Shown here: piece by piece, positions 1-64,000 of the stretch
Layout of the letters: every line of letters begins with the position of its first letter
Numbering within the stretch: position 1 is the first letter of the stretch
NCBI GenBank assembly: GCA_016218085.1
Contig: JACREY010000012.1
Location: 186,001-250,000 of the forward strand
From: Ignavibacteriota bacterium
GTDB taxonomy: Bacteria; Bacteroidota; Ignavibacteria; Tepidaquicellales; Tepidaquicellaceae
Length of the DNA: 64,000 nucleotides
Direction of reading: 5' to 3'
Made by a program: the position numbers and the translations under genes
Notes under the pieces: model-generated
Databases searched by the model: none
Told to the model about the DNA's origin: nothing
Seen by the model: the letters and a program-made list of their open reading frames with translations, nothing else

Positions 1-2225
1 ATCTGACCGAAGGGGTCAATGCCGAGTGAAGCATTGAAGTCAAAAGTCCAGCAGCCTCTGCCGTGAGTCGCGGCGAGGAGCAATCCCACCGACTGCTTAT
101 ACTTCAGGTCATAGACCTGGACAGACGGGAATCCGTTATTTATCGATACCCAGTTCGCACCATCGTTTGAGGATTTGAATACACCTATGTCAGTTCCGAC
201 AATCAGAGTACGGGGAGCGGCAGTTCTTAAAATTATTGAGTTTGCCGCAATATTCGGGAGGTTACCCGTAATATTTGTCCAGTTCGTTCCGTAGTTAGTT
301 GTTTTCCAAACGTGTATTCCGCCTGTGCCTGTAATGGTGGCATAGCAGACGGCATCATTTGTGTTATCAACCGCAAAATCGCTTACATAGGAAAATCCGG
401 TTTGAGTCTGCCAGTTTGCGCCGTTGTTCGTGGTAACGTGGATTTTTCCGTTAGATGTTCCGATGTAAATTTTATTAATATCGGTAGAGCTTATTCCTAT
501 TGCAGATACGCTTCCGCCTATGATAGTAGTAGTTGCAATTTGTGTCCAGCCCGATGAAGTTGTTGCAGTTTGAGCGTTTGTGGTTTTCCAAACATCAGCT
601 CTTCCGAATACAATTGTATTATGGTCGCCGGGAGCCATTTCATAAGGGTTGTAGAATAATCCTCCCGATGAACCGCTGGGAGTAAAGTTTGTGTATGAAG
701 TACCTGAATTAGCCGAACGCTGAACAGAGCCGTTTACATACTGTCCGTAAATGTAGTTTGGAGTAACGGGGTCAACCACTGTATATCCGCCGTCGCCGGT
801 ACTTCTCTGTACCCAGTTTGTTCCTCCGTTATTAGTATATTCTTTATTATTATCCTGTGTACCTCCGTGGAAATTCAACAGGTTTGTGGGGTCATAATCA
901 GCGCTTTGAAATTGTAGAGTCGAAATTGTTCTATTCAAATCCGTCCAATTTGTTCCGTCATTTGTAGATTTATAAACTCCGCCGTCCGAACAGCAATAAA
1001 GAATACTGCCTCTGTATTCGAGACGGTGTATATCGGCGTGGCACATAAGTGATGCGTTAGAAGTTGACCACCAGGATTTTTGTGTTAAGCTTGTTCCGCC
1101 TGTAGATGAGGCATAAACATCTATACCGCCGACGAGAACATAATTTTCGTTTGTTGGTTTTACCGTAACGGAATTGTCATACCATCCCTGAGAGCTAAGG
1201 TAGTTTGGAGTTGAAGCCTGCACAGTCCAGTTTGCTCCAGCATTAGTGGTTCTGTAAAGTCCTATTAAAGCTCCGCTTGAATTTGCAATGCTTGCGTAGA
1301 GAACATTCGGATTGCTTTTTGCCATAGCTAGGTGGATTCTGCCAAACGAGCCGGAAAGTCCGCCCGTAAGTGTAGTCCAGGAAGTTCCTCCGTCAGTTGA
1401 TTTTTTTATAACTCCCGCGCTTGTACCGCCGGCTGCAATGTAAATTATTTGGGGAGTTGTCGGATGAAGAATAATGCAGTTTACATTATTTCCGCTTCCT
1501 GTATTTGTCCAGTTAACTCCTGCATTGGTTGATTTAAATACTGCGGTGTTTGTAGCCGCAAAAACTATATTTGAATTTGTCGGGTCAATAGCCATCATCG
1601 AGCACCTATTACCAACCTGGCTTGAAGTTGCAACCTGCACCCAGGTAGCGCCTGCATTGGTTGATTTATATATACCGTTTCCGTATTGGCTATCCAGAGA
1701 GTAATTCAATTCGCCTGTACCGAGGTAAACTACATTCGGATTCATCTGGTCAACCACCACATCACCGCATGCAAGGGTGGCGAGGTTGAAGGTAAGCTCT
1801 GTCCAGGTAACTCCTCCGTCTATAGTTTTCCATACACCGCCCTGAGCCGCGGCAATATACATTATATTCGGATCAGTGGGATGGAATGCAATTGAATTTG
1901 TTCTTCCCGAAATATAATTATTTCCGGTAACATTATAAAATAAACCCGTGGGATTTATGCTAACCCAGTTAGTTGCTCTTGTTAAGCTTCCCTGAATGTA
2001 CCTATCGTCAGGCATCTGGCTTTTTTGAATCAGGGCATTAGAATATGCATCAGGTGGAATCACCATTCCCGGTCCGCCTGCTCTTCTCATCAGGAAAAAT
2101 TCCTGGCGAGCTAAAATGCTTTCGCTTGTTTCGTTTTCTTCGGGCTCCTGCGGAAATATATTTCCTAACGGAAGAAGAAATGAAAACGCTATAAAAAATG
2201 AAAATAATAAAATGTTCTTTTTCAA
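1..2225 (-). CDS. Secreted beta-propeller (sortilin/BNR/YCF48-like) protein, 3' end cut by window
   Basis: The reading frame stays open for 741 codons from a TTG start to the left window edge; I checked it codon by codon and found no stop. The first 25 or so residues are a Lys-start hydrophobic signal peptide. The rest is built of repeats carrying T-x-N-x-G-x-x-W turns (for example STNAGATW, TTNGGTNW-like and TTNNGANW), typical of sortilin/BNR/YCF48 propellers found on secreted cargo. The visible C-terminal part has ATHGRGCW, a motif common near the end of such propellers. Any T9SS sorting domain would lie beyond the edge, so its presence is only expected. The TTG start is chosen because it leads directly into the signal peptide and no ATG is near. 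The ligand is unknown; propellers of this kind usually serve binding or adhesion. Confidence 0.85.
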   Translation of the reverse strand, partial: MKKNILLFSFFIAFSFLLPLGNIFPQEPEENETSESILARQEFFLMRRAGGPGMVIPPDAYSNALIQKSQMPDDRYIQGSLTRATNWVSINPTGLFYNVTGNNYISGRTNSIAFHPTDPNIMYIAAAQGGVWKTIDGGVTWTELTFNLATLACGDVVVDQMNPNVVYLGTGELNYSLDSQYGNGIYKSTNAGATWVQVATSSQVGNRCSMMAIDPTNSNIVFAATNTAVFKSTNAGVNWTNTGSGNNVNCIILHPTTPQIIYIAAGGTSAGVIKKSTDGGTSWTTLTGGLSGSFGRIHLAMAKSNPNVLYASIANSSGALIGLYRTTNAGANWTVQASTPNYLSSQGWYDNSVTVKPTNENYVLVGGIDVYASSTGGTSLTQKSWWSTSNASLMCHADIHRLEYRGSILYCCSDGGVYKSTNDGTNWTDLNRTISTLQFQSADYDPTNLLNFHGGTQDNNKEYTNNGGTNWVQRSTGDGGYTVVDPVTPNYIYGQYVNGSVQRSANSGTSYTNFTPSGSSGGLFYNPYEMAPGDHNTIVFGRADVWKTTNAQTATTSSGWTQIATTTIIGGSVSAIGISSTDINKIYIGTSNGKIHVTTNNGANWQTQTGFSYVSDFAVDNTNDAVCYATITGTGGIHVWKTTNYGTNWTNITGNLPNIAANSIILRTAAPRTLIVGTDIGVFKSSNDGANWVSINNGFPSVQVYDLKYKQSVGLLLAATHGRGCWTFDFNASLGIDPFGQ

Positions 2226-2252
2226 AATTGTGCTAAATTTTAATTTATAAAA

Positions 2253-2268
2253 CTATTATACAAATATA
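2253..2268 (-). promoter_or_regulatory. Possible Bacteroidota-type promoter (-7 element TATATTTG)
   Basis: On the minus strand TATATTTG fits the TAnnTTTG -7 element known from Bacteroidota sigma factors. It lies about 36 bases upstream of the TTG start of the beta-propeller gene. No convincing -33 TTTG was found at the usual distance, so this is tentative. Confidence 0.3.
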
Positions 2269-2371
2269 TTAAAAAATGATTTAAATAAATGGTAAGAAAA
2301 AATAAGACAATAGCTCAATTTCTTTTAAAATTAAGCTATTAATTAATATTACTTATTCCCCTAAATAATTT

Positions 2372-2803
2372 TTAAACAATATTCACATTATTTACCACTT
2401 CCACATTTCCTTTTACCATAGACCACACAGGGCAGATGCTTTCGGAAAGCTGAATTACTTTTTCCATATCTTCATCTTTTACATCGGAGGAGTTTATATT
2501 TATATTCAGATAAACGGTTTTTAATCCTGTCGGGTGTTCCTGTTTCCGGATTCCTTTAGATTCTATTTCGAATCCCTTTATTTCCTTTTTCATTTTTCTA
2601 AGTATCGAAAGCACGGCACTTCCAACGCAGGAAGACAGGCTCAGGAGAAACAGCTCCAATGAAGTATAGCCGAGATTATCGCCGAGAGGGGGAGTATAAT
2701 CAATGGATACAGGCGGATTACTGTCGGCTGTGCCCGAGAAATTCAGTTTATTATTTATTAAAACCACTTTTGCGAGAAGTTCTTTAGATTTGTCAGTCTG
2801 CAT
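2372..2803 (-). CDS. OsmC/Ohr family protein (thiol peroxidase-like)
   Basis: A 143-residue member of the OsmC/Ohr family, whose members reduce organic hydroperoxides through two cysteines. The first cysteine sits in LSSCVGSAV (about residue 59) on the long central helix. The second is in ESICPVWSMVKGNVEV (about residue 124), the standard C-terminal family motif. Residues YTPPLGDNLGYTSLELFL match the family's substrate-pocket segment. A longer reading starts at a TTG 33 bases upstream, but the ATG gives the usual family length and is preferred. It lies between two secreted-protein genes with its own orientation-matched spacing; no operon partner is evident. The actual substrate cannot be read from the sequence. 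Confidence 0.88.
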   Translation of the reverse strand: MQTDKSKELLAKVVLINNKLNFSGTADSNPPVSIDYTPPLGDNLGYTSLELFLLSLSSCVGSAVLSILRKMKKEIKGFEIESKGIRKQEHPTGLKTVYLNININSSDVKDEDMEKVIQLSESICPVWSMVKGNVEVVNNVNIV

Positions 2804-2877
2804 ATATTTGAGTTTTATTTGAGAATGATAATGCAATTTACTTTTTACTGAATAAAAAAAATATGTAAACTATAAAT

Positions 2878-2913
2878 AAAAAAATCCCCGCAGAATATCT
2901 CCGCAGGGATTTA
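2878..2913 (-). terminator. Rho-independent terminator after the M28 peptidase gene
   Basis: On the minus strand a 13-bp stem (AAATCCCTGCGGA paired with TTCTGCGGGGATTT, two G-U pairs) with a 5-base loop is followed by a run of seven T. It begins 16 bases past the peptidase stop codon. The stem is nearly the same as that of the terminator at 5036-5073. Confidence 0.88.
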
Positions 2914-2928
2914 TGGGAAAGGGTGTTG

Positions 2929-4917
2929 CTATTTAATCAACATCATTTTCTTAACTTCGGAAAAAGTGTTTGTCTGAAGCCTGCAGAAATATGCGCCCGA
3001 AGGCAGAGCTGATGCATCCCAGACTGCCGAATACAGTCCTGCCGTTTGCATTTCACTGACAAGCGTTTTTATTTCTTTTCCGAGCATGTCGTAAATTTTC
3101 AGAGTAACAAAAGTTTTTTCGGGCAGGGAATATTTTATTGTTGTTACGGGATTGAACGGATTCGGATAATTCTGATACAGGCTATACTTTTCGGGAATAA
3201 TATTTTCTTCTTTCTTTACTGAAATCGGGCTTGAATATTTTATGCTGAGATTCCAGTTTAGCAGTGTGCCTGTGTTTCCCGTCCTGATATCGAATATTCT
3301 CAGTATCCAGTTTCCCTGCATCTGCACATTGTTAAAACCCGTGAATGCCTGCTGTGGCCTGAACCATCCTGTAAACGGGGGAGTTCCCTGGCTTATGCTC
3401 ATATCTGCGGTATCGTGGAATGTCGTGTTGGTGTAATTTTGTCCGTTGTTTCCGTTGAACTGGCTGAGGTTAACGATTACTCCTCCTTTTATAAGTGAAA
3501 TCAGAATGTCACCGTCGTTTGAATGGTTTATGTTCAGGTTCACTTTTACATCCTGTACATTTCCAGCATTGGGTATATAAATTGTATCGTAAGTGTACTG
3601 GTTATCCAAAACAGGTTTCTGATGGTTTGAACTGAAAGATGCGTTTGAATAAACATAATATGTAAGAACCTGGGGAGGCGGAACTATTCCCGGAGGATTC
3701 ACCCCTGAAGCACCTGCGGGATAGGATACATAATAAGCACCGGAAGAATCCTGTGCGGCGATATAATAGGAAATCTGAGAGCCGGCCGGTTGTCCCGGAA
3801 TTTTAAACCTGTAAAGTTGCCCTGTTATTTCAAAAGCATTTACAAACTGGTATGGTCCGCTGCCTACTTTATAATAAAGTCTGGGAGCATTTGCACCTGA
3901 AGCAACAGGGACGCCGAAAACAATACCGGCATCAGCTATTCTTTCGGTTGTAAGCGAAGTCGAGGCAAGGGGCTGGTGGTTAATTGAATAAATCAGCTCG
4001 TTCGCAAGCGACAAGACGGCAGCAAGGTTAGCACGGGCATTGTTTCTGAAAAAATTCATATTAAAAACGCCGAAAATATCTCCGAGAGAATGGTAATACG
4101 GATTGAAATCACCGACCGGCTCGATAGAAGTTATCGCTCCTATTCCGTAGCTCCAGAATGCTAAATGGTCTGAGCCCGCAGCATTGAAAGCTTTTATAGG
4201 AGTGAGGTTAATATTATAAAGCTGGTAGGACCTGATAAGCATATCTGCAAGAAAATCGCATCCCTGAGAAGTCATTATTCTGATAAGCCCGTCATTATTG
4301 CCGTCCCAGGCAATCATATCCATATTAAAGACTCCTAACACCCAGGAACTTGTATCGTGGTAGCAGGAATCAGCATATCCATAAGCCCCCAGCAGTCCGA
4401 TTTCCTCTTCATCGAACGCAATGAACTCAATTGTGAATTTTGAATTATAATTTGCCAGAAGCCTTGCCGCTTCAAGCACAGCGGCGACTCCCGAGCCGTT
4501 GTCATCGGAGCCTTTCATAGTATCGAGCGGACCCAGTCCCGACCTGATATTATCATAATGCGCGCCGATAATTATTTTCAGATTTGGATTTTCGTACCCT
4601 GTTTTTCTTGCTATTACATTTACATTGTGAGCGTTATTATACTGAAGCCTTGCAGGGATTCCGAACGACTGAAATTTTTCAAGAATATACTGCGCTGCCA
4701 TCTGGTTGGCAGGGGAGTTTGCGTGGCGCGAATAAATCCTGTAAGGTGCATTATTAATTGCTATTACAGTATCGCCGCTTAATTCCCTAACGTACTTTCC
4801 CATTGCCTGATTCGACATCAGGTTTATTACAGAGTCGATTTTGTGGCTGTAGATAATCTGTGAAAAAACAGCAGAAGGAAAAAGGGCGATAATTAAGAAT
4901 AGTAAATACTTTTTCAT
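2929..4917 (-). CDS. Secreted M28-family metallopeptidase with P-domain and T9SS sorting domain
   Basis: A 662-residue zinc exopeptidase, probably an aminopeptidase acting at or outside the cell surface. Residues 1-20 are a signal peptide ending VFSQ. The M28 catalytic domain spans about 60-310, with the dizinc ligands and catalytic acid visible in order: H120 (GAHYDN), D139 (SDDNGSG), E171-E172 (EEIGLLG), D200 (NMDM) and H251 (GSDHLAFW). Residues about 430-570 form a proprotein-convertase-type P-domain (HSNDGDILISL, GNWILRIFD). The last 75 residues are a T9SS sorting domain (YQNYPNPFNPVTTIKY, ending KKMMLIK), which routes the protein through the outer membrane. The gene is monocistronic with its own terminator. 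The exact peptide preference is not visible. Confidence 0.93.
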   Translation of the reverse strand: MKKYLLFLIIALFPSAVFSQIIYSHKIDSVINLMSNQAMGKYVRELSGDTVIAINNAPYRIYSRHANSPANQMAAQYILEKFQSFGIPARLQYNNAHNVNVIARKTGYENPNLKIIIGAHYDNIRSGLGPLDTMKGSDDNGSGVAAVLEAARLLANYNSKFTIEFIAFDEEEIGLLGAYGYADSCYHDTSSWVLGVFNMDMIAWDGNNDGLIRIMTSQGCDFLADMLIRSYQLYNINLTPIKAFNAAGSDHLAFWSYGIGAITSIEPVGDFNPYYHSLGDIFGVFNMNFFRNNARANLAAVLSLANELIYSINHQPLASTSLTTERIADAGIVFGVPVASGANAPRLYYKVGSGPYQFVNAFEITGQLYRFKIPGQPAGSQISYYIAAQDSSGAYYVSYPAGASGVNPPGIVPPPQVLTYYVYSNASFSSNHQKPVLDNQYTYDTIYIPNAGNVQDVKVNLNINHSNDGDILISLIKGGVIVNLSQFNGNNGQNYTNTTFHDTADMSISQGTPPFTGWFRPQQAFTGFNNVQMQGNWILRIFDIRTGNTGTLLNWNLSIKYSSPISVKKEENIIPEKYSLYQNYPNPFNPVTTIKYSLPEKTFVTLKIYDMLGKEIKTLVSEMQTAGLYSAVWDASALPSGAYFCRLQTNTFSEVKKMMLIK

Positions 4918-5035
4918 AGCCGTATTATTTTAATTAATAAAATTTTTTTAATTAAACGGCATAATACGAGAAGAGGCTTAATATTATATACGGTATATAA
5001 TAATTTTGGTTTCGGAATAAATAACCGGTTTGAAA

Positions 5036-5073
5036 ATAAAAAATCCCCGCGGATTTACTCCGCAGGGATTTTT
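5036..5073 (-). terminator. Rho-independent terminator after small secreted protein gene
   Basis: On the minus strand a stem of AATCCCTGCGGA paired with TCCGCGGGGATT, with a 5-base loop, is followed by a T run. It is preceded by A residues, so it could act in both directions. It lies just past the stop of the 118-residue secreted protein gene and repeats the stem found at 2878-2913. Confidence 0.85.
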
Positions 5074-5095
5074 ATAATTATAAGTCAGGTCGCGC

Positions 5096-5452
5096 TTATC
5101 CGGCTCTGCGGTAAAGTGTCCATTCTTCGCCGGTTTCCAGATTGGATACTTTTATGTAATCCTGTGTGCGGTAATAATCCACGATGAATTTCTTGCCGGC
5201 TCCGTCTTTTACGGTATAGGCAAATCCGCCGCCATCTACATCTTCAAGATTGGTATAATCTATAATATCGAAGGGCAGCCACTGGTTATTGTAAGAAAAT
5301 TCAACCTTGATAACCTGTGTATTATTAGTATTACAGGTTAAAAGCACGGAAAAGCTGGTTCCGTCGTAAGTGAAATATGACTGGGCATTGGATTTTGAAG
5401 AAAACACGAATAAAACTGCAAAAAGGAACAGGAAGAGAGATATTTTTTTCAT
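5096..5452 (-). CDS. Small secreted protein of unknown function
   Basis: The 118-residue product has an evident signal peptide (residues 1-23, Lys-start, hydrophobic core rich in Phe, cleavage after SNAQ). There is no lipobox cysteine, so a soluble periplasmic or exported protein is more likely than a lipoprotein. The mature part is rich in Tyr, Thr and Asp and looks beta-rich: short strands such as YFTYDGTSFSVLL, VIKVEFSY and WTLYRRAG. It carries no T9SS sorting domain. I do not recognise a family. It has its own terminator and stands alone. Confidence 0.75.
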   Translation of the reverse strand: MKKISLFLFLFAVLFVFSSKSNAQSYFTYDGTSFSVLLTCNTNNTQVIKVEFSYNNQWLPFDIIDYTNLEDVDGGGFAYTVKDGAGKKFIVDYYRTQDYIKVSNLETGEEWTLYRRAG

Positions 5453-5536
5453 AGTTATTTTTATTAATTTAACAATAATTAATAAATAACAGAAAACAGG
5501 GGAAATAGTTCCATAAAAAACCGGCAGAGTGAAAAT

Positions 5537-5574
5537 AAAAAACCCTCCGATAACTATGTATCAGAGGGTTTTTT
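5537..5574 (-). terminator. Rho-independent terminator after tRNA-Leu
   Basis: A six-A/six-T flanked stem (CCCTC and GATA paired with TATC and GAGGG, one c/a mismatch) ends three bases from the mature tRNA 3' end. Because it has A on one side and T on the other it could stop transcription from both directions. Confidence 0.82.
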
Positions 5575-5576
5575 CG

Positions 5577-5662
5577 TGCCCGAGATCGGAATCGAACCGA
5601 TACTGCCCTTACAGGCAACAGGATTTTAAGTCCTGCGCGTCTACCAATTCCGCCACTCGGGC
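5577..5662 (-). tRNA. tRNA-Leu (anticodon UAA)
   Basis: An 86-base class II tRNA on the minus strand. The acceptor stem GCCCGAG pairs perfectly with CTCGGGC, followed by discriminator A. The anticodon stem CAGGA/TCCTG encloses CTTAAAA, giving anticodon TAA for leucine UUA codons. A long variable arm (TTGCCTGTAAGGGCAGT region) and the T-arm GGTTCGATTCC are present. CCA is not encoded (ACG follows). A TATAGT hexamer five bases upstream may be the -10 element. Two damaged copies of the 5' end and leader lie directly upstream. Confidence 0.97.
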
Positions 5663-5745
5663 GAGTGACTATACTCTTTTCAAGAACAATTTTTTTCAAA
5701 CAATCCCGATACATCGGGACGCACTACCAATTCCGCCACTCGGGC
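5663..5745 (-). repeat. Truncated tRNA-Leu repeat unit 1 (leader, hairpin, tRNA 5' end)
   Basis: This 83-base unit sits directly upstream of the intact tRNA. Read on the minus strand it starts with the first 22 bases of the tRNA (acceptor strand and D-arm: GCCCGAGTGGCGGAATTGG plus TAG). It then switches to TGCG and a TCCCGATGTATCGGGA hairpin, and continues with the same leader (TTGTTCTTGAAAAGAGTATAG) that precedes the functional gene. It has no anticodon or 3' half, so it cannot be a working tRNA. Confidence 0.9.
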
Positions 5746-5829
5746 GAGTGACTATACTCTTTTCAAGAACAATTTTATTTTCCAATGATCCCGATACATC
5801 GGGACGCACTACAAATTCCGCCACCGGGC
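5746..5829 (-). repeat. Truncated tRNA-Leu repeat unit 2 (more diverged)
   Basis: A second tandem copy of the same unit, 84 bases, with the same hairpin and leader. The tRNA-derived 5' end is decayed: a base is missing from the acceptor strand (GCCCGGTGG) and one changed in the D-loop. The order on the minus strand is unit 2, unit 1, intact tRNA, which suggests stepwise tandem duplication followed by decay. Confidence 0.87.
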
Positions 5830-5905
5830 TGAGGAATTATTAAATTACTAAAATTTCCAAAAAATTTCACTACCAAAATTTCTGTTTCTCATTAATTCCG
5901 CTTTT

Positions 5906-7888
5906 TTACTCATTTCCCTGCGGTAAACCCAGCATTTTTTGTTTTATCATACGGTTTGCTGTCTGAATCATCGAGTATGTATAAATCCTCATGCTGTCCG
6001 CAAGCGCAGAGTTTTGCTGTATGTAGTTTGTAAGGTCTTTTGATTTATATTTGTAAAGCCCGTCTGCTCCGCCGATTCTCATTATCAGGTAATAGTCGCT
6101 GCCTATGCATCCGAACTTATCATCCGATGAAAAATATGCATACGGCCTCTGCTCTTTTCTCAGGTCAATGCCGAACGTATTGTTTACGTAAGGGATTTTC
6201 AGGTATCCCATAAGCGTGGGAAAAAGGTCTATCTGGAGTCCCGGGTTTTTATATTCAGCGGGGCTGATAAGCTCAGGCGCATAGAAAATCATAGGTGAGT
6301 GAAAATAAGACAACGGCACATCGTATGTCGGGTCGAAATTCTGTCCGTGGTCGCCTATGAATGCGAATATCGTATTTTCGAACCATTCCTGCTTCTGTGC
6401 ACTTTTAAAGAATTCCGAAATTGCCCAGTCCGTATATTCAAAAAGCATTTCATAAGCATCGGTCATAGTCGGTTTGAATTCACTTTTCTTCGGCAGTGAA
6501 AGCGATTCGTGAGAGGATATTGTGAGTATCACGGCAAGGAAAGGTTGTTTCTTCGCTGACTCTTCGCTTAAAACCGGCACAGCATACCGGTACATTGTAT
6601 TATCGTGGACGCCCCACTCAGTAATTTCCGCATCTTTTGGATAGTCGTCCTGGCTGTAAATCCTGTCGAAGTCGTTTGCGGATAGGAAGCTGTTCATATT
6701 GTCAAACTTTTTATCTCCCGAGCAGAAGAAAATTGTCCTGTATCCGTTTCTATGCAGTGTGTTTGAAACACCGCTGAGTTTTTGACCGTTGACTTCAGTT
6801 GAGGAAAAAGGTTTTGAATTTAAAATTGACGGAATGGAGAACAGTGTCGAAAATACTCCGCTGTATGTATGCATTCCCGCAGTATAAACATTATCGAAGA
6901 CGGCGGCAACCCGTGTCAGACTGTCGATGAAAGGCATAAAGTTCTTTTTGTTTCCGTAGCGTTTAAGCTGGTGAGTGCTAAGGCTCTCCACCAGGAATAT
7001 TACTACATTCGGCTTTGCTGATGCTGTATCAAATGTCACATCCCTTGCTATGGGTGAATCGTATTTTTGCTTTACGTTCAGAAATCTCTGCGCATTTTGC
7101 ACTGCGTCTTTATCGCTCATTATTTTCGGATTTTTTTCTTTGTAGCTTTCGAAAAATGTGAACAGGGGATTCAGTCCGAGCTGATTCGGGAATGAATACT
7201 GTGAGAAAAATGAATCTGCTGTGCGAAGCGGAAAGACCTTGTAGTTCAGGTTTCCCCTGATCCCGTTGAAAATCAGGAATCCGAAAACAATGAAATAAAT
7301 AATCTTTGTGTAAACCCTGCTTTCCCTGCAGTGGTTCGAAAGGATTGTTTTATTAGCGATAATTTTAATCCAGAAGCAGAATGCCGCCGACAGCACAAGA
7401 AAAAGTCCGATATACGGATAATAAGTTACGGTGGAAAATCTTGATTTAATCATAAGCCCGATATCTTCCGTCCAGTTCAGTATGCTGTTTGTAAGCCGTG
7501 AATTAAAATAGGAGAAAAACGGAATATCGGTCGAATGAATTGCGATTGCAAAAATGTAAAATATAAAAAGTAAAAATATTGCCGTGTAATTAAAAATTTT
7601 TCTTGCAGGTCTGATGAAATATCCAAGGAATATAAAAGCAAAAGGAAGCAGTAAAATATATGAGTTCACTGCCGCATCGAAAAGTCCGCCCCTGTTTATC
7701 ACTGCAAAGACCAGAGTGCCGAATGGCACGCTTTGAGTCTGGTCAGTATTCATCAGGAGCAGAATAACCCTGAATATACCCGTAAGCAGCATTCCCGAAA
7801 TAAAAACAAGTACCAGAAAAGATATCTGCGGTGGAATTTTCGTGAAAAATGGGGCTTTTTGAGTATTTGTGTCGTTTTCTAAACCCAT
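5906..7888 (-). CDS. LtaS/sulfatase-like membrane phosphotransferase
   Basis: A 660-residue inner-membrane protein of the alkaline-phosphatase superfamily (lipoteichoic acid synthase/MdoB/EptA-like). Five hydrophobic segments (about 22-46, 56-90, 100-118, 158-176 and 195-210) precede a periplasmic sulfatase-fold domain starting near residue 290. Metal and catalytic residues are visible: E301 (FLVESLS), T341 as probable nucleophile (MHTYSGVFST), H460 (ISSHESL), D513-H514 (IGDHGQNF) and H530 (YFHSPMIFY). Such enzymes move phosphoglycerol or phosphoethanolamine from phospholipid onto glycans or lipids. The donor and acceptor cannot be told here. It stands alone, divergent from the SpoIIE gene. 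Confidence 0.85.
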   Translation of the reverse strand: MGLENDTNTQKAPFFTKIPPQISFLVLVFISGMLLTGIFRVILLLMNTDQTQSVPFGTLVFAVINRGGLFDAAVNSYILLLPFAFIFLGYFIRPARKIFNYTAIFLLFIFYIFAIAIHSTDIPFFSYFNSRLTNSILNWTEDIGLMIKSRFSTVTYYPYIGLFLVLSAAFCFWIKIIANKTILSNHCRESRVYTKIIYFIVFGFLIFNGIRGNLNYKVFPLRTADSFFSQYSFPNQLGLNPLFTFFESYKEKNPKIMSDKDAVQNAQRFLNVKQKYDSPIARDVTFDTASAKPNVVIFLVESLSTHQLKRYGNKKNFMPFIDSLTRVAAVFDNVYTAGMHTYSGVFSTLFSIPSILNSKPFSSTEVNGQKLSGVSNTLHRNGYRTIFFCSGDKKFDNMNSFLSANDFDRIYSQDDYPKDAEITEWGVHDNTMYRYAVPVLSEESAKKQPFLAVILTISSHESLSLPKKSEFKPTMTDAYEMLFEYTDWAISEFFKSAQKQEWFENTIFAFIGDHGQNFDPTYDVPLSYFHSPMIFYAPELISPAEYKNPGLQIDLFPTLMGYLKIPYVNNTFGIDLRKEQRPYAYFSSDDKFGCIGSDYYLIMRIGGADGLYKYKSKDLTNYIQQNSALADSMRIYTYSMIQTANRMIKQKMLGLPQGNE

Positions 7889-8096
7889 AATTTATCTGTA
7901 ATTAAAAATAAATTCACTGATTTTGTAAAAATTTACAATTAATTTACTAAAAATATATAATAGTATCAAACCGAATAGAATTTTGGAAACCCTTAAGAAA
8001 AACACTCGTAGATAAAAGCAGGTGATAATGCTAACTAACGGCTCCGGTGCACAGGAATTAATTAATAATTTAAGTTCAGCATAAAAGAAAAATATT

Positions 8097-10973
8097 ATGG
8101 ACGGCGAAAAATTCTGGGACAGAAATCCCGGGAAATTCAAATCACTGGTAATTTTAGTGGCTGTGCTGATGACAGCGGCTGTCATTTATAATTTTGTAAA
8201 ATACTCTTCTACTGTATTCAGCGGCACTACTTATATGCAGCTTCCTTCTAAGTTATACGTAAAGAACAGTTTCGCATATAAAACTCCGGGCGGAGAAACC
8301 GATACTGTCAAGGCAGGCAGTTTCATTTTAAGCATTGACGGAAAAAAGGTACAGGATTTTTCAGAGTTCAATAAATTCCTGGAAAGCCTGAAAAGTACGC
8401 CTGTCATTTCTTTCAGGATTTTTAACATAAAAAATGCATTGAAGTTTGAAGAGAATATGGGCAATGCATTTTTCAAAACGATGTCGGATTCAATCAGCAT
8501 AAGCAGTAAGGAAATTCCTACTGATGCAGTCAGGTTTTTGACAAACGGTTCATTTATCGGATATATTTATCCTGAAGGTGCAACGGCAAGGGCGGGATTG
8601 AAGACGGGAGATGTTGTTTTGAAAATCAAGGACCGCGAAGTTCTAATGCACAAGTATCCCGAAGCGGACGGTTTCGATGTAGATTTCTACAGGTATTTCA
8701 GAAGCATGTCGAAAGAAGAACCGATACCATACACAGTATTGAGAAACGGTCAGTTGATGGCAATAAATGTGGTGATGTCAACTTTCGGAATTTCCATTAC
8801 CACGCTTCTGGTTTTCCTTTGCGGATTCAGTTATATAGTGATGGGCATTTATTTCGGATTTAAGAGGCCGAAGTTCATTGCTGCGAGGCTTACCTCCATT
8901 GCATTTTTATTAATCGGTCTTGAAATATCCTTGAGCCTGAATATTGGCGGAGCGGATTTCGACACATATAATTTTATAAAAATTTACATAACAAATCTTG
9001 CAGTGATATTTTTCCTGCCGGTGCTGTTTCACAGCCTGCTTTATTTCCCGGAGAAGAGGGAAGCTGTTCTGAATAACAAATGGCATCTGAGAATTATTTA
9101 TTCCATAGCGATACTTACATTTTTGCTTTTTTCGTATATGTATTTCTTCGATATTCAGAAGACCGACAGCGGAATAATTCTTTTCCTTCTGATGGGAAGC
9201 TGCATTTATTATACAGGCTTAAGACTGTTTTACATAAGGAAAAAACAGGCGTTCAAAAAGAGCAAGGTTTCAAGAAAACTGTATGTAATTTGGCTGGTTG
9301 TGTTTGTATCGGTTTTCATAGTTCCGGTCTGGACTATCTTTGGAGGGAAAAAACTTCCAATGTGGACGGAATATAATTTTCTTCTTCTTTTTCTGATTCC
9401 GTTTTCTTATTTATACTTTACCTGGAGATACAGACTTCTGGATATAGATTACAAGCTAAGGAGAAATATCCAGTATGTTGCCCTGTCTGTTTTCTGGAAA
9501 ATCCTTCTGATAGGAACGTTTGCATTACTTCTGTGGAAGTATTCAATGCTTAATTTAAGTTTTCCGAATTTCAGAATTACTGCAGGCAGCATTGAGCTAA
9601 TCGGGGTACCGCTGGATATCGTCACAAATCTTTTCTATAACAAAATACTTTTTATCATTATCGCATTTGTATCAGGATTTATTTTATATAAAGTCGGCAA
9701 GAGCGGCCAGAATTTCTTCGATAAAAAGTTTTATATGCAGAAATTCGATTACAAGTTTGCTCAGGATGAGCTTGTAAGACTTTTTCAGAAAAAGTTTTCG
9801 ATAGAAAGCCTTGCAAATGTTGTTGTGGAAAAAATATCTTCTCTTGTAAGGGTAAAAAATGCCGGAATAGTATTTTCGGGAGACGGAAGAAAAATATGGG
9901 ACGGAAAATGCTACTGCTTCGACAATACGGAATCGAAACTGTTCAGTTTTGATTTTGAGCAGAAGAGTTTCGAGGCAGTTAAGGGATTCAAGGGTACATT
10001 TTCCATTAACTATCTGCCCTCGGAAATTAAGGAATATCTCGAAAGCAATAAATTCCAGAATGTCGTTCCGATTAAGGTAAACGAAAGATTGCTGGGTGCG
10101 CTTTTTATTGGCGAGAAGCTTTCGGAGACTCCGCTGAAAGGAGAGGATTTCGAGTTTCTCTCTGCGATAGTAACGAGCACATCAATAGCGGTAGAGAATG
10201 CATTCTTGTATGAAGAGCTTACCAAGCGCGAGCGAATCAAGCGTGAGCTTGAGATTGCGCACAACATACAGGTAGCATCACTTCCTCAGCAGGTTCCGAT
10301 TGTACCAGGGCTCGATATACACGCTACATCAATTCCCGCGCTGGAAGTCGGCGGTGACTTTTACGATTTCCTTAACGGCACTGCAGACGGTCTGACAATT
10401 GTTATGGGCGATGTCAGCGGCAAAGGAACATCTGCTGCGCTATACATGTCAAAGGTTCAGGGGATTTTCCAGACACTTCACGAATTTAATTTATCACCGG
10501 TAAAGCTGATGACAAGGGCAAACCATCTTCTTTACAGGCACATAGATTCAAAATCATATATAACGGCGGTAGGTGCGAGTTTCGACACAAAGAATAAATC
10601 ATTATCTTTTGCAAGGGCGGGTCATTTGCCGCTTTATTATTATAATCACAATATAAATGAAATCAGGAAAATCCAGCCAAGCGGAATGGGCCTGGGACTG
10701 AGCGAAAGAAATATTTTCGATTATTCAATAGAGGAAGTAAGGATAGATTATTCCGAAGGGGATATTTTTCTCTTCGTTTCAGACGGGGTAATAGAAGCGC
10801 TCAACAGGGCAGGTGAGCAGTTCGGAGAAGAAAAGCTGCTCAGTATTATCAAAAGCAAATCGATGATGAATTCGAAAATAATCGTAAACGAAATAATGGA
10901 TGCGGTTAAATGCTTTTCATCTGACACAAACCAGTATGATGATATTACGGTTGTGACGGTGAAAGCGGTATAA
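8097..10973 (+). CDS. PDZ-membrane-GAF-SpoIIE (PP2C) phosphatase
   Basis: A 958-residue signalling protein. Segment 16-33 is a membrane helix. A PDZ-like domain lies about 140-230 (GYIYPEGATARAGLKTGD). Several membrane helices follow between 231 and 530, then a GAF-like domain (about 560-705) and a linker helix. The SpoIIE/RsbU-type PP2C domain occupies 735-958, with metal-binding acids in VGGDFYDF (D754), GDVSGKGTSAA (D772), VSDGVIEA and YDDITVVT. Such phosphatases dephosphorylate anti-sigma-factor antagonists in partner switching. No STAS-domain or HATPase partner is next to it, so the target is not visible. The N-terminal PDZ suggests it senses a periplasmic peptide or envelope state. Confidence 0.9.
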   Translation: MDGEKFWDRNPGKFKSLVILVAVLMTAAVIYNFVKYSSTVFSGTTYMQLPSKLYVKNSFAYKTPGGETDTVKAGSFILSIDGKKVQDFSEFNKFLESLKSTPVISFRIFNIKNALKFEENMGNAFFKTMSDSISISSKEIPTDAVRFLTNGSFIGYIYPEGATARAGLKTGDVVLKIKDREVLMHKYPEADGFDVDFYRYFRSMSKEEPIPYTVLRNGQLMAINVVMSTFGISITTLLVFLCGFSYIVMGIYFGFKRPKFIAARLTSIAFLLIGLEISLSLNIGGADFDTYNFIKIYITNLAVIFFLPVLFHSLLYFPEKREAVLNNKWHLRIIYSIAILTFLLFSYMYFFDIQKTDSGIILFLLMGSCIYYTGLRLFYIRKKQAFKKSKVSRKLYVIWLVVFVSVFIVPVWTIFGGKKLPMWTEYNFLLLFLIPFSYLYFTWRYRLLDIDYKLRRNIQYVALSVFWKILLIGTFALLLWKYSMLNLSFPNFRITAGSIELIGVPLDIVTNLFYNKILFIIIAFVSGFILYKVGKSGQNFFDKKFYMQKFDYKFAQDELVRLFQKKFSIESLANVVVEKISSLVRVKNAGIVFSGDGRKIWDGKCYCFDNTESKLFSFDFEQKSFEAVKGFKGTFSINYLPSEIKEYLESNKFQNVVPIKVNERLLGALFIGEKLSETPLKGEDFEFLSAIVTSTSIAVENAFLYEELTKRERIKRELEIAHNIQVASLPQQVPIVPGLDIHATSIPALEVGGDFYDFLNGTADGLTIVMGDVSGKGTSAALYMSKVQGIFQTLHEFNLSPVKLMTRANHLLYRHIDSKSYITAVGASFDTKNKSLSFARAGHLPLYYYNHNINEIRKIQPSGMGLGLSERNIFDYSIEEVRIDYSEGDIFLFVSDGVIEALNRAGEQFGEEKLLSIIKSKSMMNSKIIVNEIMDAVKCFSSDTNQYDDITVVTVKAV

Positions 10974-11153
10974 AATTCTGAATTATAAATTCTGAATGCT
11001 TGCTGCGTAATGATATTTTCCGTGATTAGAATTCAGGAATAATATAAAAACAGCCAAATCGATTAAAAACCTCACTTTAATTAAAATTTTAAAAAAAATA
11101 TTACTATTCTTTTAGCAAAAAATATTTATTATCTTTAATTGTAATTCAATATC

Positions 11154-11169
11154 TGATAAATTTTTATCA
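11154..11169. promoter_or_regulatory. Palindrome in the 5' leader of the T9SS cargo gene
   Basis: TGATAAA and TTTATCA face each other across two bases, 19 bases before the start codon and immediately before an AAGGAG ribosome-binding site. It could be an operator or a small leader hairpin; nothing else supports a role. Confidence 0.3.
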
Positions 11170-11188
11170 ACTATAAAGGAGAAGCAAA

Positions 11189-12463
11189 ATGAAAAAGTCA
11201 TTTTTCTTTATTCTCGCCTTACTGATTTTCACAAATTCTTATACACAGTGGACTGAACAAACATCCGGAGTTACAACCGCTCTTCGTTCGGTATGCTCAA
11301 CTCCTTCCTCAAACGTAGCATGGATATGCGGAGCAAGCGGTGTTGTACTAAAAACAACAAATACAGGGACAAACTGGATTAACGTGAGTTCGGGCATTCC
11401 GACTTCAAATACATTAATCTGTATTTCAGCTGTGGATGCTAATCTGGCGCTGGTAGTCGGGTACAGCAGTTCAACAACATATATGTACCGCACGACAAAC
11501 GGCGGTGCAAACTGGTCGCTGGTTCTATCTGAAACCGGATTTTACGATGCAGTCAGCATGGTTAATTCCACAACCGGGTTTATGGCGGGGGACCCGGTCG
11601 GCGGCAGGTGGTCATTATGGAAAACGGCAAACGGCGGGGCTAACTGGGACAGTTCGGGACTGTATTTGCCAATAGTACATCCTGCCGAAGCCGGGTGGAA
11701 CAATGCAATGAGCGTTGTTTACCCGAAAATATGGATTGGCACAAATGATACAGTCGTAATTTATTCAAGCAATTTCGGAACAAGCTGGACAAGATACAAG
11801 ACAACAGGCGAAGTGAACGGCTATTCTCTCTGCTTTGACTGGGCGACAGGGCAGACGGGACTGATGGCAGGCTCGGTAGCAATGCTTCAGACTTCCAATC
11901 TTGGCAGTAACTGGTCTGCCGTTCCTATGCTCGGTACGGGAAATGTCGTGGGAATAACTTTTACAAATCTTCCTGTTGATAATTTCACATGGCCTGCGTG
12001 GTATGTGAGAACAAGTACAATGATTTACGGCAGTACAAATGGTACATCGTGGACAGCGCAATATACTGCACCTGTGGGTAATTTCAATGCAATAAGCCAG
12101 GCAAGACCCGGCAGGGGAATATGGGCAGTAAGGTCTAACGGTGGAATTTCATTTCATACTATTATTGCGGATATTAAGAAAGAAGGAAATGAAATACCCG
12201 GGAAATATGCACTCTATCAGAATTATCCGAATCCCTTCAATCCGGTTACAAATATAAAATTCCAGATTCCACGCTCCGGATATGTTACGCTGAAAGTTTT
12301 TGATGGGCTTGGAAAAGAAATGCAGACTCTGGTTGAGCAGGAATTAAAGACAGGATATTACGAGACAAAATTCAATGCGGAAAATATGCCGTCCGGGGTT
12401 TATTTCTATAAGCTGACTTCTGACGGATTTTCGGATGCGAAGAAGATGGTAATTATCAAATAG
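11189..12463 (+). CDS. Secreted YCF48/BNR-type propeller protein with T9SS sorting domain
   Basis: A 424-residue exported protein. The signal peptide is residues 1-19 (MKKSFFFILALLIF, cleavage near SYTQ). The body, about 20-330, is a propeller with T-x-x-G-x-x-W turns (NTGTNWI, TNGGANWSL, ANGGANWDS, NFGTSWT, NLGSNWSA). The last 80 residues are a T9SS sorting domain (YQNYPNPFNPVTNIKF, ending KKMVIIK). An AAGGAG Shine-Dalgarno lies seven bases before the ATG, one of the few clear ones in this window, which suggests strong translation. A surface-attached or released binding protein is the likely product; the ligand is unknown. Confidence 0.9.
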   Translation: MKKSFFFILALLIFTNSYTQWTEQTSGVTTALRSVCSTPSSNVAWICGASGVVLKTTNTGTNWINVSSGIPTSNTLICISAVDANLALVVGYSSSTTYMYRTTNGGANWSLVLSETGFYDAVSMVNSTTGFMAGDPVGGRWSLWKTANGGANWDSSGLYLPIVHPAEAGWNNAMSVVYPKIWIGTNDTVVIYSSNFGTSWTRYKTTGEVNGYSLCFDWATGQTGLMAGSVAMLQTSNLGSNWSAVPMLGTGNVVGITFTNLPVDNFTWPAWYVRTSTMIYGSTNGTSWTAQYTAPVGNFNAISQARPGRGIWAVRSNGGISFHTIIADIKKEGNEIPGKYALYQNYPNPFNPVTNIKFQIPRSGYVTLKVFDGLGKEMQTLVEQELKTGYYETKFNAENMPSGVYFYKLTSDGFSDAKKMVIIK

Positions 12464-12476
12464 ATTTTTTAGAGCT

Positions 12477-12900
12477 ATTTCACGAAGTAGCACGAAGGAA
12501 GAGCATTCACGAAGTAGCACGAAGGAAGAGCGTTCACGAAGTAACACAAAGGAAGAGCGTTCACGAAGTAGCACGAAGGAAGAGCATTCACGAAGTAGCA
12601 CGAAGGAAGAGCGTTCACGAAGTAACACGAAGGAAGAGCGTTCACGAAGTAACACAAAGGAAGAGCGTTCACGAAGTAACACGAAGGAAGAGCATTCACG
12701 AAGTAGCACGAAGGAAGAGCGTTCACGAAGTAACACAAAGGAAGAGCGTTCACGAAGTAACACGAAGGAAGAGCGTTCATGAAGTAGCACGAAGGAAGAG
12801 CATTCACGAAGTAACACGAAGGAAGAGCGTTCACGAAGTAACACAAAGGAAGAGCGTTTACGAAGTATCACAAAGGAAGAGCGTTCACGAAGTAAGAACG
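12477..12900. repeat. 27-bp tandem repeat array, about 15.5 copies
   Basis: Fifteen full units and one partial copy of a 27-base unit starting CACGAAGTAGCACGAAGG and ending AAGAGCATT or AAGAGCGTT. Units differ only at a few positions (G/A after AGTA, G/A in CACGAAG, A/G before the final TT), and the last copies are more diverged. Copies abut with no spacers, so it is not CRISPR. The unit length is a multiple of three, which leaves long open frames on the minus strand, but these show only the repeat. The motif CACGAAG occurs twice per unit and recurs inverted downstream of the GxxExxY gene. Confidence 0.97.
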
Positions 12901-12937
12901 AAGAAACATTATTTTTTATAAAGTATTGGAGGGTAAA

Positions 12938-13309
12938 ATGGAGTTTGAGCCTTTATCCAAAACAATTTTAGACTGTGCTTATGAAGTCCATACGTTATTG
13001 GGACCCGGGCTTCTTGAATCTGCTTATGAAGAATGTCTTGTATTTGAGTTAACAAAAAGAAATTTGAAAGTGGAAAGACAGAAACCCCTACCTGTGGTAT
13101 ATAAAAATATCAAACTTGAATTTGGCTACAGAATAGATATACTTGTAGAAAATTCAATTTTAATCGAACTGAAAACCGTTGATGCAATTATTCCTGTGCA
13201 TGTTGCTCAAATACTGACTTATATGAAATTTTCAGAAACAAAAACAGGTTTTTTAATTAACTTTAACGTTAAGCATCTGAAAGAAGGAATAAAGAGATTT
13301 GTTTTATGA
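12938..13309 (+). CDS. GxxExxY family protein (PD-(D/E)xK nuclease-like fold)
   Basis: A 123-residue protein of the GxxExxY family, named for the motif seen here as GLLESAYEECL (residues about 25-35). Further on, GYRIDILVENSILIELKTV (about 67-85) has the spacing of a PD-(D/E)xK nuclease core: D, then E-x-K. The function of the family is not established. A TTG 12 bases upstream is in frame, but the ATG chosen has a GGAGG site five bases ahead and is better. The gene is enclosed by the 27-bp array upstream and an inverted copy of its motif downstream. The whole unit may have been acquired. Confidence 0.92.
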   Translation: MEFEPLSKTILDCAYEVHTLLGPGLLESAYEECLVFELTKRNLKVERQKPLPVVYKNIKLEFGYRIDILVENSILIELKTVDAIIPVHVAQILTYMKFSETKTGFLINFNVKHLKEGIKRFVL

Positions 13310-13316
13310 TTTTTGT

Positions 13317-13349
13317 CCTTCGTGTGTACTTCGTGAACCTTCGTGAAAT
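13317..13349. repeat. Inverted copy of the array motif downstream of the GxxExxY gene
   Basis: CCTTCGTG, ACTTCGTG and CCTTCGTGAAAT follow the stop codon within 33 bases. Their reverse complement matches the start of the upstream array (ATTTCACGAAG, then CACGAAG copies). So the gene has the same motif on both sides, pointing inward. Confidence 0.85.
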
Positions 13350-13366
13350 GTTTTAAAAAACAGCAC

Positions 13367-13406
13367 AAAAAAAATCCGATGAGGATTGCTCACCGGATTT
13401 TTTTAT
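13367..13406 (-). terminator. Rho-independent terminator after nrdJ
   Basis: On the minus strand AAATCCGGTGAG pairs with CTCATCGGATTT (one G/T mismatch), with a 5-base loop, and is followed by eight T. A residues on the other side would let it work in both directions, also shielding the GxxExxY unit. Confidence 0.87.
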
Positions 13407-13427
13407 AAAAAAATTTATTTTTAGGAA

Positions 13428-16400
13428 TTATGAGCAGCCGCTGGTGGAGCCGCAGGTCATGCATTTCAGGCAGGTGCCGTTTCTGACCATTGTTGCCTGT
13501 CCGCATTCCTGGCACATATCTCCCGTATATCCTTTAAGGATTGCTTCCTGGATAACCGCTTTTTCGGAATTCATTTCTTTTTCCTTAGGCACGGTATTTA
13601 TTTTAAACGAAAGTTGCTGAGCGGGTTTGGATTCCTTTACTGCAGGTGTAAGAGGTTTTTTGTCTTTCGGAACTTTCTCCTCTATTATCCTTTCGCTGAA
13701 GATTTCCTCTTCGTCAAACTCTATTTCCTCATCCGTTTTAGCAAGCGAATCGACAGGGCTGATTCTGATATTTTCTTCGGGAATGTGAGCCAGGTCATAC
13801 CTGCCGAGATAAGTTACTGCGAGCTCGCGGAAGATATAATCTATGATAGATGTAGTCATCTTAATATTCGGATTACCGACCACGATTCCATTCGGTTCGA
13901 ATCTTGTATAGATAAATGCATCTGTGAACTCTTCGAGCGGCACTCCGTGCTGCAGGCCGAGCGATACAGCAATTGCAAAACAGTTCATAAGGCTTCTAAA
14001 TGCGGCGCCTTCCCTGTGCATATCGACGAATATTTCACCGAGCTGTCCGTTTTCATATTCACCTGTTCTTAAATATACCGAATGATTTCCGATTTTTGCC
14101 TTCTGGGTGTATCCTTTCCTTCTGTATGGAAGTTTCCTTCTCTTTGCAATGTACCTGTGGATGATTCTTTCGGCGACTTTAACAATATCACTGGAAGCCG
14201 ATATTATTTCCTCGTTTTCTTTAATATCAATTTCAATGTCTTCTATATCGGTAACCGTGTTAAGGGGCTGTGAAAGCTTCGAGCCGTCCCTGTAAAGTGC
14301 ATTCGATTTCAGGCAGAGCGACCAGGAGGTCATATAGGAATTCTTGATATCTTCTATGGTTGCAGTATTGGGCAGATTTATTGTCTTAGAAATCGAGCCG
14401 GAAATAAACGGCTGTGCGGCTGCCATAATTTTTATATGCGCATCCGAAGCTATATACCTCGTGCCTTTTTTACCGCACTTGTTTGCGCAGTCGAAAATCG
14501 GATAATGTTCTTTTTTCAGGTGTGGTGCGCCCTCAATAGTCATCGTGCCGCAAATATAATCGTTTGCTTCATCAATCTGTTCTTTTGTGAATCCAAGGCC
14601 TTTAAGAATGCTGAAGTTAAAATCATCAAGCTGAACATCAGTGAACCCAAGAACGTTTTTGCAGAAAGCAGGATCGAGTTCGTATTTATTGAATGCAAAG
14701 TTGATATCAAAAACAGAAGGAAGATTCTTTTCTATCGATTTGATAATTTCCTTCGTAAACCCTTTCTCGGTAAGGCTCTGCGGATTGATTTGAGGGCAGT
14801 TGATTAATGAGCCGTTGCCCTTTGTATATCTAATAATATCCTCGATTTCGCTGTCTGTGTATCCGAGTTTCATAAGTGCGAACGGTACAGATTCATTAAT
14901 AATCTTGAAGTATCCGCCGCCTGCAAGTTTTTTAAATTTAACCAGCGCAAAATCAGGTTCGACACCTGTGGTATCGCAGTCCATCAGCAGTCCGATAGTG
15001 CCTGTCGGGGCGATTACGGTAACCTGCGCATTACGGAATCCGTATTTTTCTCCCAGTTCGAGTGCTGTATCGGAATCTTCCCTTGCTGCTTCCAGCAGGT
15101 CGTCCGGACAGTATTTCTTGCTTATGCCCATCGGATAAATTGATAGACCTTCGTATTCCTTTTTATTAACGTTGTATGCTGCTTTTCTGTGGTTCTTGAT
15201 AACTCTCAGCATGTTTTCCTTGTTGTCGCTGTATTTTGCAAACGTTCCGAGTTCTTTTGCCATTTCGGCGGAAGTGGCATAAGATTTCATATGCATTATA
15301 GCAGTGATAGCACCTGTAATTGCGAGTGCTTCCGGTGAATCATACGGAATGCCCATTACCATCAGCATTGCGCCGAGGTTTGCATATCCGAGTCCGAGAG
15401 TTCTGTAATCGTAAGAATATCTTGCAATATTTTTACTTGGGAACTGAGCCATTAGCACGCTTATTTCCAGTACAATAGTCCAGAGTCCGGATGCATGCCT
15501 GAATTTTTCTATTTCAAACGCTTCTTTGTCTGCATTATAGAATTTCATTAAGTTCATCGATGCAAGGTTGCAGGCAGTGTCATCAAGGAACATATATTCG
15601 CTGCACGGATTCGAGGCTTTTATTTCCCCGCCTTCGGGGCAGGTATGCCATTCGTTGATTGTGGTGTGAAACTGTATTCCCGGGTCAGCGCAAGCCCAGG
15701 CCGAATATGAAATCTCATCCCAGAGCTTTCTTGCTTTCAAAATCTTTGAAGGACGCGGCTTGCGGTTTTCCTGTTTTGCTTTTTTAAGCTCAACTCTCCA
15801 GTAGAGGTTCCAGTTGTCATCAGTCTGTACCGCCTTCATAAAATCATTTGTTGCCCGGACGCTGTTATTTGAATTCTGTCCCGATACGGTCATATACGCT
15901 TCGGAATTCCAGTCAGTGTCATAAACAGGAATGTAAAGTTCTTTATAGCCGAGCTTTGCAAGCTGAATTACTCTTTCAATATAATTTTCAGGAATGAAAA
16001 CTTTTCTTGCTTCCGAGATTGCCAGAGCAAGCTGCTTGTTTTTTTTCTTATCTGTGTTATCGTCTTCGGGATGTCCGACGAAACATGCTTTTAAAATTTT
16101 ATTAAGATGAAGATTGAGAAGTTTCGAGCCTGATACAAGCGCCGCAACTTTTTCTTCTTCAATTACTTTCCAGTTAATATATTCTTCGATATCCGGATGG
16201 TCGAGGTCAAGTGTTACCATTTTAGCGGCACGCCTTGTAGTCCCTCCGGATTTAATCGCACCGGCACTTCTGTCACCTATCCTCAGGAATGACATAAGAC
16301 CTGAAGATTTTCCGCCGCCGCTCAAAGTTTCTCCGGCGCCTCTTATATTAGAGAAGTTCGAGCCGGTACCGGAGCCGTATTTGAATAATCTTGCTTCACG

Positions 16401-17057
16401 TACCCACAGGTCCATAATTCCGCCTTCGTTCACAAGGTCATCGCTTACTGCCTGAATGAAGCACGCATGCGGCTGGCAGTGTGAATAAGCATCTTCGGAA
16501 GCTTTCAGTTCTCCCGTATCAGGGTCCACATAAAAGTGTCCCTGGGACGGTCCGGTAATGCCATAAGCCCAATTTAAACCCGTGTTAAACCACTGAGGTG
16601 AGTTGGGTGCTGCATACTGCATAGCCAGCATATAATAAAGCTCGTTGTAGAAGGCAAAAGCATCATCTTCGGTGTTGAAATATTTATATTTCCATCCCCA
16701 ATAAGTCCAGCATCCTGCAAGACGGTGAAAAACCTGTCGGGAGTCGTTTTCACAGGTGAAATTTTTCTCATCAAGTGGATTCCCGGATTTGCTTTCGTCG
16801 TATTCCGATTTGCATAGCCAGTCGGGTATGCCTTCTTCTTTAACTTTCTTTAAATATTTTGGTATGCCTGCTTTTCTGAAATACTTTTGTGCGATGATAT
16901 CGGTAGCAACCTGTGACCAGTGTTTGGGAACAATAACATCATTCATCTCAAATACAGTAGAACCATCGGGATTCTTGATTACTGACGATCTTTTTTCGTA
17001 TTCAATCTTGCCTAAACTTTCCTGTATCTCTTGTGTAAAAACTTTATCAATCTTCAT
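13428..17057 (-). CDS. nrdJ: Vitamin B12-dependent ribonucleoside-diphosphate reductase (class II)
   Basis: A 1209-residue class II ribonucleotide reductase, which makes deoxyribonucleotides with an adenosylcobalamin-generated thiyl radical and so works with or without oxygen. Hallmarks in order: [17 protein letters not shown] (about 224-240), [15 protein letters not shown] (about 270-284), the active-site NPCSE motif at 483-487, [16 protein letters not shown] (about 680-700) and a C-terminal zinc-ribbon-like tail with CQECG and [13 protein letters not shown]. That tail is typical of long NrdJ proteins and carries the redox cysteines. The length fits the long NrdJ subfamily. I saw no cobalamin riboswitch upstream. 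The gene is single and divergent from the YfhO gene. Confidence 0.97.
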
Positions 17058-17364
17058 TATGCATAAAATGTTATTTGGTTCTTAAACAGTTTATTTGAGT
17101 TAAAAAATTCCGAAAAAATGTTTTAGAAATGAACTAGGTAAAATTACAATTTATAATTTTTAAAATCAAATTTATTTTAAATATTTTTTTAAATTTTTTA
17201 CTTGATTTTTTAAAAATATTTTTCCGAAAATTTTTTTTTATGATGAACGTCAAAATACCGTGCCAAAAAAAATATTTGCGACTGTTTTTTTAGTTTTTTT
17301 ACGTATATTATTTATATTATTTTAATAATCCGGATTAGACTTTTTATAATTTTAACATATTTAA
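17058..17364. promoter_or_regulatory. 307-bp AT-rich divergent intergenic region between nrdJ and the YfhO gene
   Basis: This region separates two divergent genes and must hold both promoters. It is made mostly of A and T runs. One clear element is a perfect 12-bp palindrome, TAATCCGGATTA at 17326-17337, 27 bases before the YfhO start codon; it could be an operator. I saw no open frame worth calling, no conserved riboswitch box and no stable long hairpin. Confidence 0.45.
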
Positions 17365-19932
17365 ATGGCTAAATCAAAAAATACGCAAATTAAATCACAG
17401 TTAAAAAAAACACAACCCCAGAACCAGGGAATAAATTTCGAAGCATTATCAGCCGATACGCCTAAAATCAGGTATATATTCGTCGGAATAATTGCTCTGG
17501 CAATACTGCTTTTTTTCTCGAAGGGAGTCTTCGAAGGTAAGATATTTGCATCGGCGGATAACCTTTCTCCGCTTAGCTTTAAGCCGTTTCTGGATGATGC
17601 AAAAACGCAGGGAATTTATCCTCTATGGTTACCGTATATTTTCATGGGAATGCCTTCTCTTGCTTCCCTGACGGCAGCAATTCCAGCGGTTCATAATATA
17701 TTTTCTTTTATCTGGGATTCTGCATTTGCGGCTTTTGCGGGAAATAACCTTTTTGCACTCACACTGCCTTATTATTTCCTTTTTGCGATATCGCTGTTCT
17801 TTTATGCCAGGTATAAGTTCAAAAACAACCTTATTGCTCTTTATATGGCATTAACGGGTGTTTTTGCAACCGGAATCATACAGTTGATCATAGTCGGACA
17901 TCATACAAAGATGATGACATTCTCATTCTTCCCTTTGATAATGTTATTCCTTGATAAACTGATTGATTCTGAAGATGAAAACAGGTACAAAATGATACTG
18001 AATTTTGGATTATTGGCAATGCTTGTTTTCCTCCAGCTCCATTTCCATCATATTCAGATGCTTTTTTATTCTTATATGATGATAGGCATATATATACTAT
18101 ACCGGGTAGTATTCAGTCTTATAAAAAAAATCGAGATAAAAAAAATTATCAGGGCGTTTGTTCTTTTAATCGTTGCTGTGGTTTTTGCCGTGTCGATGGA
18201 TGCGGATATAATTTTATCCGTTAAGGAGTATAATAAGTATTCAATGAGAGGTGAATCAAGCATTGTATCAAAATCCGATCCCCAGAAAAAAGATGATAAG
18301 CCGCTGAGTTATGATTATGCTACAAACTGGTCGTTCAGTCCGGGTGAAATGATGACATTTGTTGTGCCCCATTACTACGGATTCGGAAGTGTTGAAGTGA
18401 ACGGACAGAGAACAAACTTATATTGGGGACAGATGCCTTTTACTGATTCCCCTGTCTATTTCGGTGTAATAACATTTTTACTTGCCATTGTAGGGGTCTT
18501 TCTTAACTTCCGTAAAAACAACTTCGTACAGGCACTTACTGTTATAATTGTATTCTTTATGCTGTTATCTTTCGGACGAACTATGCCAATGATTTATGAC
18601 ATTTTTTATAACCATATGCCGTTTTTCAGCAGTTTCAGGGCACCTGTTATGATTCACTATTATATAGACCTTGCATTTGTTGTATTGGCCGGATTCGGAC
18701 TGAAGTCTATTGCGGAAATTATAAAGGATGAAGCAGGAAAAGAGCGGTTGAAGAAAATGAGTCTCATACTCGGCTCTCTTGCGTTTTTACTGCTGCTAAT
18801 GGCAATATTTGGTTTTGAAAATTCATATACGAATTCCATCACAAACAGTCCTCTCGTAGATAAATTAAAAGCACAGGGAGCAAATGCACAGCAGATTACA
18901 CAATACATTAAACAGATTTCAACATATGCGTATAAAAATGTTATCAGCGATTTGATGCTTCATTCATTCCTGCTTCTGGCTGTTATTGCATTAATGTACC
19001 TGCTTGCAATAAAGAAAATTTCTGTTCAGGTCTTTATGGTGGGTGCTATTGTTATTGCATTGTTCGACATTCTTAACATCAGCGGAAAGACAATGCACTG
19101 GGACGAAAAATCACAGAAGGACAGTTTTGTTGCCGAAACGGATTATTCGAAATGGATTTTAAACAAAGAGCCGGAAACTTTCCGGTACCGAGTTGCCGAA
19201 TTCAGCAGGGGACAACTTGAAACCACAAACAATCTTGCCTATTACAGGTTCCACAGCTTTAACGGATACCAGGGAGCAAAGCTCAGAATATACCAGGATG
19301 CAGTAGACGTTGCAGGCGGTGATAATCCTTTCCTGCTCGGACTTGCAAACGTGAAATATGTAATATCTGACTCTCCCATAAAGGATACGCTTTCTTATGT
19401 TGAGGCATATAAAGGTAAAAGCATAGTATATATCAACAAGCTTGCAATGCCCAGAGCATTTTTTGCAAATGAATATAAAGTAGAAACAGGATTAAATATA
19501 TTGCAAAATATAAGAGAAGGAAAATTTAATCCGTACCAGGTTGCTTTCCTGGAAAAGGAGATAGACCGAAAAATTGACAAAGCAGATTCAACTGCCTTTG
19601 CAAAAATTACCAGGTTCGATATCCATAATATAGAATATGAGGTAAATGCATCGGGAAACAACCTGCTGGTGCTGAATGAAATTTACTATCCCGCAGGGTG
19701 GAAAGCATACATAGACGGCAATGAGACCGAGTTCTATAAAACCGATTACCTGCTTCGCTCGATTGTCGTGCCCGCAGGAAAACATAAAGTTGAGTTTAAA
19801 TTCCACCCCGATACCTATTTCACGGGAAAAAGCATAAGTATAGGAGCAAATCTTCTGCTTATTTTTATAATATTTGCAGGAGGCATAGGGGTTTACAAGA
19901 CAAGAAAATCCAAAGAAATTCCTAATTCATAA
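17365..19932 (+). CDS. YfhO-like multi-pass membrane protein
   Basis: An 855-residue membrane protein of the YfhO/GT-C-like family. After a Lys/Gln-rich cytoplasmic start (1-38) comes a first helix (about 39-58), a periplasmic loop with a conserved PLWLPYIFMGMPSLAS segment, and about a dozen helices up to residue 575. Next is a large soluble domain (about 590-820) with YYPAGWKAYIDG and PAGKHKVEFKF, typical of the YfhO C-terminus, and a final helix. In Bacillus, YfhO works with the CsbB glucosyltransferase to decorate lipoteichoic acid; a similar lipid-phosphate-sugar transferase role is inferred here. The biotin carboxylase gene follows after 25 bases and may be co-transcribed. Confidence 0.83.
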   Translation: MAKSKNTQIKSQLKKTQPQNQGINFEALSADTPKIRYIFVGIIALAILLFFSKGVFEGKIFASADNLSPLSFKPFLDDAKTQGIYPLWLPYIFMGMPSLASLTAAIPAVHNIFSFIWDSAFAAFAGNNLFALTLPYYFLFAISLFFYARYKFKNNLIALYMALTGVFATGIIQLIIVGHHTKMMTFSFFPLIMLFLDKLIDSEDENRYKMILNFGLLAMLVFLQLHFHHIQMLFYSYMMIGIYILYRVVFSLIKKIEIKKIIRAFVLLIVAVVFAVSMDADIILSVKEYNKYSMRGESSIVSKSDPQKKDDKPLSYDYATNWSFSPGEMMTFVVPHYYGFGSVEVNGQRTNLYWGQMPFTDSPVYFGVITFLLAIVGVFLNFRKNNFVQALTVIIVFFMLLSFGRTMPMIYDIFYNHMPFFSSFRAPVMIHYYIDLAFVVLAGFGLKSIAEIIKDEAGKERLKKMSLILGSLAFLLLLMAIFGFENSYTNSITNSPLVDKLKAQGANAQQITQYIKQISTYAYKNVISDLMLHSFLLLAVIALMYLLAIKKISVQVFMVGAIVIALFDILNISGKTMHWDEKSQKDSFVAETDYSKWILNKEPETFRYRVAEFSRGQLETTNNLAYYRFHSFNGYQGAKLRIYQDAVDVAGGDNPFLLGLANVKYVISDSPIKDTLSYVEAYKGKSIVYINKLAMPRAFFANEYKVETGLNILQNIREGKFNPYQVAFLEKEIDRKIDKADSTAFAKITRFDIHNIEYEVNASGNNLLVLNEIYYPAGWKAYIDGNETEFYKTDYLLRSIVVPAGKHKVEFKFHPDTYFTGKSISIGANLLLIFIIFAGGIGVYKTRKSKEIPNS

Positions 19933-19957
19933 TATTTAATTATTCTATTTAATTTTT

Positions 19958-21469
19958 ATGATTAAAAAAATCCTGATTGCCAACAGGGGTGAAATTGCGG
20001 TAAGAATAATTACAACTGCCAAGGAGATGGGAATCAAAACAGTTGCGGTCTATTCCGATTTCGACAGATATTCGCTTTACACAAAACTTGCGGATGAAGC
20101 ATACCATATCGGCGAATCACCTGCATCCAAGAGTTACCTCCTTGCAGATAAGATAATAGGCGTTGCAAAAAAATCAGGAGCTGATGCAATTCATCCCGGC
20201 TACGGATTTCTTTCGGAAAGAGGCATGTTTGCCAAAATGTGCCTTGATGAAAACATCAAATTCATAGGACCTCCTCATACTGCCATAGAAAATCTCGGCA
20301 GTAAGACAAAGGCAAAGCAGCTTGCAATAAAACATAAAGTGCCGGTTGTTTCGGGTACGGAAAAAGCAGTTACTGATATCGAAGAAGCAAAAAAGATTGC
20401 AGACAGCATCGGATTTCCCGTTATGATTAAAGCATCGGCAGGCGGCGGCGGAAAAGGAATGAGAGTTGTTAAGTCCGAAGCAGAACTTGAAAGCTCCCTT
20501 CGCATGGCTCAGAATGAAGCAAGGTCATCATTCGGAGACGACAGTGTATTCATAGAAAAATACGTTGATTCTCCGAGACACATCGAATTCCAGATTTTAG
20601 TGGATGAGCACGGAAATGCAGTTCATCTCGGGGAAAGAGAGTGCTCTATGCAGAGACGCCATCAGAAAATTATAGAGGAAACTCCTTCGGTAATTATGGA
20701 TGAAACGCTCAGGCACGAAATGGGTGAGTGTGCGAAAAGGATTGCTCTTGCATCGGGCTATACAAATGCAGGAACTGTTGAATTCATGGTGGATAACAAT
20801 AAAAATTTTTATTTCCTGGAAGTCAATACGCGTCTTCAGGTAGAGCATCCCATCACCGAAATGAGAACAGGTCTGGACCTTGTGGCCGAACAGATAAAAA
20901 TAGCATCAGGCGAAAAGCTTGCAATGACTCAGGAAGACGTCAGGTTCAAAGGCGCTTCAATTGAATGCAGAATCTGTGCGGAAGACCCTGATAACAATTT
21001 TCTACCTTCAACCGGAAAACTGAACTATATGTTCAGGGTTCTCGGAAACGGAATGAGAGAAGATACGGGAATTGAGCAGGGGAATGAAATTTCGATTTAT
21101 TATGACTCAATGATATCGAAGCTGATTTCTTACGGAGCAAACCGCGAAACGGCAATACGTAAAATGAAAAGGGCGCTGAGGGATTACAAGGTTGTTGGTG
21201 TAAAGACCAACATTAGCTTTCTCCTGAGTCTACTTGAAAACGAAGCATTCGTTAAAGGTAATTATAATACGCAGTATGTTGAAAGATATTTCCTGCCTGG
21301 GCTTAAAGAGAAAAAAATACAGCTCGATAATGATACCGAAATTGCAAAATCACTTGCTTCAATTCTCTTCAAGGAATCGAAACAGGAGGGAACATCCGCA
21401 AAAGTATCTTCGGCTAAATCAGGCGGAGCGAACAGCTGGCTTAAAAGAAAAACGGAGGCATACAGATGA
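19958..21469 (+). CDS. accC: Biotin carboxylase subunit of an acyl-CoA carboxylase
   Basis: A 503-residue biotin carboxylase, which uses ATP and bicarbonate to carboxylate carrier-bound biotin. The N-terminal domain starts KKILIANRGEIAVRI. The ATP-grasp glycine loop AGGGGKGM is at 161-168, HLGERECSMQRRHQK at about 223-237, and the catalytic EVNTRLQVEHP segment at 288-297 (E288, N290, R292). The C-terminal 50 residues are a Ser/Lys-rich extension that AccC normally lacks. The biotin carrier gene overlaps by four bases (ATGA). No carboxyltransferase gene is in the window, so acetyl-CoA versus propionyl-CoA or another substrate cannot be settled; the gene symbol is by family. Confidence 0.93.
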   Translation: MIKKILIANRGEIAVRIITTAKEMGIKTVAVYSDFDRYSLYTKLADEAYHIGESPASKSYLLADKIIGVAKKSGADAIHPGYGFLSERGMFAKMCLDENIKFIGPPHTAIENLGSKTKAKQLAIKHKVPVVSGTEKAVTDIEEAKKIADSIGFPVMIKASAGGGGKGMRVVKSEAELESSLRMAQNEARSSFGDDSVFIEKYVDSPRHIEFQILVDEHGNAVHLGERECSMQRRHQKIIEETPSVIMDETLRHEMGECAKRIALASGYTNAGTVEFMVDNNKNFYFLEVNTRLQVEHPITEMRTGLDLVAEQIKIASGEKLAMTQEDVRFKGASIECRICAEDPDNNFLPSTGKLNYMFRVLGNGMREDTGIEQGNEISIYYDSMISKLISYGANRETAIRKMKRALRDYKVVGVKTNISFLLSLLENEAFVKGNYNTQYVERYFLPGLKEKKIQLDNDTEIAKSLASILFKESKQEGTSAKVSSAKSGGANSWLKRKTEAYR

Positions 21470-22002
21470 AAAATTTTTTTATAAACCCGGACGGAACAGA
21501 AAAACAAATAGAAGCTGTTATTAAAGACAACAAAACAGCGTTGATAAACGATACTAAAGTCGAGTATGAGCACAAATTCATTTCCGATAATGTGATGATA
21601 CTGAGAATCAACAATAAAAATTATATTGTAAAAGCCGAGAATGACAGTGAAGAGGAAATGAAAGATACTTCGTTTGAAATAGACATAAAATCAGAAGTAA
21701 CGAGGTTGCTTTGCAAAAGCGAGCTTGATGTTCTGATGGAAAAATTCTCAAAAAACAGGGGCGATGTGAAAATAAAAACAGACATTGTTTCCCCTATGCC
21801 CGGAGCTATAGTAAAAATCAATGTAACCGAAGGACAGAAGGTAAAGAAGGGAGAAGTTTTTTTAGTGCTGGAAGCAATGAAGATGGAAAACGAACTTAAG
21901 GCGGCAAGTGACTGTGTGATTCAGAAGATTTTTGCAGAAGAAAAAAAATCGGTTGAGAAAGGTCAGATATTGCTCAAACTCGAGCCGTCTGCTGCCGAAT
22001 AA
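21466..22002 (+). CDS. Biotin carboxyl carrier (biotin/lipoyl attachment) protein
   Basis: A 178-residue carrier protein. The C-terminal 75 residues are a biotinyl domain: VSPMPGAIVKINVTEGQKVKKG, then the biotinylation motif EAMKMENE with the acceptor lysine at K139. The N-terminal 100 residues resemble the beta-rich cap of acyl-CoA carboxylase alpha chains, so together with the upstream gene this looks like an alpha subunit split in two. It starts inside the stop of the carboxylase gene and has a GGAGG site seven bases upstream, so the two are translationally coupled. Biotin is presumably added by a BirA ligase encoded elsewhere. Confidence 0.92.
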   Translation: MKNFFINPDGTEKQIEAVIKDNKTALINDTKVEYEHKFISDNVMILRINNKNYIVKAENDSEEEMKDTSFEIDIKSEVTRLLCKSELDVLMEKFSKNRGDVKIKTDIVSPMPGAIVKINVTEGQKVKKGEVFLVLEAMKMENELKAASDCVIQKIFAEEKKSVEKGQILLKLEPSAAE

Positions 22003-22027
22003 TATTTTATAAAACTAATTTATTTTA

Positions 22028-23041
22028 ATGTCCTTTATTATTGCAATTGCCTCATTATTTGCGGCTTTTATTCCGATGTTTATTTACCTGATGCTAATAT
22101 GGTGGATGGACAGGAACGAAAGAGAACCGTTTTGGATGCTACTGATTAATTTTGTCTGGGGCGCTACAGGCGCCATTATTCTGGGAATAATCGGAAGCAT
22201 AATATTTCAGATTCCTCTTTCACAGGGAATCGAATTTCTTACCGGCTCAAGGTCGCCCGAGCTAATGGACCTTTCCGGCGCTGTAATCACCGCCCCGGTA
22301 GTCGAGGAATCCACGAAAGGAATTTTCCTCGTGATGATGTCTTTTATGAAGAGATTTGACGGCGTAGTTGACGGAGTTGTTTACGGCGGAGCAATCGGAC
22401 TTGGATTCGGAATGACGGAGAATTTTCTTTATTTTGTTTCATTTGGTACGGATTTCCAGTCATGGTTTACTTTAGTAATAATAAGAACATTATTCTCGGC
22501 AGTTTTGCATTGCATGGCGCAGGCAACGTTCGGAGGATTTCTCGGATACGCAAAATTCAAACCTGCAGTATTCAAGATATTCCTAATTCCAATCGGATTC
22601 GGACTTGCGATGTTTCTGCATTTCACATGGAATTTAACGGTAAGCTTCCAGAGCACATCCATAATAGGAATGTTATTTCTTATAATTTATACTTTTTCGA
22701 TAATAGCCATTTTCCAGATTGCTCTTTTTATGGAAGGAAAAACGATAGCAAACGAATTAAAGGAAGAAGCCGGTACAGGTCTGATACCTTCGGAGCATTT
22801 AAATTATCTGTCGTTTGTATCGAAGCGGTTTAAATTCGGCTGGTGTCCCGTAGGAGTAAACCAGAAAGAATATGTAAGGACGGCAATTGAACTTGCACTC
22901 AGAAAGTACCAGTACAAGAATACAAAAGGAAACACGCAGAAAAGTTACCTGAGCGATGTTGAAAACCTGAGATACAAAATTCAGATGATGTTTTATAACG
23001 CGAGCGTCCAATACTATAATAACAATGCCGCAAGACAATAA
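22028..23041 (+). CDS. PrsW-like intramembrane metalloprotease
   Basis: A 337-residue membrane protein with about eight helices in residues 1-245 and a soluble tail. Family motifs of PrsW/CAAX-type intramembrane proteases are present: EESTKG (E93, E94), GFGMTENFLYF (E131), LHCMAQATFGG (H161) and FLHFTWN (H198). In Bacillus subtilis PrsW starts cleavage of the anti-sigma factor RsiW; the target here is unknown. It overlaps the following GT2 gene by 17 bases, so it belongs to the same transcript as the start of the glycan locus. Confidence 0.85.
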   Translation: MSFIIAIASLFAAFIPMFIYLMLIWWMDRNEREPFWMLLINFVWGATGAIILGIIGSIIFQIPLSQGIEFLTGSRSPELMDLSGAVITAPVVEESTKGIFLVMMSFMKRFDGVVDGVVYGGAIGLGFGMTENFLYFVSFGTDFQSWFTLVIIRTLFSAVLHCMAQATFGGFLGYAKFKPAVFKIFLIPIGFGLAMFLHFTWNLTVSFQSTSIIGMLFLIIYTFSIIAIFQIALFMEGKTIANELKEEAGTGLIPSEHLNYLSFVSKRFKFGWCPVGVNQKEYVRTAIELALRKYQYKNTKGNTQKSYLSDVENLRYKIQMMFYNASVQYYNNNAARQ

Positions 23042-23867
23042 CTTAATTCTTTCAGTTGTAATTGTGAACTGGAATTCAAGGCAGGCAACAAGCAACTGCC
23101 TGGATTCTGTATATACGGACAGGCTCTTCAGCGAATACGCGGAAAAGGCAGAAGTAATTTTAATCGATAATAATTCCTCCGACGGCTCACAGGAGGAATT
23201 AAAGGAAAAATACCCATCAGTAAAATTAATTCAGAATAAAGAGAATTACGGCTATGCAAAAGCCTCTAATCAGGGAATTGAATCTGCAAACGGGAAATAT
23301 ATTCTTCTTCTTGGTAACGACACAATTATAAAAAACGATGCATTGTATAAAACGGTACGGTTTATGGAAAACCTCACGGAATGCGGCGCGGCGGGCTGCA
23401 GACTTGTTTATCCCGGAGGCAGGCTTCAGGGCAACTGTAAAAAATTCCCGAAGCTGAAAAATGCATTTTTTACTTATCTTTCACTTCACAGATTCAATCA
23501 GGATTACGATATGATCTGGTTCGGTTATGATAAAACAATTGAAGTTGACCAGATAGCTACAACATTCCTAATGATAAGAAAAGATGTGCTCGATAAAACC
23601 GGCGGATTTGACGAGCAATATAAAATATTATATAATGATGTTGATTTATGCAAAAGGATTTGGAATGCAGGTTATAAAATTTATTTCAACCATACTATTG
23701 AAATTGAACATATTGGCAGCCATTCCACTAAAAAGGCAGGTTTTAAAGTCAGGAAAATTATGTATGATGATATTCTCAGGTATTACAGGAATAATTTCGG
23801 ATTTAAGGCAAACCTTCTGATACCCGTCCTTTATTTAAGACTGATTTTCGTCTCACTCTTCAAATAA
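23025..23867 (+). CDS. GT2 family glycosyltransferase
   Basis: A 280-residue GT-A-fold enzyme, first gene of the surface-glycan locus. The nucleotide-binding start SVVIVNWNSR (about 10-19) and LIDNNSSDGS (46-55) are standard. The metal site reads LLGNDT (96-100) in place of a strict DxD. The acceptor-side motif LYNDVDLCKRIWNAG (202-216) matches rhamnosyltransferase-like GT2 enzymes (ED-x-D-L-C-x-R). No membrane helix is evident except a hydrophobic C-terminus. Sugar and linkage cannot be read. Its start lies inside the PrsW gene. Confidence 0.9.
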   Translation: MPQDNNLILSVVIVNWNSRQATSNCLDSVYTDRLFSEYAEKAEVILIDNNSSDGSQEELKEKYPSVKLIQNKENYGYAKASNQGIESANGKYILLLGNDTIIKNDALYKTVRFMENLTECGAAGCRLVYPGGRLQGNCKKFPKLKNAFFTYLSLHRFNQDYDMIWFGYDKTIEVDQIATTFLMIRKDVLDKTGGFDEQYKILYNDVDLCKRIWNAGYKIYFNHTIEIEHIGSHSTKKAGFKVRKIMYDDILRYYRNNFGFKANLLIPVLYLRLIFVSLFK

Positions 23868-23890
23868 CAGCCGGTTTTAATATATAGCTT

Positions 23891-23926
23891 ATTTAGGATA
23901 TAAGTATTGAATAAAATTTCCTAAAT
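23891..23926. promoter_or_regulatory. 8-bp inverted repeat ahead of the flippase-GT2 fusion gene
   Basis: ATTTAGGA and TCCTAAAT are separated by 20 bases in the 89-base gap before the fusion gene. The gap is the only sizable one in this part of the locus, so a promoter or control hairpin is possible. No -10/-35 pair is convincing. Confidence 0.28.
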
Positions 23927-23956
23927 TTATAAAATTTACAAAGATAAGCCCAAAAA

Positions 23957-26341
23957 TTGAGTTTAACAGATAAAGTAATAAAAAATACTTTTTATAACTT
24001 TGTATCCCAGCTTGCGGCATATCTGTTTCCGTTTTTTCTGATACCGCTTATAGTCGGAAAGATCGGACAGGTGGAGTTCGGCATTTATGCCATTGCTTAC
24101 GGATTCATCGGGGCTTTCACTCTTTTTGATTTGGGTGTTTCCACATCATTTGTAAAATTTGTTTCGGAGTATTATTACAAAAAGGATTTTGAAGGACTTA
24201 ACAGTACTATTAATATCGGTGTTGCTTTCTATTTTGTATTTACAGTTCTTTTCTGGGGGCTCGGATATTTATTTTCTGATTTCATAATAAAATATATCAA
24301 CATCCCGCCTGAAGCTTATGAAAAGGGCAGGTTCGCCCTGCATATCAGTCTTTTCATTTTCTTTATCGCAACAAATTCGAATATGTTCGTATCGATTTTA
24401 ATCAGCCTGCAGAAGATGTATATAAACAGCCTGCTTAATATTTTCACAGGTGTTTTCAATTTTATCTCTATAATAGTCGTGCTGATGATGGGTTATGGAA
24501 TATACGGATTGCTCTATTGCCAGCTGGCAACGGTATTTCTCGGAACGGCAATTAACATAATTCTTGCAAAAAAATATCTTCCTGAAATGTCTCTCGGGTT
24601 CAGATACCTTAAATTTTCTTTCCTGAAGAAGATGACAAATTTCGGGCTACAGATGCAGGTATCGAAGCTGGCCGGTTTTTTTTCGGAGAAGTATGATGAG
24701 TTTCTGCTAAGCATATTCAGCCTTTTGAACAGCGTGACTTTTTTTAATTTAAGCACCAGGATTATTAGATTTGCGAAAATTGTCCCGATGCAGTTTATTG
24801 TTCAGGTAGCGCCGGTTGCCGCAGAGCTGCAGTCACGGGAGGAAAAAGAAAAACTGAACGATCTTTTTGAAGACACTCTGAAATATCTTTCATTTGTATC
24901 TATTCCGGTCTCGGTTTTCATTTTTATTTTTTCCAATGAAATTATCTTCACGTGGATGGGGGGAGGATACGAGGTATCAGCTTACATTCTGCGTGTGCTT
25001 ATTGTGGGAATGCTGATAAACCTGGTAATATCCTCACCCGGAAACTCGATAATGCCGAACATAGGAATCCCGAAATACCAGATGTACGAAGGGCTGATAC
25101 ATTTTGTCTTTAATGTGATTGTCAGTTACTTATTGATAAAATCATACGGAATAGTCGGTGCTGCTTACGGAAATACGCTTGCGACTGTTATCTCCTCAGT
25201 GTTTGTGTTCATTGTGTCGGTCAGATTTTTCAAGGGAAAATTTTTCAGAATTTTATTCAGGGAATACCTTGTACCGGTTTTTGTCAGTTTTGTGCTAGGG
25301 ATATTATTATATCTTGGACTGAAGTATATAGAGGGTTCGGGATTCTTAATCAACAGCAGAATTAACGGAATAATTTCCCTTGCGGTTTCTTCGATAATTT
25401 TTTTCCTGTTTTATTTGCTAATAATGCTTGATACCAATTATCTTATGCACAGGAATAAAATTGTACTTGCGAAAATTTTTCTGAAATTTCTCCCGAAAAG
25501 GAGACCTTATTCCACAAAAAAGGCAATTAAAGAGTATAATAATGAACTAGTAAGCATAGTTATACTGACATATAATAAAATGGAAGCATTGAAGCTTTGC
25601 CTGAAATCTCTTTTCCCGACTATAAAAGATATTAACAGGGAAGTAATTATCTGGAACAATAATTCAGACGACGGAACGGAGGATTATCTTAAAAGCGTTG
25701 CATCAGAGTATGATTTTGTAAAAGTAATTAACAGCGAAAGCAATCTTGGAAATAATGCAAAGAGCAGGGCAGTTGAGCAAGCTAAGGGCGATTTTATTAT
25801 CGGAGTGGATGATGATATAATTTCCTTCCCGGAAAATTGGGTAAACGATATGGTTAGGGCGTATAAATCAGTCCCGTGCATGGGATACCTTGTAGCCGAT
25901 GTAGTGCAGGATGACAAGACAAACGGCGCTAAGTTTCCGGAAGAAAGATATACAAGCAGGGAATATTTTGACGGTAAAATAATTGTCCAGTCGGGACCGG
26001 CAGGCGGATGGTGCTTTATGATTTCCCGGGAAGTATACAATGAAACGGGGAAACTGCTATTCCTGAAAGACAGGAAATTTGTATTCGAGGACGGCGATTA
26101 CCAGCTGAGGATTTCAAATGCGGGATTGCTCTCGGGAATATTAAAGAATACAAAAGTATATCATGCAACGGGTGATTATTATAATTCTCTTTTCGGGAAT
26201 CCCCTGAACGTAAAATATTCCGAAGCGAAGAAACCTCTTCCGCTTTGGTATAAGGTTTCGAGAAAACTCAAAGCGATATTCAATATATCTAAAAAGATAA
26301 AAAGTTTAAAAAGATTTTTAATAACGGAAGAGCTGATTTGA
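23957..26341 (+). CDS. Wzx-type flippase fused to a GT2 glycosyltransferase domain
   Basis: A 794-residue two-part protein. Residues 1-495 are a MOP-superfamily polysaccharide flippase with about 14 helices and the usual start (NTFYNFVSQLAAYLFPFFLIP, GQVEFGIYAIAYGF). Residues 531-794 form a cytoplasmic GT2 domain: LVSIVILTYNKMEALKLCL, then IWNNNSDDGTEDYL, with the metal triad VDDDI at 617-621 and FEDGDYQLRISNAG later. Flippases move lipid-linked glycan units across the inner membrane; fusion would couple addition of a sugar to export. The start codon is TTG. The next gene starts within its stop (TTGA). No frame break separates the two parts in this sequence. Confidence 0.92.
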   Translation: MSLTDKVIKNTFYNFVSQLAAYLFPFFLIPLIVGKIGQVEFGIYAIAYGFIGAFTLFDLGVSTSFVKFVSEYYYKKDFEGLNSTINIGVAFYFVFTVLFWGLGYLFSDFIIKYINIPPEAYEKGRFALHISLFIFFIATNSNMFVSILISLQKMYINSLLNIFTGVFNFISIIVVLMMGYGIYGLLYCQLATVFLGTAINIILAKKYLPEMSLGFRYLKFSFLKKMTNFGLQMQVSKLAGFFSEKYDEFLLSIFSLLNSVTFFNLSTRIIRFAKIVPMQFIVQVAPVAAELQSREEKEKLNDLFEDTLKYLSFVSIPVSVFIFIFSNEIIFTWMGGGYEVSAYILRVLIVGMLINLVISSPGNSIMPNIGIPKYQMYEGLIHFVFNVIVSYLLIKSYGIVGAAYGNTLATVISSVFVFIVSVRFFKGKFFRILFREYLVPVFVSFVLGILLYLGLKYIEGSGFLINSRINGIISLAVSSIIFFLFYLLIMLDTNYLMHRNKIVLAKIFLKFLPKRRPYSTKKAIKEYNNELVSIVILTYNKMEALKLCLKSLFPTIKDINREVIIWNNNSDDGTEDYLKSVASEYDFVKVINSESNLGNNAKSRAVEQAKGDFIIGVDDDIISFPENWVNDMVRAYKSVPCMGYLVADVVQDDKTNGAKFPEERYTSREYFDGKIIVQSGPAGGWCFMISREVYNETGKLLFLKDRKFVFEDGDYQLRISNAGLLSGILKNTKVYHATGDYYNSLFGNPLNVKYSEAKKPLPLWYKVSRKLKAIFNISKKIKSLKRFLITEELI

Positions 26342-27252
26342 AAATATCGATAATAATAGTAAACTATAACACATCTGAATACCTGAAGAACTGTATTGAT
26401 TCGGTGAACAGATTCGAAAAGGATTTCGAGCTGGAATTCATTATTGTAGATAATCACTCTGAAGACAGAAACTATCTAAAGGAATTACCGGAAGAGCGTG
26501 AAAATGTCAGAATAATTTATCTCGATTCAAACACAGGCTTTGCGTTTGCAAATAACAAAGGATTTGAGGCAAGCAGCGGGGAATACATACTGATATTGAA
26601 TCCCGACATCGAGTTTACGGAAAGCATGTTTGGACATCTTATTGAAAAACTGACTGAAACGAATGCAGGGGCGATAGGTGTTCGATTATGCGGTATGGAC
26701 GGGAAACTTCAGGAAAAATATTATCAGAAATATCCGAATTTTTATCAATATTTCTTCTTTTACTCTGTTTTTTCGAAACCGTTTGCAAAATCTGTAAATC
26801 TGCGGAATAAATATCTTAATTTCAAAATTAGTGATGAGACGGAAAACCCTCAGAAAGTCAGTCAGATACCCGGAGCATTTATATTTCTTAAAAGGGAAGT
26901 TTATGAAGAAGCCGGAGGATTCGATGAATCTTATTTCCTGTTCTTCGAAGATGTGGATTTGTGTTACAGGATAGCTAAGAAGAGGGATTTGTATATTGCG
27001 AGCGCAAAAGTAAGGCACATTGGTGCTTCCAGCATGAAGCTGAAAACTAACTACAGGATATACGGATATTTTATTGTGAGCTTTGTAAATTTTTACAGGA
27101 AAAATTACAGCACCTTTTCATATTTATTCCTGAAATGTTGTGTGTTTAATAATTCAGTTTCTAAAATATTAATCGAAAATTCAAGGCGGATATTCGGTTC
27201 ATACAAAAAGGGTGTCGTAAAAGCCCATAAATATATTATAAAACATTTTTAA
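26338..27252 (+). CDS. GT2 glycosyltransferase, module A copy 1
   Basis: A 304-residue GT2 enzyme. KISIIIVNYNTSEYL opens the fold, FIIVDNHSED follows, and the metal site is ILNPDIEF (NPD at 88-90). FFEDVDLCYRI is the acceptor-side motif. The segment QEKYYQKYPNFYQYFFFYSVFSKPF is closely matched in the gene at 28216, identifying the two as paralogues. Start is TTG, overlapping the stop of the fusion gene by four bases. Likely adds one sugar of the repeat unit in the cytoplasm; which one is unknown. Confidence 0.9.
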   Translation: MKISIIIVNYNTSEYLKNCIDSVNRFEKDFELEFIIVDNHSEDRNYLKELPEERENVRIIYLDSNTGFAFANNKGFEASSGEYILILNPDIEFTESMFGHLIEKLTETNAGAIGVRLCGMDGKLQEKYYQKYPNFYQYFFFYSVFSKPFAKSVNLRNKYLNFKISDETENPQKVSQIPGAFIFLKREVYEEAGGFDESYFLFFEDVDLCYRIAKKRDLYIASAKVRHIGASSMKLKTNYRIYGYFIVSFVNFYRKNYSTFSYLFLKCCVFNNSVSKILIENSRRIFGSYKKGVVKAHKYIIKHF

Positions 27253-27255
27253 TAA

Positions 27256-28209
27256 ATGACAGACGTAATTATTCCGAATTTCAACGGACTGGAAAATCTT
27301 AAGTGTGTGCTGGCATCGCTCAGGGCGCAGACCGTAAAGGATTTTGGGATAATTATTGTGGATAACGGCTCTGCTGACGGCTCGGTAGAATACGCAGAAG
27401 AAAATATAAGGGAAGCAACAGTAATTAAAAACGAAACTAATCTCGGTTTCTCAAAAGCTGTGAATATCGGAATAAATTACTCTCTGGAGAATAATAATCC
27501 TGATTATATTATTCTTCTGAATAACGATATCGAAGTAGAAAAAGATTTTATAGAAAAAGGCATTGATACTTTTACAAAAATGAAAGATGCGGGATTTATA
27601 GCCTGCAAGATGCTGAATTTTTTCAAACGGGAGATAATTGATGATACCGGTGACTTTATAAGAAGAAACGGCGGAATCCCTATGGCGCGCGGACACGGCG
27701 AGAAAGACACGGGGCAATATGATAAGCCGGAGTATATTTTCGGAGCATGCGCGGGTGCGGCATTTTACAAAGCAGAGCTGTTCAGGAATGCAGGACTTTT
27801 TGACGAGGATTTTTTTGCTTATCTTGAGGACGTTGATTTGAGTTTCAGGTTTCAGCTGGCAGGTTACAAGTGTTATTATAATCCCAAAATTGTTTGTTAT
27901 CACAAGAGAAGGGAAACAACATCCAGGTTTGACGGATGGGAAACTTATTACACGGAGAAGAATCTCGTGGCTTTAAGATTAAAGAATTATCCTATCGGTT
28001 TGTACATTAAATATTCTCCCTTGTTTTTTCTTGCGAGAGTAAACAGATTTATTAAATATCTTGGAAAAAGATATTCGAAAGGAACTTTCGGATACGCGAT
28101 GAAAGGATACCTGAAGGGATTAAGCGAAATTCCAAAATCTCTGGGCAAGAGAAGACAAATTCAGAGAAACAGAAAAGTGAAACCGGGTTATACTGAAAAC
28201 ATATTTTAA
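27256..28209 (+). CDS. GT2 glycosyltransferase, module B copy 1
   Basis: A 317-residue GT2 enzyme: VIIPNFNGLENLKC, IIVDNGSADGS, metal site LLNNDIEV (89-91), and LEDVDLSFRFQLAG. Residues 145-172 (RGHGEKDTGQYDKPEYIFG) recur almost unchanged in the gene at 29178, so these two are recent paralogues. The C-terminal part is basic with a hydrophobic patch, suggesting loose membrane attachment. It starts three bases past the preceding gene and is followed after six bases by module A copy 2. Confidence 0.9.
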   Translation: MTDVIIPNFNGLENLKCVLASLRAQTVKDFGIIIVDNGSADGSVEYAEENIREATVIKNETNLGFSKAVNIGINYSLENNNPDYIILLNNDIEVEKDFIEKGIDTFTKMKDAGFIACKMLNFFKREIIDDTGDFIRRNGGIPMARGHGEKDTGQYDKPEYIFGACAGAAFYKAELFRNAGLFDEDFFAYLEDVDLSFRFQLAGYKCYYNPKIVCYHKRRETTSRFDGWETYYTEKNLVALRLKNYPIGLYIKYSPLFFLARVNRFIKYLGKRYSKGTFGYAMKGYLKGLSEIPKSLGKRRQIQRNRKVKPGYTENIF

Positions 28210-28215
28210 ATTTAT

Positions 28216-29181
28216 TTGAACTCAGGCGGGGAAAAAATATCGATAATCATTGTTAACCTGAACACGGGCAACATATTGCGTGAGTGCATTGAATCTTTTT
28301 TTAAATATGAAAAGGATTTTGATTCGGAAATTATTATTGTTGACCAAAATTCCGGAGATAATTCGAGGGAAGTGATAATTGAACTTGCCGGGCGATTCGA
28401 TAATATAAAATATATTTTCAACGATACGCTGAAAAGCTTTTCCTATGCCAATAACCAGGGATTTGATATTTCGACAGGAGACCATGTACTGATTATGAAT
28501 CCGGATATTGTGTTCATAAATCCTGTTTTGAAAAAATTAGTCAGCGGAATGAAAAATAATCCGGAAATCGGTGCAATGAGTCCGTACCTTATGGGAAAGG
28601 ACGGTAAATTCCAGCAGGAATATTTCAGGAGGTATCCGTCGGTGATGCAGTTTATATTGTTCTATATGATTTTCTCAAAGCCGTTTTATCGTTCATCGAA
28701 GCTGCGTTGCAGGTATTTTGAAAATTCCGATATAAATACAAATTCGGGTACTGTTGAATTTGTCGAGCAGATTCCCTGCGCTTTTTTTCTGACAAAAAGG
28801 AAAATATTTGAATCAGTCGGGAAGATGGATGATAAATATATTCTCTTTTATGAAGACGTGGATTTGAGTTTCCGGATACACAGGAATTACAAGCTTGGAG
28901 TAGATATGTCTGTAAAGGTTCTTCATCTTGGTGGGCAGAGCTTTAAGACAGAAAACAACTGGTGGCTTCACGGAAGGTTTTTGATGAGCATGCATTACTT
29001 TATGGAAAAAAACAGGGGAAAGTTTAAATCTTTTTTGTTGAAGACCTTTTCCCTGTCAAATTCTGTTTTCATTGTTGCGTTTGAGCGTATTAAGCTGTTG
29101 ATGGGAAAGAAAGATACATACAGATACAACAAACACAAATATTATTTGCAGGAATTTAAAAAAGCATATTTACAATTTTGA
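28216..29181 (+). CDS. GT2 glycosyltransferase, module A copy 2
   Basis: A 321-residue paralogue of the gene at 26338. It shares KISIIIVNLNTGNIL, IVDQNSGDNS, the NPD metal site (95-97), the QQEYFRRYPSVMQFILFYMIFSKPF region and FYEDVDLSFRI. The start is TTG; no ATG precedes the first conserved strand. It overlaps the next gene by four bases (TTGA). Conserved paralogue pairs in the same order as copy 1 show that a two-gene block was duplicated. Confidence 0.9.
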   Translation: MNSGGEKISIIIVNLNTGNILRECIESFFKYEKDFDSEIIIVDQNSGDNSREVIIELAGRFDNIKYIFNDTLKSFSYANNQGFDISTGDHVLIMNPDIVFINPVLKKLVSGMKNNPEIGAMSPYLMGKDGKFQQEYFRRYPSVMQFILFYMIFSKPFYRSSKLRCRYFENSDINTNSGTVEFVEQIPCAFFLTKRKIFESVGKMDDKYILFYEDVDLSFRIHRNYKLGVDMSVKVLHLGGQSFKTENNWWLHGRFLMSMHYFMEKNRGKFKSFLLKTFSLSNSVFIVAFERIKLLMGKKDTYRYNKHKYYLQEFKKAYLQF

Positions 29182-30152
29182 TAACGGTCGTTATCCCGAC
29201 ATATAACGGTCTTAAGCATCTTGAAACCTGTTTCGATTCTCTCAGGAATCAGAAATTTGAATCTTTTGCTGAAAAGCCGGAAGTACGCGTAATCCTTGTG
29301 GATAACGGCTCATCGGACGGCTCTGTTGAATTCGTGACTAAAAATTATCCCGAAGTTGAAATAATAAAGCTTGATAAGAATTACGGATTTGCAAAAGCTG
29401 TTAACGAAGGAATAAAATATTCGCTTGAAAGCGGGGACACAAAACGAATCCTGCTTCTGAATAATGATATCGAGTGTGCAGATAATTTTCTGGAAGAAAT
29501 GCTGAAAGGGTTTACAGATGATTTTATAGGCTCGGTTGCCTGCAAGATGATGAACTTTTACAACCGTGATGTATTCGATGATGCAGGGGATTTTATAAAA
29601 CTGATAGGCTCCCCTTATGCTCGCGGGCACGGGGAAAAAGACACCGGGCAGTATGATAAGCCCGAATTCATTTTCGGTGCCTGTGCAGGAGCGGCTATGT
29701 ACAGGAGTGAAATATTCGGAGAAATCGAATTTTTCGACGAGGACTTTTTTGCGTATTATGAAGATGTTGATTTCAGCTTCAGGATTCAGATTGCGGGTTA
29801 TAAGTGCTTCTATAATCCGAAAGCAATTTGCTACCACAAGAGAGGTGCGACATCAGGCTATACATCCGGCTGGCAGACAATGCTCTGCGAAAGAAACCTT
29901 ATTGCAATGAGGATAAAAAATTATCCGCTGTCGCTTTATATAAAACTGACCCCGTTGTTTTTTATAGCAAGGCTGAAACGCTATTGTGGATTTCTGCGGG
30001 CCGGCTGGTATAAAGTATTCTTCAGCGCCGTAAGCGGATATCTTAAAGGACTTGCAAGGGTGCCGTCTTCGGTTATAAAAAGACGAAAAGTTCAGAAAAT
30101 GAAAAAAGTTGATAACAAATATATATATTCTGTTTTCACAAACATTAAATAA
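29178..30152 (+). CDS. GT2 glycosyltransferase, module B copy 2
   Basis: A 324-residue paralogue of the gene at 27256: ITVVIPTYNGLKHLETC, LVDNGSSDGSVEF, LLNNDIEC (95-99), the RGHGEKDTGQYDKPEFIFG block and YEDVDFSFRIQIAG. Start is TTG within the stop of the gene before. The C-terminal 70 residues are basic and partly hydrophobic as in copy 1. The sugar specificity is not readable; the near-identical block suggests the same acceptor or donor as copy 1 or only slight divergence. Confidence 0.9.
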   Translation: MITVVIPTYNGLKHLETCFDSLRNQKFESFAEKPEVRVILVDNGSSDGSVEFVTKNYPEVEIIKLDKNYGFAKAVNEGIKYSLESGDTKRILLLNNDIECADNFLEEMLKGFTDDFIGSVACKMMNFYNRDVFDDAGDFIKLIGSPYARGHGEKDTGQYDKPEFIFGACAGAAMYRSEIFGEIEFFDEDFFAYYEDVDFSFRIQIAGYKCFYNPKAICYHKRGATSGYTSGWQTMLCERNLIAMRIKNYPLSLYIKLTPLFFIARLKRYCGFLRAGWYKVFFSAVSGYLKGLARVPSSVIKRRKVQKMKKVDNKYIYSVFTNIK

Positions 30153-30155
30153 ATT

Positions 30156-31196
30156 ATTACGAAGGTTTCCATTATCATATTGAATTATAACGGCTTGGAT
30201 TTCCTCGAAAACTGTCTGAAATCAGTACTGGCACAGACTTTCTCGGATTTTGAAATTATATTTGTAGATAACGGTTCAATTGACGGAAGCATAGATTATG
30301 TAAAGAGGGAATTCAATGATGAGAGACTGAAGTGTTTTTCGGCAGTGGAAAATCTTGGGTTTGCAGGAGGAAACAACTTCGGATTAAAATATTCGTGCGG
30401 GGAATATATTGTCCTGTTGAATAATGATACGGTTGTTGATGAAAACTGGTTGAAATATTTGTACGAGACAATTACATCGGGGGAAAATATAGGTGCAGTT
30501 CAGTCGCTCGTGCTGACCGAAGGAATTCCCGAAAGATATTACAAAAAAAACGGAACGCTGAATCTCCTCGGTCATAATATAATGGAAGTATTCAGTATAA
30601 ACGAAAACGGAACAGGAGAAATATTCCAGCTAAACGGGTGTTCTTTTATTATAAGGAAAAGTACATTAGACGAACTCGGCGGGCTTTTTCCAGATGAATA
30701 TTTTGCTTATGCGGAAGATTCTTATCTTTCATTTAAATTAAAATTCGCAGGATATAAAATCCTTCACACATCAAAATCTGTTGTAAAACACCTGGGAAGC
30801 GCCACCACAAAGGATTACAGGTCATCCTTCAGGACGTTTCTGCAGGAGCGAAACAGGCTGATGAACTTTCTGATTTTCTTTTCCGCTGGTTTCAGGCGGA
30901 AATATTATCCTTTCCTGATTAAGAATTTATTTTTAAAAATTATGCTTTCGCTTCTGCCCGGGAAATATTCTTTGAAGGGAATTTTAAAAGCATATCTGGA
31001 CTTGTTCAGAAAAAGACACTGGATAAAATCGGAAAGAGAGAAAATTGACAGGATTAAGAAGGTAAACGAAAATGAAGTGCTGAATTTTCTAAGCGGAAAA
31101 ATATTCAACGGCAATAATTTTGCGGAGAAATATTTTAATTTTTTTTCCTTGCTGTACTGCAGGATTGCCAGAATTAAAGTGATGGAGCTAAAATGA
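30156..31196 (+). CDS. GT2 glycosyltransferase with probable ATT start
   Basis: A GT2 enzyme of about 346 residues. The frame is open from the stop of the preceding gene, and translation from the ATT at 30156 gives M-TKVSIIILNYNGLDFL, the normal N-terminus of this family. The first TTG, at 30180, would cut into the first beta strand. I therefore favour the rare ATT start, three bases after the previous stop. Motifs: FVDNGSIDGS, LLNNDTVV (metal site about 89-91) and AEDSYLSFKLKFAG. The C-terminal 90 residues are Lys-rich. It overlaps the next gene by four bases. Confidence 0.85.
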   Translation: MTKVSIIILNYNGLDFLENCLKSVLAQTFSDFEIIFVDNGSIDGSIDYVKREFNDERLKCFSAVENLGFAGGNNFGLKYSCGEYIVLLNNDTVVDENWLKYLYETITSGENIGAVQSLVLTEGIPERYYKKNGTLNLLGHNIMEVFSINENGTGEIFQLNGCSFIIRKSTLDELGGLFPDEYFAYAEDSYLSFKLKFAGYKILHTSKSVVKHLGSATTKDYRSSFRTFLQERNRLMNFLIFFSAGFRRKYYPFLIKNLFLKIMLSLLPGKYSLKGILKAYLDLFRKRHWIKSEREKIDRIKKVNENEVLNFLSGKIFNGNNFAEKYFNFFSLLYCRIARIKVMELK

Positions 31197-32074
31197 TTAA
31201 ATATTCGATAATAATAATAAATTACAAACAGGAAGAACTTCTGAAAAAGTGTCTGAGTTCCATTTACAGCATATTCAAGTCCGAGCCTTTTGAAGTAATT
31301 GTAATAAATAATTCAAAAGAAGATAAGCTTCCCCCGTTCAATCTCCCTAATTTCAGGATTATTGAATCCGAAAATTACGGCTATGCCAATGCAAACAATA
31401 CAGGTGCAGGAAAGGCAAAGGGGAAGTACATTTTCTTTTTGAACGCAGACACGGAAATACGAAATGATTTTCTTGCTGAGTTTGATAAGGCATTCGGGAA
31501 TTTGGAATTCGGCGCTGCAGGATTGAAATTGGTTTATCCCGACGGAAGTTTTCAGCCATCCTGTTATCTGAAAAATAATTTTTTTAACGAGATTAAAAAC
31601 AAAAAACTCGAACAAATTTTTAAATCGGGCAGTGAGACCGAAAAAAAAGAAATTGAAAAGAAGTACGCCGAAATTAGAAAAGTTGATTGGGTAAGCGGAG
31701 CGGCATTTATTGTAAAGAGAAATATATTCGAATCCGTCGGTGGATTCGACGAGAGATTTTTCCTTTTTTATGAAGATGCTGACCTGTGTAAACGCTTATC
31801 TGACAAGGGCTATGGGATATATTATTATCCGTGCGGAGAAGTGATTCATCTGAAAGGGGAAAACGCAAACAGGAATTTCAACGATGTGACATATTATTTT
31901 TCGAAGAAATCTCAGATACTGTATTACAAGATTCATAATAATTTATTCCAGAGGTTTTTAATTAGAGGATATCTTCTGGCAAGGTTTTCAATTTTGTGCT
32001 TAATTAATCCAAGTAGAATTAATATATTTATATTAAAATTCCTTCTGGGGAAGAAAAATGATAAAGGTACTTGA
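31193..32074 (+). CDS. GT2 family glycosyltransferase
   Basis: A 293-residue GT2 enzyme: KYSIIIINYKQEELLKKCL, VIVINNSKEDK, metal site FLNADTEI (83-89), WVSGAAFIVKR and YEDADLCKRLSDKG. This last motif is of the rhamnosyltransferase-like kind. The ATG overlaps the previous stop (ATGA) and the 3' end overlaps the GT4 gene by 17 bases, so it is inside one tightly packed transcript. Substrate unknown. Confidence 0.9.
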   Translation: MIKYSIIIINYKQEELLKKCLSSIYSIFKSEPFEVIVINNSKEDKLPPFNLPNFRIIESENYGYANANNTGAGKAKGKYIFFLNADTEIRNDFLAEFDKAFGNLEFGAAGLKLVYPDGSFQPSCYLKNNFFNEIKNKKLEQIFKSGSETEKKEIEKKYAEIRKVDWVSGAAFIVKRNIFESVGGFDERFFLFYEDADLCKRLSDKGYGIYYYPCGEVIHLKGENANRNFNDVTYYFSKKSQILYYKIHNNLFQRFLIRGYLLARFSILCLINPSRINIFILKFLLGKKNDKGT

Positions 32075-33173
32075 ACTCATTGACGGAGGTTTTATAGGGG
32101 GGGGACAGGTGCACGTACTGTCTCTTTCAAGCATTATGGATAAAACTGAGTTTAATCCTGTAATCGGTGCTATGGGCGGGGGTGAATTTGAGAAAACCGT
32201 TTTAGAAAAAGGAATAGAATTCAGGGATTTTTTCCAGCCGAAAGTACTAAGGAAGAAATATCTTTATCCAATTATTAAATTTTGCAAAGAGGAAAAGATT
32301 GGACTACTCCACTCGCACGGCGGCATATCGGGGTTTTACGGCAGGCTTGTTAAAAAATACTATCCTGAAATCAAAGTTATTCATTCAATTCACGGGCTTC
32401 ACTATATTAACGGGAATTTAATCAGAAAGTTCATTTCAAAATCTATTGAACAGTCGCTGGTTAAGTATACCGATTTTACTATCTGCGAAACCCGCGAGGA
32501 TTTCGGTAATGCAGAAAAGATAAGGGTCCTTGACCCTGCAAAATCAAAAATCATACCTAACGGAATTAACCTGAAGAAATATGAGAATTTAGAAAGGAAA
32601 AATCCGGAAATTTTAAGAAACCTCAATCTGAATAAAGATGATTTTATAATAGGCAATATATCGCGATTCGATATTCAGAAAAACCAAAAACTGATTATAA
32701 AATCTGCGGCAAAATTGATAAAAGATTACCCGCAGTTTAAATTCATACTTGTCGGAAACGGAAAACTTCTTGATGAATCAAAGAGACTGGCATCGGAGTT
32801 TAATCTGGGTAAAAATCTGATATTCACGGGTGAGCAAAAGAAACTGACTGATTTTTATTCGGTTTTTGATTTATTCGTATTTCCGACTTACTGGGAAGGC
32901 ATGCCGTATGTATTGCTTGAGGCAATGGCAGCGGGGCTGCCTATTGTCTGTTCCGGCATTCCCTCTCTGAATGAAGTCATAGAAAAAGAAAAATCGGCAT
33001 TAACAATAAATCCAAAAAGCGAAAGAGAATTAAGCGAAGCAATAATCAGGTTATATAAAAACAAGAGCCTTGCAGAAATGTTATCCGCAAATGTCCTGGA
33101 AGAATCAAAAAAATATGATGAGTCACTTATGGTGAAAAGCATAGAGTGCATATACAGGGAGGTGATGAAATGA
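32058..33173 (+). CDS. GT4 family glycosyltransferase
   Basis: A 371-residue GT-B-fold retaining glycosyltransferase. The N-terminal Rossmann half has IDGGFIGGGQVHVLSL and LHSHGGISGFYGR. The C-terminal half has ISRFDIQKNQKL, VGNGKLLDE, and the donor-binding motif YWEGMPYVLLEAMAAGLPIV with the E-x7-E pair typical of GT4. It probably adds a sugar to the lipid-linked unit in the cytoplasm. The nadD start codon overlaps its stop by four bases. Confidence 0.92.
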   Translation: MIKVLELIDGGFIGGGQVHVLSLSSIMDKTEFNPVIGAMGGGEFEKTVLEKGIEFRDFFQPKVLRKKYLYPIIKFCKEEKIGLLHSHGGISGFYGRLVKKYYPEIKVIHSIHGLHYINGNLIRKFISKSIEQSLVKYTDFTICETREDFGNAEKIRVLDPAKSKIIPNGINLKKYENLERKNPEILRNLNLNKDDFIIGNISRFDIQKNQKLIIKSAAKLIKDYPQFKFILVGNGKLLDESKRLASEFNLGKNLIFTGEQKKLTDFYSVFDLFVFPTYWEGMPYVLLEAMAAGLPIVCSGIPSLNEVIEKEKSALTINPKSERELSEAIIRLYKNKSLAEMLSANVLEESKKYDESLMVKSIECIYREVMK

Positions 33174-33760
33174 TTAAAATCGGAATATTCGGGGGTACTT
33201 TCAATCCTCCTCATTTAGCTCACTCTGTACTATCGCAAAAGGTAAAGGAAATTCTGGGACTGGATAAACTTATTTTTATTCCCTCGTTTCTTCCCCCGCT
33301 AAAGCGGGAAGAGGAAGTCCTGGAAATCCGCCACAGGTTTGTAATGGCTAAGATTGCATTCGAAAGAAATCCCGGCTGTGAAGTAAGTGATATAGAAATA
33401 AACTGCAGTACGGAAAAGTCTTACACTGTGGATACGCTATCTGTTCTCCACGAAATATTTAAAGGTCCTGATGTAAAATTTTTTCTGATAATAGGAATTG
33501 ATAATCTGATTGACTTTCCGAAATGGAAATCACCCGAGAAACTTTTCACCCTTGCAGACGTAGTTGTAATAAACCGTCCCGGCTGCACTTTTAAAAACGT
33601 GAAAAAGGAATATGCCGAAAAAGCACTGTTTGTTGAACTTCCATTGATGGATATATCTTCGACAATGATACGGGATTATGTGAAAAACGGAAAGCCGATA
33701 AGTCATCTTGTTCTGCCTGAAATCGAAAGCTACATAAACAACAATAAACTATATAAATAA
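33170..33760 (+). CDS. nadD: Nicotinate-nucleotide adenylyltransferase
   Basis: A 196-residue NadD, which adenylates nicotinate mononucleotide in NAD synthesis. The nucleotidyltransferase signature GGTFNPPHLAHSVL (H-x-x-H) is at residues 8-21, FFLIIGIDNLIDFPKW at about 106-121 and the terminal ISSTMIRDYV at about 162-171. An in-frame GTG 24 bases upstream would add eight residues, but the ATG has GGAGG seven bases ahead and gives the conserved start IKIGIFGGTF. The gene overlaps the GT4 gene by four bases, so a housekeeping gene rides on the glycan transcript. Confidence 0.95.
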   Translation: MIKIGIFGGTFNPPHLAHSVLSQKVKEILGLDKLIFIPSFLPPLKREEEVLEIRHRFVMAKIAFERNPGCEVSDIEINCSTEKSYTVDTLSVLHEIFKGPDVKFFLIIGIDNLIDFPKWKSPEKLFTLADVVVINRPGCTFKNVKKEYAEKALFVELPLMDISSTMIRDYVKNGKPISHLVLPEIESYINNNKLYK

Positions 33761-33770
33761 AATAATAAAA

Positions 33771-34541
33771 ATGGAAGAACAAAATATTATTACGGAGGAA
33801 ACACAGGAATTATCCCAGATGGATGCAATATCCGGAATCTTTACGGAGCCCGGAAACACTTTCGAGGCAATAGCAAAATTTCCCAAAAGGAATTTCTGGC
33901 TTCTTCCTGTGCTAATACTGGTTGTTACCAGCATAGTTTCATCGTTCCTGTTCTTTTCTGATGCTGAGCTTGTCGGTAAAATGATGGACAAGCAGAAGGT
34001 AAAAATGCGCGAGAGCATGCAGGAAAAAGTCAAAGAAGGAAAAATGACTCAGGAGCAGGCAAACAACGCAATAGAGCAGGCTGAAAAATTTATGGACCCT
34101 AACGGCTTATTCTTCAAAATAACAGGAATAGCCGGAGCGGTAATTTCGCCTTTTATGATGCTGTTTGTCCTGGCTGTTATATATATGCTGTTCCTTAAGA
34201 TGATGAAGGCAAGTTTTGAATTCACAAACATCCTAAATGTTGTGGGACTTTCACTGATAATCAGCGCAATTGGGAGTGTGCTTGGTATAGTAGTTTCTAT
34301 CATTTCGGGGGATTTGAATTCCATAGGCCTGTCATTGATTCTTAAGGCTGATACTGTAGGTGATACTCTTCATGCATTATTCCTGAAACTTGATGTGTTT
34401 TCAATCTGGTTCTATGTGCTGGTTGCAATAGGACTTGTAAGGGTAGCGAAGATTAAACCTGTAATGTCTTACCTGGTTGTTTTCGGATTATGGATTATCT
34501 GGCTTGTTATATCCACATTTGTTTTTGGTCTGATGGTTTGA
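33771..34541 (+). CDS. YIP1-family membrane protein
   Basis: A 256-residue inner-membrane protein with five helices. A soluble start (1-40) ends in FTEPGNTFEAIAKFPKR, the usual beginning of bacterial YIP1 proteins. The first helix is about 41-63. A charged helical loop rich in Lys, Glu and Gln spans about 70-105, and four more helices run from 117 to 255. The cellular role of bacterial YIP1 proteins is not known. It starts 10 bases past nadD and ends before a terminator shared with the convergent T9SS cargo gene. Confidence 0.8.
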   Translation: MEEQNIITEETQELSQMDAISGIFTEPGNTFEAIAKFPKRNFWLLPVLILVVTSIVSSFLFFSDAELVGKMMDKQKVKMRESMQEKVKEGKMTQEQANNAIEQAEKFMDPNGLFFKITGIAGAVISPFMMLFVLAVIYMLFLKMMKASFEFTNILNVVGLSLIISAIGSVLGIVVSIISGDLNSIGLSLILKADTVGDTLHALFLKLDVFSIWFYVLVAIGLVRVAKIKPVMSYLVVFGLWIIWLVISTFVFGLMV

Positions 34542-34557
34542 TTCAGGTTTTATTTGT

Positions 34558-34601
34558 TAAGAAGGTTTATTAAGCTCTGACAGGCTTAATAAACCTTTCT
34601 A
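34558..34601. terminator. Shared hairpin terminator between convergent genes
   Basis: AGAAGGTTTATTAAGC faces GCTTAATAAACCTTTCT across eight bases, with a single bulged T. It lies between the convergent YIP1 and T9SS cargo genes and can serve both. The T tract is weak on the plus strand. Confidence 0.75.
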
Positions 34602-34614
34602 TTATACGGTAAAA

Positions 34615-35547
34615 CTATTTTACAAAAGCGATTTTATTCACCGCAGAAAAACCGTTTGCTTTCATACGAACAAGATATATTCCGCTCGGCAGGCCGGATG
34701 CATCGAAAAGCAGTTCGTATATACCAGCCTGAATTGTATTATCAAATATCCTGCCGATTATTTTTCCGGATAAATCATAAATGCTGATTTCCACCTGTCC
34801 TGATTTTGGTGTCTGGAAGTTAATTTTCGTAACAGGATTAAATGGATTCGGATAGTTGTTAAGGAGCTTATACTCTTTAGGGATTATATTCGAAACAGGT
34901 GTAATGCCGGTAGTTCTAACTCTGAAATTCCAGATTACAGACCAACCGCTTGTACCAAGCTGGTTGGTTGCAGATACTCTCCAGAAATATTTCATACCGA
35001 GCTGGAGAAAATCGGGTCTGATTTGCAGCGGAGTATTTGCCACGACCGTATCAAATAGAAACGCAGTATTAATAAATAACGAGTCAGTTGAAATCTGAAT
35101 ATTGAAAGTATTTGCATAAGCATTGCTGTCCCATAAAAGCGTTACATTCTGAAACTGGTTTTCCGAATTATTTGGGGGCAGAATAAGAGCAGGAATAGAG
35201 GGAGCAGATAATAGAATCCTGAGAGCACTGTCTCTGTAATATGTATTGCTGAACTGGTCCAGAACATAAATTCCTCTAGGAATTAAAACTGCTTTTCCGC
35301 CTATAACCACCGTAGCCGTAATGGTTGTATCATTAATCTTTGCATTATAAAAGCCCGTTACACCAGTAGAATCAAAAAATATCTGAAAATACGGCGAAAC
35401 CATCCACTCCGTACCGTCTCCAATAATAGTGATGGGGAATGAAGTGCTCTGGTAACCGCTGTCAGGATATATATATTTTACAGACTGGGAACGGATACCT
35501 GATGTCAAAGTAATCAGAAAAAGAAAGCTAATCAGGAATTTTCTCAT
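34615..35547 (-). CDS. Secreted protein with fibronectin-like domain and T9SS sorting domain
   Basis: A 310-residue exported protein. The signal peptide spans about 1-20 (cleavage near IRSQ). Residues 25-110 look like an IPT/TIG-type Ig domain (YIYPDSGYQSTSFPITIIGDG). Residues 115-215 are fibronectin III-like (LILPPNNSENQFQNVTLLWD, MKYFWRVSATNQLGTSGWS). A T9SS sorting domain follows (LLNNYPNPFNPVTKINF, ending KIAFVK). The gene overlaps the end of the O-antigen ligase gene by 20 bases, so a T9SS cargo is co-expressed with a glycan ligase or polymerase. Its own function is not recognised. Confidence 0.88.
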   Translation of the reverse strand: MRKFLISFLFLITLTSGIRSQSVKYIYPDSGYQSTSFPITIIGDGTEWMVSPYFQIFFDSTGVTGFYNAKINDTTITATVVIGGKAVLIPRGIYVLDQFSNTYYRDSALRILLSAPSIPALILPPNNSENQFQNVTLLWDSNAYANTFNIQISTDSLFINTAFLFDTVVANTPLQIRPDFLQLGMKYFWRVSATNQLGTSGWSVIWNFRVRTTGITPVSNIIPKEYKLLNNYPNPFNPVTKINFQTPKSGQVEISIYDLSGKIIGRIFDNTIQAGIYELLFDASGLPSGIYLVRMKANGFSAVNKIAFVK

Positions 35548-37396
35548 TATAAAATGCTTTTATTTTATTGAACACATCAATATTTCTTATGTAGTTATTA
35601 CTTACCGATTTTTTCTCGATATCTTTTATCAGCATAATTGCGAGTGAATCCTGCTTCAGGTTTGTATAAATTGAGAGGAGATTTACCTGAGGTTCAATGA
35701 AATAAGGATGTCTTCTTTTCATTTCGAGATAAAGTTTTATTGCATCATCATTCTCTTTTTGCATATATAAAGCGGCGGCTTTATTATTCAGAATTATAGG
35801 AACATTGGGAGTAAGTTCAATTGCTTCATCAAAACAGATCTCCGCATCTTTATAATTTCCCAGTTCCATAAAACCCACTCCCCTGTAAAAATCCACAGGC
35901 ATGCCGTTTGGATCTGTCGGATAAATCATGGTATTTATTTTATCCAGTTTTTCGAGCATAATATTGTAATTGCCGTTAAACTTTTCCTTAATTCCGCTTA
36001 CATATAAAATTTCATTACTGTATCTCAATAAACCGAACAGAGTAAATGCGGAAAGCACGACTGCAAGAAATGATAAGACTATTATCTTAATAGTCCTTAG
36101 GGAAAATTTTATATATTCGTTTCTCGCTTCGTATTCTTTGTTTGTGTATGATATTCCGATTGCCGTAGCAAAAAGTATTATTGCCGATATATTGCTTTTC
36201 GGAAAAGAGAACATCGCAATTACAAGATAACCTGCGAACGACAGCAGCACGGGAAGATATATAATTCTTTTTTTGAGTTCCGAATAAAGATTCTTACCTG
36301 TTATTAAAATTATCAGCATGAAAAACAATAATCCGAAAATACCGTTTTCACTTAGCAGTTCAAGGTAATCGTTATGGGGATTAAGTTCGGAAGTAACAAG
36401 TAAATTTTCATCATTATAAATCATACCGTTGTAAACGGGATAAATTCCGAACCAGCTTCCCGTACCAATCCCTACGAGAGGCTCGTCCCTGAATATCCTG
36501 AGTGCCGTAATTATGTAATTTCGCCTTGATGTATTTTCTGGTCTCTCTTTTTCGAATACACTTGTCACGGTATTGGACAGGTCCGTCCTTGTTTTGTCTA
36601 TGTTTGGCGGAGAAAGACTGCCAATCAAAACCGACAACACAACAATTGCAAGGATTACAAAAAACATTTTCTTCAGATTATGCTCGAATGAAGACTTATT
36701 GAAAAAGAAAAAAACGAAGAGCATTATCAGATAAACAGCAATTGCAACGAATGAAGACCTCGTCCTGCAGTAAAATATAAACGATAATATGATAATTCCG
36801 GATATAACTGAAAAAATTCTTGGCACCCAACCCTGTTTTTTAAATGCAAAAATAATCAGGTAAGGCAGCGCAATAGCGGAATACTCGGACGCAAAATTCC
36901 TGATGTTGAGTGTCGAACCTCTGCGGGGGCTGAATCTGAAACCGAGAATGTTTATACCGTAATACTCGAGTATTCCGAAAATAGCCACCATCAGGCAGAT
37001 AAAAGAAATTGTGAATGCAATGTAATGCATCATCTTTTCAAATTCATAAAGCTGGAAAACCAGGAATATCAGATATGAGAAGAGAAAAATATTTGCATAT
37101 AAGAAAAAATTTTCCAGCGATAAAACAAATCTGTTATTGTAGGAAGAAGAAACAAACATAAACAGAAGAAAAAGCAGAATGCAGGAAAGAAGAGTTTTAT
37201 ACCTCGGGATTATGAAATATTTTATATCGTAAAAAAAAAGTATGACTGCAATTATCAGGGTTAAAGTAGAAAACAGAAACCTGTGAATTGTATTTACATT
37301 CAGAAGACGGTTATCAAAGAAAAACGGAACAGCATATACCAGAAGCAGAACTGTTACAGGTACAATATTCTTTATTGTTTTGTCCATTTCCTTCAT
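35528..37396 (-). CDS. O-antigen ligase/polymerase-family (Wzy_C) protein with C-terminal TPRs
   Basis: A 622-residue protein. Residues 1-435 hold about 12 helices with the Wzy_C/WaaL family motif in the long periplasmic loop (NPHNDYLELLSENGIFGLLFF, conserved His). The C-terminal 180 residues are soluble and contain TPRs (YRGVGFMELGNYKDAEICFDEA, LNNKAAALYMQKENDDAIKLY). Such proteins either join O-antigen to lipid A-core (WaaL), polymerise repeat units (Wzy) or glycosylate proteins; the family motif alone cannot separate these. The TPRs may bind a partner. It is on the minus strand between two plus-strand glycan blocks and overlaps a T9SS cargo gene. Confidence 0.87.
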   Translation of the reverse strand: MKEMDKTIKNIVPVTVLLLVYAVPFFFDNRLLNVNTIHRFLFSTLTLIIAVILFFYDIKYFIIPRYKTLLSCILLFLLFMFVSSSYNNRFVLSLENFFLYANIFLFSYLIFLVFQLYEFEKMMHYIAFTISFICLMVAIFGILEYYGINILGFRFSPRRGSTLNIRNFASEYSAIALPYLIIFAFKKQGWVPRIFSVISGIIILSFIFYCRTRSSFVAIAVYLIMLFVFFFFNKSSFEHNLKKMFFVILAIVVLSVLIGSLSPPNIDKTRTDLSNTVTSVFEKERPENTSRRNYIITALRIFRDEPLVGIGTGSWFGIYPVYNGMIYNDENLLVTSELNPHNDYLELLSENGIFGLLFFMLIILITGKNLYSELKKRIIYLPVLLSFAGYLVIAMFSFPKSNISAIILFATAIGISYTNKEYEARNEYIKFSLRTIKIIVLSFLAVVLSAFTLFGLLRYSNEILYVSGIKEKFNGNYNIMLEKLDKINTMIYPTDPNGMPVDFYRGVGFMELGNYKDAEICFDEAIELTPNVPIILNNKAAALYMQKENDDAIKLYLEMKRRHPYFIEPQVNLLSIYTNLKQDSLAIMLIKDIEKKSVSNNYIRNIDVFNKIKAFYNEKIPD

Positions 37397-37512
37397 TTAT
37401 GTAAATTAATATTTTAAATGACTCATTTCAACATACTTTATAGTTTCTTCACCTTAAATAATCTACTTATTTTTTGGTAATAAAATATTAACTTATCAGT
37501 AATTATAGGAAT

Positions 37513-38751
37513 TTGAAGCCGGATAAACCATATTATTCCAAAATGCTGGGAGAAAACAGATACCTTCTGTTAATGAATATTGCAGAGCAGGCGTTTTTCT
37601 TTCTGGTGTTCCTTGTCTTTGCAAGGAGGTATTCAGTTGAGGTTTACGGAGAACTGATAACAATTTTTACTATGGCAAATGTTTTTATTACTTTGCTGAA
37701 TTTCGGACTTCCTTCCTACTTGCAAAGAGAAACGGCATTTTCGAATGATAATATCGGAGGCCTTTACGGGAAAATAATTTCACTGAATATTCTGATATTT
37801 TTTGCATACCTGCTTCTTACTTTTTCCTATTACAGAATATTTTATTCATCCTTATCGTATAAGCTGTTCTTTGTGGCGGTAATACCGGTTTATCTTTATT
37901 CAAACATCAATATACTTAACGGCCTGCTGTCGGGTCTGGGAAAATACAGGGCTCAGTTTAATTCTTTCATTATTCCCAGAATAGCTACCCTTGTCGCATT
38001 TGTCTTATCCGCCTATGTCTTCGGTCTGCCGCTCAAACACCTGCTCGTAATTTATTCTCTCGGATTTCTTTACCAGATAATTCTTCTTTTTGTTAAAATC
38101 GGCAGGGAGGGGATTAAGCCTGTGCCGGATTTCAGGATTGGCGGACTTCTTTCCGTATTAAAGATATCTCTGCCTCTCGGCATGGCAGTTGCTTTTAATT
38201 TTTTATACGATAAAATCGATATACTCCTTATTTCGAAATTTACTGATTATACACAGGTCAGCTATTATAATATCGGATACGGTATTTATAAAGCATCTTC
38301 TGTTGCCTTTTCCTTTTTGCTTGTCAGCGGACTGACAAGGGTGTCTTACCTCAGCAGAAGGAAAACCGCAGTGAAAATGTTTTTACGTAAATATGCAGCT
38401 GCTTTACTTATTGTTGGGATTTGCATAACTGCCGCATTATTCCTGTTTTCGGATTTTATCGTAAAAATTATTTATACAGATAAATTTTCCCAATCAGCGA
38501 TTATTCTCAGAATCACCTCGTTTGCAGTTACCGGACTGGCGCTTAATAACCTGACGGGTGTTATTCTGAACGGTCTTTCGCTTTACAGGGAAAATATGTA
38601 TGTAACTTTCACGGGACTTGTTATAAATGTTGCTCTTAATATTGTCTTTATTCCTCTGTACGGCATTATTGCCGCTGCTATGATTTCGGTGATTACAGAG
38701 TATTTTATTTTCATCGGAGATTATTATTTTATTAAACTGAATTTGAAATAA
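37513..38751 (+). CDS. Polysaccharide flippase (Wzx/MOP family)
   Basis: A 412-residue membrane protein with about 12 helices, the second flippase in this window and without a GT domain. The start region YLLLMNIAEQAFFFLVFLVFARRYSVEVYGELI and the IDILLISKFTDYTQVSYYNIGY segment are typical of Wzx. The TTG start sits at the first open codon; an ATG ten codons later (37543) is an equally possible start. It heads the second glycan block, divergent from the ligase gene, and the methyltransferase gene follows after one base. Confidence 0.88.
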   Translation: MKPDKPYYSKMLGENRYLLLMNIAEQAFFFLVFLVFARRYSVEVYGELITIFTMANVFITLLNFGLPSYLQRETAFSNDNIGGLYGKIISLNILIFFAYLLLTFSYYRIFYSSLSYKLFFVAVIPVYLYSNINILNGLLSGLGKYRAQFNSFIIPRIATLVAFVLSAYVFGLPLKHLLVIYSLGFLYQIILLFVKIGREGIKPVPDFRIGGLLSVLKISLPLGMAVAFNFLYDKIDILLISKFTDYTQVSYYNIGYGIYKASSVAFSFLLVSGLTRVSYLSRRKTAVKMFLRKYAAALLIVGICITAALFLFSDFIVKIIYTDKFSQSAIILRITSFAVTGLALNNLTGVILNGLSLYRENMYVTFTGLVINVALNIVFIPLYGIIAAAMISVITEYFIFIGDYYFIKLNLK

Positions 38752-38752
38752 A

Positions 38753-39427
38753 TTGGGAACATCAAACTGGCAAAATATTTCTTACTGCATTGAGTTGATC
38801 CGGAGAATAAATCCTTCATCCGTGCTGGATATAGGCGCAGGATTCGGAAGATGGGGTATTCTGAGCAGGGAGTTTCTCGAAATTTGGGACAGCGGTAATT
38901 ATTCGGATAAATGGAACTGCAGAATAGATGCCGTCGAAATCTTCCCGGGATACCTGAAGCCGTATCATTCGTATTTCTATGACAATGTCTTTGTCGGGGA
39001 TGCGTTAAAATTCATAAAGGAATGCGAAGACAAGTATGATTTGATTATTTGCGGGGATGTAATCGAGCATTTCGAAAAAAAAGAGGGTTTGAAATTTATT
39101 GAAGACTGTCTGAAAAAATGCACGTACCTGATGATTAATATTCCCATTGGAAAGAACTGGGAACAGGGTGAAATTAATGGCAATAAGCACGAAGAGCACA
39201 AAAGCGTATGGAAAAATTCAGACATCAGGAAATATCCGCATGTTAAAATAAAAAACTTCAGGGATTATATCTCAAGAAAATACAGTGTTGCTCTTATATC
39301 GGACAGAAAAATTGATTTGAAATCGGAATATAAAAAAAAATATGGCAGGCATTTCTTTAAGAAGAATTTTCTCCGGAACAGGCTGAATCTGACCCGGCTG
39401 GTAAAAATACTAACAAAAGATAAATGA
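38753..39427 (+). CDS. Class I SAM-dependent methyltransferase
   Basis: A 224-residue methyltransferase. The SAM-binding motif I is VLDIGAGFGRWGILSREF at about 23-40, the acidic end of strand 2 is in RIDAVEIFPGY, and motif IV is DLIICGDVIEHFEKKEG at about 98-114. It is usual for such enzymes to methylate a terminal sugar in glycan loci, sometimes capping the chain; that is inference here. The start is TTG with no nearby ATG. It overlaps the next gene by four bases. Confidence 0.85.
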   Translation: MGTSNWQNISYCIELIRRINPSSVLDIGAGFGRWGILSREFLEIWDSGNYSDKWNCRIDAVEIFPGYLKPYHSYFYDNVFVGDALKFIKECEDKYDLIICGDVIEHFEKKEGLKFIEDCLKKCTYLMINIPIGKNWEQGEINGNKHEEHKSVWKNSDIRKYPHVKIKNFRDYISRKYSVALISDRKIDLKSEYKKKYGRHFFKKNFLRNRLNLTRLVKILTKDK

Positions 39428-40923
39428 CGGGAATAAAATCCGGTAAATATGGCATAACTTACGATAAGGTTTTTCTGCTTGCTGTTTTTTCCGTTTTTAT
39501 TTTACTTCAGTTATTTTTCTTCCGGTGGGTAGTTGATGACTTGTATATTTATTTCAGGTATGTAAATAATTTTTTAAAGGGAAACGGCATTTCGTATAAT
39601 CCAGGAGAATATACCGAAGGATTCTCAAGCTTTCTTTGGTTCCTGGTTTTATCGGCTGTGGGAATGTTCAAGTATAACGCGGAAACCACAGCAAAGCTTG
39701 CCTCTATTTTCTTTTCCCTCTGTTCGCTTTATTTACTTTATGGCATTTCAAAGAAAATTCTTCCGGGTTTCTGGAACCTGCTGCCGGTGATGTTTTCGGC
39801 AGTCAGCCTGCCTTTTGTTCTTTGGTCTGTTTCCGGTTTTGAGATTTCAATGTATTCGTTTCTGCTTCTGCTGTGTTTTAATTATATTCTTTTCATAGAT
39901 ACCGGGAAAATCTTTTTAATATCATTTCTTGTGTTTCTTGTTTCGGCCGCAAGGGCAGAAGGTTTCCTTATTTCACTTGTGTTTCTTTTCTGGGCATATC
40001 ACTTCCTTTCGGAAAAGAAAAAATATCTTTATTTTCTGTCATTTTTTATTTTGTTCTTTGCGTCATTCATTATATTCAGGTATTTTTATTTCGGAGAAAT
40101 TCTGCCGAATACATATTATGCAAAACTCGGTTACGGATTATTCGGGTATGATGAAATAAGAATATACAGGTACGGAATTTTATACATATTGAGTTTTTTC
40201 CTGCACAATCTTCATTTTGCGGTTCTTATGACTTACCTGTTTGTAAAAGCAAAAATATTTTTAAAGGAAAGGTATATTATATTATCACTTAGTCTTATTG
40301 CGGTTCAGTTTGCATTTGTTATATATGCAGGCGGTGACTGGATGCAGCAATTCAGGTTTCTGGTTTGTCTAATTCCTTTTCTGTCACTTCTGTCTGCAGG
40401 CATTCTAAAATATATTTTTGAATCAAGGCAATACAGGAGCGGAAAAAAGGTGTTGGTTTTTATATCCGCAATTATTTTCCTTTCGGCTAATTTTTATTTG
40501 AATGATTTTGAGTCAATAAGCAGGGAAAAGGAGTTATGGATTAACGTTAAAAATGTTTGCCCGGATATAAAAGGCATTGTTCCCGGAAGCTCTCTTGTCG
40601 CTAACGGCTCGGCGGGGATAATTCCTTATTTTCTTGAAAATGTCAGGTTCACGGATGTTATCGGGCTGACCGATAAGTATATTGCAAAAAACGGAAGCAG
40701 GGATGATATCTGGTTTGAAAAATATTCTACTGATTATGTTTATAACAAGAATCCGGAATGGATAATTCTCTGGAAGCGCAGGGATAGCATCGGAAACTAC
40801 ACGACTGACCTTACTTCCCCTGCTTTAAAGTATATTGAAAAAGATAATAGGTTCAGGGAATACGTTCCTGTGAAATCATACGACGTAAGCAGCAGCCTGA
40901 AAATCGAACTTTTCAGAAAATAG
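39424..40923 (+). CDS. GT-C-like multi-pass membrane glycosyltransferase
   Basis: A 499-residue membrane protein with about ten helices. After the first helix comes VVDDLYIYFRYVNNFLKGNGISYNPG (acidic pair D38-D39), the usual site of the catalytic acid in GT-C enzymes using polyprenyl-phosphate sugars. EGFSSFLWFL follows. A soluble periplasmic tail (about 365-499) completes it. It would transfer a sugar from undecaprenyl-phosphate in the periplasm, a donor that the DPG/DPM-synthase-like enzyme at 44106 could provide. It is placed between a methyltransferase and a GT4 gene with overlaps of four and a gap of three bases. Confidence 0.8.
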   Translation: MTGIKSGKYGITYDKVFLLAVFSVFILLQLFFFRWVVDDLYIYFRYVNNFLKGNGISYNPGEYTEGFSSFLWFLVLSAVGMFKYNAETTAKLASIFFSLCSLYLLYGISKKILPGFWNLLPVMFSAVSLPFVLWSVSGFEISMYSFLLLLCFNYILFIDTGKIFLISFLVFLVSAARAEGFLISLVFLFWAYHFLSEKKKYLYFLSFFILFFASFIIFRYFYFGEILPNTYYAKLGYGLFGYDEIRIYRYGILYILSFFLHNLHFAVLMTYLFVKAKIFLKERYIILSLSLIAVQFAFVIYAGGDWMQQFRFLVCLIPFLSLLSAGILKYIFESRQYRSGKKVLVFISAIIFLSANFYLNDFESISREKELWINVKNVCPDIKGIVPGSSLVANGSAGIIPYFLENVRFTDVIGLTDKYIAKNGSRDDIWFEKYSTDYVYNKNPEWIILWKRRDSIGNYTTDLTSPALKYIEKDNRFREYVPVKSYDVSSSLKIELFRK

Positions 40924-40926
40924 ATT

Positions 40927-42033
40927 ATGAATATAGTATACATAGGAAGATATAACGAAGGTGAAATTTTAACAGGACCCGAAAAGGTTGCTAAAAGAAT
41001 TTTTGACGGCGCAGCATCAGAAAGAAAATGCGTATTTATTGAGTATTTTTTTGACGGGAAAAAATACGGACTGGCAAAAAAATTATTCGGAAGGGAAAAG
41101 GTTTGCAGCGTAAATGGAAGCGATGTATTCCGTTTGGGACTATTCAGAATTCTCGCATTTCTTATCGAGCAAAAACCCGATATTATACACATAATCTCTT
41201 TCGAGAGATTTGCGCTTGCCGCATATATCTACCGTGTTTTCTTTAATGTAAGGATTGTCTATAATGTTCATGGTATTGCCGTTTATGAAAATAAATTTTT
41301 AAGAAAGGAGAGCAGTTTCAGGAATTTCAAGGATTGCTTTGCTGAAGATTTTTATATAAGGCACTCGGATATAATAATGCTGCTCTCAAGAAAATTTAAA
41401 TTGCTTTTTGATGAATATTATCCTGTTAGTAGCAGAAAAATCCGTTACATTAAAAACGGCACTGATAAAGAGTTTGGAAATGTTAAAAGCAAGAATGTAG
41501 ATACGGAAATTCTGAGGATTGTCTTTATATCCGATATAAGCAGGCCTGAAAAAGGATTTAGATTCCTTAAAGAAGCACTTGAGGAATTTAGCAGATCTGC
41601 TGAATTGCACGTGGTTGACAGAAAAGAATTATCCGGTGAAATAAAATTTAAAAATGAAAATATCAATTTGTTTTTCTATGATAAAATGCCTGCTGAAAGT
41701 ATGCAGGGATTTCTGTACGACAAGGATATTTTTATTTCCGCTGCAAAGTATGAACCGTTCGGTATGACATGCACGGAATGCATGTCTGCAGGGCTTATTC
41801 CGGTAGTGACGGATGTTACAGGAGCTTCGGAGCTGATTACGGACGGATTGAACGGATTTGTCTTTGAGTTCGGAAATAAAGAACAACTCAATAGAATTCT
41901 TGAAAACCTTTATGATGACCCGGAGTTAAGAAAATCTGTTCAGGAAGAAGCGGTGAAAATTTACAGAACAGTAAGCTGGAGCGAAATACTGAAAAATTAT
42001 TTAAAAATTTACGAAGAATTATTAAGGAAATAA
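40927..42033 (+). CDS. GT4 family glycosyltransferase
   Basis: A 368-residue GT-B enzyme. IYIGRYNEGEILTGPEKVAKRIF begins the N-terminal half and IVYNVHGIAVYE sits mid-domain. The C-terminal donor half has FISDISRPEKGFRFL and YEPFGMTCTECMSAGLIPVV with the E-x-x-E spacing of GT4, then TDGLNGFVFEFG. Cytoplasmic addition of a sugar to the lipid-linked unit is expected. It is followed after one base by a GT2 gene. Confidence 0.9.
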   Translation: MNIVYIGRYNEGEILTGPEKVAKRIFDGAASERKCVFIEYFFDGKKYGLAKKLFGREKVCSVNGSDVFRLGLFRILAFLIEQKPDIIHIISFERFALAAYIYRVFFNVRIVYNVHGIAVYENKFLRKESSFRNFKDCFAEDFYIRHSDIIMLLSRKFKLLFDEYYPVSSRKIRYIKNGTDKEFGNVKSKNVDTEILRIVFISDISRPEKGFRFLKEALEEFSRSAELHVVDRKELSGEIKFKNENINLFFYDKMPAESMQGFLYDKDIFISAAKYEPFGMTCTECMSAGLIPVVTDVTGASELITDGLNGFVFEFGNKEQLNRILENLYDDPELRKSVQEEAVKIYRTVSWSEILKNYLKIYEELLRK

Positions 42034-42034
42034 A

Positions 42035-43000
42035 ATGACCGGGAAGCTGATTTCAATAATAATGCCGGTGAAAGATGCGGAAGCATATATTAAGGATTCC
42101 GTTGAGAGCATTTTATCCCAGAAATACGGGGGTTTTGAATTGCTGATTATCGATGACGGTTCCGGGGACAGGACTGCTGAAATATCTGAATCTTACAAGG
42201 ACGAAAGAATAAAATTATATAGAAGGGAAAATCTCGGTTTGATAGAGCAGCTTAATTTCGGGTTGAGCGAATCCCGCGGTGAATATATTGCAAGAATGGA
42301 TGCGGATGATATTGCCTACCCGGAAAAACTTCTGCAACAGATTGACTTTCTCGAAAAGAATAAGGATATTCATCTTGTAGGAACGAATTTTGAATTCATA
42401 AACGAAACGGGTAAAACCTTAATGCAAAAAAAACTTCCTGAGTTTCATGATGATATTGAGTTTATGATGCCTTTTATCGATTCGGTACTGCATTCTTCGA
42501 TTCTTACCTACAAGAAAGTTCTTGTAGATTCGGGCGGATATGACAGGAATTACAGTTCGGTCGAGGATGATGAACTATTTCTGCGCCTGCTGACTTTTGG
42601 ATATAAAATGCACAATATACAAAAGACTCTGTATAAATACAGGCTTATCGAAAGACCTTTTGAGCATTATGAAAACCAGAATGTTAATTTTTACAGGTGT
42701 GGAATTAAATATCTCGAAAACAGTTGCAAAGAAAAAAACGGAGAATATTACCTCAGACTCGGATTACTTGAATATTACAGGGGAAGCATTAAATCTGCAA
42801 GGATCAACCTGCTTAAATGCCTGAAATTCAAAGGAATTAAAAAGCGGATGCTTTTCAGGTACCTTCCCGTAACATTTTTAGGCAGCAGCATTGTTAATTA
42901 TTTAAAAAAGAAAAAAATTACTTCGAAAATTAATTCTTTTTTCAATAACAAATTCAAGGTTGATACATACGGAATAAATGGCAGTAAAGTTAAAAAATGA
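42035..43000 (+). CDS. GT2 family glycosyltransferase (WcaA/EpsH-like)
   Basis: A 321-residue GT2 enzyme of a different subtype from the first block. It has LISIIMPVKDAEAYIKDSVESIL, LLIIDDGSGDRTAEI, a true acidic site ARMDADDIAYPEKL (DADD) and SVEDDELFLRLLTFGYKM. The subtype is common in capsule and exopolysaccharide loci. The last 50 residues are Lys-rich. The GT9 gene overlaps its end by four bases. Confidence 0.9.
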   Translation: MTGKLISIIMPVKDAEAYIKDSVESILSQKYGGFELLIIDDGSGDRTAEISESYKDERIKLYRRENLGLIEQLNFGLSESRGEYIARMDADDIAYPEKLLQQIDFLEKNKDIHLVGTNFEFINETGKTLMQKKLPEFHDDIEFMMPFIDSVLHSSILTYKKVLVDSGGYDRNYSSVEDDELFLRLLTFGYKMHNIQKTLYKYRLIERPFEHYENQNVNFYRCGIKYLENSCKEKNGEYYLRLGLLEYYRGSIKSARINLLKCLKFKGIKKRMLFRYLPVTFLGSSIVNYLKKKKITSKINSFFNNKFKVDTYGINGSKVKK

Positions 43001-44109
43001 TTCGGATTATTAAAAATATTGCTTCGCTTTTAATATTTTATTTTCTCAGAATGTTTTTCCGCAGAAGAGAAAATGCAGGAAAGGATATTTTATTCTATAA
43101 CTCCGAAAAAATCGGCGACCTGGTTGTGTCTTCGGTAATCATTGAAAACGATGATAAACTATGTAAGGAGAAACAGGTTTATTTTCTGGTTAAGGAAAAA
43201 TACCTGTCTTTGTTCGGAGGTTACAAAGGGGAAATAAAATTTATCAGTTATAAACACGGACTGTACAAATGGTTTCTCCCGTACAGAATTTTTTTATTGA
43301 CAAAAATCAGAAAACTCAGGCTCGGCAGTTTCTATAACCTTACTCCCGCAAGGGGAATGCTCAATGATGAGATTTCCCTGCTTAGCGGTGCAGGCAGGAC
43401 TTTTGCAATGTGCAGTGATACAAAATACCTGAAAGGAACAGGAGGAAGAACCGGAAGTCTTTATGACAGCATCTTGTTTCCGGAAATAAAAAATGAATAT
43501 GTCAAGCATACTGAGCTTCTGAAATTATTAGGTATTCCCGAAGAGGAAATTCTTTTCGAAAACAAGAATACGTTTGCTCTGCGCAGCGATAATTACCGCA
43601 TCTATAAAAATGATATAAAAAAGAACGAATATATAGTCGTATCACCGCTATCTTCCGAACCAGGAAGGTCATGGGGAACGGTGAATTTCAGAAAGCTTTG
43701 CAGTGAATTATCCGTGCATTATAAAATTGTACTGACAGGCTCCGAAAAGGAAAAAAAATATCTTGAGATTATCAGGAATAACAATAAAAATATAATTACA
43801 GATACTTCTCCGCTCGGGGAACTGCCTTCGCTGATAGAGCATTGCAGATTTTTCATCGGAGGGGATTCGGGGCTTACCCATATTGCACTCAAGCTCGGAA
43901 AACCATTGCTTGCAGTGCTTGACGGCGGATATTTCAACAGGTATTTTCCGTACCGAACCGATGACACAAAAAATAACTATATTTACAAAATGATGGATTG
44001 CTTCGAATGCGGATTTGACTGCATATATAATAAAAAACTATGCATCACGGAAATCCGTTATGAAGATGTACTCGAAAAAGTTAAGAATATTCTGAAGGAT
44101 ATCGAATGA
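42997..44109 (+). CDS. GT9 family (heptosyltransferase-like) glycosyltransferase
   Basis: A 370-residue GT-B enzyme of family 9, the family of ADP-heptose:LPS heptosyltransferases. The N-terminal half has ILFYNSEKIGDLVVSSVI. The C-terminal half has VVSPLSSEPGRSWGTVNFRKLC, LTGSEKEKKYLE and the family signature FFIGGDSGLTHIALKLGKPLLAVL. The cysteine-rich end CFECGFDCIYNKKLC is frequent in the family. It suggests a heptose-like sugar in the glycan, or in an LPS core; the donor is not proven. Overlaps both neighbours by four bases. Confidence 0.9.
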   Translation: MIRIIKNIASLLIFYFLRMFFRRRENAGKDILFYNSEKIGDLVVSSVIIENDDKLCKEKQVYFLVKEKYLSLFGGYKGEIKFISYKHGLYKWFLPYRIFLLTKIRKLRLGSFYNLTPARGMLNDEISLLSGAGRTFAMCSDTKYLKGTGGRTGSLYDSILFPEIKNEYVKHTELLKLLGIPEEEILFENKNTFALRSDNYRIYKNDIKKNEYIVVSPLSSEPGRSWGTVNFRKLCSELSVHYKIVLTGSEKEKKYLEIIRNNNKNIITDTSPLGELPSLIEHCRFFIGGDSGLTHIALKLGKPLLAVLDGGYFNRYFPYRTDDTKNNYIYKMMDCFECGFDCIYNKKLCITEIRYEDVLEKVKNILKDIE

Positions 44110-44819
44110 AAACTTTAAGCATAATACTGCCCGTTTATAATAACCAGGATGAACTGAAAAAAAATATAGGTTATCTGACAGAATTTTTTAACCAGAAGGC
44201 AATCAGTTATGAAATAATCATTGTTGATGACTGCAGCAGTAACGCAGGCGAGATAATAGAAATTGCAGATGATTATAACTGTCTTTACATCAGGAATGAA
44301 AAGAATTCCGGCAAAGGAGAATCGGTGAAAAGGGGAATGCTGAAGGCTTCCGGAAAATACAGATTATTCACTGATGCGGATATACCTTACGAAAAGGAAG
44401 GTATTGAGCTGATGCTCGAAAAACTCGATAAAGAAAAATTTGATGTGGTAATAGGGGACAGGACACTGTTTAAATCAGAATATAAAAACGGTTCTTTTCT
44501 CCGCTCGACAGGAAGCAGGATATTTTCCCTGATTGTGCGCGAGCTTACCTCAGGAAAGTTTCCCGATACGCAGTGCGGGCTGAAAGGATTTACTGCCGAA
44601 TCTGCCGAAACATTGTTTCGCAAGACAAAAATAAAAGGTTTTGCCGTTGATGTGGAACTGCTTTATCTTGCATTGATGCATAATTATAAAATTGGCAAGG
44701 TACCGGTGAAGCTAAGGTCGCATAGTGTCAGCACCGTAAGTGTGATTAAGCATGGATTCCAGATGGTTGTTGATTTAATGAAAATAAAAATCTACAGGCT
44801 AAGAAAAAAGTATGAATAA
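44106..44819 (+). CDS. DPG/DPM-synthase-like GT2 (polyprenyl-phosphate sugar synthase)
   Basis: A 237-residue GT2 enzyme resembling dolichyl-phosphate beta-glucosyltransferase. It has LSIILPVYNNQDELKKNI, IIIVDDCSSNAGEI, the metal site FTDADIPYEKEG (DAD), VVIGDRTLFKS and FPDTQCGLKGFTAESAETLF, which is diagnostic of this subgroup. The product would be a polyprenyl-phosphate sugar used in the periplasm by GT-C enzymes. Three GT-C-like proteins are in the same operon, one of them overlapping this gene by eight bases. There is no membrane helix. Confidence 0.88.
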   Translation: MKTLSIILPVYNNQDELKKNIGYLTEFFNQKAISYEIIIVDDCSSNAGEIIEIADDYNCLYIRNEKNSGKGESVKRGMLKASGKYRLFTDADIPYEKEGIELMLEKLDKEKFDVVIGDRTLFKSEYKNGSFLRSTGSRIFSLIVRELTSGKFPDTQCGLKGFTAESAETLFRKTKIKGFAVDVELLYLALMHNYKIGKVPVKLRSHSVSTVSVIKHGFQMVVDLMKIKIYRLRKKYE

Positions 44820-46428
44820 AATTAAGTACATAAGGTATTCTATATGGCTTCTAGCTGTTTTCGCAGCAGCGTTTTCTTTCTGGGGGTATTTTAAAACAGG
44901 AGTGCTGTCGGATACATTCGGCGATGCATATACAGCAGTGAATTCCGGACTGGTTGAAAAGTTGACAAACGACCTGCAGTTTATAGATGCTAACAGGTAC
45001 AGGCCTGTATTATTCATCACCCTAAAGTCGATTGTTAGTTTCAGCAGTCTGCTTGGAATTGCTTATGATAATTTTATAATATACAAAACCGTAAATCTTC
45101 TCCTGTATCTGATTTTAGCTTTTCTCTCCGGATATTTTGTTTTAAAGATTACCGGTGATTTGATAAAATCAGTGCTGACCGAGATTTTCATTCTGCTTTA
45201 TCCTAATAACCTGCACAATCTTTTCTGGTCAGCGGCATATTTTGAAATTCTCTGTGCCGTATTCTGCATTCTGACGCTTTTGCTGGCAGTCAAGTTTATC
45301 ATGTGCAGGAGATTGAGATTTCTAGTCTATTCAAATACTTTCTTTGTGCTTGCCCTGCTTACAAAAGAAACAGCAGTCCCGCTTCCTTTTATATGCGCAG
45401 TAATTGTGTTTCTTTTTTACGGAAGAACTGTATTTGCAGGAAAAAAAATTATCTTGATTTCACAGACGGCGATTCTGACTTTGTATTTTTTTGCAAAGAC
45501 ATTATTGAGCAGGGGAATTCCTGTTATATCCGGTGAGTATTTCGGCAATGATTTTTTCGGAGTTTCCGTTCAGGTGATTTTTAAAGCATTTATTTCGCTG
45601 ATTATCCCGTTTGATTACTCTGTAATCAGGTTCAGCATAAAAGAATTTAATCCGGGTGTTACAGCATATATAATTATAATATCAATAATCTCTGTTTATT
45701 ACATCTACAGCTTTATTAAGAACGGAAAAATATCGAAGTTATTTCTCATAGTTGCGGTTTTACTATTGTCGGTATCTCCATACATTTATGCCGGTTATAT
45801 CAGGCCGCAGTTAATATTGATACCATTTACTTTCACGCTGATATCATTAATGTCATTCCTTGATTCAAAGGAAATCCTGCTGAAATATTCAGTGCTTTTA
45901 GTTCTTATTCTCTGGATTCCATCCGGATATGGTGTCCTTGACAGCTGGAAAACCGCACACAGCAAGGGAAAAGAAAGACTGGAAAGTCTGCTTAAAACGG
46001 ATTTGCCCCCAGGAAAAAAATACCTGATAATAGGAAATCCTTCGAGACTTCAACAGTCATTTATGTATGACAATATTATGTTCCCTTATAACTATTTTAA
46101 GTATCACAGTTATGTCCTTAAAGATACAATATCCGATGCAATAAGAACTGCGGCACTCGATAAAAATTCTCTCGATGCTGTTATTGACGTCAGGCAACCG
46201 GTGGATAATGAATTTGAATTAACCTGTACGGGAAAAACACAATTTTTCTACCTTGATGGAAATGAAAAATTGATAAAGGAAGAAAACGGACTGAAAAGCA
46301 AACTTTTCGAAGCGGATTATCTTGAATTCAATGATTTAGGAAAACCGGTTAAAATAAAACTGAAACTGCTGTCCGATAGTTTAATTTGTTACATTTTCAG
46401 GGGAAGCAATATTGAAAAAATGAAATGA
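44812..46428 (+). CDS. Multi-pass membrane protein, GT-C-like
   Basis: A 538-residue membrane protein with about ten helices and a soluble C-terminal domain from about 390. After helix 1 there is an acidic loop (TFGDAYTAVNSG) and a conserved-looking NRYRPVLFITLKSI. FVLALLTKETAVPLPFI resembles the motif in O-mannosyl/TPR-type GT-C membrane proteins. Use of polyprenyl-phosphate sugar made by the upstream enzyme is inferred from the overlap. The family is not certain, and transport or polymerisation roles cannot be excluded. It overlaps the next gene by four bases. Confidence 0.72.
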   Translation: MNKIKYIRYSIWLLAVFAAAFSFWGYFKTGVLSDTFGDAYTAVNSGLVEKLTNDLQFIDANRYRPVLFITLKSIVSFSSLLGIAYDNFIIYKTVNLLLYLILAFLSGYFVLKITGDLIKSVLTEIFILLYPNNLHNLFWSAAYFEILCAVFCILTLLLAVKFIMCRRLRFLVYSNTFFVLALLTKETAVPLPFICAVIVFLFYGRTVFAGKKIILISQTAILTLYFFAKTLLSRGIPVISGEYFGNDFFGVSVQVIFKAFISLIIPFDYSVIRFSIKEFNPGVTAYIIIISIISVYYIYSFIKNGKISKLFLIVAVLLLSVSPYIYAGYIRPQLILIPFTFTLISLMSFLDSKEILLKYSVLLVLILWIPSGYGVLDSWKTAHSKGKERLESLLKTDLPPGKKYLIIGNPSRLQQSFMYDNIMFPYNYFKYHSYVLKDTISDAIRTAALDKNSLDAVIDVRQPVDNEFELTCTGKTQFFYLDGNEKLIKEENGLKSKLFEADYLEFNDLGKPVKIKLKLLSDSLICYIFRGSNIEKMK

Positions 46429-47465
46429 ATATCCTTCATTTACATACGGAGCTGAATATCACCTGCGGAATATCGAAGACGATATTTCTTATTGCAAAAT
46501 ATCCGAAGGACGGCGACATGCATTATGTGCTTGCGTTCGGAGGTGATGCAGGAAAGAAATATTCGGGATCAGGAATAAATGTGGTTTTTTTAAAAAGAAG
46601 AAGAAGTTTTTTTAAAGATTTTCTTTACCTGAAAAAATTCGTTAAAAAAAATGAAATAGATATAATCCATTCCCACCACAGATACTGGGATTTTGTTGCA
46701 GACTCCGCATCCCGCTTTTTCGGAGCGAAAAGAATTACTTCCGTACAGAGCTTTGTTTACGGAAAAAAATTAATGAGTTATAAATCGCCCGTCCTGCTCG
46801 CCGCAGGGGAGTCGGTTAAAAAACATCTAGTGGATTATTTCGGGGTAAACAAGAAAAGAATAGTTGTTTTTAATAATTTTACAGACGAAAGCGAAATCAA
46901 AGCGGTAAGACAGAAGCAGGAAGTCCGCACTGAACTTGACATTCCGGATGATGCCTATGTATTCGGGTATGCAGGAAGGTTTTCAGTCAAGGAAAAAGGA
47001 ATTGATGTCCTAGCGGATGCTTTTAGAGATTTCAGCGGAAAATATTCCGGTGCAAGATTGGTAATGGCAGGAGGAGGAAGCGACATAAAAAAAATATTAA
47101 TTCCGGAAAACACTTTAATTCTCGATTCAAAGGAAAACATTTTTGATTATTATAATATATTCGATTGTTTCATTCTTCCTTCACGAGTCGATCCTTTTCC
47201 GCTTGCGTGCCTGGAAGCCGGAATGATGAAAATACCTTTTATCGGCTCGGATGTAAACGGAATACCTGAAATGATTGAAAACAATAAAGACGGGCTGCTT
47301 TTCCCGAAAGAGATCAGCCTGATGCTCTCGGAAAAAATGGAAGTATTTTATAAGGACAGAAAATTTGCAGGCGAATGCTCCCGGAGATTTTTCGATAAAG
47401 TAAAAGAAAAATATAATAGTACCAAAGCACTCGATAAACTAAACAGAATTTACAGGAATTTGTAG
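46425..47465 (+). CDS. GT4 family glycosyltransferase
   Basis: A 346-residue GT-B enzyme. The N-terminal half begins ILHLHTELNITCGISKTIFLIAKY and has IIHSHHRYWDF. The donor half has FGYAGRFSVKEKGIDVLADAF, VMAGGGSDIKK and PSRVDPFPLACLEAGMMKIPFI with the acidic pair of GT4, followed by NKDGLLFP. It acts in the cytoplasm on the lipid-linked unit. Seven bases separate it from the next gene. Confidence 0.9.
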   Translation: MNILHLHTELNITCGISKTIFLIAKYPKDGDMHYVLAFGGDAGKKYSGSGINVVFLKRRRSFFKDFLYLKKFVKKNEIDIIHSHHRYWDFVADSASRFFGAKRITSVQSFVYGKKLMSYKSPVLLAAGESVKKHLVDYFGVNKKRIVVFNNFTDESEIKAVRQKQEVRTELDIPDDAYVFGYAGRFSVKEKGIDVLADAFRDFSGKYSGARLVMAGGGSDIKKILIPENTLILDSKENIFDYYNIFDCFILPSRVDPFPLACLEAGMMKIPFIGSDVNGIPEMIENNKDGLLFPKEISLMLSEKMEVFYKDRKFAGECSRRFFDKVKEKYNSTKALDKLNRIYRNL

Positions 47466-47472
47466 GTAGCCA

Positions 47473-48981
47473 TTGAAAAAATACATTTTCATATTGCTTA
47501 TTCTTTCTGCTGCAGCGGCATTTTTTCTGCCGTTTCAGTTTCTGCTGAATTTTGCTCACGACGATTCTTTCTTTTACATAAAGACTGCAAATAATCTCTC
47601 AAAGGGATTCGGCTCGACTTTCGACGGAGTCAACATTACAAACGGATATCACCCGCTTTACTTTATATCTCTTGTCATTTTGTTTGCAGTACCGAATTTC
47701 TTAGCATCTGCATCTCCCGAATTTCTTTACAGGCTGGTGTTTCTTTATCACGAAGTACTGCTTTTGTTTTCCTTTGTTTTTCTTTTAAAATCTTTAAAAT
47801 TGGTTTTAAAGGAAAAATACGGAAGTACATTAATCCTTTTAATAATTATAATGCTTGCAGCGTTAGTATTTATCAGGGATTACGGTCTGGAAAGCCACCT
47901 TGCCTGCCTTATTATATCGTATTTCCTTTTTTTAAAAGCCAAGGAAACCGAAAACGGAAGAAGCAATCCTGTCGATAAATCAGTTTTGCTTTCTTTGCTG
48001 TTCCTGACCAGAACAGATTTTCTAATTTCCGTCATTCCCCTGGTTTTGATTGCCGACATTTTTACAGGCAAAGAAAAATTAAAGCACATAATCACATCAT
48101 TCATTTTTATTAATATTACTGCATTAATATATTATCTGACTAATTATTATTTCTTCGGTCATTTTGCAACGGTGTCCGGTATGCTTTTGAATGCGTTTCC
48201 GGTTGTGTTGCTTAAAGAAAATATCAATATTCTTATAACTGATCCGGCAAAACTTTACAACCAGTTTGCAAGAATCATTTTCTTCATGATTTCCATTATA
48301 TTGTTTACAGTATTTTATACAAGGAATAAAGCGAAAACTGAAGCTGAAAAAAAGTTTTTCGGCGTGATACTCGGTTTCGGTGCCGGCAGTTTTTTGTTCG
48401 TTCTTTACCATCTGATTTTTAATACATACAGTATTAGGGAGTGGTATATGACCGTTCCGGTATTTATTTCTTCCGTCATGGCTGCACTTATGGCCGGAGG
48501 CAGGAAAATCACCGCATATATCACCTTACTTTTATCTTTAATTGTTTTAATTTATGTGTTTACCGGGTCGAGGATTGCAAACTATAAGTATGTTTCCGGT
48601 TATGAGTACGCAAAAGCAATTGAAAAGATTGTTGGAGCGGACGAACGGGTTTACCAGGTTGATTACTGCGGTGTGACAGGATTTTTTTCGAACAGAAATA
48701 TTATAAACGGCGACGGTCTGATTAATAGTTTTGAATATTCCGGATATATGAAGAACGGGAAAATCGACGAGTATCTGAAAAAATATGATGTGAAATATTA
48801 TTCAACTTACTCGTCTGAAAGCCTGCTAAAAGATTCGGTGTACACGGATAAAACTTTTTCCGATAAAATAAACGGGAAAATCTTTATTTTTGACAAATCA
48901 TCACTCGCGCTTGAAATGCCTTTCCGATGGAGTCATATAGCATTCGGATTGGATGGGAAATGGTATCTTTTTAAATTCTGA
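47473..48981 (+). CDS. GT-C-like multi-pass membrane glycosyltransferase
   Basis: A 502-residue membrane protein with about ten helices. NFAHDDSFFYIKTANNLSKG follows helix 1 with the acidic pair D30-D31, then TNGYHPLYFISLVI, an arrangement much like that of the gene at 39424. The C-terminal 110 residues are soluble and periplasmic in orientation. A polyprenyl-phosphate-sugar-dependent transferase is the likely role. Start is TTG, the only possibility before the first helix. It overlaps the GT26 gene by 29 bases. Confidence 0.8.
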   Translation: MKKYIFILLILSAAAAFFLPFQFLLNFAHDDSFFYIKTANNLSKGFGSTFDGVNITNGYHPLYFISLVILFAVPNFLASASPEFLYRLVFLYHEVLLLFSFVFLLKSLKLVLKEKYGSTLILLIIIMLAALVFIRDYGLESHLACLIISYFLFLKAKETENGRSNPVDKSVLLSLLFLTRTDFLISVIPLVLIADIFTGKEKLKHIITSFIFINITALIYYLTNYYFFGHFATVSGMLLNAFPVVLLKENINILITDPAKLYNQFARIIFFMISIILFTVFYTRNKAKTEAEKKFFGVILGFGAGSFLFVLYHLIFNTYSIREWYMTVPVFISSVMAALMAGGRKITAYITLLLSLIVLIYVFTGSRIANYKYVSGYEYAKAIEKIVGADERVYQVDYCGVTGFFSNRNIINGDGLINSFEYSGYMKNGKIDEYLKKYDVKYYSTYSSESLLKDSVYTDKTFSDKINGKIFIFDKSSLALEMPFRWSHIAFGLDGKWYLFKF

Positions 48982-49747
48982 AAATTTATTGAACGCGACA
49001 ATAAACATATTGGGATTGGAAATATCGAATTCATCTTATGATGAAATTATAAACATTCTTTCGGAAAAAATCCGCACGAATGAAAGGTTTACTTTTCATA
49101 ATGTAAACGCGAGTATACTGCTTAAATATCTGAATAACACTGAATTCAGAAAAAGCCTGAATTCCTTTGACTGTCTTTACAGTGACGGAATTGGGATGTA
49201 TTCTGCTTCAAGATTCTTATACGGCAAAAAGGGCCTGAAACAAAGAGTAAACGGAACGGATTTGTATTACCGGATTCTCGAAAATGCAGACAATAAAAAG
49301 CTAAAATGCTTCTTTTACGGCGGCAGCGCTCAAGCTGTCGGGCTACTTCCCGGAATATTGAAAAAAAACTATCCTGGCATCACGGTAACAGGTATAATCC
49401 CAAGAAGTGATAAGACCTATGACGATACCCTGAAGCAAATCATGGATTCTTCTTCAGACATTCTTTTTGCAGGGCTTGGGACTCCTGTGCAGGAAAATTT
49501 TATTGCGCAGTATTCCGGTTCACTGAATGTCCCTGTTCAGATTGCCGTAGGAAGCGGACTGGAATTCATTTCGGGAGCAAAAAAAAGAGCCCCGGAAATT
49601 TTTCTTAAACTTGGGATTGAATGGATATACAGAATATATTTAGAGCCTTTGCGGCTGTGGAAAAGATACTTTTTTGGTATTCCTGCTTTTATATTTAAAA
49701 TTATTATTTTTAAGTTTAAATTACCTACAATTAAGGAAAATAGCTGA
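48953..49747 (+). CDS. WecG/TagA/CpsF family glycosyltransferase (GT26)
   Basis: A 264-residue GT26 enzyme. The family signature is clear: FHNVNASILLKYL, FDCLYSDGIGMYSASRFL, RVNGTDLYYRI, FYGGSAQAV, FAGLGTPVQENFI, AVGSGLEFISGAKKRAPEIF and LGIEWIYRIYLEPLRLWKRY. Members add the second sugar (ManNAc or ManNAcA) to undecaprenyl-PP-GlcNAc in ECA and teichoic acid synthesis, so it probably sets the base of the lipid-linked unit. No initiating transferase gene is in the window. The PorU-like gene starts two bases after its stop, so they share a transcript. Confidence 0.93.
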   Translation: MGNGIFLNSENLLNATINILGLEISNSSYDEIINILSEKIRTNERFTFHNVNASILLKYLNNTEFRKSLNSFDCLYSDGIGMYSASRFLYGKKGLKQRVNGTDLYYRILENADNKKLKCFFYGGSAQAVGLLPGILKKNYPGITVTGIIPRSDKTYDDTLKQIMDSSSDILFAGLGTPVQENFIAQYSGSLNVPVQIAVGSGLEFISGAKKRAPEIFLKLGIEWIYRIYLEPLRLWKRYFFGIPAFIFKIIIFKFKLPTIKENS

Positions 49748-49749
49748 AT

Positions 49750-52700
49750 ATGAGAAAATTTGTTTTCATATATCTTTTGCTTGCTTCTAACTTCTGCTTT
49801 GCGCAGAATTACAACTGGATTACTCCGAACAAAGACTATCTTAAAGTTTTTATTAACGAAGACGGATTATACAGGATAAATAAAATTGACTTTTCAAATG
49901 CCGGAGTAAACACAAGCAATATCGACCCGCGAACGGTTAAAATGTTTTATAAAGGCAGCCAGATTCCCATATATTTTGCGGGTGAAACAGACGGTGTGTT
50001 TAATGACTCTGACTATTTCGATTTCCATGCAAAAAGAAACTACGGGGGATTAACAAATACATATAAAGAACAAACCGGCCCGACCGGCAGTGTTACTGTT
50101 GTCGATTATGTTACTGATGAATATTATACGCCATATTCGGATACCAATATTTACTGGATAGGCTGGGATGGCGCATACGGACTCAGGTATGCAGATTACG
50201 GCTATACTGCGACGAACGATTTTCTTCAATCATATTTTACTGAAAGGCTGCACTTTGAAAAAGATGTTACTTACTCGATGGGCGAAACCGTTAATGATGC
50301 TAATGATTTCCGTCATTTTAATACCGAGAAAGTTTCGGGTGAAGGCTGGTACTGGAAGATGATGGAACTGCTGAATTCCGTATCGGATTCTTTTTATGTC
50401 CCGAATCTCTCCCCCGTCCCGCAAATGTGCGCACTCAAGATATTCGCTTACCCGAATTCATTTCAGTCCAGCGGACATTGCCTTGTGATTAAAATAAATT
50501 CAACAAGGCTGGACACAATTACCAGAATTAATTACAATAAATTCGATACAACTGTTTACTTCTCAAGCTCACTACTAAATTCCTCATCCGGAAATAAAAT
50601 CACAATCTCGTATACAACAAAAAATCTTCAGGGAGGATATCTGTATTTCGACTGTGCTACGCTTTTATATCCGAGAATCTTTAACCTTTCAGGAAGTATT
50701 CTCAGCTTTAAAACGGGACAGTCTGATTCTTCCGCAAAAAGATTCAGACTGAGCGGATATTCGAGCAATGAGGTGAATATATATGATATAAAAAATAATT
50801 TAAGAATTACAAATTACAATTCTTCTTCCGATACCCTCATTTTTTCGGGAAAGGGAAACGGCGAATATGAAGTTGCCAATAAATACATAACAAAGAAACC
50901 ACTGCGTCTGAAGAAAAAGCAGGTTCCGAATCTTGCATCTGCATCCAACGGAGCTGACTACCTGATCGTCTATAACAAGCTTTTCGAATCGCAGGCAGAG
51001 CAGTTAAGGTCATACCGCAGTTCTCACGATAATTTCAGAAGCATAAAAGCCGAAATCGAAGACATATACGATATTTTCAATTACGGCATCGAAAATCCCT
51101 CTGCTATCAGGAACCTCACGATGTATGCATATTCAAACTGGCAGGCACCTGCGCTGAAATATCTATGCCTTTTTGGCCGAGGCTCAATTGACCCTAAAAA
51201 GATTTACAGCAATTCGGTTTATTATCAGAATTACATACCAATATACGGCAATCCGCCTTCGGACAATTATTACGGGAATGTAATACCCGGTACATTTGTC
51301 TATTGCCCCCAGATTTCTGTCGGAAGGCTTCCTGTATATACCGCACAGGAAGCTCAGGATATTGTAAATAAAATAATTAATTATGAAACAAATGCAATTG
51401 AACCCTGGATTAAGAAATTTTCATTTATAACAGGAGGCTTTAACAGCCAGGAACAAACGCAGTTCATAGCTTCTTCCGATAACCTGATTAATTCTTATAT
51501 TCTAACGCCGCCTCTGGTTTCTTATCCGCAGAGAATTTACAGGACTGATACAACAGGACAGGTATCATACAATTTTGAAGACTCGATAAAAAATACAATC
51601 AACCGTGGAACGCTTGTCGTAAATTATATCGGGCACGCGGCTACATCTACCTGGGATAACGGTATTAAGGACCCGAATATTCTAAGCAACGGAAATAAAA
51701 ATCCTCTTGTATTCAGCATGACCTGCTTCACGGGAAAAAATGCACAGACGGATATAGACGGAAGAGGATTCGGGGAAAGGTTTGTGTATCTTCCTAATAA
51801 AGGCGCAATTGGTTTTGTCGGAACTACAGGCTGGAGCTTCTTTCCCGGTGGCGGAAATACATTAAACGGATATTTGTTTAAGAGCATAGCATACGACAGT
51901 TTAAGAAGAATCGGGGATATATTGAAGAAGGGTTCGACTTATATGAAAAATTATGATACAACTTCCTTTGCAAATAAAAACACAATCAACAGCTATAACC
52001 TCCTCGGAGACCCTGCCAGCAAACTTATACTTCCATCTTATCCTGAATTCGATATTCAACTAAGCGATTATAAGCTCACACCCGTATTTCCGTCTTTGAG
52101 GGAGCAGATTACTCTAAAGATATATCCCAAAAATCTCGGAACACGGGCAGACTCCTGCAAAATCAGGTTCCAGCTTTTGAAAAATAATGCAGTCAATAAA
52201 GTATCGGACACCGTAATCCGGAATTTTGATTTTTCTGATACGCTTACTTATTATTTTAAAATTGATTCTGCCGGGATATATAATGCTAAAATTATCCTCG
52301 ATGCAGAAAACTGGTATAACAGGGAAACCGAAACAAATAACATTCTTATTGTTCCCGTACCGCTTAAAAATATTTCCTTCGTTCCGCTGAAACCGGTTGA
52401 TAATTCCGTTGTTCCGTCTGATTCAGTAACATTTGTTGGGATAAATCCGAATATAGACCCGAAGAATTTTAACCTTAAAGTTTATATTCAGCTTGATACA
52501 AATGCAAATTTCAGCTCGCCGCTGAAGCAGACATATTTCAGGACAGTTGATTCGGGTGTAATTACAAAGTTCAGGATAAGAATTCCTGTTTCTGATACCA
52601 ACATAATATATTTCTGGCGTACAAACTCTGTTATTAACAATACAGATACATCCGGCTGGACACTTGCAAGCCGTTTTCTGTATTCTCCTTCTGTATTTTC

Positions 52701-54615
52701 GGATTCAAAACTTTCGAAAATAAATCCCGATTCAATTTGTTATATTTATAAAAAGAGTCCGTACCAGTACAGTGAGTCAGACTTAGGGAATGTAAATTTT
52801 TCGGTAGACGGATTTAAACTGAAAAACTTTACCGGTGATTTATTTGCACAGGCCTGGGGAGGAGACCCCTGGGTTGCATCTTATTTCCGCGTGAACGGAA
52901 AAGAGCTTTTCCTCCTCGACCCATCGCTTCACTGGGGCGGTCTTAATATACTGAAAGTAAGAAAAAATGACGGTGCATATGTAGAGCAAAGGCATTTCAA
53001 GTTTTCTTCCCCTTCGTCTTCTGATTCCGTGCTTAATTACCTCAATACTTTCAACAGCAATTATGTAATGATGGTTGTGAAATCATATGTTTTCGAAGGC
53101 GTTTCTGATTCCATAAGGCAGACTCTCAAAAACAGGTTCAGGGATTTCGGAAGCACAAAAATAGATTCCGTCAATCTCAGGGATTACGGAAGGTGGAGCT
53201 TTATAAGTTATCCTGCAAGCAGCGGATATAATGTCTCGGAAGTTTTCCTGGTCACGGGTAGTCCCGATGCCCCGGCAATTTCACAGATGCAGCCGCTGTT
53301 TAATTTTGACAGCGGATATATTTACCATAATCTCGGACCGGCAGCCCATTACAGGAGTTTTTCCTGGGACAGGCTAATTAATCCCAGCAGTTCTTTGTTG
53401 TTTGATGTTTTCGGAATTGATAAAGGCAGTCAGAGCAGCCTTCTTTACTCGAATATTTCTACAAACAATTATTTTTCACTCGATACATTAAAGACGTATA
53501 TTTATCCGAATATCTTACTTAAAACGAAGCTTGAGGTTGATTCGCTTGTGGGATATAATTCTCCTGTATTCAAATCGCTGAAGTTTAATTATGTACCGCC
53601 TGCCGAATTGATTTCGGATAATTACTCTTTTATAAAAAGCGACTCCGTGATGCAGGAAGGGGATACATTGAGGGTGAGTGTAAATTATTACAATGTCGGA
53701 TTTATAGGCACTTTAAGTTCGGTTAATACATGGTCGGCAAGCTCGCCTGCAGGATTGAAGGTTTTAAAAGTAGATACGCTTCATTCGTACATACCAGTGG
53801 ATGGATTAATCCGTTCTGAATTACTTATCAGTACATACGGTTTAAGAAATATTCAGAAACCCAGGGATACAGTTTATATTTACTTTGATACAAAGCTTAA
53901 ATCAGACGAAAACGAATTTTTTACATATAATAACACTGCTATCACTTCCGTAATTCTTACCGGTGATTCTCTGAAACCCATTCTGGATGTAACTTACGAC
54001 GGCGTGAAAGTTCAGACAGGCGACTATATACAGGCAAAACCGGTTATTGCCCTCAAATACCTCGACGACAGCAAGGTACAGATTCGCGATACTTCAAACA
54101 TTAAAGTTTATCTCGACACTCATTATATACCTTATTATTTAGGAAGTATAAAAAATCCTGATATCGATCTTATATATCCGTCGAACAGAAATCTGCAGGC
54201 AACAATAATATTCAAACCGTTCCTTTCTGACGGAGAGCACTATTTCATGTATGTTGCATATGATGCAGCAAATAATTATGCCGATACAGTAAGGTACCTT
54301 CTCAGCGTGAACCCGCTTATGAAAATTTTTGATTTGAATACTTATCCGAACCCGATGAAAAGCCATACCAGTTTTATTTTTAATCTTTCCGGAAGTACGG
54401 TACCGAATAAAAGCAAAATTAAGATTTATACGGTTGCAGGCAGGCTGATAAAAACAATAGATTTTACCGCAACTATCGGCTATAACCAGATTCCGTGGGA
54501 CGGCAGGGACGACGACGGGGATTACATGGCAAACGGCGTGTATCTGTATAAACTGATTATTGACGGAAATTCAGGAAAAGAAGCTTCCGTGAAAAAACTA
54601 GTAATACTGAAATAA
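49750..54615 (+). CDS. PorU-like C25 peptidase (T9SS sortase family), copy 1
   Basis: A 1621-residue protein related to PorU, the T9SS sortase. The signal peptide is 1-19 (cleavage near CFAQ). The N-terminal region 20-105 (YLKVFINEDGLYRINKIDF, DPRTVKMFYKGSQIPIYFAG, DGVFNDSDYFDFHA) matches the PorU start. The gingipain-type C25 domain is about 400-780 with catalytic H629 (NYIGHAATSTWDNG) and C659 (FSMTCFTGKN). Ig-like and beta-rich segments follow, then a C-terminal domain with YPNPMKSHTSFIFN and WDGRDDDGDYMANG (FlgD-like). PorU of P. gingivalis is about 1160 residues; this one is much longer. PorU removes cargo sorting domains and links cargo to A-LPS. It directly follows GT26. Confidence 0.88.
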   Translation: MRKFVFIYLLLASNFCFAQNYNWITPNKDYLKVFINEDGLYRINKIDFSNAGVNTSNIDPRTVKMFYKGSQIPIYFAGETDGVFNDSDYFDFHAKRNYGGLTNTYKEQTGPTGSVTVVDYVTDEYYTPYSDTNIYWIGWDGAYGLRYADYGYTATNDFLQSYFTERLHFEKDVTYSMGETVNDANDFRHFNTEKVSGEGWYWKMMELLNSVSDSFYVPNLSPVPQMCALKIFAYPNSFQSSGHCLVIKINSTRLDTITRINYNKFDTTVYFSSSLLNSSSGNKITISYTTKNLQGGYLYFDCATLLYPRIFNLSGSILSFKTGQSDSSAKRFRLSGYSSNEVNIYDIKNNLRITNYNSSSDTLIFSGKGNGEYEVANKYITKKPLRLKKKQVPNLASASNGADYLIVYNKLFESQAEQLRSYRSSHDNFRSIKAEIEDIYDIFNYGIENPSAIRNLTMYAYSNWQAPALKYLCLFGRGSIDPKKIYSNSVYYQNYIPIYGNPPSDNYYGNVIPGTFVYCPQISVGRLPVYTAQEAQDIVNKIINYETNAIEPWIKKFSFITGGFNSQEQTQFIASSDNLINSYILTPPLVSYPQRIYRTDTTGQVSYNFEDSIKNTINRGTLVVNYIGHAATSTWDNGIKDPNILSNGNKNPLVFSMTCFTGKNAQTDIDGRGFGERFVYLPNKGAIGFVGTTGWSFFPGGGNTLNGYLFKSIAYDSLRRIGDILKKGSTYMKNYDTTSFANKNTINSYNLLGDPASKLILPSYPEFDIQLSDYKLTPVFPSLREQITLKIYPKNLGTRADSCKIRFQLLKNNAVNKVSDTVIRNFDFSDTLTYYFKIDSAGIYNAKIILDAENWYNRETETNNILIVPVPLKNISFVPLKPVDNSVVPSDSVTFVGINPNIDPKNFNLKVYIQLDTNANFSSPLKQTYFRTVDSGVITKFRIRIPVSDTNIIYFWRTNSVINNTDTSGWTLASRFLYSPSVFSDSKLSKINPDSICYIYKKSPYQYSESDLGNVNFSVDGFKLKNFTGDLFAQAWGGDPWVASYFRVNGKELFLLDPSLHWGGLNILKVRKNDGAYVEQRHFKFSSPSSSDSVLNYLNTFNSNYVMMVVKSYVFEGVSDSIRQTLKNRFRDFGSTKIDSVNLRDYGRWSFISYPASSGYNVSEVFLVTGSPDAPAISQMQPLFNFDSGYIYHNLGPAAHYRSFSWDRLINPSSSLLFDVFGIDKGSQSSLLYSNISTNNYFSLDTLKTYIYPNILLKTKLEVDSLVGYNSPVFKSLKFNYVPPAELISDNYSFIKSDSVMQEGDTLRVSVNYYNVGFIGTLSSVNTWSASSPAGLKVLKVDTLHSYIPVDGLIRSELLISTYGLRNIQKPRDTVYIYFDTKLKSDENEFFTYNNTAITSVILTGDSLKPILDVTYDGVKVQTGDYIQAKPVIALKYLDDSKVQIRDTSNIKVYLDTHYIPYYLGSIKNPDIDLIYPSNRNLQATIIFKPFLSDGEHYFMYVAYDAANNYADTVRYLLSVNPLMKIFDLNTYPNPMKSHTSFIFNLSGSTVPNKSKIKIYTVAGRLIKTIDFTATIGYNQIPWDGRDDDGDYMANGVYLYKLIIDGNSGKEASVKKLVILK

Positions 54616-54685
54616 ATCGGATTACGGAGCATTTTATACCGAATCTTGATATATTAATAAACAGTTTTATCAATTATATTTGATA

Positions 54686-57600
54686 ATGAAAAAAATCTTA
54701 CTGTCTCTTGCAATTCTTGTGATTGCAAATATATCGCTTTGCCAGAGTTTTAACTGGATTACCCCTAACCAGGTTTACCTTAAAATGTATATTGCCGACG
54801 ACGGGATATTCAGAATAAATAAAATTGATTTCACAAACGCCGGGGTTAATGCAGATGTTATAGACCCCAGAACTCTCAAGATCTATTACAAAGGACTTCA
54901 GATTCCTTCTTTTGTGAATGGCGAAGCAGATGGAGTCTTTAATGATACAGATTATGTTGACTTTTACGGGAAGAAAAATTACGGAGGTTTGACTAATACA
55001 TATAACAGCAATAACGAAGTCGTATATGTAACCGATGAATATTATAATTACTATTCAGACACCAGTGCATACTGGATAGGCTGGGGAGGCGCTTTTGGAA
55101 CCCGGTATGTAAATTATTCCTATGCATCTGCGGTGCCATATCCGCAGGATTTTTTTTATAAAAAGCTTCACTTCGAAAGGGATTTGTATTATTCCTACGG
55201 TGAACAGATTAACGGTCAGGATTACAGGAATTTCAATAACGAAAAATTCCAGGGTGAAGGATGGTTCTGGCAGCAGCTATTATGGGGAAATACGATAACT
55301 CAGAATTTTACAACCCCAAATCTTTCTGCATCGCCCCAAACCTGCATAGTGAAGATTTTTGCATATCCGCAGCTTCAGAATACTTCAATGATTAATGAAC
55401 ACAGGATTGTGGTTACCTTCAACAATAACCGACTGGATACCATTAAAGCAAATCATTTCTCCAGAATAGATACAACACTTTATTTTACTTCCTCCTTTTT
55501 AAGCAGTACTACGAATCAGGCAAAAGTGAAATATGTCCCTGTTGACGCAGGTCTTGCAATGAACTTTGATATGTTCGAAGTATACTATCCGAGAAGCTTT
55601 GCATTTGACAGCAATACAATCAGCTTCACGCCAAATTCAACAGATACTGCATCGAAAATTTATAAAATTAAGGGAGTCAATACTTCCTATCCTGTAAGCA
55701 TTTACGATGTAAAGTACGGATACAGGATAACCGCATATACGTTTTCTGCCGACACTCTCATATTCACGGGAAAAGGAGACGGTGCATTTGAAGTCAATAA
55801 CAAGGTAATTACAAAAAAACCTTTAAGGATTAAGCAAAGACAGGTTCCTGCTTATGCGTCCTCCTCAAATGGCGTCGATTACCTGCTTATATATAACAAA
55901 CTTTTTACCACTCAGGCGGAGCAGCTGAGGGCATACAGGGGTTCCCACGACGGATTCAGGTCTGTTAAAGCTGAGATGGAAGATATTTATGATATATTCA
56001 ATTACGGCATGGAGCACCCCGTTGCTGTAAAAAATTTCATAAAATATATTTACGATAACTGGCAGCAGCCGAGAATATCATATATTTGCCTGCTTGGCAG
56101 GGCATCACTTGACCCGAAAAAGAACTCAAGCTCATCCGTCTATTATCAGAACCTGGTTCCTGTATACGGTAATCCTCCTTCCGACGGATATTTTGCAAAC
56201 CTGAATTTAAATACTTTTACCTATTATCACCAGATAGCAATAGGAAGACTGCCTGTTTATACTGTACAGGAAGCGCAGGACGCAGTTAATAAAATAATTT
56301 CCTATGAAAGCCAGCCGCTTGATTCCTGGATAAAGAAAACAATTTTTATTTCGGGAGGATATAACAGGAATGACCAGATGCAGTTTATGGCACAGTCAAA
56401 TACATTTTTAAATTCGTATATACTTCCGCCGCCGCTCTCTATGGGAACGACAAAAATTTATTTCAACGATTCAAGCGGTTCGGTTGTCTATAATTTTTCC
56501 GACTCGATTAAAAACACTTTGAACAGGGGAGCAGCATTTGTAAGCTACATCGGACATTCGGGAAACGGATACTGGGATTTTGCATTTGATAATCCCAATA
56601 TACTATCAAACGGCAATAAGCTTCCTTTGATTTTCAGCATGACATGCTTTACCGGAAAGAATGCGGAACCAAACGCAAGGGGATACGGAGAACTTTATGT
56701 TACAACTCCAAATAAAGGTGCAATAGGATTTATCAGCTCTACGGGATGGAGCTTCTTTCCCGGGGGCGGGAATATCTTTGAACAGCATTTTCTGAATAAG
56801 CTAAGTTCGGATACGCTCAGAAGAATCGGTGACCTTACCAGGTATGCATCTATGACAATGGCTCCCGAATCAACATACTTCACGCCGAGGAATACAATTA
56901 ACTGCTACAACCTGCAGGGCGACCCTGCCGTAAAATTTCTGATTCCAAAATATCCGGAATTTGACATACAGTTAACGGATTATTCCCTTGCCAATAATTT
57001 TCCGGCGGTTAGGGAAAATATTACTTTAAAAATTTATCCGAAAAACCTCGGTACTTATGCGGATTCATGCAAAATTAGGTTCCAACTGCTGAAGAATAAT
57101 GCAAACCACAGCATAAAAGATACTATTATCAGGTCGTGGGATTTTGTCGATACCGTCCTGTATAATTTCAAGCTGGATACTGTCGGTGTATATTCCATGA
57201 AAGTCATGCTTGATATAGACAACTGGTATACTCAGGAACTGACCACAAATAATACCATTATATTTCCTCTGAATGTGAAAAATACATCCTTTGTCCCGAT
57301 AAAGCCAATCGATAACATGGTAATCAGGAGGGATACAGTAGAGCTTGTTGGAATTAATCCGAATATAAAAACATCATCCAATACCGTAAAACTCCTTGCT
57401 CAGATTGATACAACTGCATCTTTTACTTCACCCTTGTCGCAGACATATTTCAATAACAATATGACAGGTGCGGCAACCACGTTTAAACTTAGAATTCCTG
57501 TCCTGGATTCCAATAAAGTTTACTATTGGAGGCTGAATACGGTTGTAAACAATACCGATACTGTCGGATGGTCGGAAACAAAAAGGTTTGTATATCACCC

Positions 57601-59563
57601 TTCACTGCCCGCATCATTCGCGGAAGTCCTGACGGCGAAGAATTCAAGGGACGACGATAAACCTTTGTTGCCCGGAGATTCAAATATAACAATTTATAAA
57701 AACAAGCGGGGACAATACAGCGACTTTGAATTGTCCCGTGTAAGCGGTGATAACAACGGTATGAGACTGGGAATATTTTCAGGAACTCTAATCGCGAGTT
57801 CCTGGGGAGGCGACCCGTGGGAGCCTACATACTATGCAGTTAACGAAGATGCAATGTCGCTTACCCGCTCAGGTGTTGACTGGAACGGGATTTATCTTAT
57901 CAAGGTAAGTAAACTGAGCGGAAGAATTCTCAGCACAAATCATATTTATCTTTCTACTGCATCCTCGTCGGATTCAGTCCTTTCGTATCTTAATACTTTC
58001 GATTCCACAAATATTCTGATGGCGCTTAAGCTGATATCAACAGGATTTGCCTCTTATAACCTGAATGCAAATACGAAAAACAAATTCAGGCAGATGGGCA
58101 GCACTAAGATTGACACTCTTGATTTTACGAACTGGAACTGGGACAGGTGGAGCTTTATCAGCTATCCTAATTCACCGGCTCCGATAGTATCGGAGGGATT
58201 CGGAAATACAAGCTGGGTGCCTACCGTAAGCTCCCTGCAGCCTGTGTTTACATATGCAAACGGCGAGATCAGCAGGACCTTCGGCCCTGCAAAAACCTGG
58301 AAAAATTTCTCCTGGCAGCAGAATGTTTATTCCGGTTCGAATATAAAATTTGATGTATACGGAATAAACCAGTTTAACGTGGAAACGCTTCTGATGTCTG
58401 ATATTACTTCAAGTTCATTTACAGACCTGCAGTCGGTAAACTCATTTACCTACCCGAACCTCAGGTTTGTCGGTAAACTGAGCATAGATACTCTGACAGG
58501 ATTCAGGTCTCCGCTTTTCAGGTCTTTCAAACTGAATTATGTTGCTCCTTCTGAAATTGCTCTCGATTATAATACATTTATAAAATCAGACTCTTTACTG
58601 AATGCAGGCGACAGCCTTGGAGTAAGCCTTTCGTATTATAATGTCGGATACGTCAACCTCTACGGCTATACGAGGGAAATTTATACATATAATAATAACG
58701 ACCAGAAAGTAGTGCTGAAAACTGAAACCAACTCAGGAATCCTGAAAATCGACAGCGCTGATTTTATCAAGACTTATGTCAGATTGAACGGTCTCCCGAA
58801 TATAAAGAAATATAATAACTATATAGTCCTCTTTGCCGGAGCCACCCCTCTTGGCAGCCAGAATGATTTATACACATATAATAATATCAACACTGCAAAT
58901 ATTGTCGTTAAAGGAACGGCACAGATTACAAGCCTGGAAATGCTTTCCGACGGAACTAAAATCAGCGGCGGAGAATTTGTAAGGTCGAAACCGGATATGG
59001 AAATCAGACTGAAAGATAAAATGTATTCAGGCACAGGCTCATTCGATACTGCAGATTTCAGGCTCCTGATTAATAATATTTACCAGCCTTATTATTCCAG
59101 AACAACAGGCGGCATAACGGTTGAAGGTAGCAGTGAAAAATCGGGAATATCTCTGAAATTCAGCCCTAATCTTCCAAACGGTGAAAATTTATTCAAGTTG
59201 CTTGCAAGGAATAAATCAGGAGAAGGTTTTGATACCATTAATTACAGCGTTTTTGTCTCTACTCAGCTGTTGATAAAGGATTTTTACAACTTCCCAAATC
59301 CGATGAAAAACCATACGGGATTTATTTTTAATCTTGGAGGCAGCAATCCTCCATCGGGATGCAGGATAAAGATTTACACGGTATCCGGACGGCTCGTAAA
59401 AAATATTACAGCTACTGCCAACATTGGCTATAACCAGATTAACTGGGACGGGCGCGACAACGAAGGTGATTATATGGCAAACGGAGTTTATTTCTACAGG
59501 ATGACAATAGAGGGCGACACGAAAATTGAATCGCCTGTTCAGAAACTTGTGATACTGAAATAA
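54686..59563 (+). CDS. PorU-like C25 peptidase (T9SS sortase family), copy 2
   Basis: A 1625-residue tandem paralogue of the preceding gene with the same domain order. The signal peptide ends near SLCQ; FNWITPNQVYLKMYIADDGIFRINKIDF begins the mature part. C25 catalytic H624 (SYIGHSGNGYWDF) and C654 (FSMTCFTGKN) keep the 30-residue spacing of copy 1. The C-terminal domain has FPNPMKNHTGFIFNLGG and NWDGRDNEGDYMANG. A TTG six bases upstream is in frame, but the ATG starting MKKILLSL is better. Only 70 bases and no terminator separate it from copy 1, so co-transcription is likely. Both copies retain the catalytic pair, so neither looks dead. Confidence 0.88.
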   Translation: MKKILLSLAILVIANISLCQSFNWITPNQVYLKMYIADDGIFRINKIDFTNAGVNADVIDPRTLKIYYKGLQIPSFVNGEADGVFNDTDYVDFYGKKNYGGLTNTYNSNNEVVYVTDEYYNYYSDTSAYWIGWGGAFGTRYVNYSYASAVPYPQDFFYKKLHFERDLYYSYGEQINGQDYRNFNNEKFQGEGWFWQQLLWGNTITQNFTTPNLSASPQTCIVKIFAYPQLQNTSMINEHRIVVTFNNNRLDTIKANHFSRIDTTLYFTSSFLSSTTNQAKVKYVPVDAGLAMNFDMFEVYYPRSFAFDSNTISFTPNSTDTASKIYKIKGVNTSYPVSIYDVKYGYRITAYTFSADTLIFTGKGDGAFEVNNKVITKKPLRIKQRQVPAYASSSNGVDYLLIYNKLFTTQAEQLRAYRGSHDGFRSVKAEMEDIYDIFNYGMEHPVAVKNFIKYIYDNWQQPRISYICLLGRASLDPKKNSSSSVYYQNLVPVYGNPPSDGYFANLNLNTFTYYHQIAIGRLPVYTVQEAQDAVNKIISYESQPLDSWIKKTIFISGGYNRNDQMQFMAQSNTFLNSYILPPPLSMGTTKIYFNDSSGSVVYNFSDSIKNTLNRGAAFVSYIGHSGNGYWDFAFDNPNILSNGNKLPLIFSMTCFTGKNAEPNARGYGELYVTTPNKGAIGFISSTGWSFFPGGGNIFEQHFLNKLSSDTLRRIGDLTRYASMTMAPESTYFTPRNTINCYNLQGDPAVKFLIPKYPEFDIQLTDYSLANNFPAVRENITLKIYPKNLGTYADSCKIRFQLLKNNANHSIKDTIIRSWDFVDTVLYNFKLDTVGVYSMKVMLDIDNWYTQELTTNNTIIFPLNVKNTSFVPIKPIDNMVIRRDTVELVGINPNIKTSSNTVKLLAQIDTTASFTSPLSQTYFNNNMTGAATTFKLRIPVLDSNKVYYWRLNTVVNNTDTVGWSETKRFVYHPSLPASFAEVLTAKNSRDDDKPLLPGDSNITIYKNKRGQYSDFELSRVSGDNNGMRLGIFSGTLIASSWGGDPWEPTYYAVNEDAMSLTRSGVDWNGIYLIKVSKLSGRILSTNHIYLSTASSSDSVLSYLNTFDSTNILMALKLISTGFASYNLNANTKNKFRQMGSTKIDTLDFTNWNWDRWSFISYPNSPAPIVSEGFGNTSWVPTVSSLQPVFTYANGEISRTFGPAKTWKNFSWQQNVYSGSNIKFDVYGINQFNVETLLMSDITSSSFTDLQSVNSFTYPNLRFVGKLSIDTLTGFRSPLFRSFKLNYVAPSEIALDYNTFIKSDSLLNAGDSLGVSLSYYNVGYVNLYGYTREIYTYNNNDQKVVLKTETNSGILKIDSADFIKTYVRLNGLPNIKKYNNYIVLFAGATPLGSQNDLYTYNNINTANIVVKGTAQITSLEMLSDGTKISGGEFVRSKPDMEIRLKDKMYSGTGSFDTADFRLLINNIYQPYYSRTTGGITVEGSSEKSGISLKFSPNLPNGENLFKLLARNKSGEGFDTINYSVFVSTQLLIKDFYNFPNPMKNHTGFIFNLGGSNPPSGCRIKIYTVSGRLVKNITATANIGYNQINWDGRDNEGDYMANGVYFYRMTIEGDTKIESPVQKLVILK

Positions 59564-59578
59564 TTATTTGTATTTATA

Positions 59579-59614
59579 TAGAAATTCCGTAAATTTAAGA
59601 AGTTTCAATTTCTA
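59579..59614. promoter_or_regulatory. 8-bp inverted repeat after the second PorU-like gene
   Basis: TAGAAATT and AATTTCTA lie 20 bases apart just past the stop codon. It may be a weak terminator or a leader hairpin for the next gene; the following T-rich stretch is not a clean T run. Confidence 0.3.
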
Positions 59615-59690
59615 CCGGATATTTTGTTTTATTAGATTCTTTATTGAGGGGAAGAATTGGATGGTCTTTTTTTAATTAAACAAATTGACC

Positions 59691-61751
59691 ATGAAAACAA
59701 AAATACTCGCTTTAATTTCTGTTGTATTTTTATTTTATTCTGCAAATTCACTGAATGCCCAGTGGATACAGTGCCATAACGGATTTTACGGTGCGCTTAT
59801 AGGCGGATTCGAATCAAATGGCGGAAACTTACGAGTTTCAACCCAGAATGCAGGAATTTACCTTTCTACAAATGAAGGGTATAACTGGTTTCAGACAAAT
59901 TACGGTCTGACTAACCTTAATGTCTTTGCCTTGATTTCCAACAGCAATTATGTTTTTGCCGGGACTCACAGTAGCGGCGTTTACCGCTCTTCGAACAACG
60001 GTGCAAACTGGTCAAGCGCTTCGAGCGGCATTTCAAATCTCGGAATTAATGCTCTGGCTGTATACGGGAGTACAGTTTATTGCGGCTCAACGAACGGACT
60101 TTACACTTCAACAAATAACGGTACGAACTGGATTTCAGCCGGAGGCGAGCTTGCAAGCAAGCCGGTAATGACTATTCTTTTTTCAGGTTCAAATATGCTT
60201 GTCGGAACAAACGGTTTCGGATTTTATTTTAACGGAACGCAGTCGAATAGCGGTTTGACAGATTTGAATGTTAGCTGCCTGGCAGTTTCGGGTTCAGGTA
60301 TCTTTGCAGGTACATTCAACGGTTTGTTTTATTCGGGAAATAACGGCGCAAGCTGGACTGCTGTTAATTCCGGAATTACGAATCCGAACATAACATCACT
60401 TCTTGCATATAACAATAAAATTTTTACGTCAACATACAGCGACGGTATTTATTATTCAACTGACACGGGCATCAGCTGGATTCCCTGCAGCGACGGGATA
60501 ACTAATATGTCCATTACAAACCTGCACCTTAGAGGAACAAATATTTTCTGCGGAACTGCTGGCGCAGGTGTATTCCGCTCAATTGATGAAGGGGCAAGCT
60601 GGACTGAGTTTAATGAAGGAATTATCAGTCAGAATGTATATGCATTCACAACATATAACAGTAAGCTATTTGCAGGTACGTCAGGAAAAAATATATTTGT
60701 AACCACAAACAGCGGTCTGAACTGGAATGTTACGGGTTACGGTGTTGCAAATCCGAATATTATGTCGCTAATGAATAACGAGAGTTACTTGTTTGCCGGT
60801 ACGTGGGGCGGCATTTACCGCAGCTCAAACGGAGGCGATAACTGGAGCTCCGTTAATTCAGGCCTGACATATCATGATGTCAGGGGGCTCGCTTTTGTAA
60901 ATAGGAATTCGGTGATTTATAACTTTGCAGGTACAAATGGAGGAATATTCCGTTCGACTAATAACGGAAGCAACTGGTCTGTTATTCAATATGCACAGTA
61001 TGTTTGGGATTTTACTATAAAGGATTCAAATATATTTGCCGGTACCCTTTACGGAATATACCATAGCCCGGATTTTGGCAGCAACTGGTCACTTGCAATT
61101 CAAAATCTGTCTAATGTAGATGTCAGAACAATGGCTTCCAACAGCATCTATGTCTTTGCAGGAACAAACGGAGCGGGAGTCTTCAGAAGCCCGGACTACG
61201 GCGCTAACTGGTATCAGGTTTCCTCCGGTATGGGAAACAGGGCAGTATCCGATTTACTGTGTATCGGTGATACTATTATTGCCGCTACTTTTTATTACGG
61301 AGTCTACTTGTCCACCAATAACGGAACAAACTGGCAGACAAGAAATAACGGCCTGCTCAATCTTAATATGAGAAGTCTTTATCTCAGCAATGGCTATGTA
61401 TTTGCAGGATCATACGGGGGTGGAATATTCAGAATACCGCTTAATTATATTATAAACGGTATTCCGGAAATGGTTCAGAATATCCCGCACGAATTTTTAT
61501 TATTTGGCAATTATCCGAATCCATTCAATCCCGTTACACAAATTAAATATTACGTTGCGGGAAGCAGTCATGTGAATCTTGAAATATATGATGTTCTCGG
61601 CAACAGGGTAACGGTTCTGGTTTCAGGTATTAAGGATGCTGGAATGCATGCTGCTGAATGGAATGCGGCGAACTATTCAAGTGGGATTTATTTCTGCAGG
61701 TTGAAGTCGAGCAGCTTTACAAAGACCATCAGAATGGTTTTGATGAAGTGA
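59691..61751 (+). CDS. Secreted repeat propeller protein with T9SS sorting domain
   Basis: A 686-residue exported protein. The signal peptide ends near NSLNAQ (about residue 23). Residues 30-590 hold about a dozen repeats of roughly 40-45 residues of the form VFAGT..GVYRS-NNGANW...GI-N (for example FAGTHSSGVYRSSNNGANW, FAGTNGAGVFRSPDYGANW), a BNR/YCF48-type propeller. The sorting domain has FGNYPNPFNPVTQIKYY and ends IRMVLMK. A TTG six bases upstream is in frame; the ATG giving MKTKILAL is chosen. The repeats are so alike that recent internal duplication is likely. Follows the PorU-like genes; likely a surface-displayed adhesin or binder. Confidence 0.92.
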   Translation: MKTKILALISVVFLFYSANSLNAQWIQCHNGFYGALIGGFESNGGNLRVSTQNAGIYLSTNEGYNWFQTNYGLTNLNVFALISNSNYVFAGTHSSGVYRSSNNGANWSSASSGISNLGINALAVYGSTVYCGSTNGLYTSTNNGTNWISAGGELASKPVMTILFSGSNMLVGTNGFGFYFNGTQSNSGLTDLNVSCLAVSGSGIFAGTFNGLFYSGNNGASWTAVNSGITNPNITSLLAYNNKIFTSTYSDGIYYSTDTGISWIPCSDGITNMSITNLHLRGTNIFCGTAGAGVFRSIDEGASWTEFNEGIISQNVYAFTTYNSKLFAGTSGKNIFVTTNSGLNWNVTGYGVANPNIMSLMNNESYLFAGTWGGIYRSSNGGDNWSSVNSGLTYHDVRGLAFVNRNSVIYNFAGTNGGIFRSTNNGSNWSVIQYAQYVWDFTIKDSNIFAGTLYGIYHSPDFGSNWSLAIQNLSNVDVRTMASNSIYVFAGTNGAGVFRSPDYGANWYQVSSGMGNRAVSDLLCIGDTIIAATFYYGVYLSTNNGTNWQTRNNGLLNLNMRSLYLSNGYVFAGSYGGGIFRIPLNYIINGIPEMVQNIPHEFLLFGNYPNPFNPVTQIKYYVAGSSHVNLEIYDVLGNRVTVLVSGIKDAGMHAAEWNAANYSSGIYFCRLKSSSFTKTIRMVLMK

Positions 61752-61800
61752 TATTTGATTCAAAGCGGTTTTTTCAATTTTTGTTTTAACTTTACTTTTT

Positions 61801-61829
61801 TTGAATTTCTTGCTATGTTTTTATATTAT
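61801..61829 (+). promoter_or_regulatory. Possible sigma-70-type promoter for the YCF48/P-domain gene
   Basis: TTGAAT and TATTAT are spaced by 17 bases, about 80 bases before the start codon. The fit to the general bacterial consensus is moderate (four or five of six at each box). Confidence 0.4.
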
Positions 61830-61908
61830 GTATTGAAATATTTCTGAAAATACATAGGTTTCTTTTCGTTTTTTATCAGTCGGATTTTAAAAAGTTAAAT
61901 TACCCGTT

Positions 61909-63606
61909 ATGAAAAAACTATTACTCTCTTTCCGGTTATTTGTGTTTCTGTTGATTCCAGGTGTTGCACCGGCACAATGGATTGCGCAGAATCCCGGAAC
62001 TACCAATTATATATATTCGGTATTTTTTACGAATGCAAATACGGGATGGATTACCGGTTCATCCGCAACTATAAGAAAAACAACAAACGGGGGGATGAAC
62101 TGGTTTTCCCAGACAACTACGTTGCCCTTCGGAGCATTTCAGGGACTCTACTTTCTGGATAATTTTTCAGGATGGATTGTCGGTGACCAGGTTTATGACA
62201 GCACAATAATTCTAAGAACTGTTAATGGTGGAACTAACTGGACTCTGCAGAATACGGGAGGAGGAAAGATTCTTTACTCTTGCTTTTTTATAAATCCTCA
62301 GACCGGATGGGCTGTTGGTATGTCTAACACAACTTATTCTGCATATATTATGTACACTTCAACGGGCGGAGCAAACTGGTCAGTTCAGATGAATGGCGGA
62401 GCCGGCAGGTTATTCAGTTGTTACTTTCTTATGACGGGGCAGGGTTGGGCTGGCGGTGTCAATTCGTTCGTCCATACTTCGAACGGGGGTTTAAGCTGGG
62501 ATACGATTACATCCGCTTATACAGTCAACGGCTTGCATTTCATCGATGCCCAAACCGGTTATATGGCTGAAAATACAGGAAGGGTAATGAAAACAACAAA
62601 CGGAGGATATAACTGGTTTGTTTCTTTTCAGGGAGGATTCGGAACAATTAAAGCAGTTAAATTCACCGATGCGGCTACCGGCTGGGCGTGCGGAGTGCAG
62701 GGAAAAATTCTGAAAACGACAAACGGCGGCGGAACCTGGTACCTGCAAAATACTCCAACCGGCCAGGATTTCAATTCTCTTAGTTTTGTTACACCTACAA
62801 TCGGGTATGCAACCGGTTCAGGCGGGATAGTAACAAAAACCACTAACGGGGGAGAAGCTCCGAGTTCAACAGTTACAATACACAGGTATAATATAAATAA
62901 ACCTATCGGTCCTTCGCAATTTACCAATGATACCGTAAATTTCAATTCTTATTTTACAAACGGCGGATATGCAAGGTATGTAAAAGTGACTCTTGATACG
63001 ATTACAAATGCAATTAATTCCAATCTGGAAATTTTTCTGATTCATCAAAATAAAACCGACACCATAGTTTACCGTGTCGGAGGAACAGGTAATAATTTCT
63101 ATAATACGGTTTTAAATGATTCCGCGCTCGTTCCGATTGAAAACGGAATACCTCCATACAACGGGCAATACCGGCCGTCGAGGCCTCTGTCACAGTTTAT
63201 TAATCTAACAACAAACGGGTTATGGATTTTAAAAATTTACGATATAGCAAAAAATCTAACCGGTGTAATAAAATCCTGGAGTATTACAATTACATATACA
63301 CCATCTGTAGGAATAAACAAAATTGAAAATACCGTTCCGGATAAATTCCTGCTGTATCAGAATTATCCCAATCCATTCAATCCGTCAACCATGATTAGAT
63401 TCGTAATACCCGGAAACTCATTTGTTAATCTAAAAGTATTTGATATGCTGGGAAGGGAAGTTGCAGTACTGATAAATGAAAACCTTAATGAGGGAATTTA
63501 CGAAACTCCTTTTAATGCTCCTGCAAACCTGTCAAGCGGTATTTATTTTTATAAAATCACAGCAGGTGATTTCTCCGAAGTGAAAAGAATGGTCTTTCTT
63601 AAATAA
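61909..63606 (+). CDS. Secreted YCF48-like propeller plus P-domain protein with T9SS sorting domain
   Basis: A 565-residue exported protein. The signal peptide ends near APAQ (about residue 23). Residues 24-310 are YCF48-like repeats with TTNGGxNW motifs (TTNGGMNWFS, VNGGTNWTL, TNGGYNWFV, TNGGGTWYL) and GWxxG turns (TGWAVGMS, TGWACGVQ). Residues about 330-465 form a proprotein-convertase P-domain (NLEIFLIHQNKTD, NGLWILKIYDIAKNLTG). The last 90 residues are the sorting domain (YQNYPNPFNPSTMIRF, ending KRMVFLK). The P-domain is of the kind also found on the M28 peptidase at 2929. The role is unknown; binding rather than catalysis is likely as no enzyme domain is seen. Confidence 0.92.
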   Translation: MKKLLLSFRLFVFLLIPGVAPAQWIAQNPGTTNYIYSVFFTNANTGWITGSSATIRKTTNGGMNWFSQTTTLPFGAFQGLYFLDNFSGWIVGDQVYDSTIILRTVNGGTNWTLQNTGGGKILYSCFFINPQTGWAVGMSNTTYSAYIMYTSTGGANWSVQMNGGAGRLFSCYFLMTGQGWAGGVNSFVHTSNGGLSWDTITSAYTVNGLHFIDAQTGYMAENTGRVMKTTNGGYNWFVSFQGGFGTIKAVKFTDAATGWACGVQGKILKTTNGGGTWYLQNTPTGQDFNSLSFVTPTIGYATGSGGIVTKTTNGGEAPSSTVTIHRYNINKPIGPSQFTNDTVNFNSYFTNGGYARYVKVTLDTITNAINSNLEIFLIHQNKTDTIVYRVGGTGNNFYNTVLNDSALVPIENGIPPYNGQYRPSRPLSQFINLTTNGLWILKIYDIAKNLTGVIKSWSITITYTPSVGINKIENTVPDKFLLYQNYPNPFNPSTMIRFVIPGNSFVNLKVFDMLGREVAVLINENLNEGIYETPFNAPANLSSGIYFYKITAGDFSEVKRMVFLK

Positions 63607-63621
63607 AATTATTCAATTTTA

Positions 63622-63658
63622 TAAAAAAGCTGCTGCTTATATACAGCAGCTTTTTTTA
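63622..63658 (+). terminator. Rho-independent terminator after the last cargo gene
   Basis: AAAAAAGCTGCTG pairs with CAGCAGCTTTTTT around an 8-base loop, followed by T and TATTTT. It begins 16 bases past the stop codon and separates the cargo gene from the TetR promoter. Confidence 0.9.
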
Positions 63659-63666
63659 TTTTCCCC

Positions 63667-63695
63667 TTGACAAAACATCAATTTCAGTGTATTTT
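63667..63695 (+). promoter_or_regulatory. Sigma-70-type promoter of the tetR gene
   Basis: A perfect TTGACA -35 box, a 17-base spacer and a TATTTT -10 box lie 52-80 bases before the start codon. The expected transcription start falls at the edge of a palindrome, which suggests control by the encoded repressor. Confidence 0.75.
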
Positions 63696-63699
63696 TGCA

Positions 63700-63737
63700 T
63701 TAACTATACGGTTAGTTAAGTGTGTTAGTTAAACTAA
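63700..63737. promoter_or_regulatory. Probable TetR operator palindromes
   Basis: TTAACTA and TAGTTAA flank six bases (63700-63719) just downstream of the -10 box. A second palindrome, TTAGTT-A-AACTAA, covers 63725-63737. Both share the TTAGTTAA half-site, which occurs as a direct repeat 13 bases apart. The position between promoter and gene fits autoregulation. Confidence 0.6.
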
Positions 63738-63746
63738 ATTATTAAA

Positions 63747-64000
63747 ATGGAAGAAAAGACATTGAATAAGGATATAAATACGGAAAAAAGAATTCTTGAA
63801 TCCGCGAGGAAAATTTTTCATGTGAAAGGACTTGCAGGTGCAAGGATGCAGGAAATCGCGGATGAAGCCAGGATAAATAAGGCTATGCTGAACTATTATT
63901 TCCGCAGCAAAGATAAACTCTTCGAGGCAGTATTTAAAGATGCCGCGAGGGATTTTTTCCCGAAAGTCTTCCAGATGGTAAATATGGATGTTCCGCTATT
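63747..64000 (+). CDS. TetR/AcrR family transcriptional regulator, 3' end cut by window
   Basis: The first 84 codons are present. Residues about 13-60 form the TetR DNA-binding domain: RILESARKIFHVKGLAGARM, then the helix-turn-helix MQEIADEARINKAMLNYYFRSKDKLFEAVF, an almost textbook signature. The ligand-binding part lies beyond the window. A strong promoter and two palindromes with common half-sites directly upstream argue for self-repression. The neighbouring target, probably an efflux or metabolic gene further right, cannot be seen. Confidence 0.93.
   Translation, partial: MEEKTLNKDINTEKRILESARKIFHVKGLAGARMQEIADEARINKAMLNYYFRSKDKLFEAVFKDAARDFFPKVFQMVNMDVPL

Follow-up and report, generated by a model that had tools for sequence, protein, structure and literature searches.

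Tandem truncated copies of tRNA-Leu(UAA) with palindromes, probable relics of a tRNA-resident GIY-YIG element

Why would a bacterial tRNA gene be preceded by two broken copies of its own 5′ end, each followed by the same palindrome? We asked this of tRNA-Leu(UAA) in an Ignavibacteriota genome (family Tepidaquicellaceae; GCA_016218085.1, contig JACREY010000012.1, forward-strand positions 186,001 to 250,000), a stretch of 64,000 nucleotides that we call the window. The initial annotation had described the gene as standing behind two tandem truncated units with its leader and a hairpin, and ARAGORN, Rfam and our copy search agree with that description.

Anatomy of the tRNA-Leu(UAA) array

The array lies on the minus strand and reads, in that direction, as a dead 5′ part, a palindrome and a spacer, the same three again, and then the intact tRNA-Leu(UAA) with its terminator. 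The intact gene spans 5576..5662 (ARAGORN; Rfam RF00005, 62.5 bits), and a terminator scan placed an intrinsic terminator-like hairpin directly after it at 5537..5574. The dead copies begin 83 and 167 bases upstream of the intact gene. The nearer unit comprises nt 1–22 of the tRNA (5724..5745), identical to the intact gene at 22/22 positions, the palindrome TCCCGATGTATCGGGA (5704..5719; pattern search and comparison with relatives) in place of the anticodon arm, and a spacer/leader that runs to the intact tRNA (5663..5703; sequence and repeat comparison). The farther unit repeats this order with a dead 5′ part (5809..5829), TCCCGATGTATCGGGA (5789..5804; pattern search) and a spacer/leader (5746..5788; sequence and repeat comparison); its dead part carries one deletion and one change and is therefore probably older than the nearer copy. 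The segment of leader and tRNA start is repeated at 98% over 56 nt.

The hairpin had been described as standing in place of the rest of the tRNA. It does follow nt 1–22, but comparison with relatives G026, G005, G007 and G019 places it in the position of the anticodon arm, with the 3′ half simply absent. The nearer spacer (5663..5703) starts with TTG, the tRNA bases that follow the anticodon arm in relatives, a match of only 3 nt. With up to one mismatch, TCCCGANNNNTCGGGA matches twice in the window, both times in the array, against 0.11 expected, and the exact 16-mer TCCCGATGTATCGGGA has three occurrences across the genome of 3.3 Mb. The third copy has the same setting beside tRNA-Leu(GAG), upstream of the gene, after nt 1–44 of that tRNA and ~30 bases before the intact gene.

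Small 5′-tRNA-like RNAs ending at the hairpins, one possibility that the initial annotation had raised, found no support. Neither array hairpin has a T run on its 3′ side, and the sole terminator-like site is the one after the intact tRNA. The leader contains no sigma-70-type match, in a scan that leaves Bacteroidota-type promoters uncovered. The region folds better than shuffled sequence (z −3.9), a value for a region that includes a real tRNA and two identical palindromes. An assembly error, also raised there, is unlikely because the array is internal to a 588-kb contig and the pattern is seen again in many other genomes, among them G025, which is a single contig.

Several readings of smaller features were dropped. 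A boxA-like or promoter meaning of the leader motif GTTCTT fell away as the motif occurs in 6/47 tRNA leaders (1.1 expected), without being confined to those of occupied tRNAs. The spacer's resemblance to the C-terminus of an ORF is a by-eye likeness too short for a test. GGTAG at the palindrome foot was weighed as a RAYT-type tetranucleotide, but palindromes lie at other tRNA positions too. Elsewhere in the window, overlapping minus-strand ORFs at 12344–12871 are built from a short tandem repeat.

The same site in related genomes

A tRNA-Leu(UAA) match was present in 28/29 genomes of the family, and 25 loci were compared. Relatives proved as informative as the initial annotation had hoped: the same site is empty in some, occupied upstream in others and occupied downstream in others again. 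Eight of the 25 loci are occupied, four upstream (the source genome G000, G006, G026 and G019) and four downstream (G005, G007, G020 and G027); the G026 array was counted from its sequence and not by the copy finder. At the threshold applied, a copy on the same strand is absent from the remaining 17 loci.

Two upstream-occupied loci are the strongest link between the ORF-less units of the window and a nuclease. In G006, a ribonucleotide-reductase-like gene is followed directly by a dead nt 1–23 with a hairpin, a GIY-YIG ORF and the intact tRNA-Leu(UAA). In G026, tandem ORF-less units adjoin one unit that bears the ORF. The palindromes of G000, G026, G005, G007 and G019 share one position but differ in sequence: pairs 6 and 7 have changed on both sides, and self-complementarity is kept.

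The same-genus genome G001 has no copy at tRNA-Leu(UAA), on a contig with an N gap nearby. A 579-bp block that runs up to the 3′ end of tRNA-Leu is 99.8% identical between G001:C39 (L319) and G005:C87 (L317), which belong to two genera, and adjoins the N gap in G001; it is probably a scaffolding or binning error. With the gap beside the block, we rejected this pair as a same-genus empty-site comparison and did not count it as evidence of insertion. Inverted tRNA-Leu(UAA) fragments lie just past the tRNA in G008 (C35:127143-127167) and G014 (C2 near 403471), both among the 17 loci, and in G014 a 3′ part of the tRNA is also found ~10 kb away.

Partial tRNA copies across the source genome

We screened the 48 distinct tRNA genes (49 Rfam matches) of the source genome for partial copies of themselves. 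Such copies accompany 11/48 genes (13 were flagged, two of which only matched the tRNA-Gly copy): Leu(UAA), Leu(GAG), Thr(UGU), Gly(UCC), Asp, Cys, Pro(UGG), Glu, Ala(GGC), Arg(ACG) and Ser(GGA). The Arg and Ser cases are weak or distant. When other tRNAs served as control queries, 6/144 matched. The same test in G001 found copies at 5/30 tRNAs.

Two of these loci combine the elements seen separately elsewhere. The intact tRNA-Asp has GIY-YIG frames on both sides. Before it come a dead 5′ part with its palindrome and then a GIY-YIG frame interrupted by a single stop codon; after it come a second GIY-YIG ORF, which is open, and then a dead 3′ part that also has a palindrome. At tRNA-Cys, two ORF-less units like those of the window, with a palindrome of a different family, lie upstream, and a GIY-YIG ORF and a dead 3′ part lie downstream.

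TCCCGA...TCGGGA was first a candidate for the sole palindrome; TCCGCC..GGCGGA, TCCCGC....GCGGGA and other families serve as well. Palindrome families are also scattered over the rest of the genome, in 18 and 41 places. At the dead 3′ copy of tRNA-Thr(UGU), the palindrome is of the TCCCGA type in G001 and of the TCCGCC type at the same site in G000. At tRNA-Leu(GAG) of G001, the palindrome persists upstream behind only nt 1–10 of the dead copy.

A clade of GIY-YIG genes resides beside tRNAs

We scanned 28 genomes of the family with Pfam PF01541, a scan made without selection for palindromes, treated 82 rows as single-domain or short, and examined 78. Of the 78 single-domain genes, 30 have an intact tRNA no more than 450 bp away and without exception share its strand; 24 lie downstream of the tRNA and 6 upstream. 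tRNA density gives a chance estimate of between one and two.

A tree of 70 GIY-YIG proteins over 90 columns has many weak forks and separates two large groups. None of the 30 clade-A rows is near a tRNA. Of the 40 clade-B rows, 31 are near an intact tRNA, and the other nine all have a tRNA piece within ~240 bases (scores 39–130, against a best score of 31 across the 29 clade-A loci tested). Clade B therefore adjoins a tRNA or tRNA piece in 40/40 cases, 31 drawn from the unselected Pfam scan and nine reached through palindrome-pattern loci, and clade A in 0/29 loci tested. The tRNA isotype is clustered on the tree, with 18 changes against a shuffled mean of 30.1 and 0/200 shuffles as low, a contrast that near-copies inflate. 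One of the GIY-YIG proteins resembles UPF0213, with SLX1 structure-specific nucleases matching at E 0.17–0.35 only, and some have weak matches to phage homing endonuclease families.

Three clade-A genes of the source genome, of ~120 aa and away from tRNAs (L164, C2:82268; L165, C8:117908; L168, C3:117233), have inverted palindromic repeats on either side, as judged by eye, and are possibly the autonomous partner of these repeats. In G009, near-exact tandem copies of a GIY-YIG unit with a tRNA-Leu(CAA) 5′ part run up to the contig end (L239, C12:1-2600); tandem copies of this kind probably cause assemblies to break at loci of this sort. At another G009 locus (L208, ~1085–1458 in the GIY orientation), a frame that by eye resembles the C-terminus of a tyrosine recombinase stops immediately upstream of a part of tRNA-Asp (nt 31–76), which is followed by a GIY-YIG ORF; by eye, this island apparently inserted at the anticodon loop.

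Palindromes replace arms of the dead tRNA copies

Dead copies accompany 17/24 GIY-adjacent tRNA loci and only 2/120 control queries, the pattern of an element-supplied half with the native half dead outside; at the threshold used, the other 7/24 loci have none. In this GIY-adjacent set, upstream copies start at tRNA nt 1–3, and downstream copies reach the 3′ end or nearly so.

Perfect palindromes (arm at least 6, loop 2–6) lie in or adjoin 32/41 dead copies, compared with 39/820 control windows of equal width taken farther out at the same loci; 9/41 dead copies have none. Among 69 palindromes by tRNA pieces, at loci partly chosen for palindromes, both junctions could be defined in 41. None of the 41 is a plain insertion: eight exactly replace the 17-nt anticodon arm, three lie within the arm and 30 replace other segments.

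Origin of the array

We consider it likely that the units in the window are ORF-less relics of a tRNA-resident element that encodes a single-domain GIY-YIG nuclease of ~80–90 aa and re-supplies the tRNA half it displaces. The nuclease would cut a tRNA gene mid-way, and repair would copy the element into the cut. The element would bring its own copy of the displaced half, with the original half left outside and dead, and one complete tRNA gene would therefore remain. A 5′-type element would leave a dead 5′ half upstream, and a 3′-type element a dead 3′ half with the terminator downstream. Simultaneously or afterwards, arms of the dead half would be replaced by short perfect palindromes of families found elsewhere in the genome. 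In the window, two 5′-type units would have been left in tandem, the ORF deleted or never present.

The link to the nuclease is strong at the level of the family and indirect for the array itself. No GIY-YIG gene lies in the 64-kb window; we therefore infer ORF loss and class the array as a relic, not as a member of the element. The anatomy, its recurrence, the association with GIY-YIG genes, the occupied and empty sites and the exchange of arms for palindromes are seen directly in the sequences; cleavage and homing by the nuclease, the sequence of events and a role for the palindrome are likewise inferred. Some points weigh against the relic reading: upstream 5′ or downstream 3′ copies are also expected from any tandem duplication with an end inside a tRNA, duplicated tRNAs could have been colonised by palindromes and by GIY-YIG genes separately, and the intact tRNA should retain the cut site, so that its escape from cutting is unaccounted for.

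One rival account holds that slippage or unequal crossing-over neutrally duplicated the leader and tRNA 5′ part in tandem, that palindromes then inserted as REP-like elements do genome-wide, and that the GIY-YIG genes are coincidental. The head-to-tail units at 83–84-base spacing and the occurrence of palindrome families in 18 and 41 other places agree with it, and the geometry alone fits. It has difficulty with the concentration of palindromes in dead copies (32/41, against 39/820 control windows), with the junctions, where none of 41 palindromes is a plain insertion and eight exactly replace the anticodon arm, and with the division of the nucleases into one clade that is at tRNAs in 40/40 cases and another in 0/29. 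We regard it as unlikely. The plainer slippage that the initial annotation had named leaves the palindromes, the GIY-YIG genes and the same structure at many tRNA genes unexplained; the array is not a slippage product standing alone but one example of a widespread arrangement. Still less probable, indeed very improbable, is that the copies are left-over attachment sites of tyrosine-integrase islands at tRNA-Leu(UAA). tRNA genes are usual targets of integrases, and the recombinase-like frame just upstream of the tRNA-Asp part at L208 would suit such a view, but there are 5′ as well as 3′ types, palindromes are present in the copies and the neighbouring ORF is GIY-YIG. In the window the copies are nt 1–22 of the tRNA, which bears out the earlier remark that this is not the usual 3′-end duplication of an attachment site; the attachment-site reading is disfavoured.

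A further account, which can hold together with the relic reading, gives the units a function: the dead copies would be transcribed and the hairpin kept for a task, either preventing the half-tRNA from misfolding or competing with the intact tRNA, or forming a regulatory 5′-tRNA-like RNA. Retained self-complementarity at tRNA-Leu(UAA) despite two-sided changes at pairs 6 and 7, the two palindrome families at one dead tRNA-Thr copy in two species of a genus, and the tRNA-Leu(GAG) palindrome that outlasts its dead copy (nt 1–10 left in G001) all speak for it, as does the fold z of −3.9, within the limits of a region that holds a real tRNA and two identical palindromes. Set against these are the hairpins without a T run or terminator, the 9/41 dead copies without a palindrome, the varying replaced segments, and the many tRNA genes, the majority, that do without such units. 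We think this account doubtful.

More speculatively, the palindromes may move by replacing DNA that itself forms hairpins, such as the tRNA arms of dead copies or helices of RNase P RNA, with tRNA-resident GIY-YIG nucleases supplying both the break and spare tRNA copies that tolerate swaps. This hairpin-for-hairpin replacement is a tentative proposal that we would not expect to hold. If true, it would amount to a bacterial mobile-hairpin system in which unrelated palindromes are exchanged at one site between species of a genus.

Relation to known systems

Short scattered palindromes, also inside genes, are familiar from REP/BIME sequences with their RAYT transposases, Rickettsia palindromic elements and fungal mitochondrial double-hairpin elements. 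What sets the present palindromes apart is that they take the place of tRNA arms at defined sites and are concentrated in the dead copies. The rtT repeats at E. coli tyrT are tandem repeats by a tRNA gene that contain a tRNA piece; theirs is a 3′ piece, with no arm-replacing palindrome and no nuclease gene, whereas the window array has a 5′ piece and a palindrome.

A close likeness is to mobile ORFs of Allomyces and Glomus mitochondria, which carry a replacement end for their host gene (atp6, atp9, cox2 or nad3), the Glomus atp9 ORF being GIY-YIG (PMC3630166). As here, an endonuclease ORF sits in a host gene, a copy of the displaced end is supplied and the native end lies dead outside. The fungal ORFs differ in that they occupy protein genes of mitochondria, encode longer endonucleases and supply only 3′ ends; the elements considered here have bacterial tRNA genes as hosts, 5′ and 3′ types, nucleases of ~80–90 aa and palindromes in the dead copies. 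SegB of phages T4 and T6 is a free-standing GIY-YIG homing endonuclease that lies by tRNA genes, cuts inside them and drives tandem amplification of the tRNA + segB segment, with a reported motif RAWTSGAAC (PMC13096335); on the other strand this motif would read close to the tRNA T-loop. A GIY-YIG gene next to tRNAs and tandem units are common to both systems, and amplification of the SegB type would, by analogy, account for the tandem units. SegB is phage-borne and amplifies whole tRNAs, and the portion of PMC13096335 drawn on here mentions neither dead halves nor palindromes. Searches of the open-licence PMC literature brought up no account of bacterial GIY-YIG genes accompanied by partial copies of tRNAs.

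If the relic reading is true, a family of GIY-YIG elements lives permanently in the tRNA genes of a large bacterial group and spares its host by returning the displaced tRNA half, as a bacterial equivalent of the mobile ORFs of fungal mitochondria. The partial tRNA genes that trouble annotation would be explained, and small GIY-YIG proteins would gain a testable target. How short bacterial palindromes arise and move could also be tested directly, because at each site we know the sequence that was replaced, a tRNA arm.

Occurrence in wider bacteria

A scan of GTDB contigs for the palindrome pattern returned at least 120 stretches. Among the matches listed, 15 contigs have a tRNA no more than 400 bp away from the match, and by eye 13 of these are dead tRNA copies with a palindrome; their contig titles include Sphingobacteriales, Saprospiraceae, Flavobacteriaceae, Indibacter, Sediminibacterium, Bacteroidales, other Bacteroidetes, Patescibacteria and Dojkabacteria. 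The remaining two of those listed are L065, in RNase P RNA, and L120, which is neither. When two GIY-YIG proteins were compared with 162 loci by tblastn, matches were confined to loci with tRNA copies, including the two tRNA-Asp loci of the source genome. TCCCGA....TCGGGA palindromes lie within RNase P RNA genes at L018, L019, L023 and L065 (Rfam RF00010 matches).

What the first reader, a model, noticed from the sequence alone, without database searches (positions are those of the whole stretch)
48953..59563. Glycan assembly operon running straight into two PorU-like sortase genes
The GT26 gene ends two bases before the first PorU-like C25 gene, and the second PorU-like gene follows after 70 bases with no terminator. 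Upstream are a flippase, GT9, GT4, GT2, a DPG-synthase-like enzyme and GT-C-like membrane proteins in overlapping order; downstream are T9SS cargo genes. In P. gingivalis PorU joins T9SS cargo to anionic LPS. Here the genes for the lipid-linked glycan and for the joining enzyme appear to share a transcript, which would make this a dedicated surface-display locus.
Basis: partly seen in the sequence, partly recalled or inferred. Interest (0 to 1): 0.8.

Follow-up and report, generated by a model that had tools for sequence, protein, structure and literature searches.

The report
Surface-sugar genes paired with PorU2 sortases
In this Ignavibacteria genome a set of genes that builds a membrane-linked sugar chain runs directly into two genes for PorU2-type surface enzymes, and the same pairing is kept in nearly all relatives, which suggests that the enzymes glue secreted proteins onto that particular sugar.

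Summary
The layout is real and exact: a WecG/TagA (GT26) gene ends 2 bp before a 1621-aa C25 gene, and a 1627-aa C25 gene follows 64 bp later, at the 3' end of a flippase/GT4/GT2/GT9 operon. The adjacency is strongly conserved. Of the 42 PorU2-bearing genomes among 44 in the order, 40 can be assessed; all 40 have GT26 upstream on the same strand, 39 as the very next gene. The other two genomes (one 99% complete) lack both genes. The pairing also occurs in seven further families of the class. The two C25 proteins are not the organism's PorU: that gene lies on another contig beside porV (870 bits, cut-off 420). They belong to the sister clade that NCBIfam calls 'putative PorU2' (355 and 374 bits, below its cut-off of 450). 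They keep the Cys/His dyad, fold like P. gingivalis PorU, and carry an extra FAM3/POMGnT1-stem-like domain, a fold that binds sugar elsewhere. In a sister family a T9SS cargo gene starts at the PorU2 stop codon in all 8 assessable loci. Best reading: a dedicated glycan plus PorU2 sortase module beside the housekeeping PorU. Glycan transfer is inferred; no linking-sugar genes were recognised there.

The parts
35528..37396 (-). O-antigen ligase/polymerase-like (Wzy_C) protein with C-terminal TPRs, divergent from the operon; candidate ligase for moving the glycan onto lipid A-core
   Evidence: PF04932 1.5e-20 plus TPR; the divergent position recurs in several family f1 relatives
34615..35547 (-). 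small T9SS type A cargo, overlaps the ligase gene
   Evidence: PF18962 1.4e-12; TIGR04183 44.7 bits
37513..38751 (+). Wzx-type flippase, first gene of the operon
   Evidence: PF01943 2e-11, MatE 1.2e-8
38753..39427 (+). SAM methyltransferase
   Evidence: PF13489 7.3e-7; conserved second gene in the order
39424..40923 (+). membrane protein of unknown family (reader: GT-C-like)
   Evidence: no Pfam match; homologues at the same place in other genera
40927..42033 (+). GT4 glycosyltransferase
   Evidence: PF00534 1.1e-23
42035..43000 (+). GT2 glycosyltransferase
   Evidence: PF00535 1.3e-32
42997..44109 (+). GT9 (heptosyltransferase-family) glycosyltransferase
   Evidence: PF01075 6.2e-15; TIGR02195/TIGR02193 below cut-off
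44106..44819 (+). GT2 of dolichyl/undecaprenyl-phosphate sugar synthase type
   Evidence: PF00535 5.7e-24; best NCBIfam AglJ 63.8 bits, below cut-off
44812..46428 (+). membrane protein, no Pfam match (reader: GT-C-like)
   Evidence: conserved gene 'GTCb' in many relatives
46425..47465 (+). GT4 glycosyltransferase
   Evidence: PF00534 7.2e-25
47473..48981 (+). membrane protein, no Pfam match (reader: GT-C-like); overlaps GT26 by 29 bp
48953..49747 (+). GT26 WecG/TagA/CpsF-family glycosyltransferase, ends 2 bp before PorU2-A
   Evidence: PF03808 147 bits, cut-off 27.4; TIGR00696 115 bits, cut-off 69
49750..54615 (+). PorU2-like sortase A: signal peptide, PorU-type N-terminal domain, C25 (404-759; His629, Cys659), Ig/CARDB-like domains, FAM3/ILEI-like domain (about 1064-1154), T9SS CTD
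54680..59563 (+). PorU2-like sortase B (likely start 54686), same architecture
59685..61751 (+). T9SS type A cargo with sortilin/BNR repeats, 121 bp downstream
   Evidence: PF15902 and PF18962
61909..63606 (+). T9SS type A cargo with YCF48-like BNR repeats
   Evidence: PF14870 and PF18962

Best explanation
The locus is a dedicated surface-display module. GT26 (a WecG/TagA-type enzyme that usually adds the second sugar to a polyprenyl-PP-linked primer) and the GT2/GT4/GT9 enzymes build a lipid-linked glycan, the flippase turns it outward, and the divergent Wzy_C-type ligase probably joins it to a lipid anchor such as lipid A-core. The two PorU2 proteins leave through Sec and the type IX secretion system, stay at the surface, and use Cys659/His629 to cut the sorting domain from T9SS cargo and pass the cargo's new C-terminus to an amine on this glycan. 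The FAM3/POMGnT1-stem-like domain built into PorU2 would hold the glycan, a job done in P. gingivalis by the separate protein PorZ. The housekeeping PorU elsewhere in the genome would serve other cargo or another glycan. Shown here: gene order, its conservation, co-absence, clade, catalytic residues, fold, and presence of the SprA translocon, PorU, PorV and LpxC. Inferred: shared transcript, substrate identity, glycan transfer and the role of the FAM3-like domain.
For: GT26-PorU2 adjacency: 39 of 40 assessable genomes of the order, and one with a single ORF between; the two genomes without PorU2 (one 99% complete) also lack GT26. Outside the order, GT26 lies within 2.5 kb of PorU2 in 20 class genomes of 7 families and in named relatives. 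PorU2 copies also end a second, different GT2 cluster in genera g6, g7, g8, g10 and g14 (L068, L071, L073, L076, L085, L090, L093) and lie among GT genes in candidate division KSB1 (L240). Within 1.5 kb a GT/flippase/MT gene is found at 40 of 68 order, 16 of 22 class and 15 of 27 distant named PorU2 loci, against 0 of 31 canonical PorU loci. Family f2: a T9SS cargo gene starts -4 to +10 bp from the PorU2 stop in 8 of 8 assessable loci. Cys invariant in 58 of 58 and His in 57 of 58. Fold: best PDB hit PorU 6za2, 1.6e-31, ahead of gingipains. FAM3-like domain: profile hits FAM3B 2.4e-21 and POMGnT1 stem 9.4e-21, Foldseek 5ggj TMt 0.76-0.78; such domains bind GlcNAc (PMC9802357). PorZ brings A-LPS to PorU in P. 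gingivalis (PMC8545088).
Against: No genes for an amino-acylated linking sugar (Wbp/Vim/WbpS type, PMC7468200) were recognised at the locus. FemAB-like and AsnB-like genes exist, below curated cut-offs, in other clusters of the genome, and the genes before the flippase in class or f2 relatives are TPR/DUF4292/M23 or ABC transporter genes. The POMGnT1 GlcNAc contacts (Arg129, Asp179, Arg207) are largely not kept in this order. PorU2 elsewhere in Bacteroidota sits next to PorV2, with few or no glycan genes. Families f3, f11 and f7 keep PorU2 without GT26. Some PorU2 copies within the order are orphans.
Confidence: 0.55

Rival explanations
1. PorU2 is a surface peptidase without glycan transfer. 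It processes particular T9SS cargo or matures other surface proteins, and shares the operon because both belong to the cell-surface programme.
For: C25 is a peptidase family; outside Ignavibacteria PorU2 pairs with PorV2 rather than glycan genes. No linking-sugar genes were recognised at the locus. The residues around the Cys (MTCFTG) resemble the non-PorU C25 proteins of the genome (ACVTG, NCETG) more than PorU (ASCDLL).
Against: PorU2 is the sister of the known transpeptidase PorU and not of gingipain-type C25. Adjacency to GT26 with co-absence is hard to explain by a loose shared programme. PorU2 recurs at the end of a second kind of GT cluster.
Confidence: 0.22
2. PorU2 is mainly a glycan-binding surface organiser: its FAM3-like domain tethers the capsule or polysaccharide made by the operon and the C25 part serves self-processing or assembly.
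For: FAM3/POMGnT1-stem fold; ILEI matched in 21 of 26 PorU2 across the phylum; Wzi-type capsule assembly protein next to the operon in one genus (L064).
Against: The catalytic dyad is almost invariant. The known sugar-contact residues are mostly not kept in this order.
Confidence: 0.13
3. The adjacency is historical: a polysaccharide locus with an exchangeable GT cassette that happens to end beside a fixed PorU2 gene, with no functional tie between glycan and sortase.
For: GT content before GT26 varies between genera and GT26 itself diverges fast; in class loci the cluster sits between fixed flanking genes (TPR/DUF4292/M23 upstream, an unassigned ~450-aa gene downstream). Families f3, f11 and f7 have PorU2 without GT26.
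Against: GT26 is the constant member next to PorU2 despite exchange of the other genes; both are missing together in G037 whose congeners have both; PorU2 is beside a different GT cluster in other genera and in KSB1.
Confidence: 0.1

Closest known systems
PorU, the type IX secretion system sortase of Porphyromonas gingivalis (NCBIfam NF033707; PDB 6za2)
   Same: N-terminal domain plus C25 plus CTD order; catalytic Cys and His; best structural match; expected chemistry of cutting the CTD and passing cargo to a glycan amine (PMC8545088, PMC7468200)
   Different: 335 and 322 bits, below the 420 cut-off; outside the PorU clade; extra FAM3-like domain; sits in a glycan operon instead of beside porV; the genome has a separate true PorU
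Putative PorU2 (NCBIfam NF052324, with PorV2 NF052325)
   Same: best NCBIfam match, over the full 879 positions; same side of the C25 tree; same length class and domains
   Different: 355 and 374 bits, below the 450 cut-off; here coupled to a GT26 glycan operon, whereas the L179 PorU2 is preceded by PorV2 (563 bits); several other Bacteroidota loci show a gene of similar length there
A-LPS/PorZ/PorU attachment system of P. gingivalis
   Same: a sortase plus a specific surface glycan plus a glycan-presenting protein module
   Different: by general knowledge the glycan genes there are not next to porU; PorZ is a separate protein; the linking-sugar pathway is known there and not recognised here
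Exosortase/PEP-CTERM and rhombosortase loci
   Same: sortase-type enzyme encoded with glycan genes (PMC7468200, section on vim genes and sortase genes)
   Different: inner-membrane enzymes of other folds, not C25 and not T9SS
POMGnT1 stem / FAM3 (ILEI) domains
   Same: fold and sequence profile
   Different: in this order the known GlcNAc-contact residues are mostly not kept

Membership tests
PorU (NF033707) | score above the curated cut-off of 420 bits | tested here: not met
   335 and 322 bits; the genome's own PorU on contig C21 scores 870
PorU (NF033707) | falls in the PorU clade of the C25 tree | tested here: not met
   31 PorU rows form one clade, SH-aLRT 99, without the window pair
PorU (NF033707) | C25 catalytic Cys and His | tested here: met
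   H629 and C659 in the first copy, kept in 57 and 58 of 58
PorU (NF033707) | PorU fold, N-terminal domain plus C25 | tested here: met
   AF2 model pLDDT 91.6; Foldseek best hit 6za2, 1.6e-31, TMq 0.56 over 833 columns
PorU (NF033707) | adjacent to porV | tested here: not met
   no PorV-family hit within the window (nearest C3:122057); the porV neighbour is at the other locus
PorU2 (NF052324) | score above the curated cut-off of 450 bits | tested here: not met
   355 and 374 bits, full-length match; no genome of the order or the class sample passes
PorU2 (NF052324) | groups with above-cut-off PorU2 apart from PorU | tested here: met
   67 PorU2 rows on one side of a branch, support 82, below the 95 mark
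PorU2 (NF052324) | encoded next to PorV2 | tested here: not met
   GT26 is next instead; the L179 PorU2 is preceded by PorV2
T9SS sortase (function) | cleaves CTD and attaches glycan to cargo | not testable with these tools
   needs mutants and mass spectrometry
T9SS cargo (type A CTD) | C-terminal sorting domain | tested here: met
   TIGR04183 29.9 and 32.1 bits, cut-off 23
GT26 WecG/TagA/CpsF | PF03808 above cut-off | tested here: met
   147 bits, cut-off 27.4
FAM3/ILEI domain | profile and fold match | tested here: met
   PF15711 32.8 bits (cut-off 27) in copy A, 23.1 in copy B; profile to POMGnT1 stem 9.4e-21; 5ggj TMt 0.76-0.78
FAM3/ILEI domain | GlcNAc-contact residues of the POMGnT1 stem | tested here: not met
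   Arg129 and Asp179 equivalents lost in this order, Arg207 unsure; partly kept in distant relatives

The most novel reading that the evidence does not exclude
One cell runs several parallel surface-display channels. Each PorU2 paralogue is paired with its own lipid-linked glycan cluster (the GT26 cluster, a separate GT2 cluster in other genera) and with its own cargo, beside the housekeeping PorU, with the glycan-presenting module fused into the enzyme. This would be a T9SS counterpart to the multiple sortase classes of Gram-positive bacteria.
Probability: 0.25. Interest if true: 0.85.

Novelty: new variant of a known kind. Interest (0 to 1): 0.68.

Why it matters
PorU is the only T9SS sortase with a known reaction, and its glycan is known in detail for very few species. 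PorU2 has a database name and no paper in the held library. A conserved operon that joins PorU2 to a defined set of sugar-building genes, and in a sister family to a cargo gene, turns 'what does PorU2 do' into a direct test: delete GT26 or porU2 and read the C-terminus of the neighbouring cargo. It also suggests that surface anchoring in Bacteroidota-like phyla uses several sortase-glycan pairs and not one.

Tried and rejected
(1) That the pair are the organism's PorU: rejected, the true PorU is elsewhere. (2) That they are gingipain-type secreted peptidases: rejected as closest kin; the four other C25 proteins of the genome (L009, L010) match PorU/PorU2 models only weakly, mostly at the CTD, and score far below. 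(3) A dedicated acceptor family (the small cargo at 34615 and a gene after PorU2 in family f2): the shared match looked promising but the alignment shows mainly Fn3/CTD similarity, so no special family is claimed; only that f2 has a T9SS cargo gene there. (4) A Wbp/Vim linking-sugar pathway at the locus: not found. (5) GlcNAc binding by the FAM3-like domain through the POMGnT1 residues: not supported in this order. (6) A GT26 tree to ask whether PorU2-linked GT26 form one clade: GT26 diverges fast and only 5 unlinked sequences were at hand, inconclusive. (8) Promoter and terminator scan: at or near chance level, uninformative.
Full report
OBSERVATION. GT26 (48953-49747) matches PF03808 at 5.1e-43; the C25 genes (49750-54615, 54680-59563) match PF01364 at 4.5e-70 and 4.5e-66. 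The stop of GT26 and the ATG of the first C25 gene are 2 bp apart; the second C25 gene follows after 64 bp, or 70 bp if it starts at the ATG at 54686. From 37513 on the genes overlap or are a few bases apart: flippase, methyltransferase, unknown membrane protein, GT4, GT2, GT9, a DPM/AglJ-like GT2, unknown, GT4, unknown, GT26. A Wzy_C ligase-like gene with TPRs lies divergently at 35528-37396. Terminator-like sites are absent from both junctions; promoter-like sites are at chance frequency, and an own promoter for the second C25 gene cannot be excluded.

WHAT THE TWO C25 GENES ARE. The genome (22 contigs, 98% complete) has seven C25 proteins. NCBIfam's PorU model finds one clear PorU on contig C21, 870 bits against a cut-off of 420, next to a PorV (286 bits, cut-off 250). 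The window pair scores 335 and 322 bits with PorU but 355 and 374 with NF052324, 'putative type IX secretion system sortase PorU2', whose cut-off is 450. In a C25 tree of 101 rows, 31 PorU form one clade (SH-aLRT 99) and the window pair lies with 65 PorU2-type rows on the other side (support 82, so the exact root of that side is open). Each window copy is closest to one of the tandem copies of the only congener (supports 100 and 99), so the duplication is older than the genus. The catalytic His629 and Cys659 (numbering of the first copy) are kept in 57 and 58 of 58 relatives and are invariant in 45 PorU2 from across the phylum. An AlphaFold model of residues 22-790 (pLDDT 91.6) has PorU 6za2 as best PDB match (1.6e-31), ahead of gingipains. 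PorU2-type proteins are about 1600-2000 aa against about 1300-1400 for most PorU. The extra part includes a domain that matches ILEI/FAM3 in Pfam (21 of 26 PorU2), whose profile hits FAM3B (2.4e-21) and the POMGnT1 stem (9.4e-21), and whose model (pLDDT 89.2) matches the POMGnT1 stem crystal structure 5ggj (TM 0.76-0.78 by the target). That stem binds GlcNAc through Arg129, Asp179 and Arg207 (PMC9802357). These residues are partly kept in distant PorU2 but largely not in this order, so the ligand, if any, should differ.

CONSERVATION OF THE ADJACENCY. All 44 genomes held for the order were searched for PorU2 and for GT26, and I joined the two lists by coordinates. PorU2-type genes occur in 42. 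Two of these (G003, G034) have PorU2 at contig ends or on short contigs and cannot be judged. In 39 of the other 40 the gene directly upstream on the same strand is GT26, with gaps of -11 to +163 bp in the loci I mapped; in G039 one ORF lies between. The two genomes without PorU2, G016 (77% complete) and G037 (99% complete), have no GT26 at all, although both congeners of G037 have both genes. There are only 57 GT26 hits in the 44 genomes, so chance adjacency is out of the question, although the genomes are not independent. Outside the order, GT26 lies within 2.5 kb of PorU2 in 20 genomes of families f10, f12, f13, f17, f21, f22 and f23, in some of them divergent or with one gene between, and in named MAGs. 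It is absent beside PorU2 in f3, f11 and f7. In other Bacteroidota glycan genes are rare beside PorU2; at the one locus tested (L179) the preceding gene is PorV2 (563 bits, cut-off 325), and several other loci have a gene of similar length there.

SECOND LINK TO GLYCAN GENES AND A LINK TO CARGO. Extra PorU2 tandem pairs in genera g6, g7, g8, g10 and g14 lie at the end of a different, GT2-rich cluster without GT26 (L068, L071, L073, L076, L085, L090, L093). PorU2 in candidate division KSB1 lies among GT2/GT4/flippase genes (L240). Within 1.5 kb a GT, flippase or methyltransferase gene is present at 40 of 68 order, 16 of 22 class, 15 of 27 distant named and 7 of 22 phylum PorU2 loci, against 0 of 31 canonical PorU loci (the PorU set is mostly from other taxa). 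In family f2, in all 8 loci where the downstream side can be read, a T9SS cargo gene starts -4 to +10 bp from the PorU2 stop, and the CTD is intact in those not cut by the stretch. In the window two such cargo genes follow at 121 and 157 bp.

MECHANISM. In P. gingivalis PorU cuts the CTD and passes the cargo to A-LPS; PorZ binds A-LPS and brings it to PorU (PMC8545088). The linking sugar is an amino-acylated diamino-uronic acid made by Wbp/Vim enzymes (PMC7468200), on a pentasaccharide linker carried by O-LPS (PMC13086638). The window organism has the SprA translocon (924 bits), PorU, PorV and LpxC, so a T9SS is encoded and lipid A synthesis is likely. The simplest reading of operon, fold and catalytic residues is that PorU2 is a second sortase that loads selected cargo onto the glycan made by the operon, with the FAM3-like domain in the place of PorZ. 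The transfer step, the substrate and the transcript are inferred. The main gap is that no linking-sugar genes were recognised at the loci tested; weak FemAB-like and AsnB-like genes lie in other clusters of the genome.

NOVELTY. PorU2 is a database family without a paper in the library held here (the library lacks most subscription journals). The conserved coupling to a GT26 glycan operon in Ignavibacteria, the fused FAM3-like domain and the repeated link to glycan clusters were not found described. I rate it a new variant of a known kind.

Noticed in passing
window 23025-33173: A second, GT2-rich glycan cluster (at least six GT2 and one GT4 genes) lies upstream on the same strand, after biotin carboxylase, biotin-carrier and PrsW protease genes.
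   Followed up: partly
G177 and G241 (phylum sample, L144/L189 and L141/L187): Two Bacteroidota genomes carry PorU2 far above cut-off but no PorU at E<=1e-100; PorU2 may have replaced PorU there.
   Followed up: no
L179 11341-12513, also L180, L182, L188, L189: Outside Ignavibacteria a gene of PorV2 length sits directly before PorU2; in L179 it is PorV2 at 563 bits. Ignavibacteria PorU2 lacks this partner, so its outer-membrane partner is unknown.
   Followed up: partly
L204:9166-11460: One PorU2 copy has Lys in place of the catalytic His (GK instead of GH); a dead paralogue or a sequencing error.
   Followed up: no
L163:691-2034 and equivalents after PorU2 in L165-L168, L243, L245, L246, L263: A gene of about 450 aa follows PorU2 in many class loci; the one tested has no Pfam match. 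Candidate further partner.
   Followed up: no
own genome C3:474243-485280 and C14:2991-11104: Four other C25 proteins, not PorU-like except at the CTD, on two contigs and close together in pairs.
   Followed up: no
L064:13435-19999: In genus g4 a Wzi-type capsule assembly protein and a GFO/IDH/MocA oxidoreductase precede the flippase of the GT26-PorU2 cluster; a possible sugar-modification set.
   Followed up: partly
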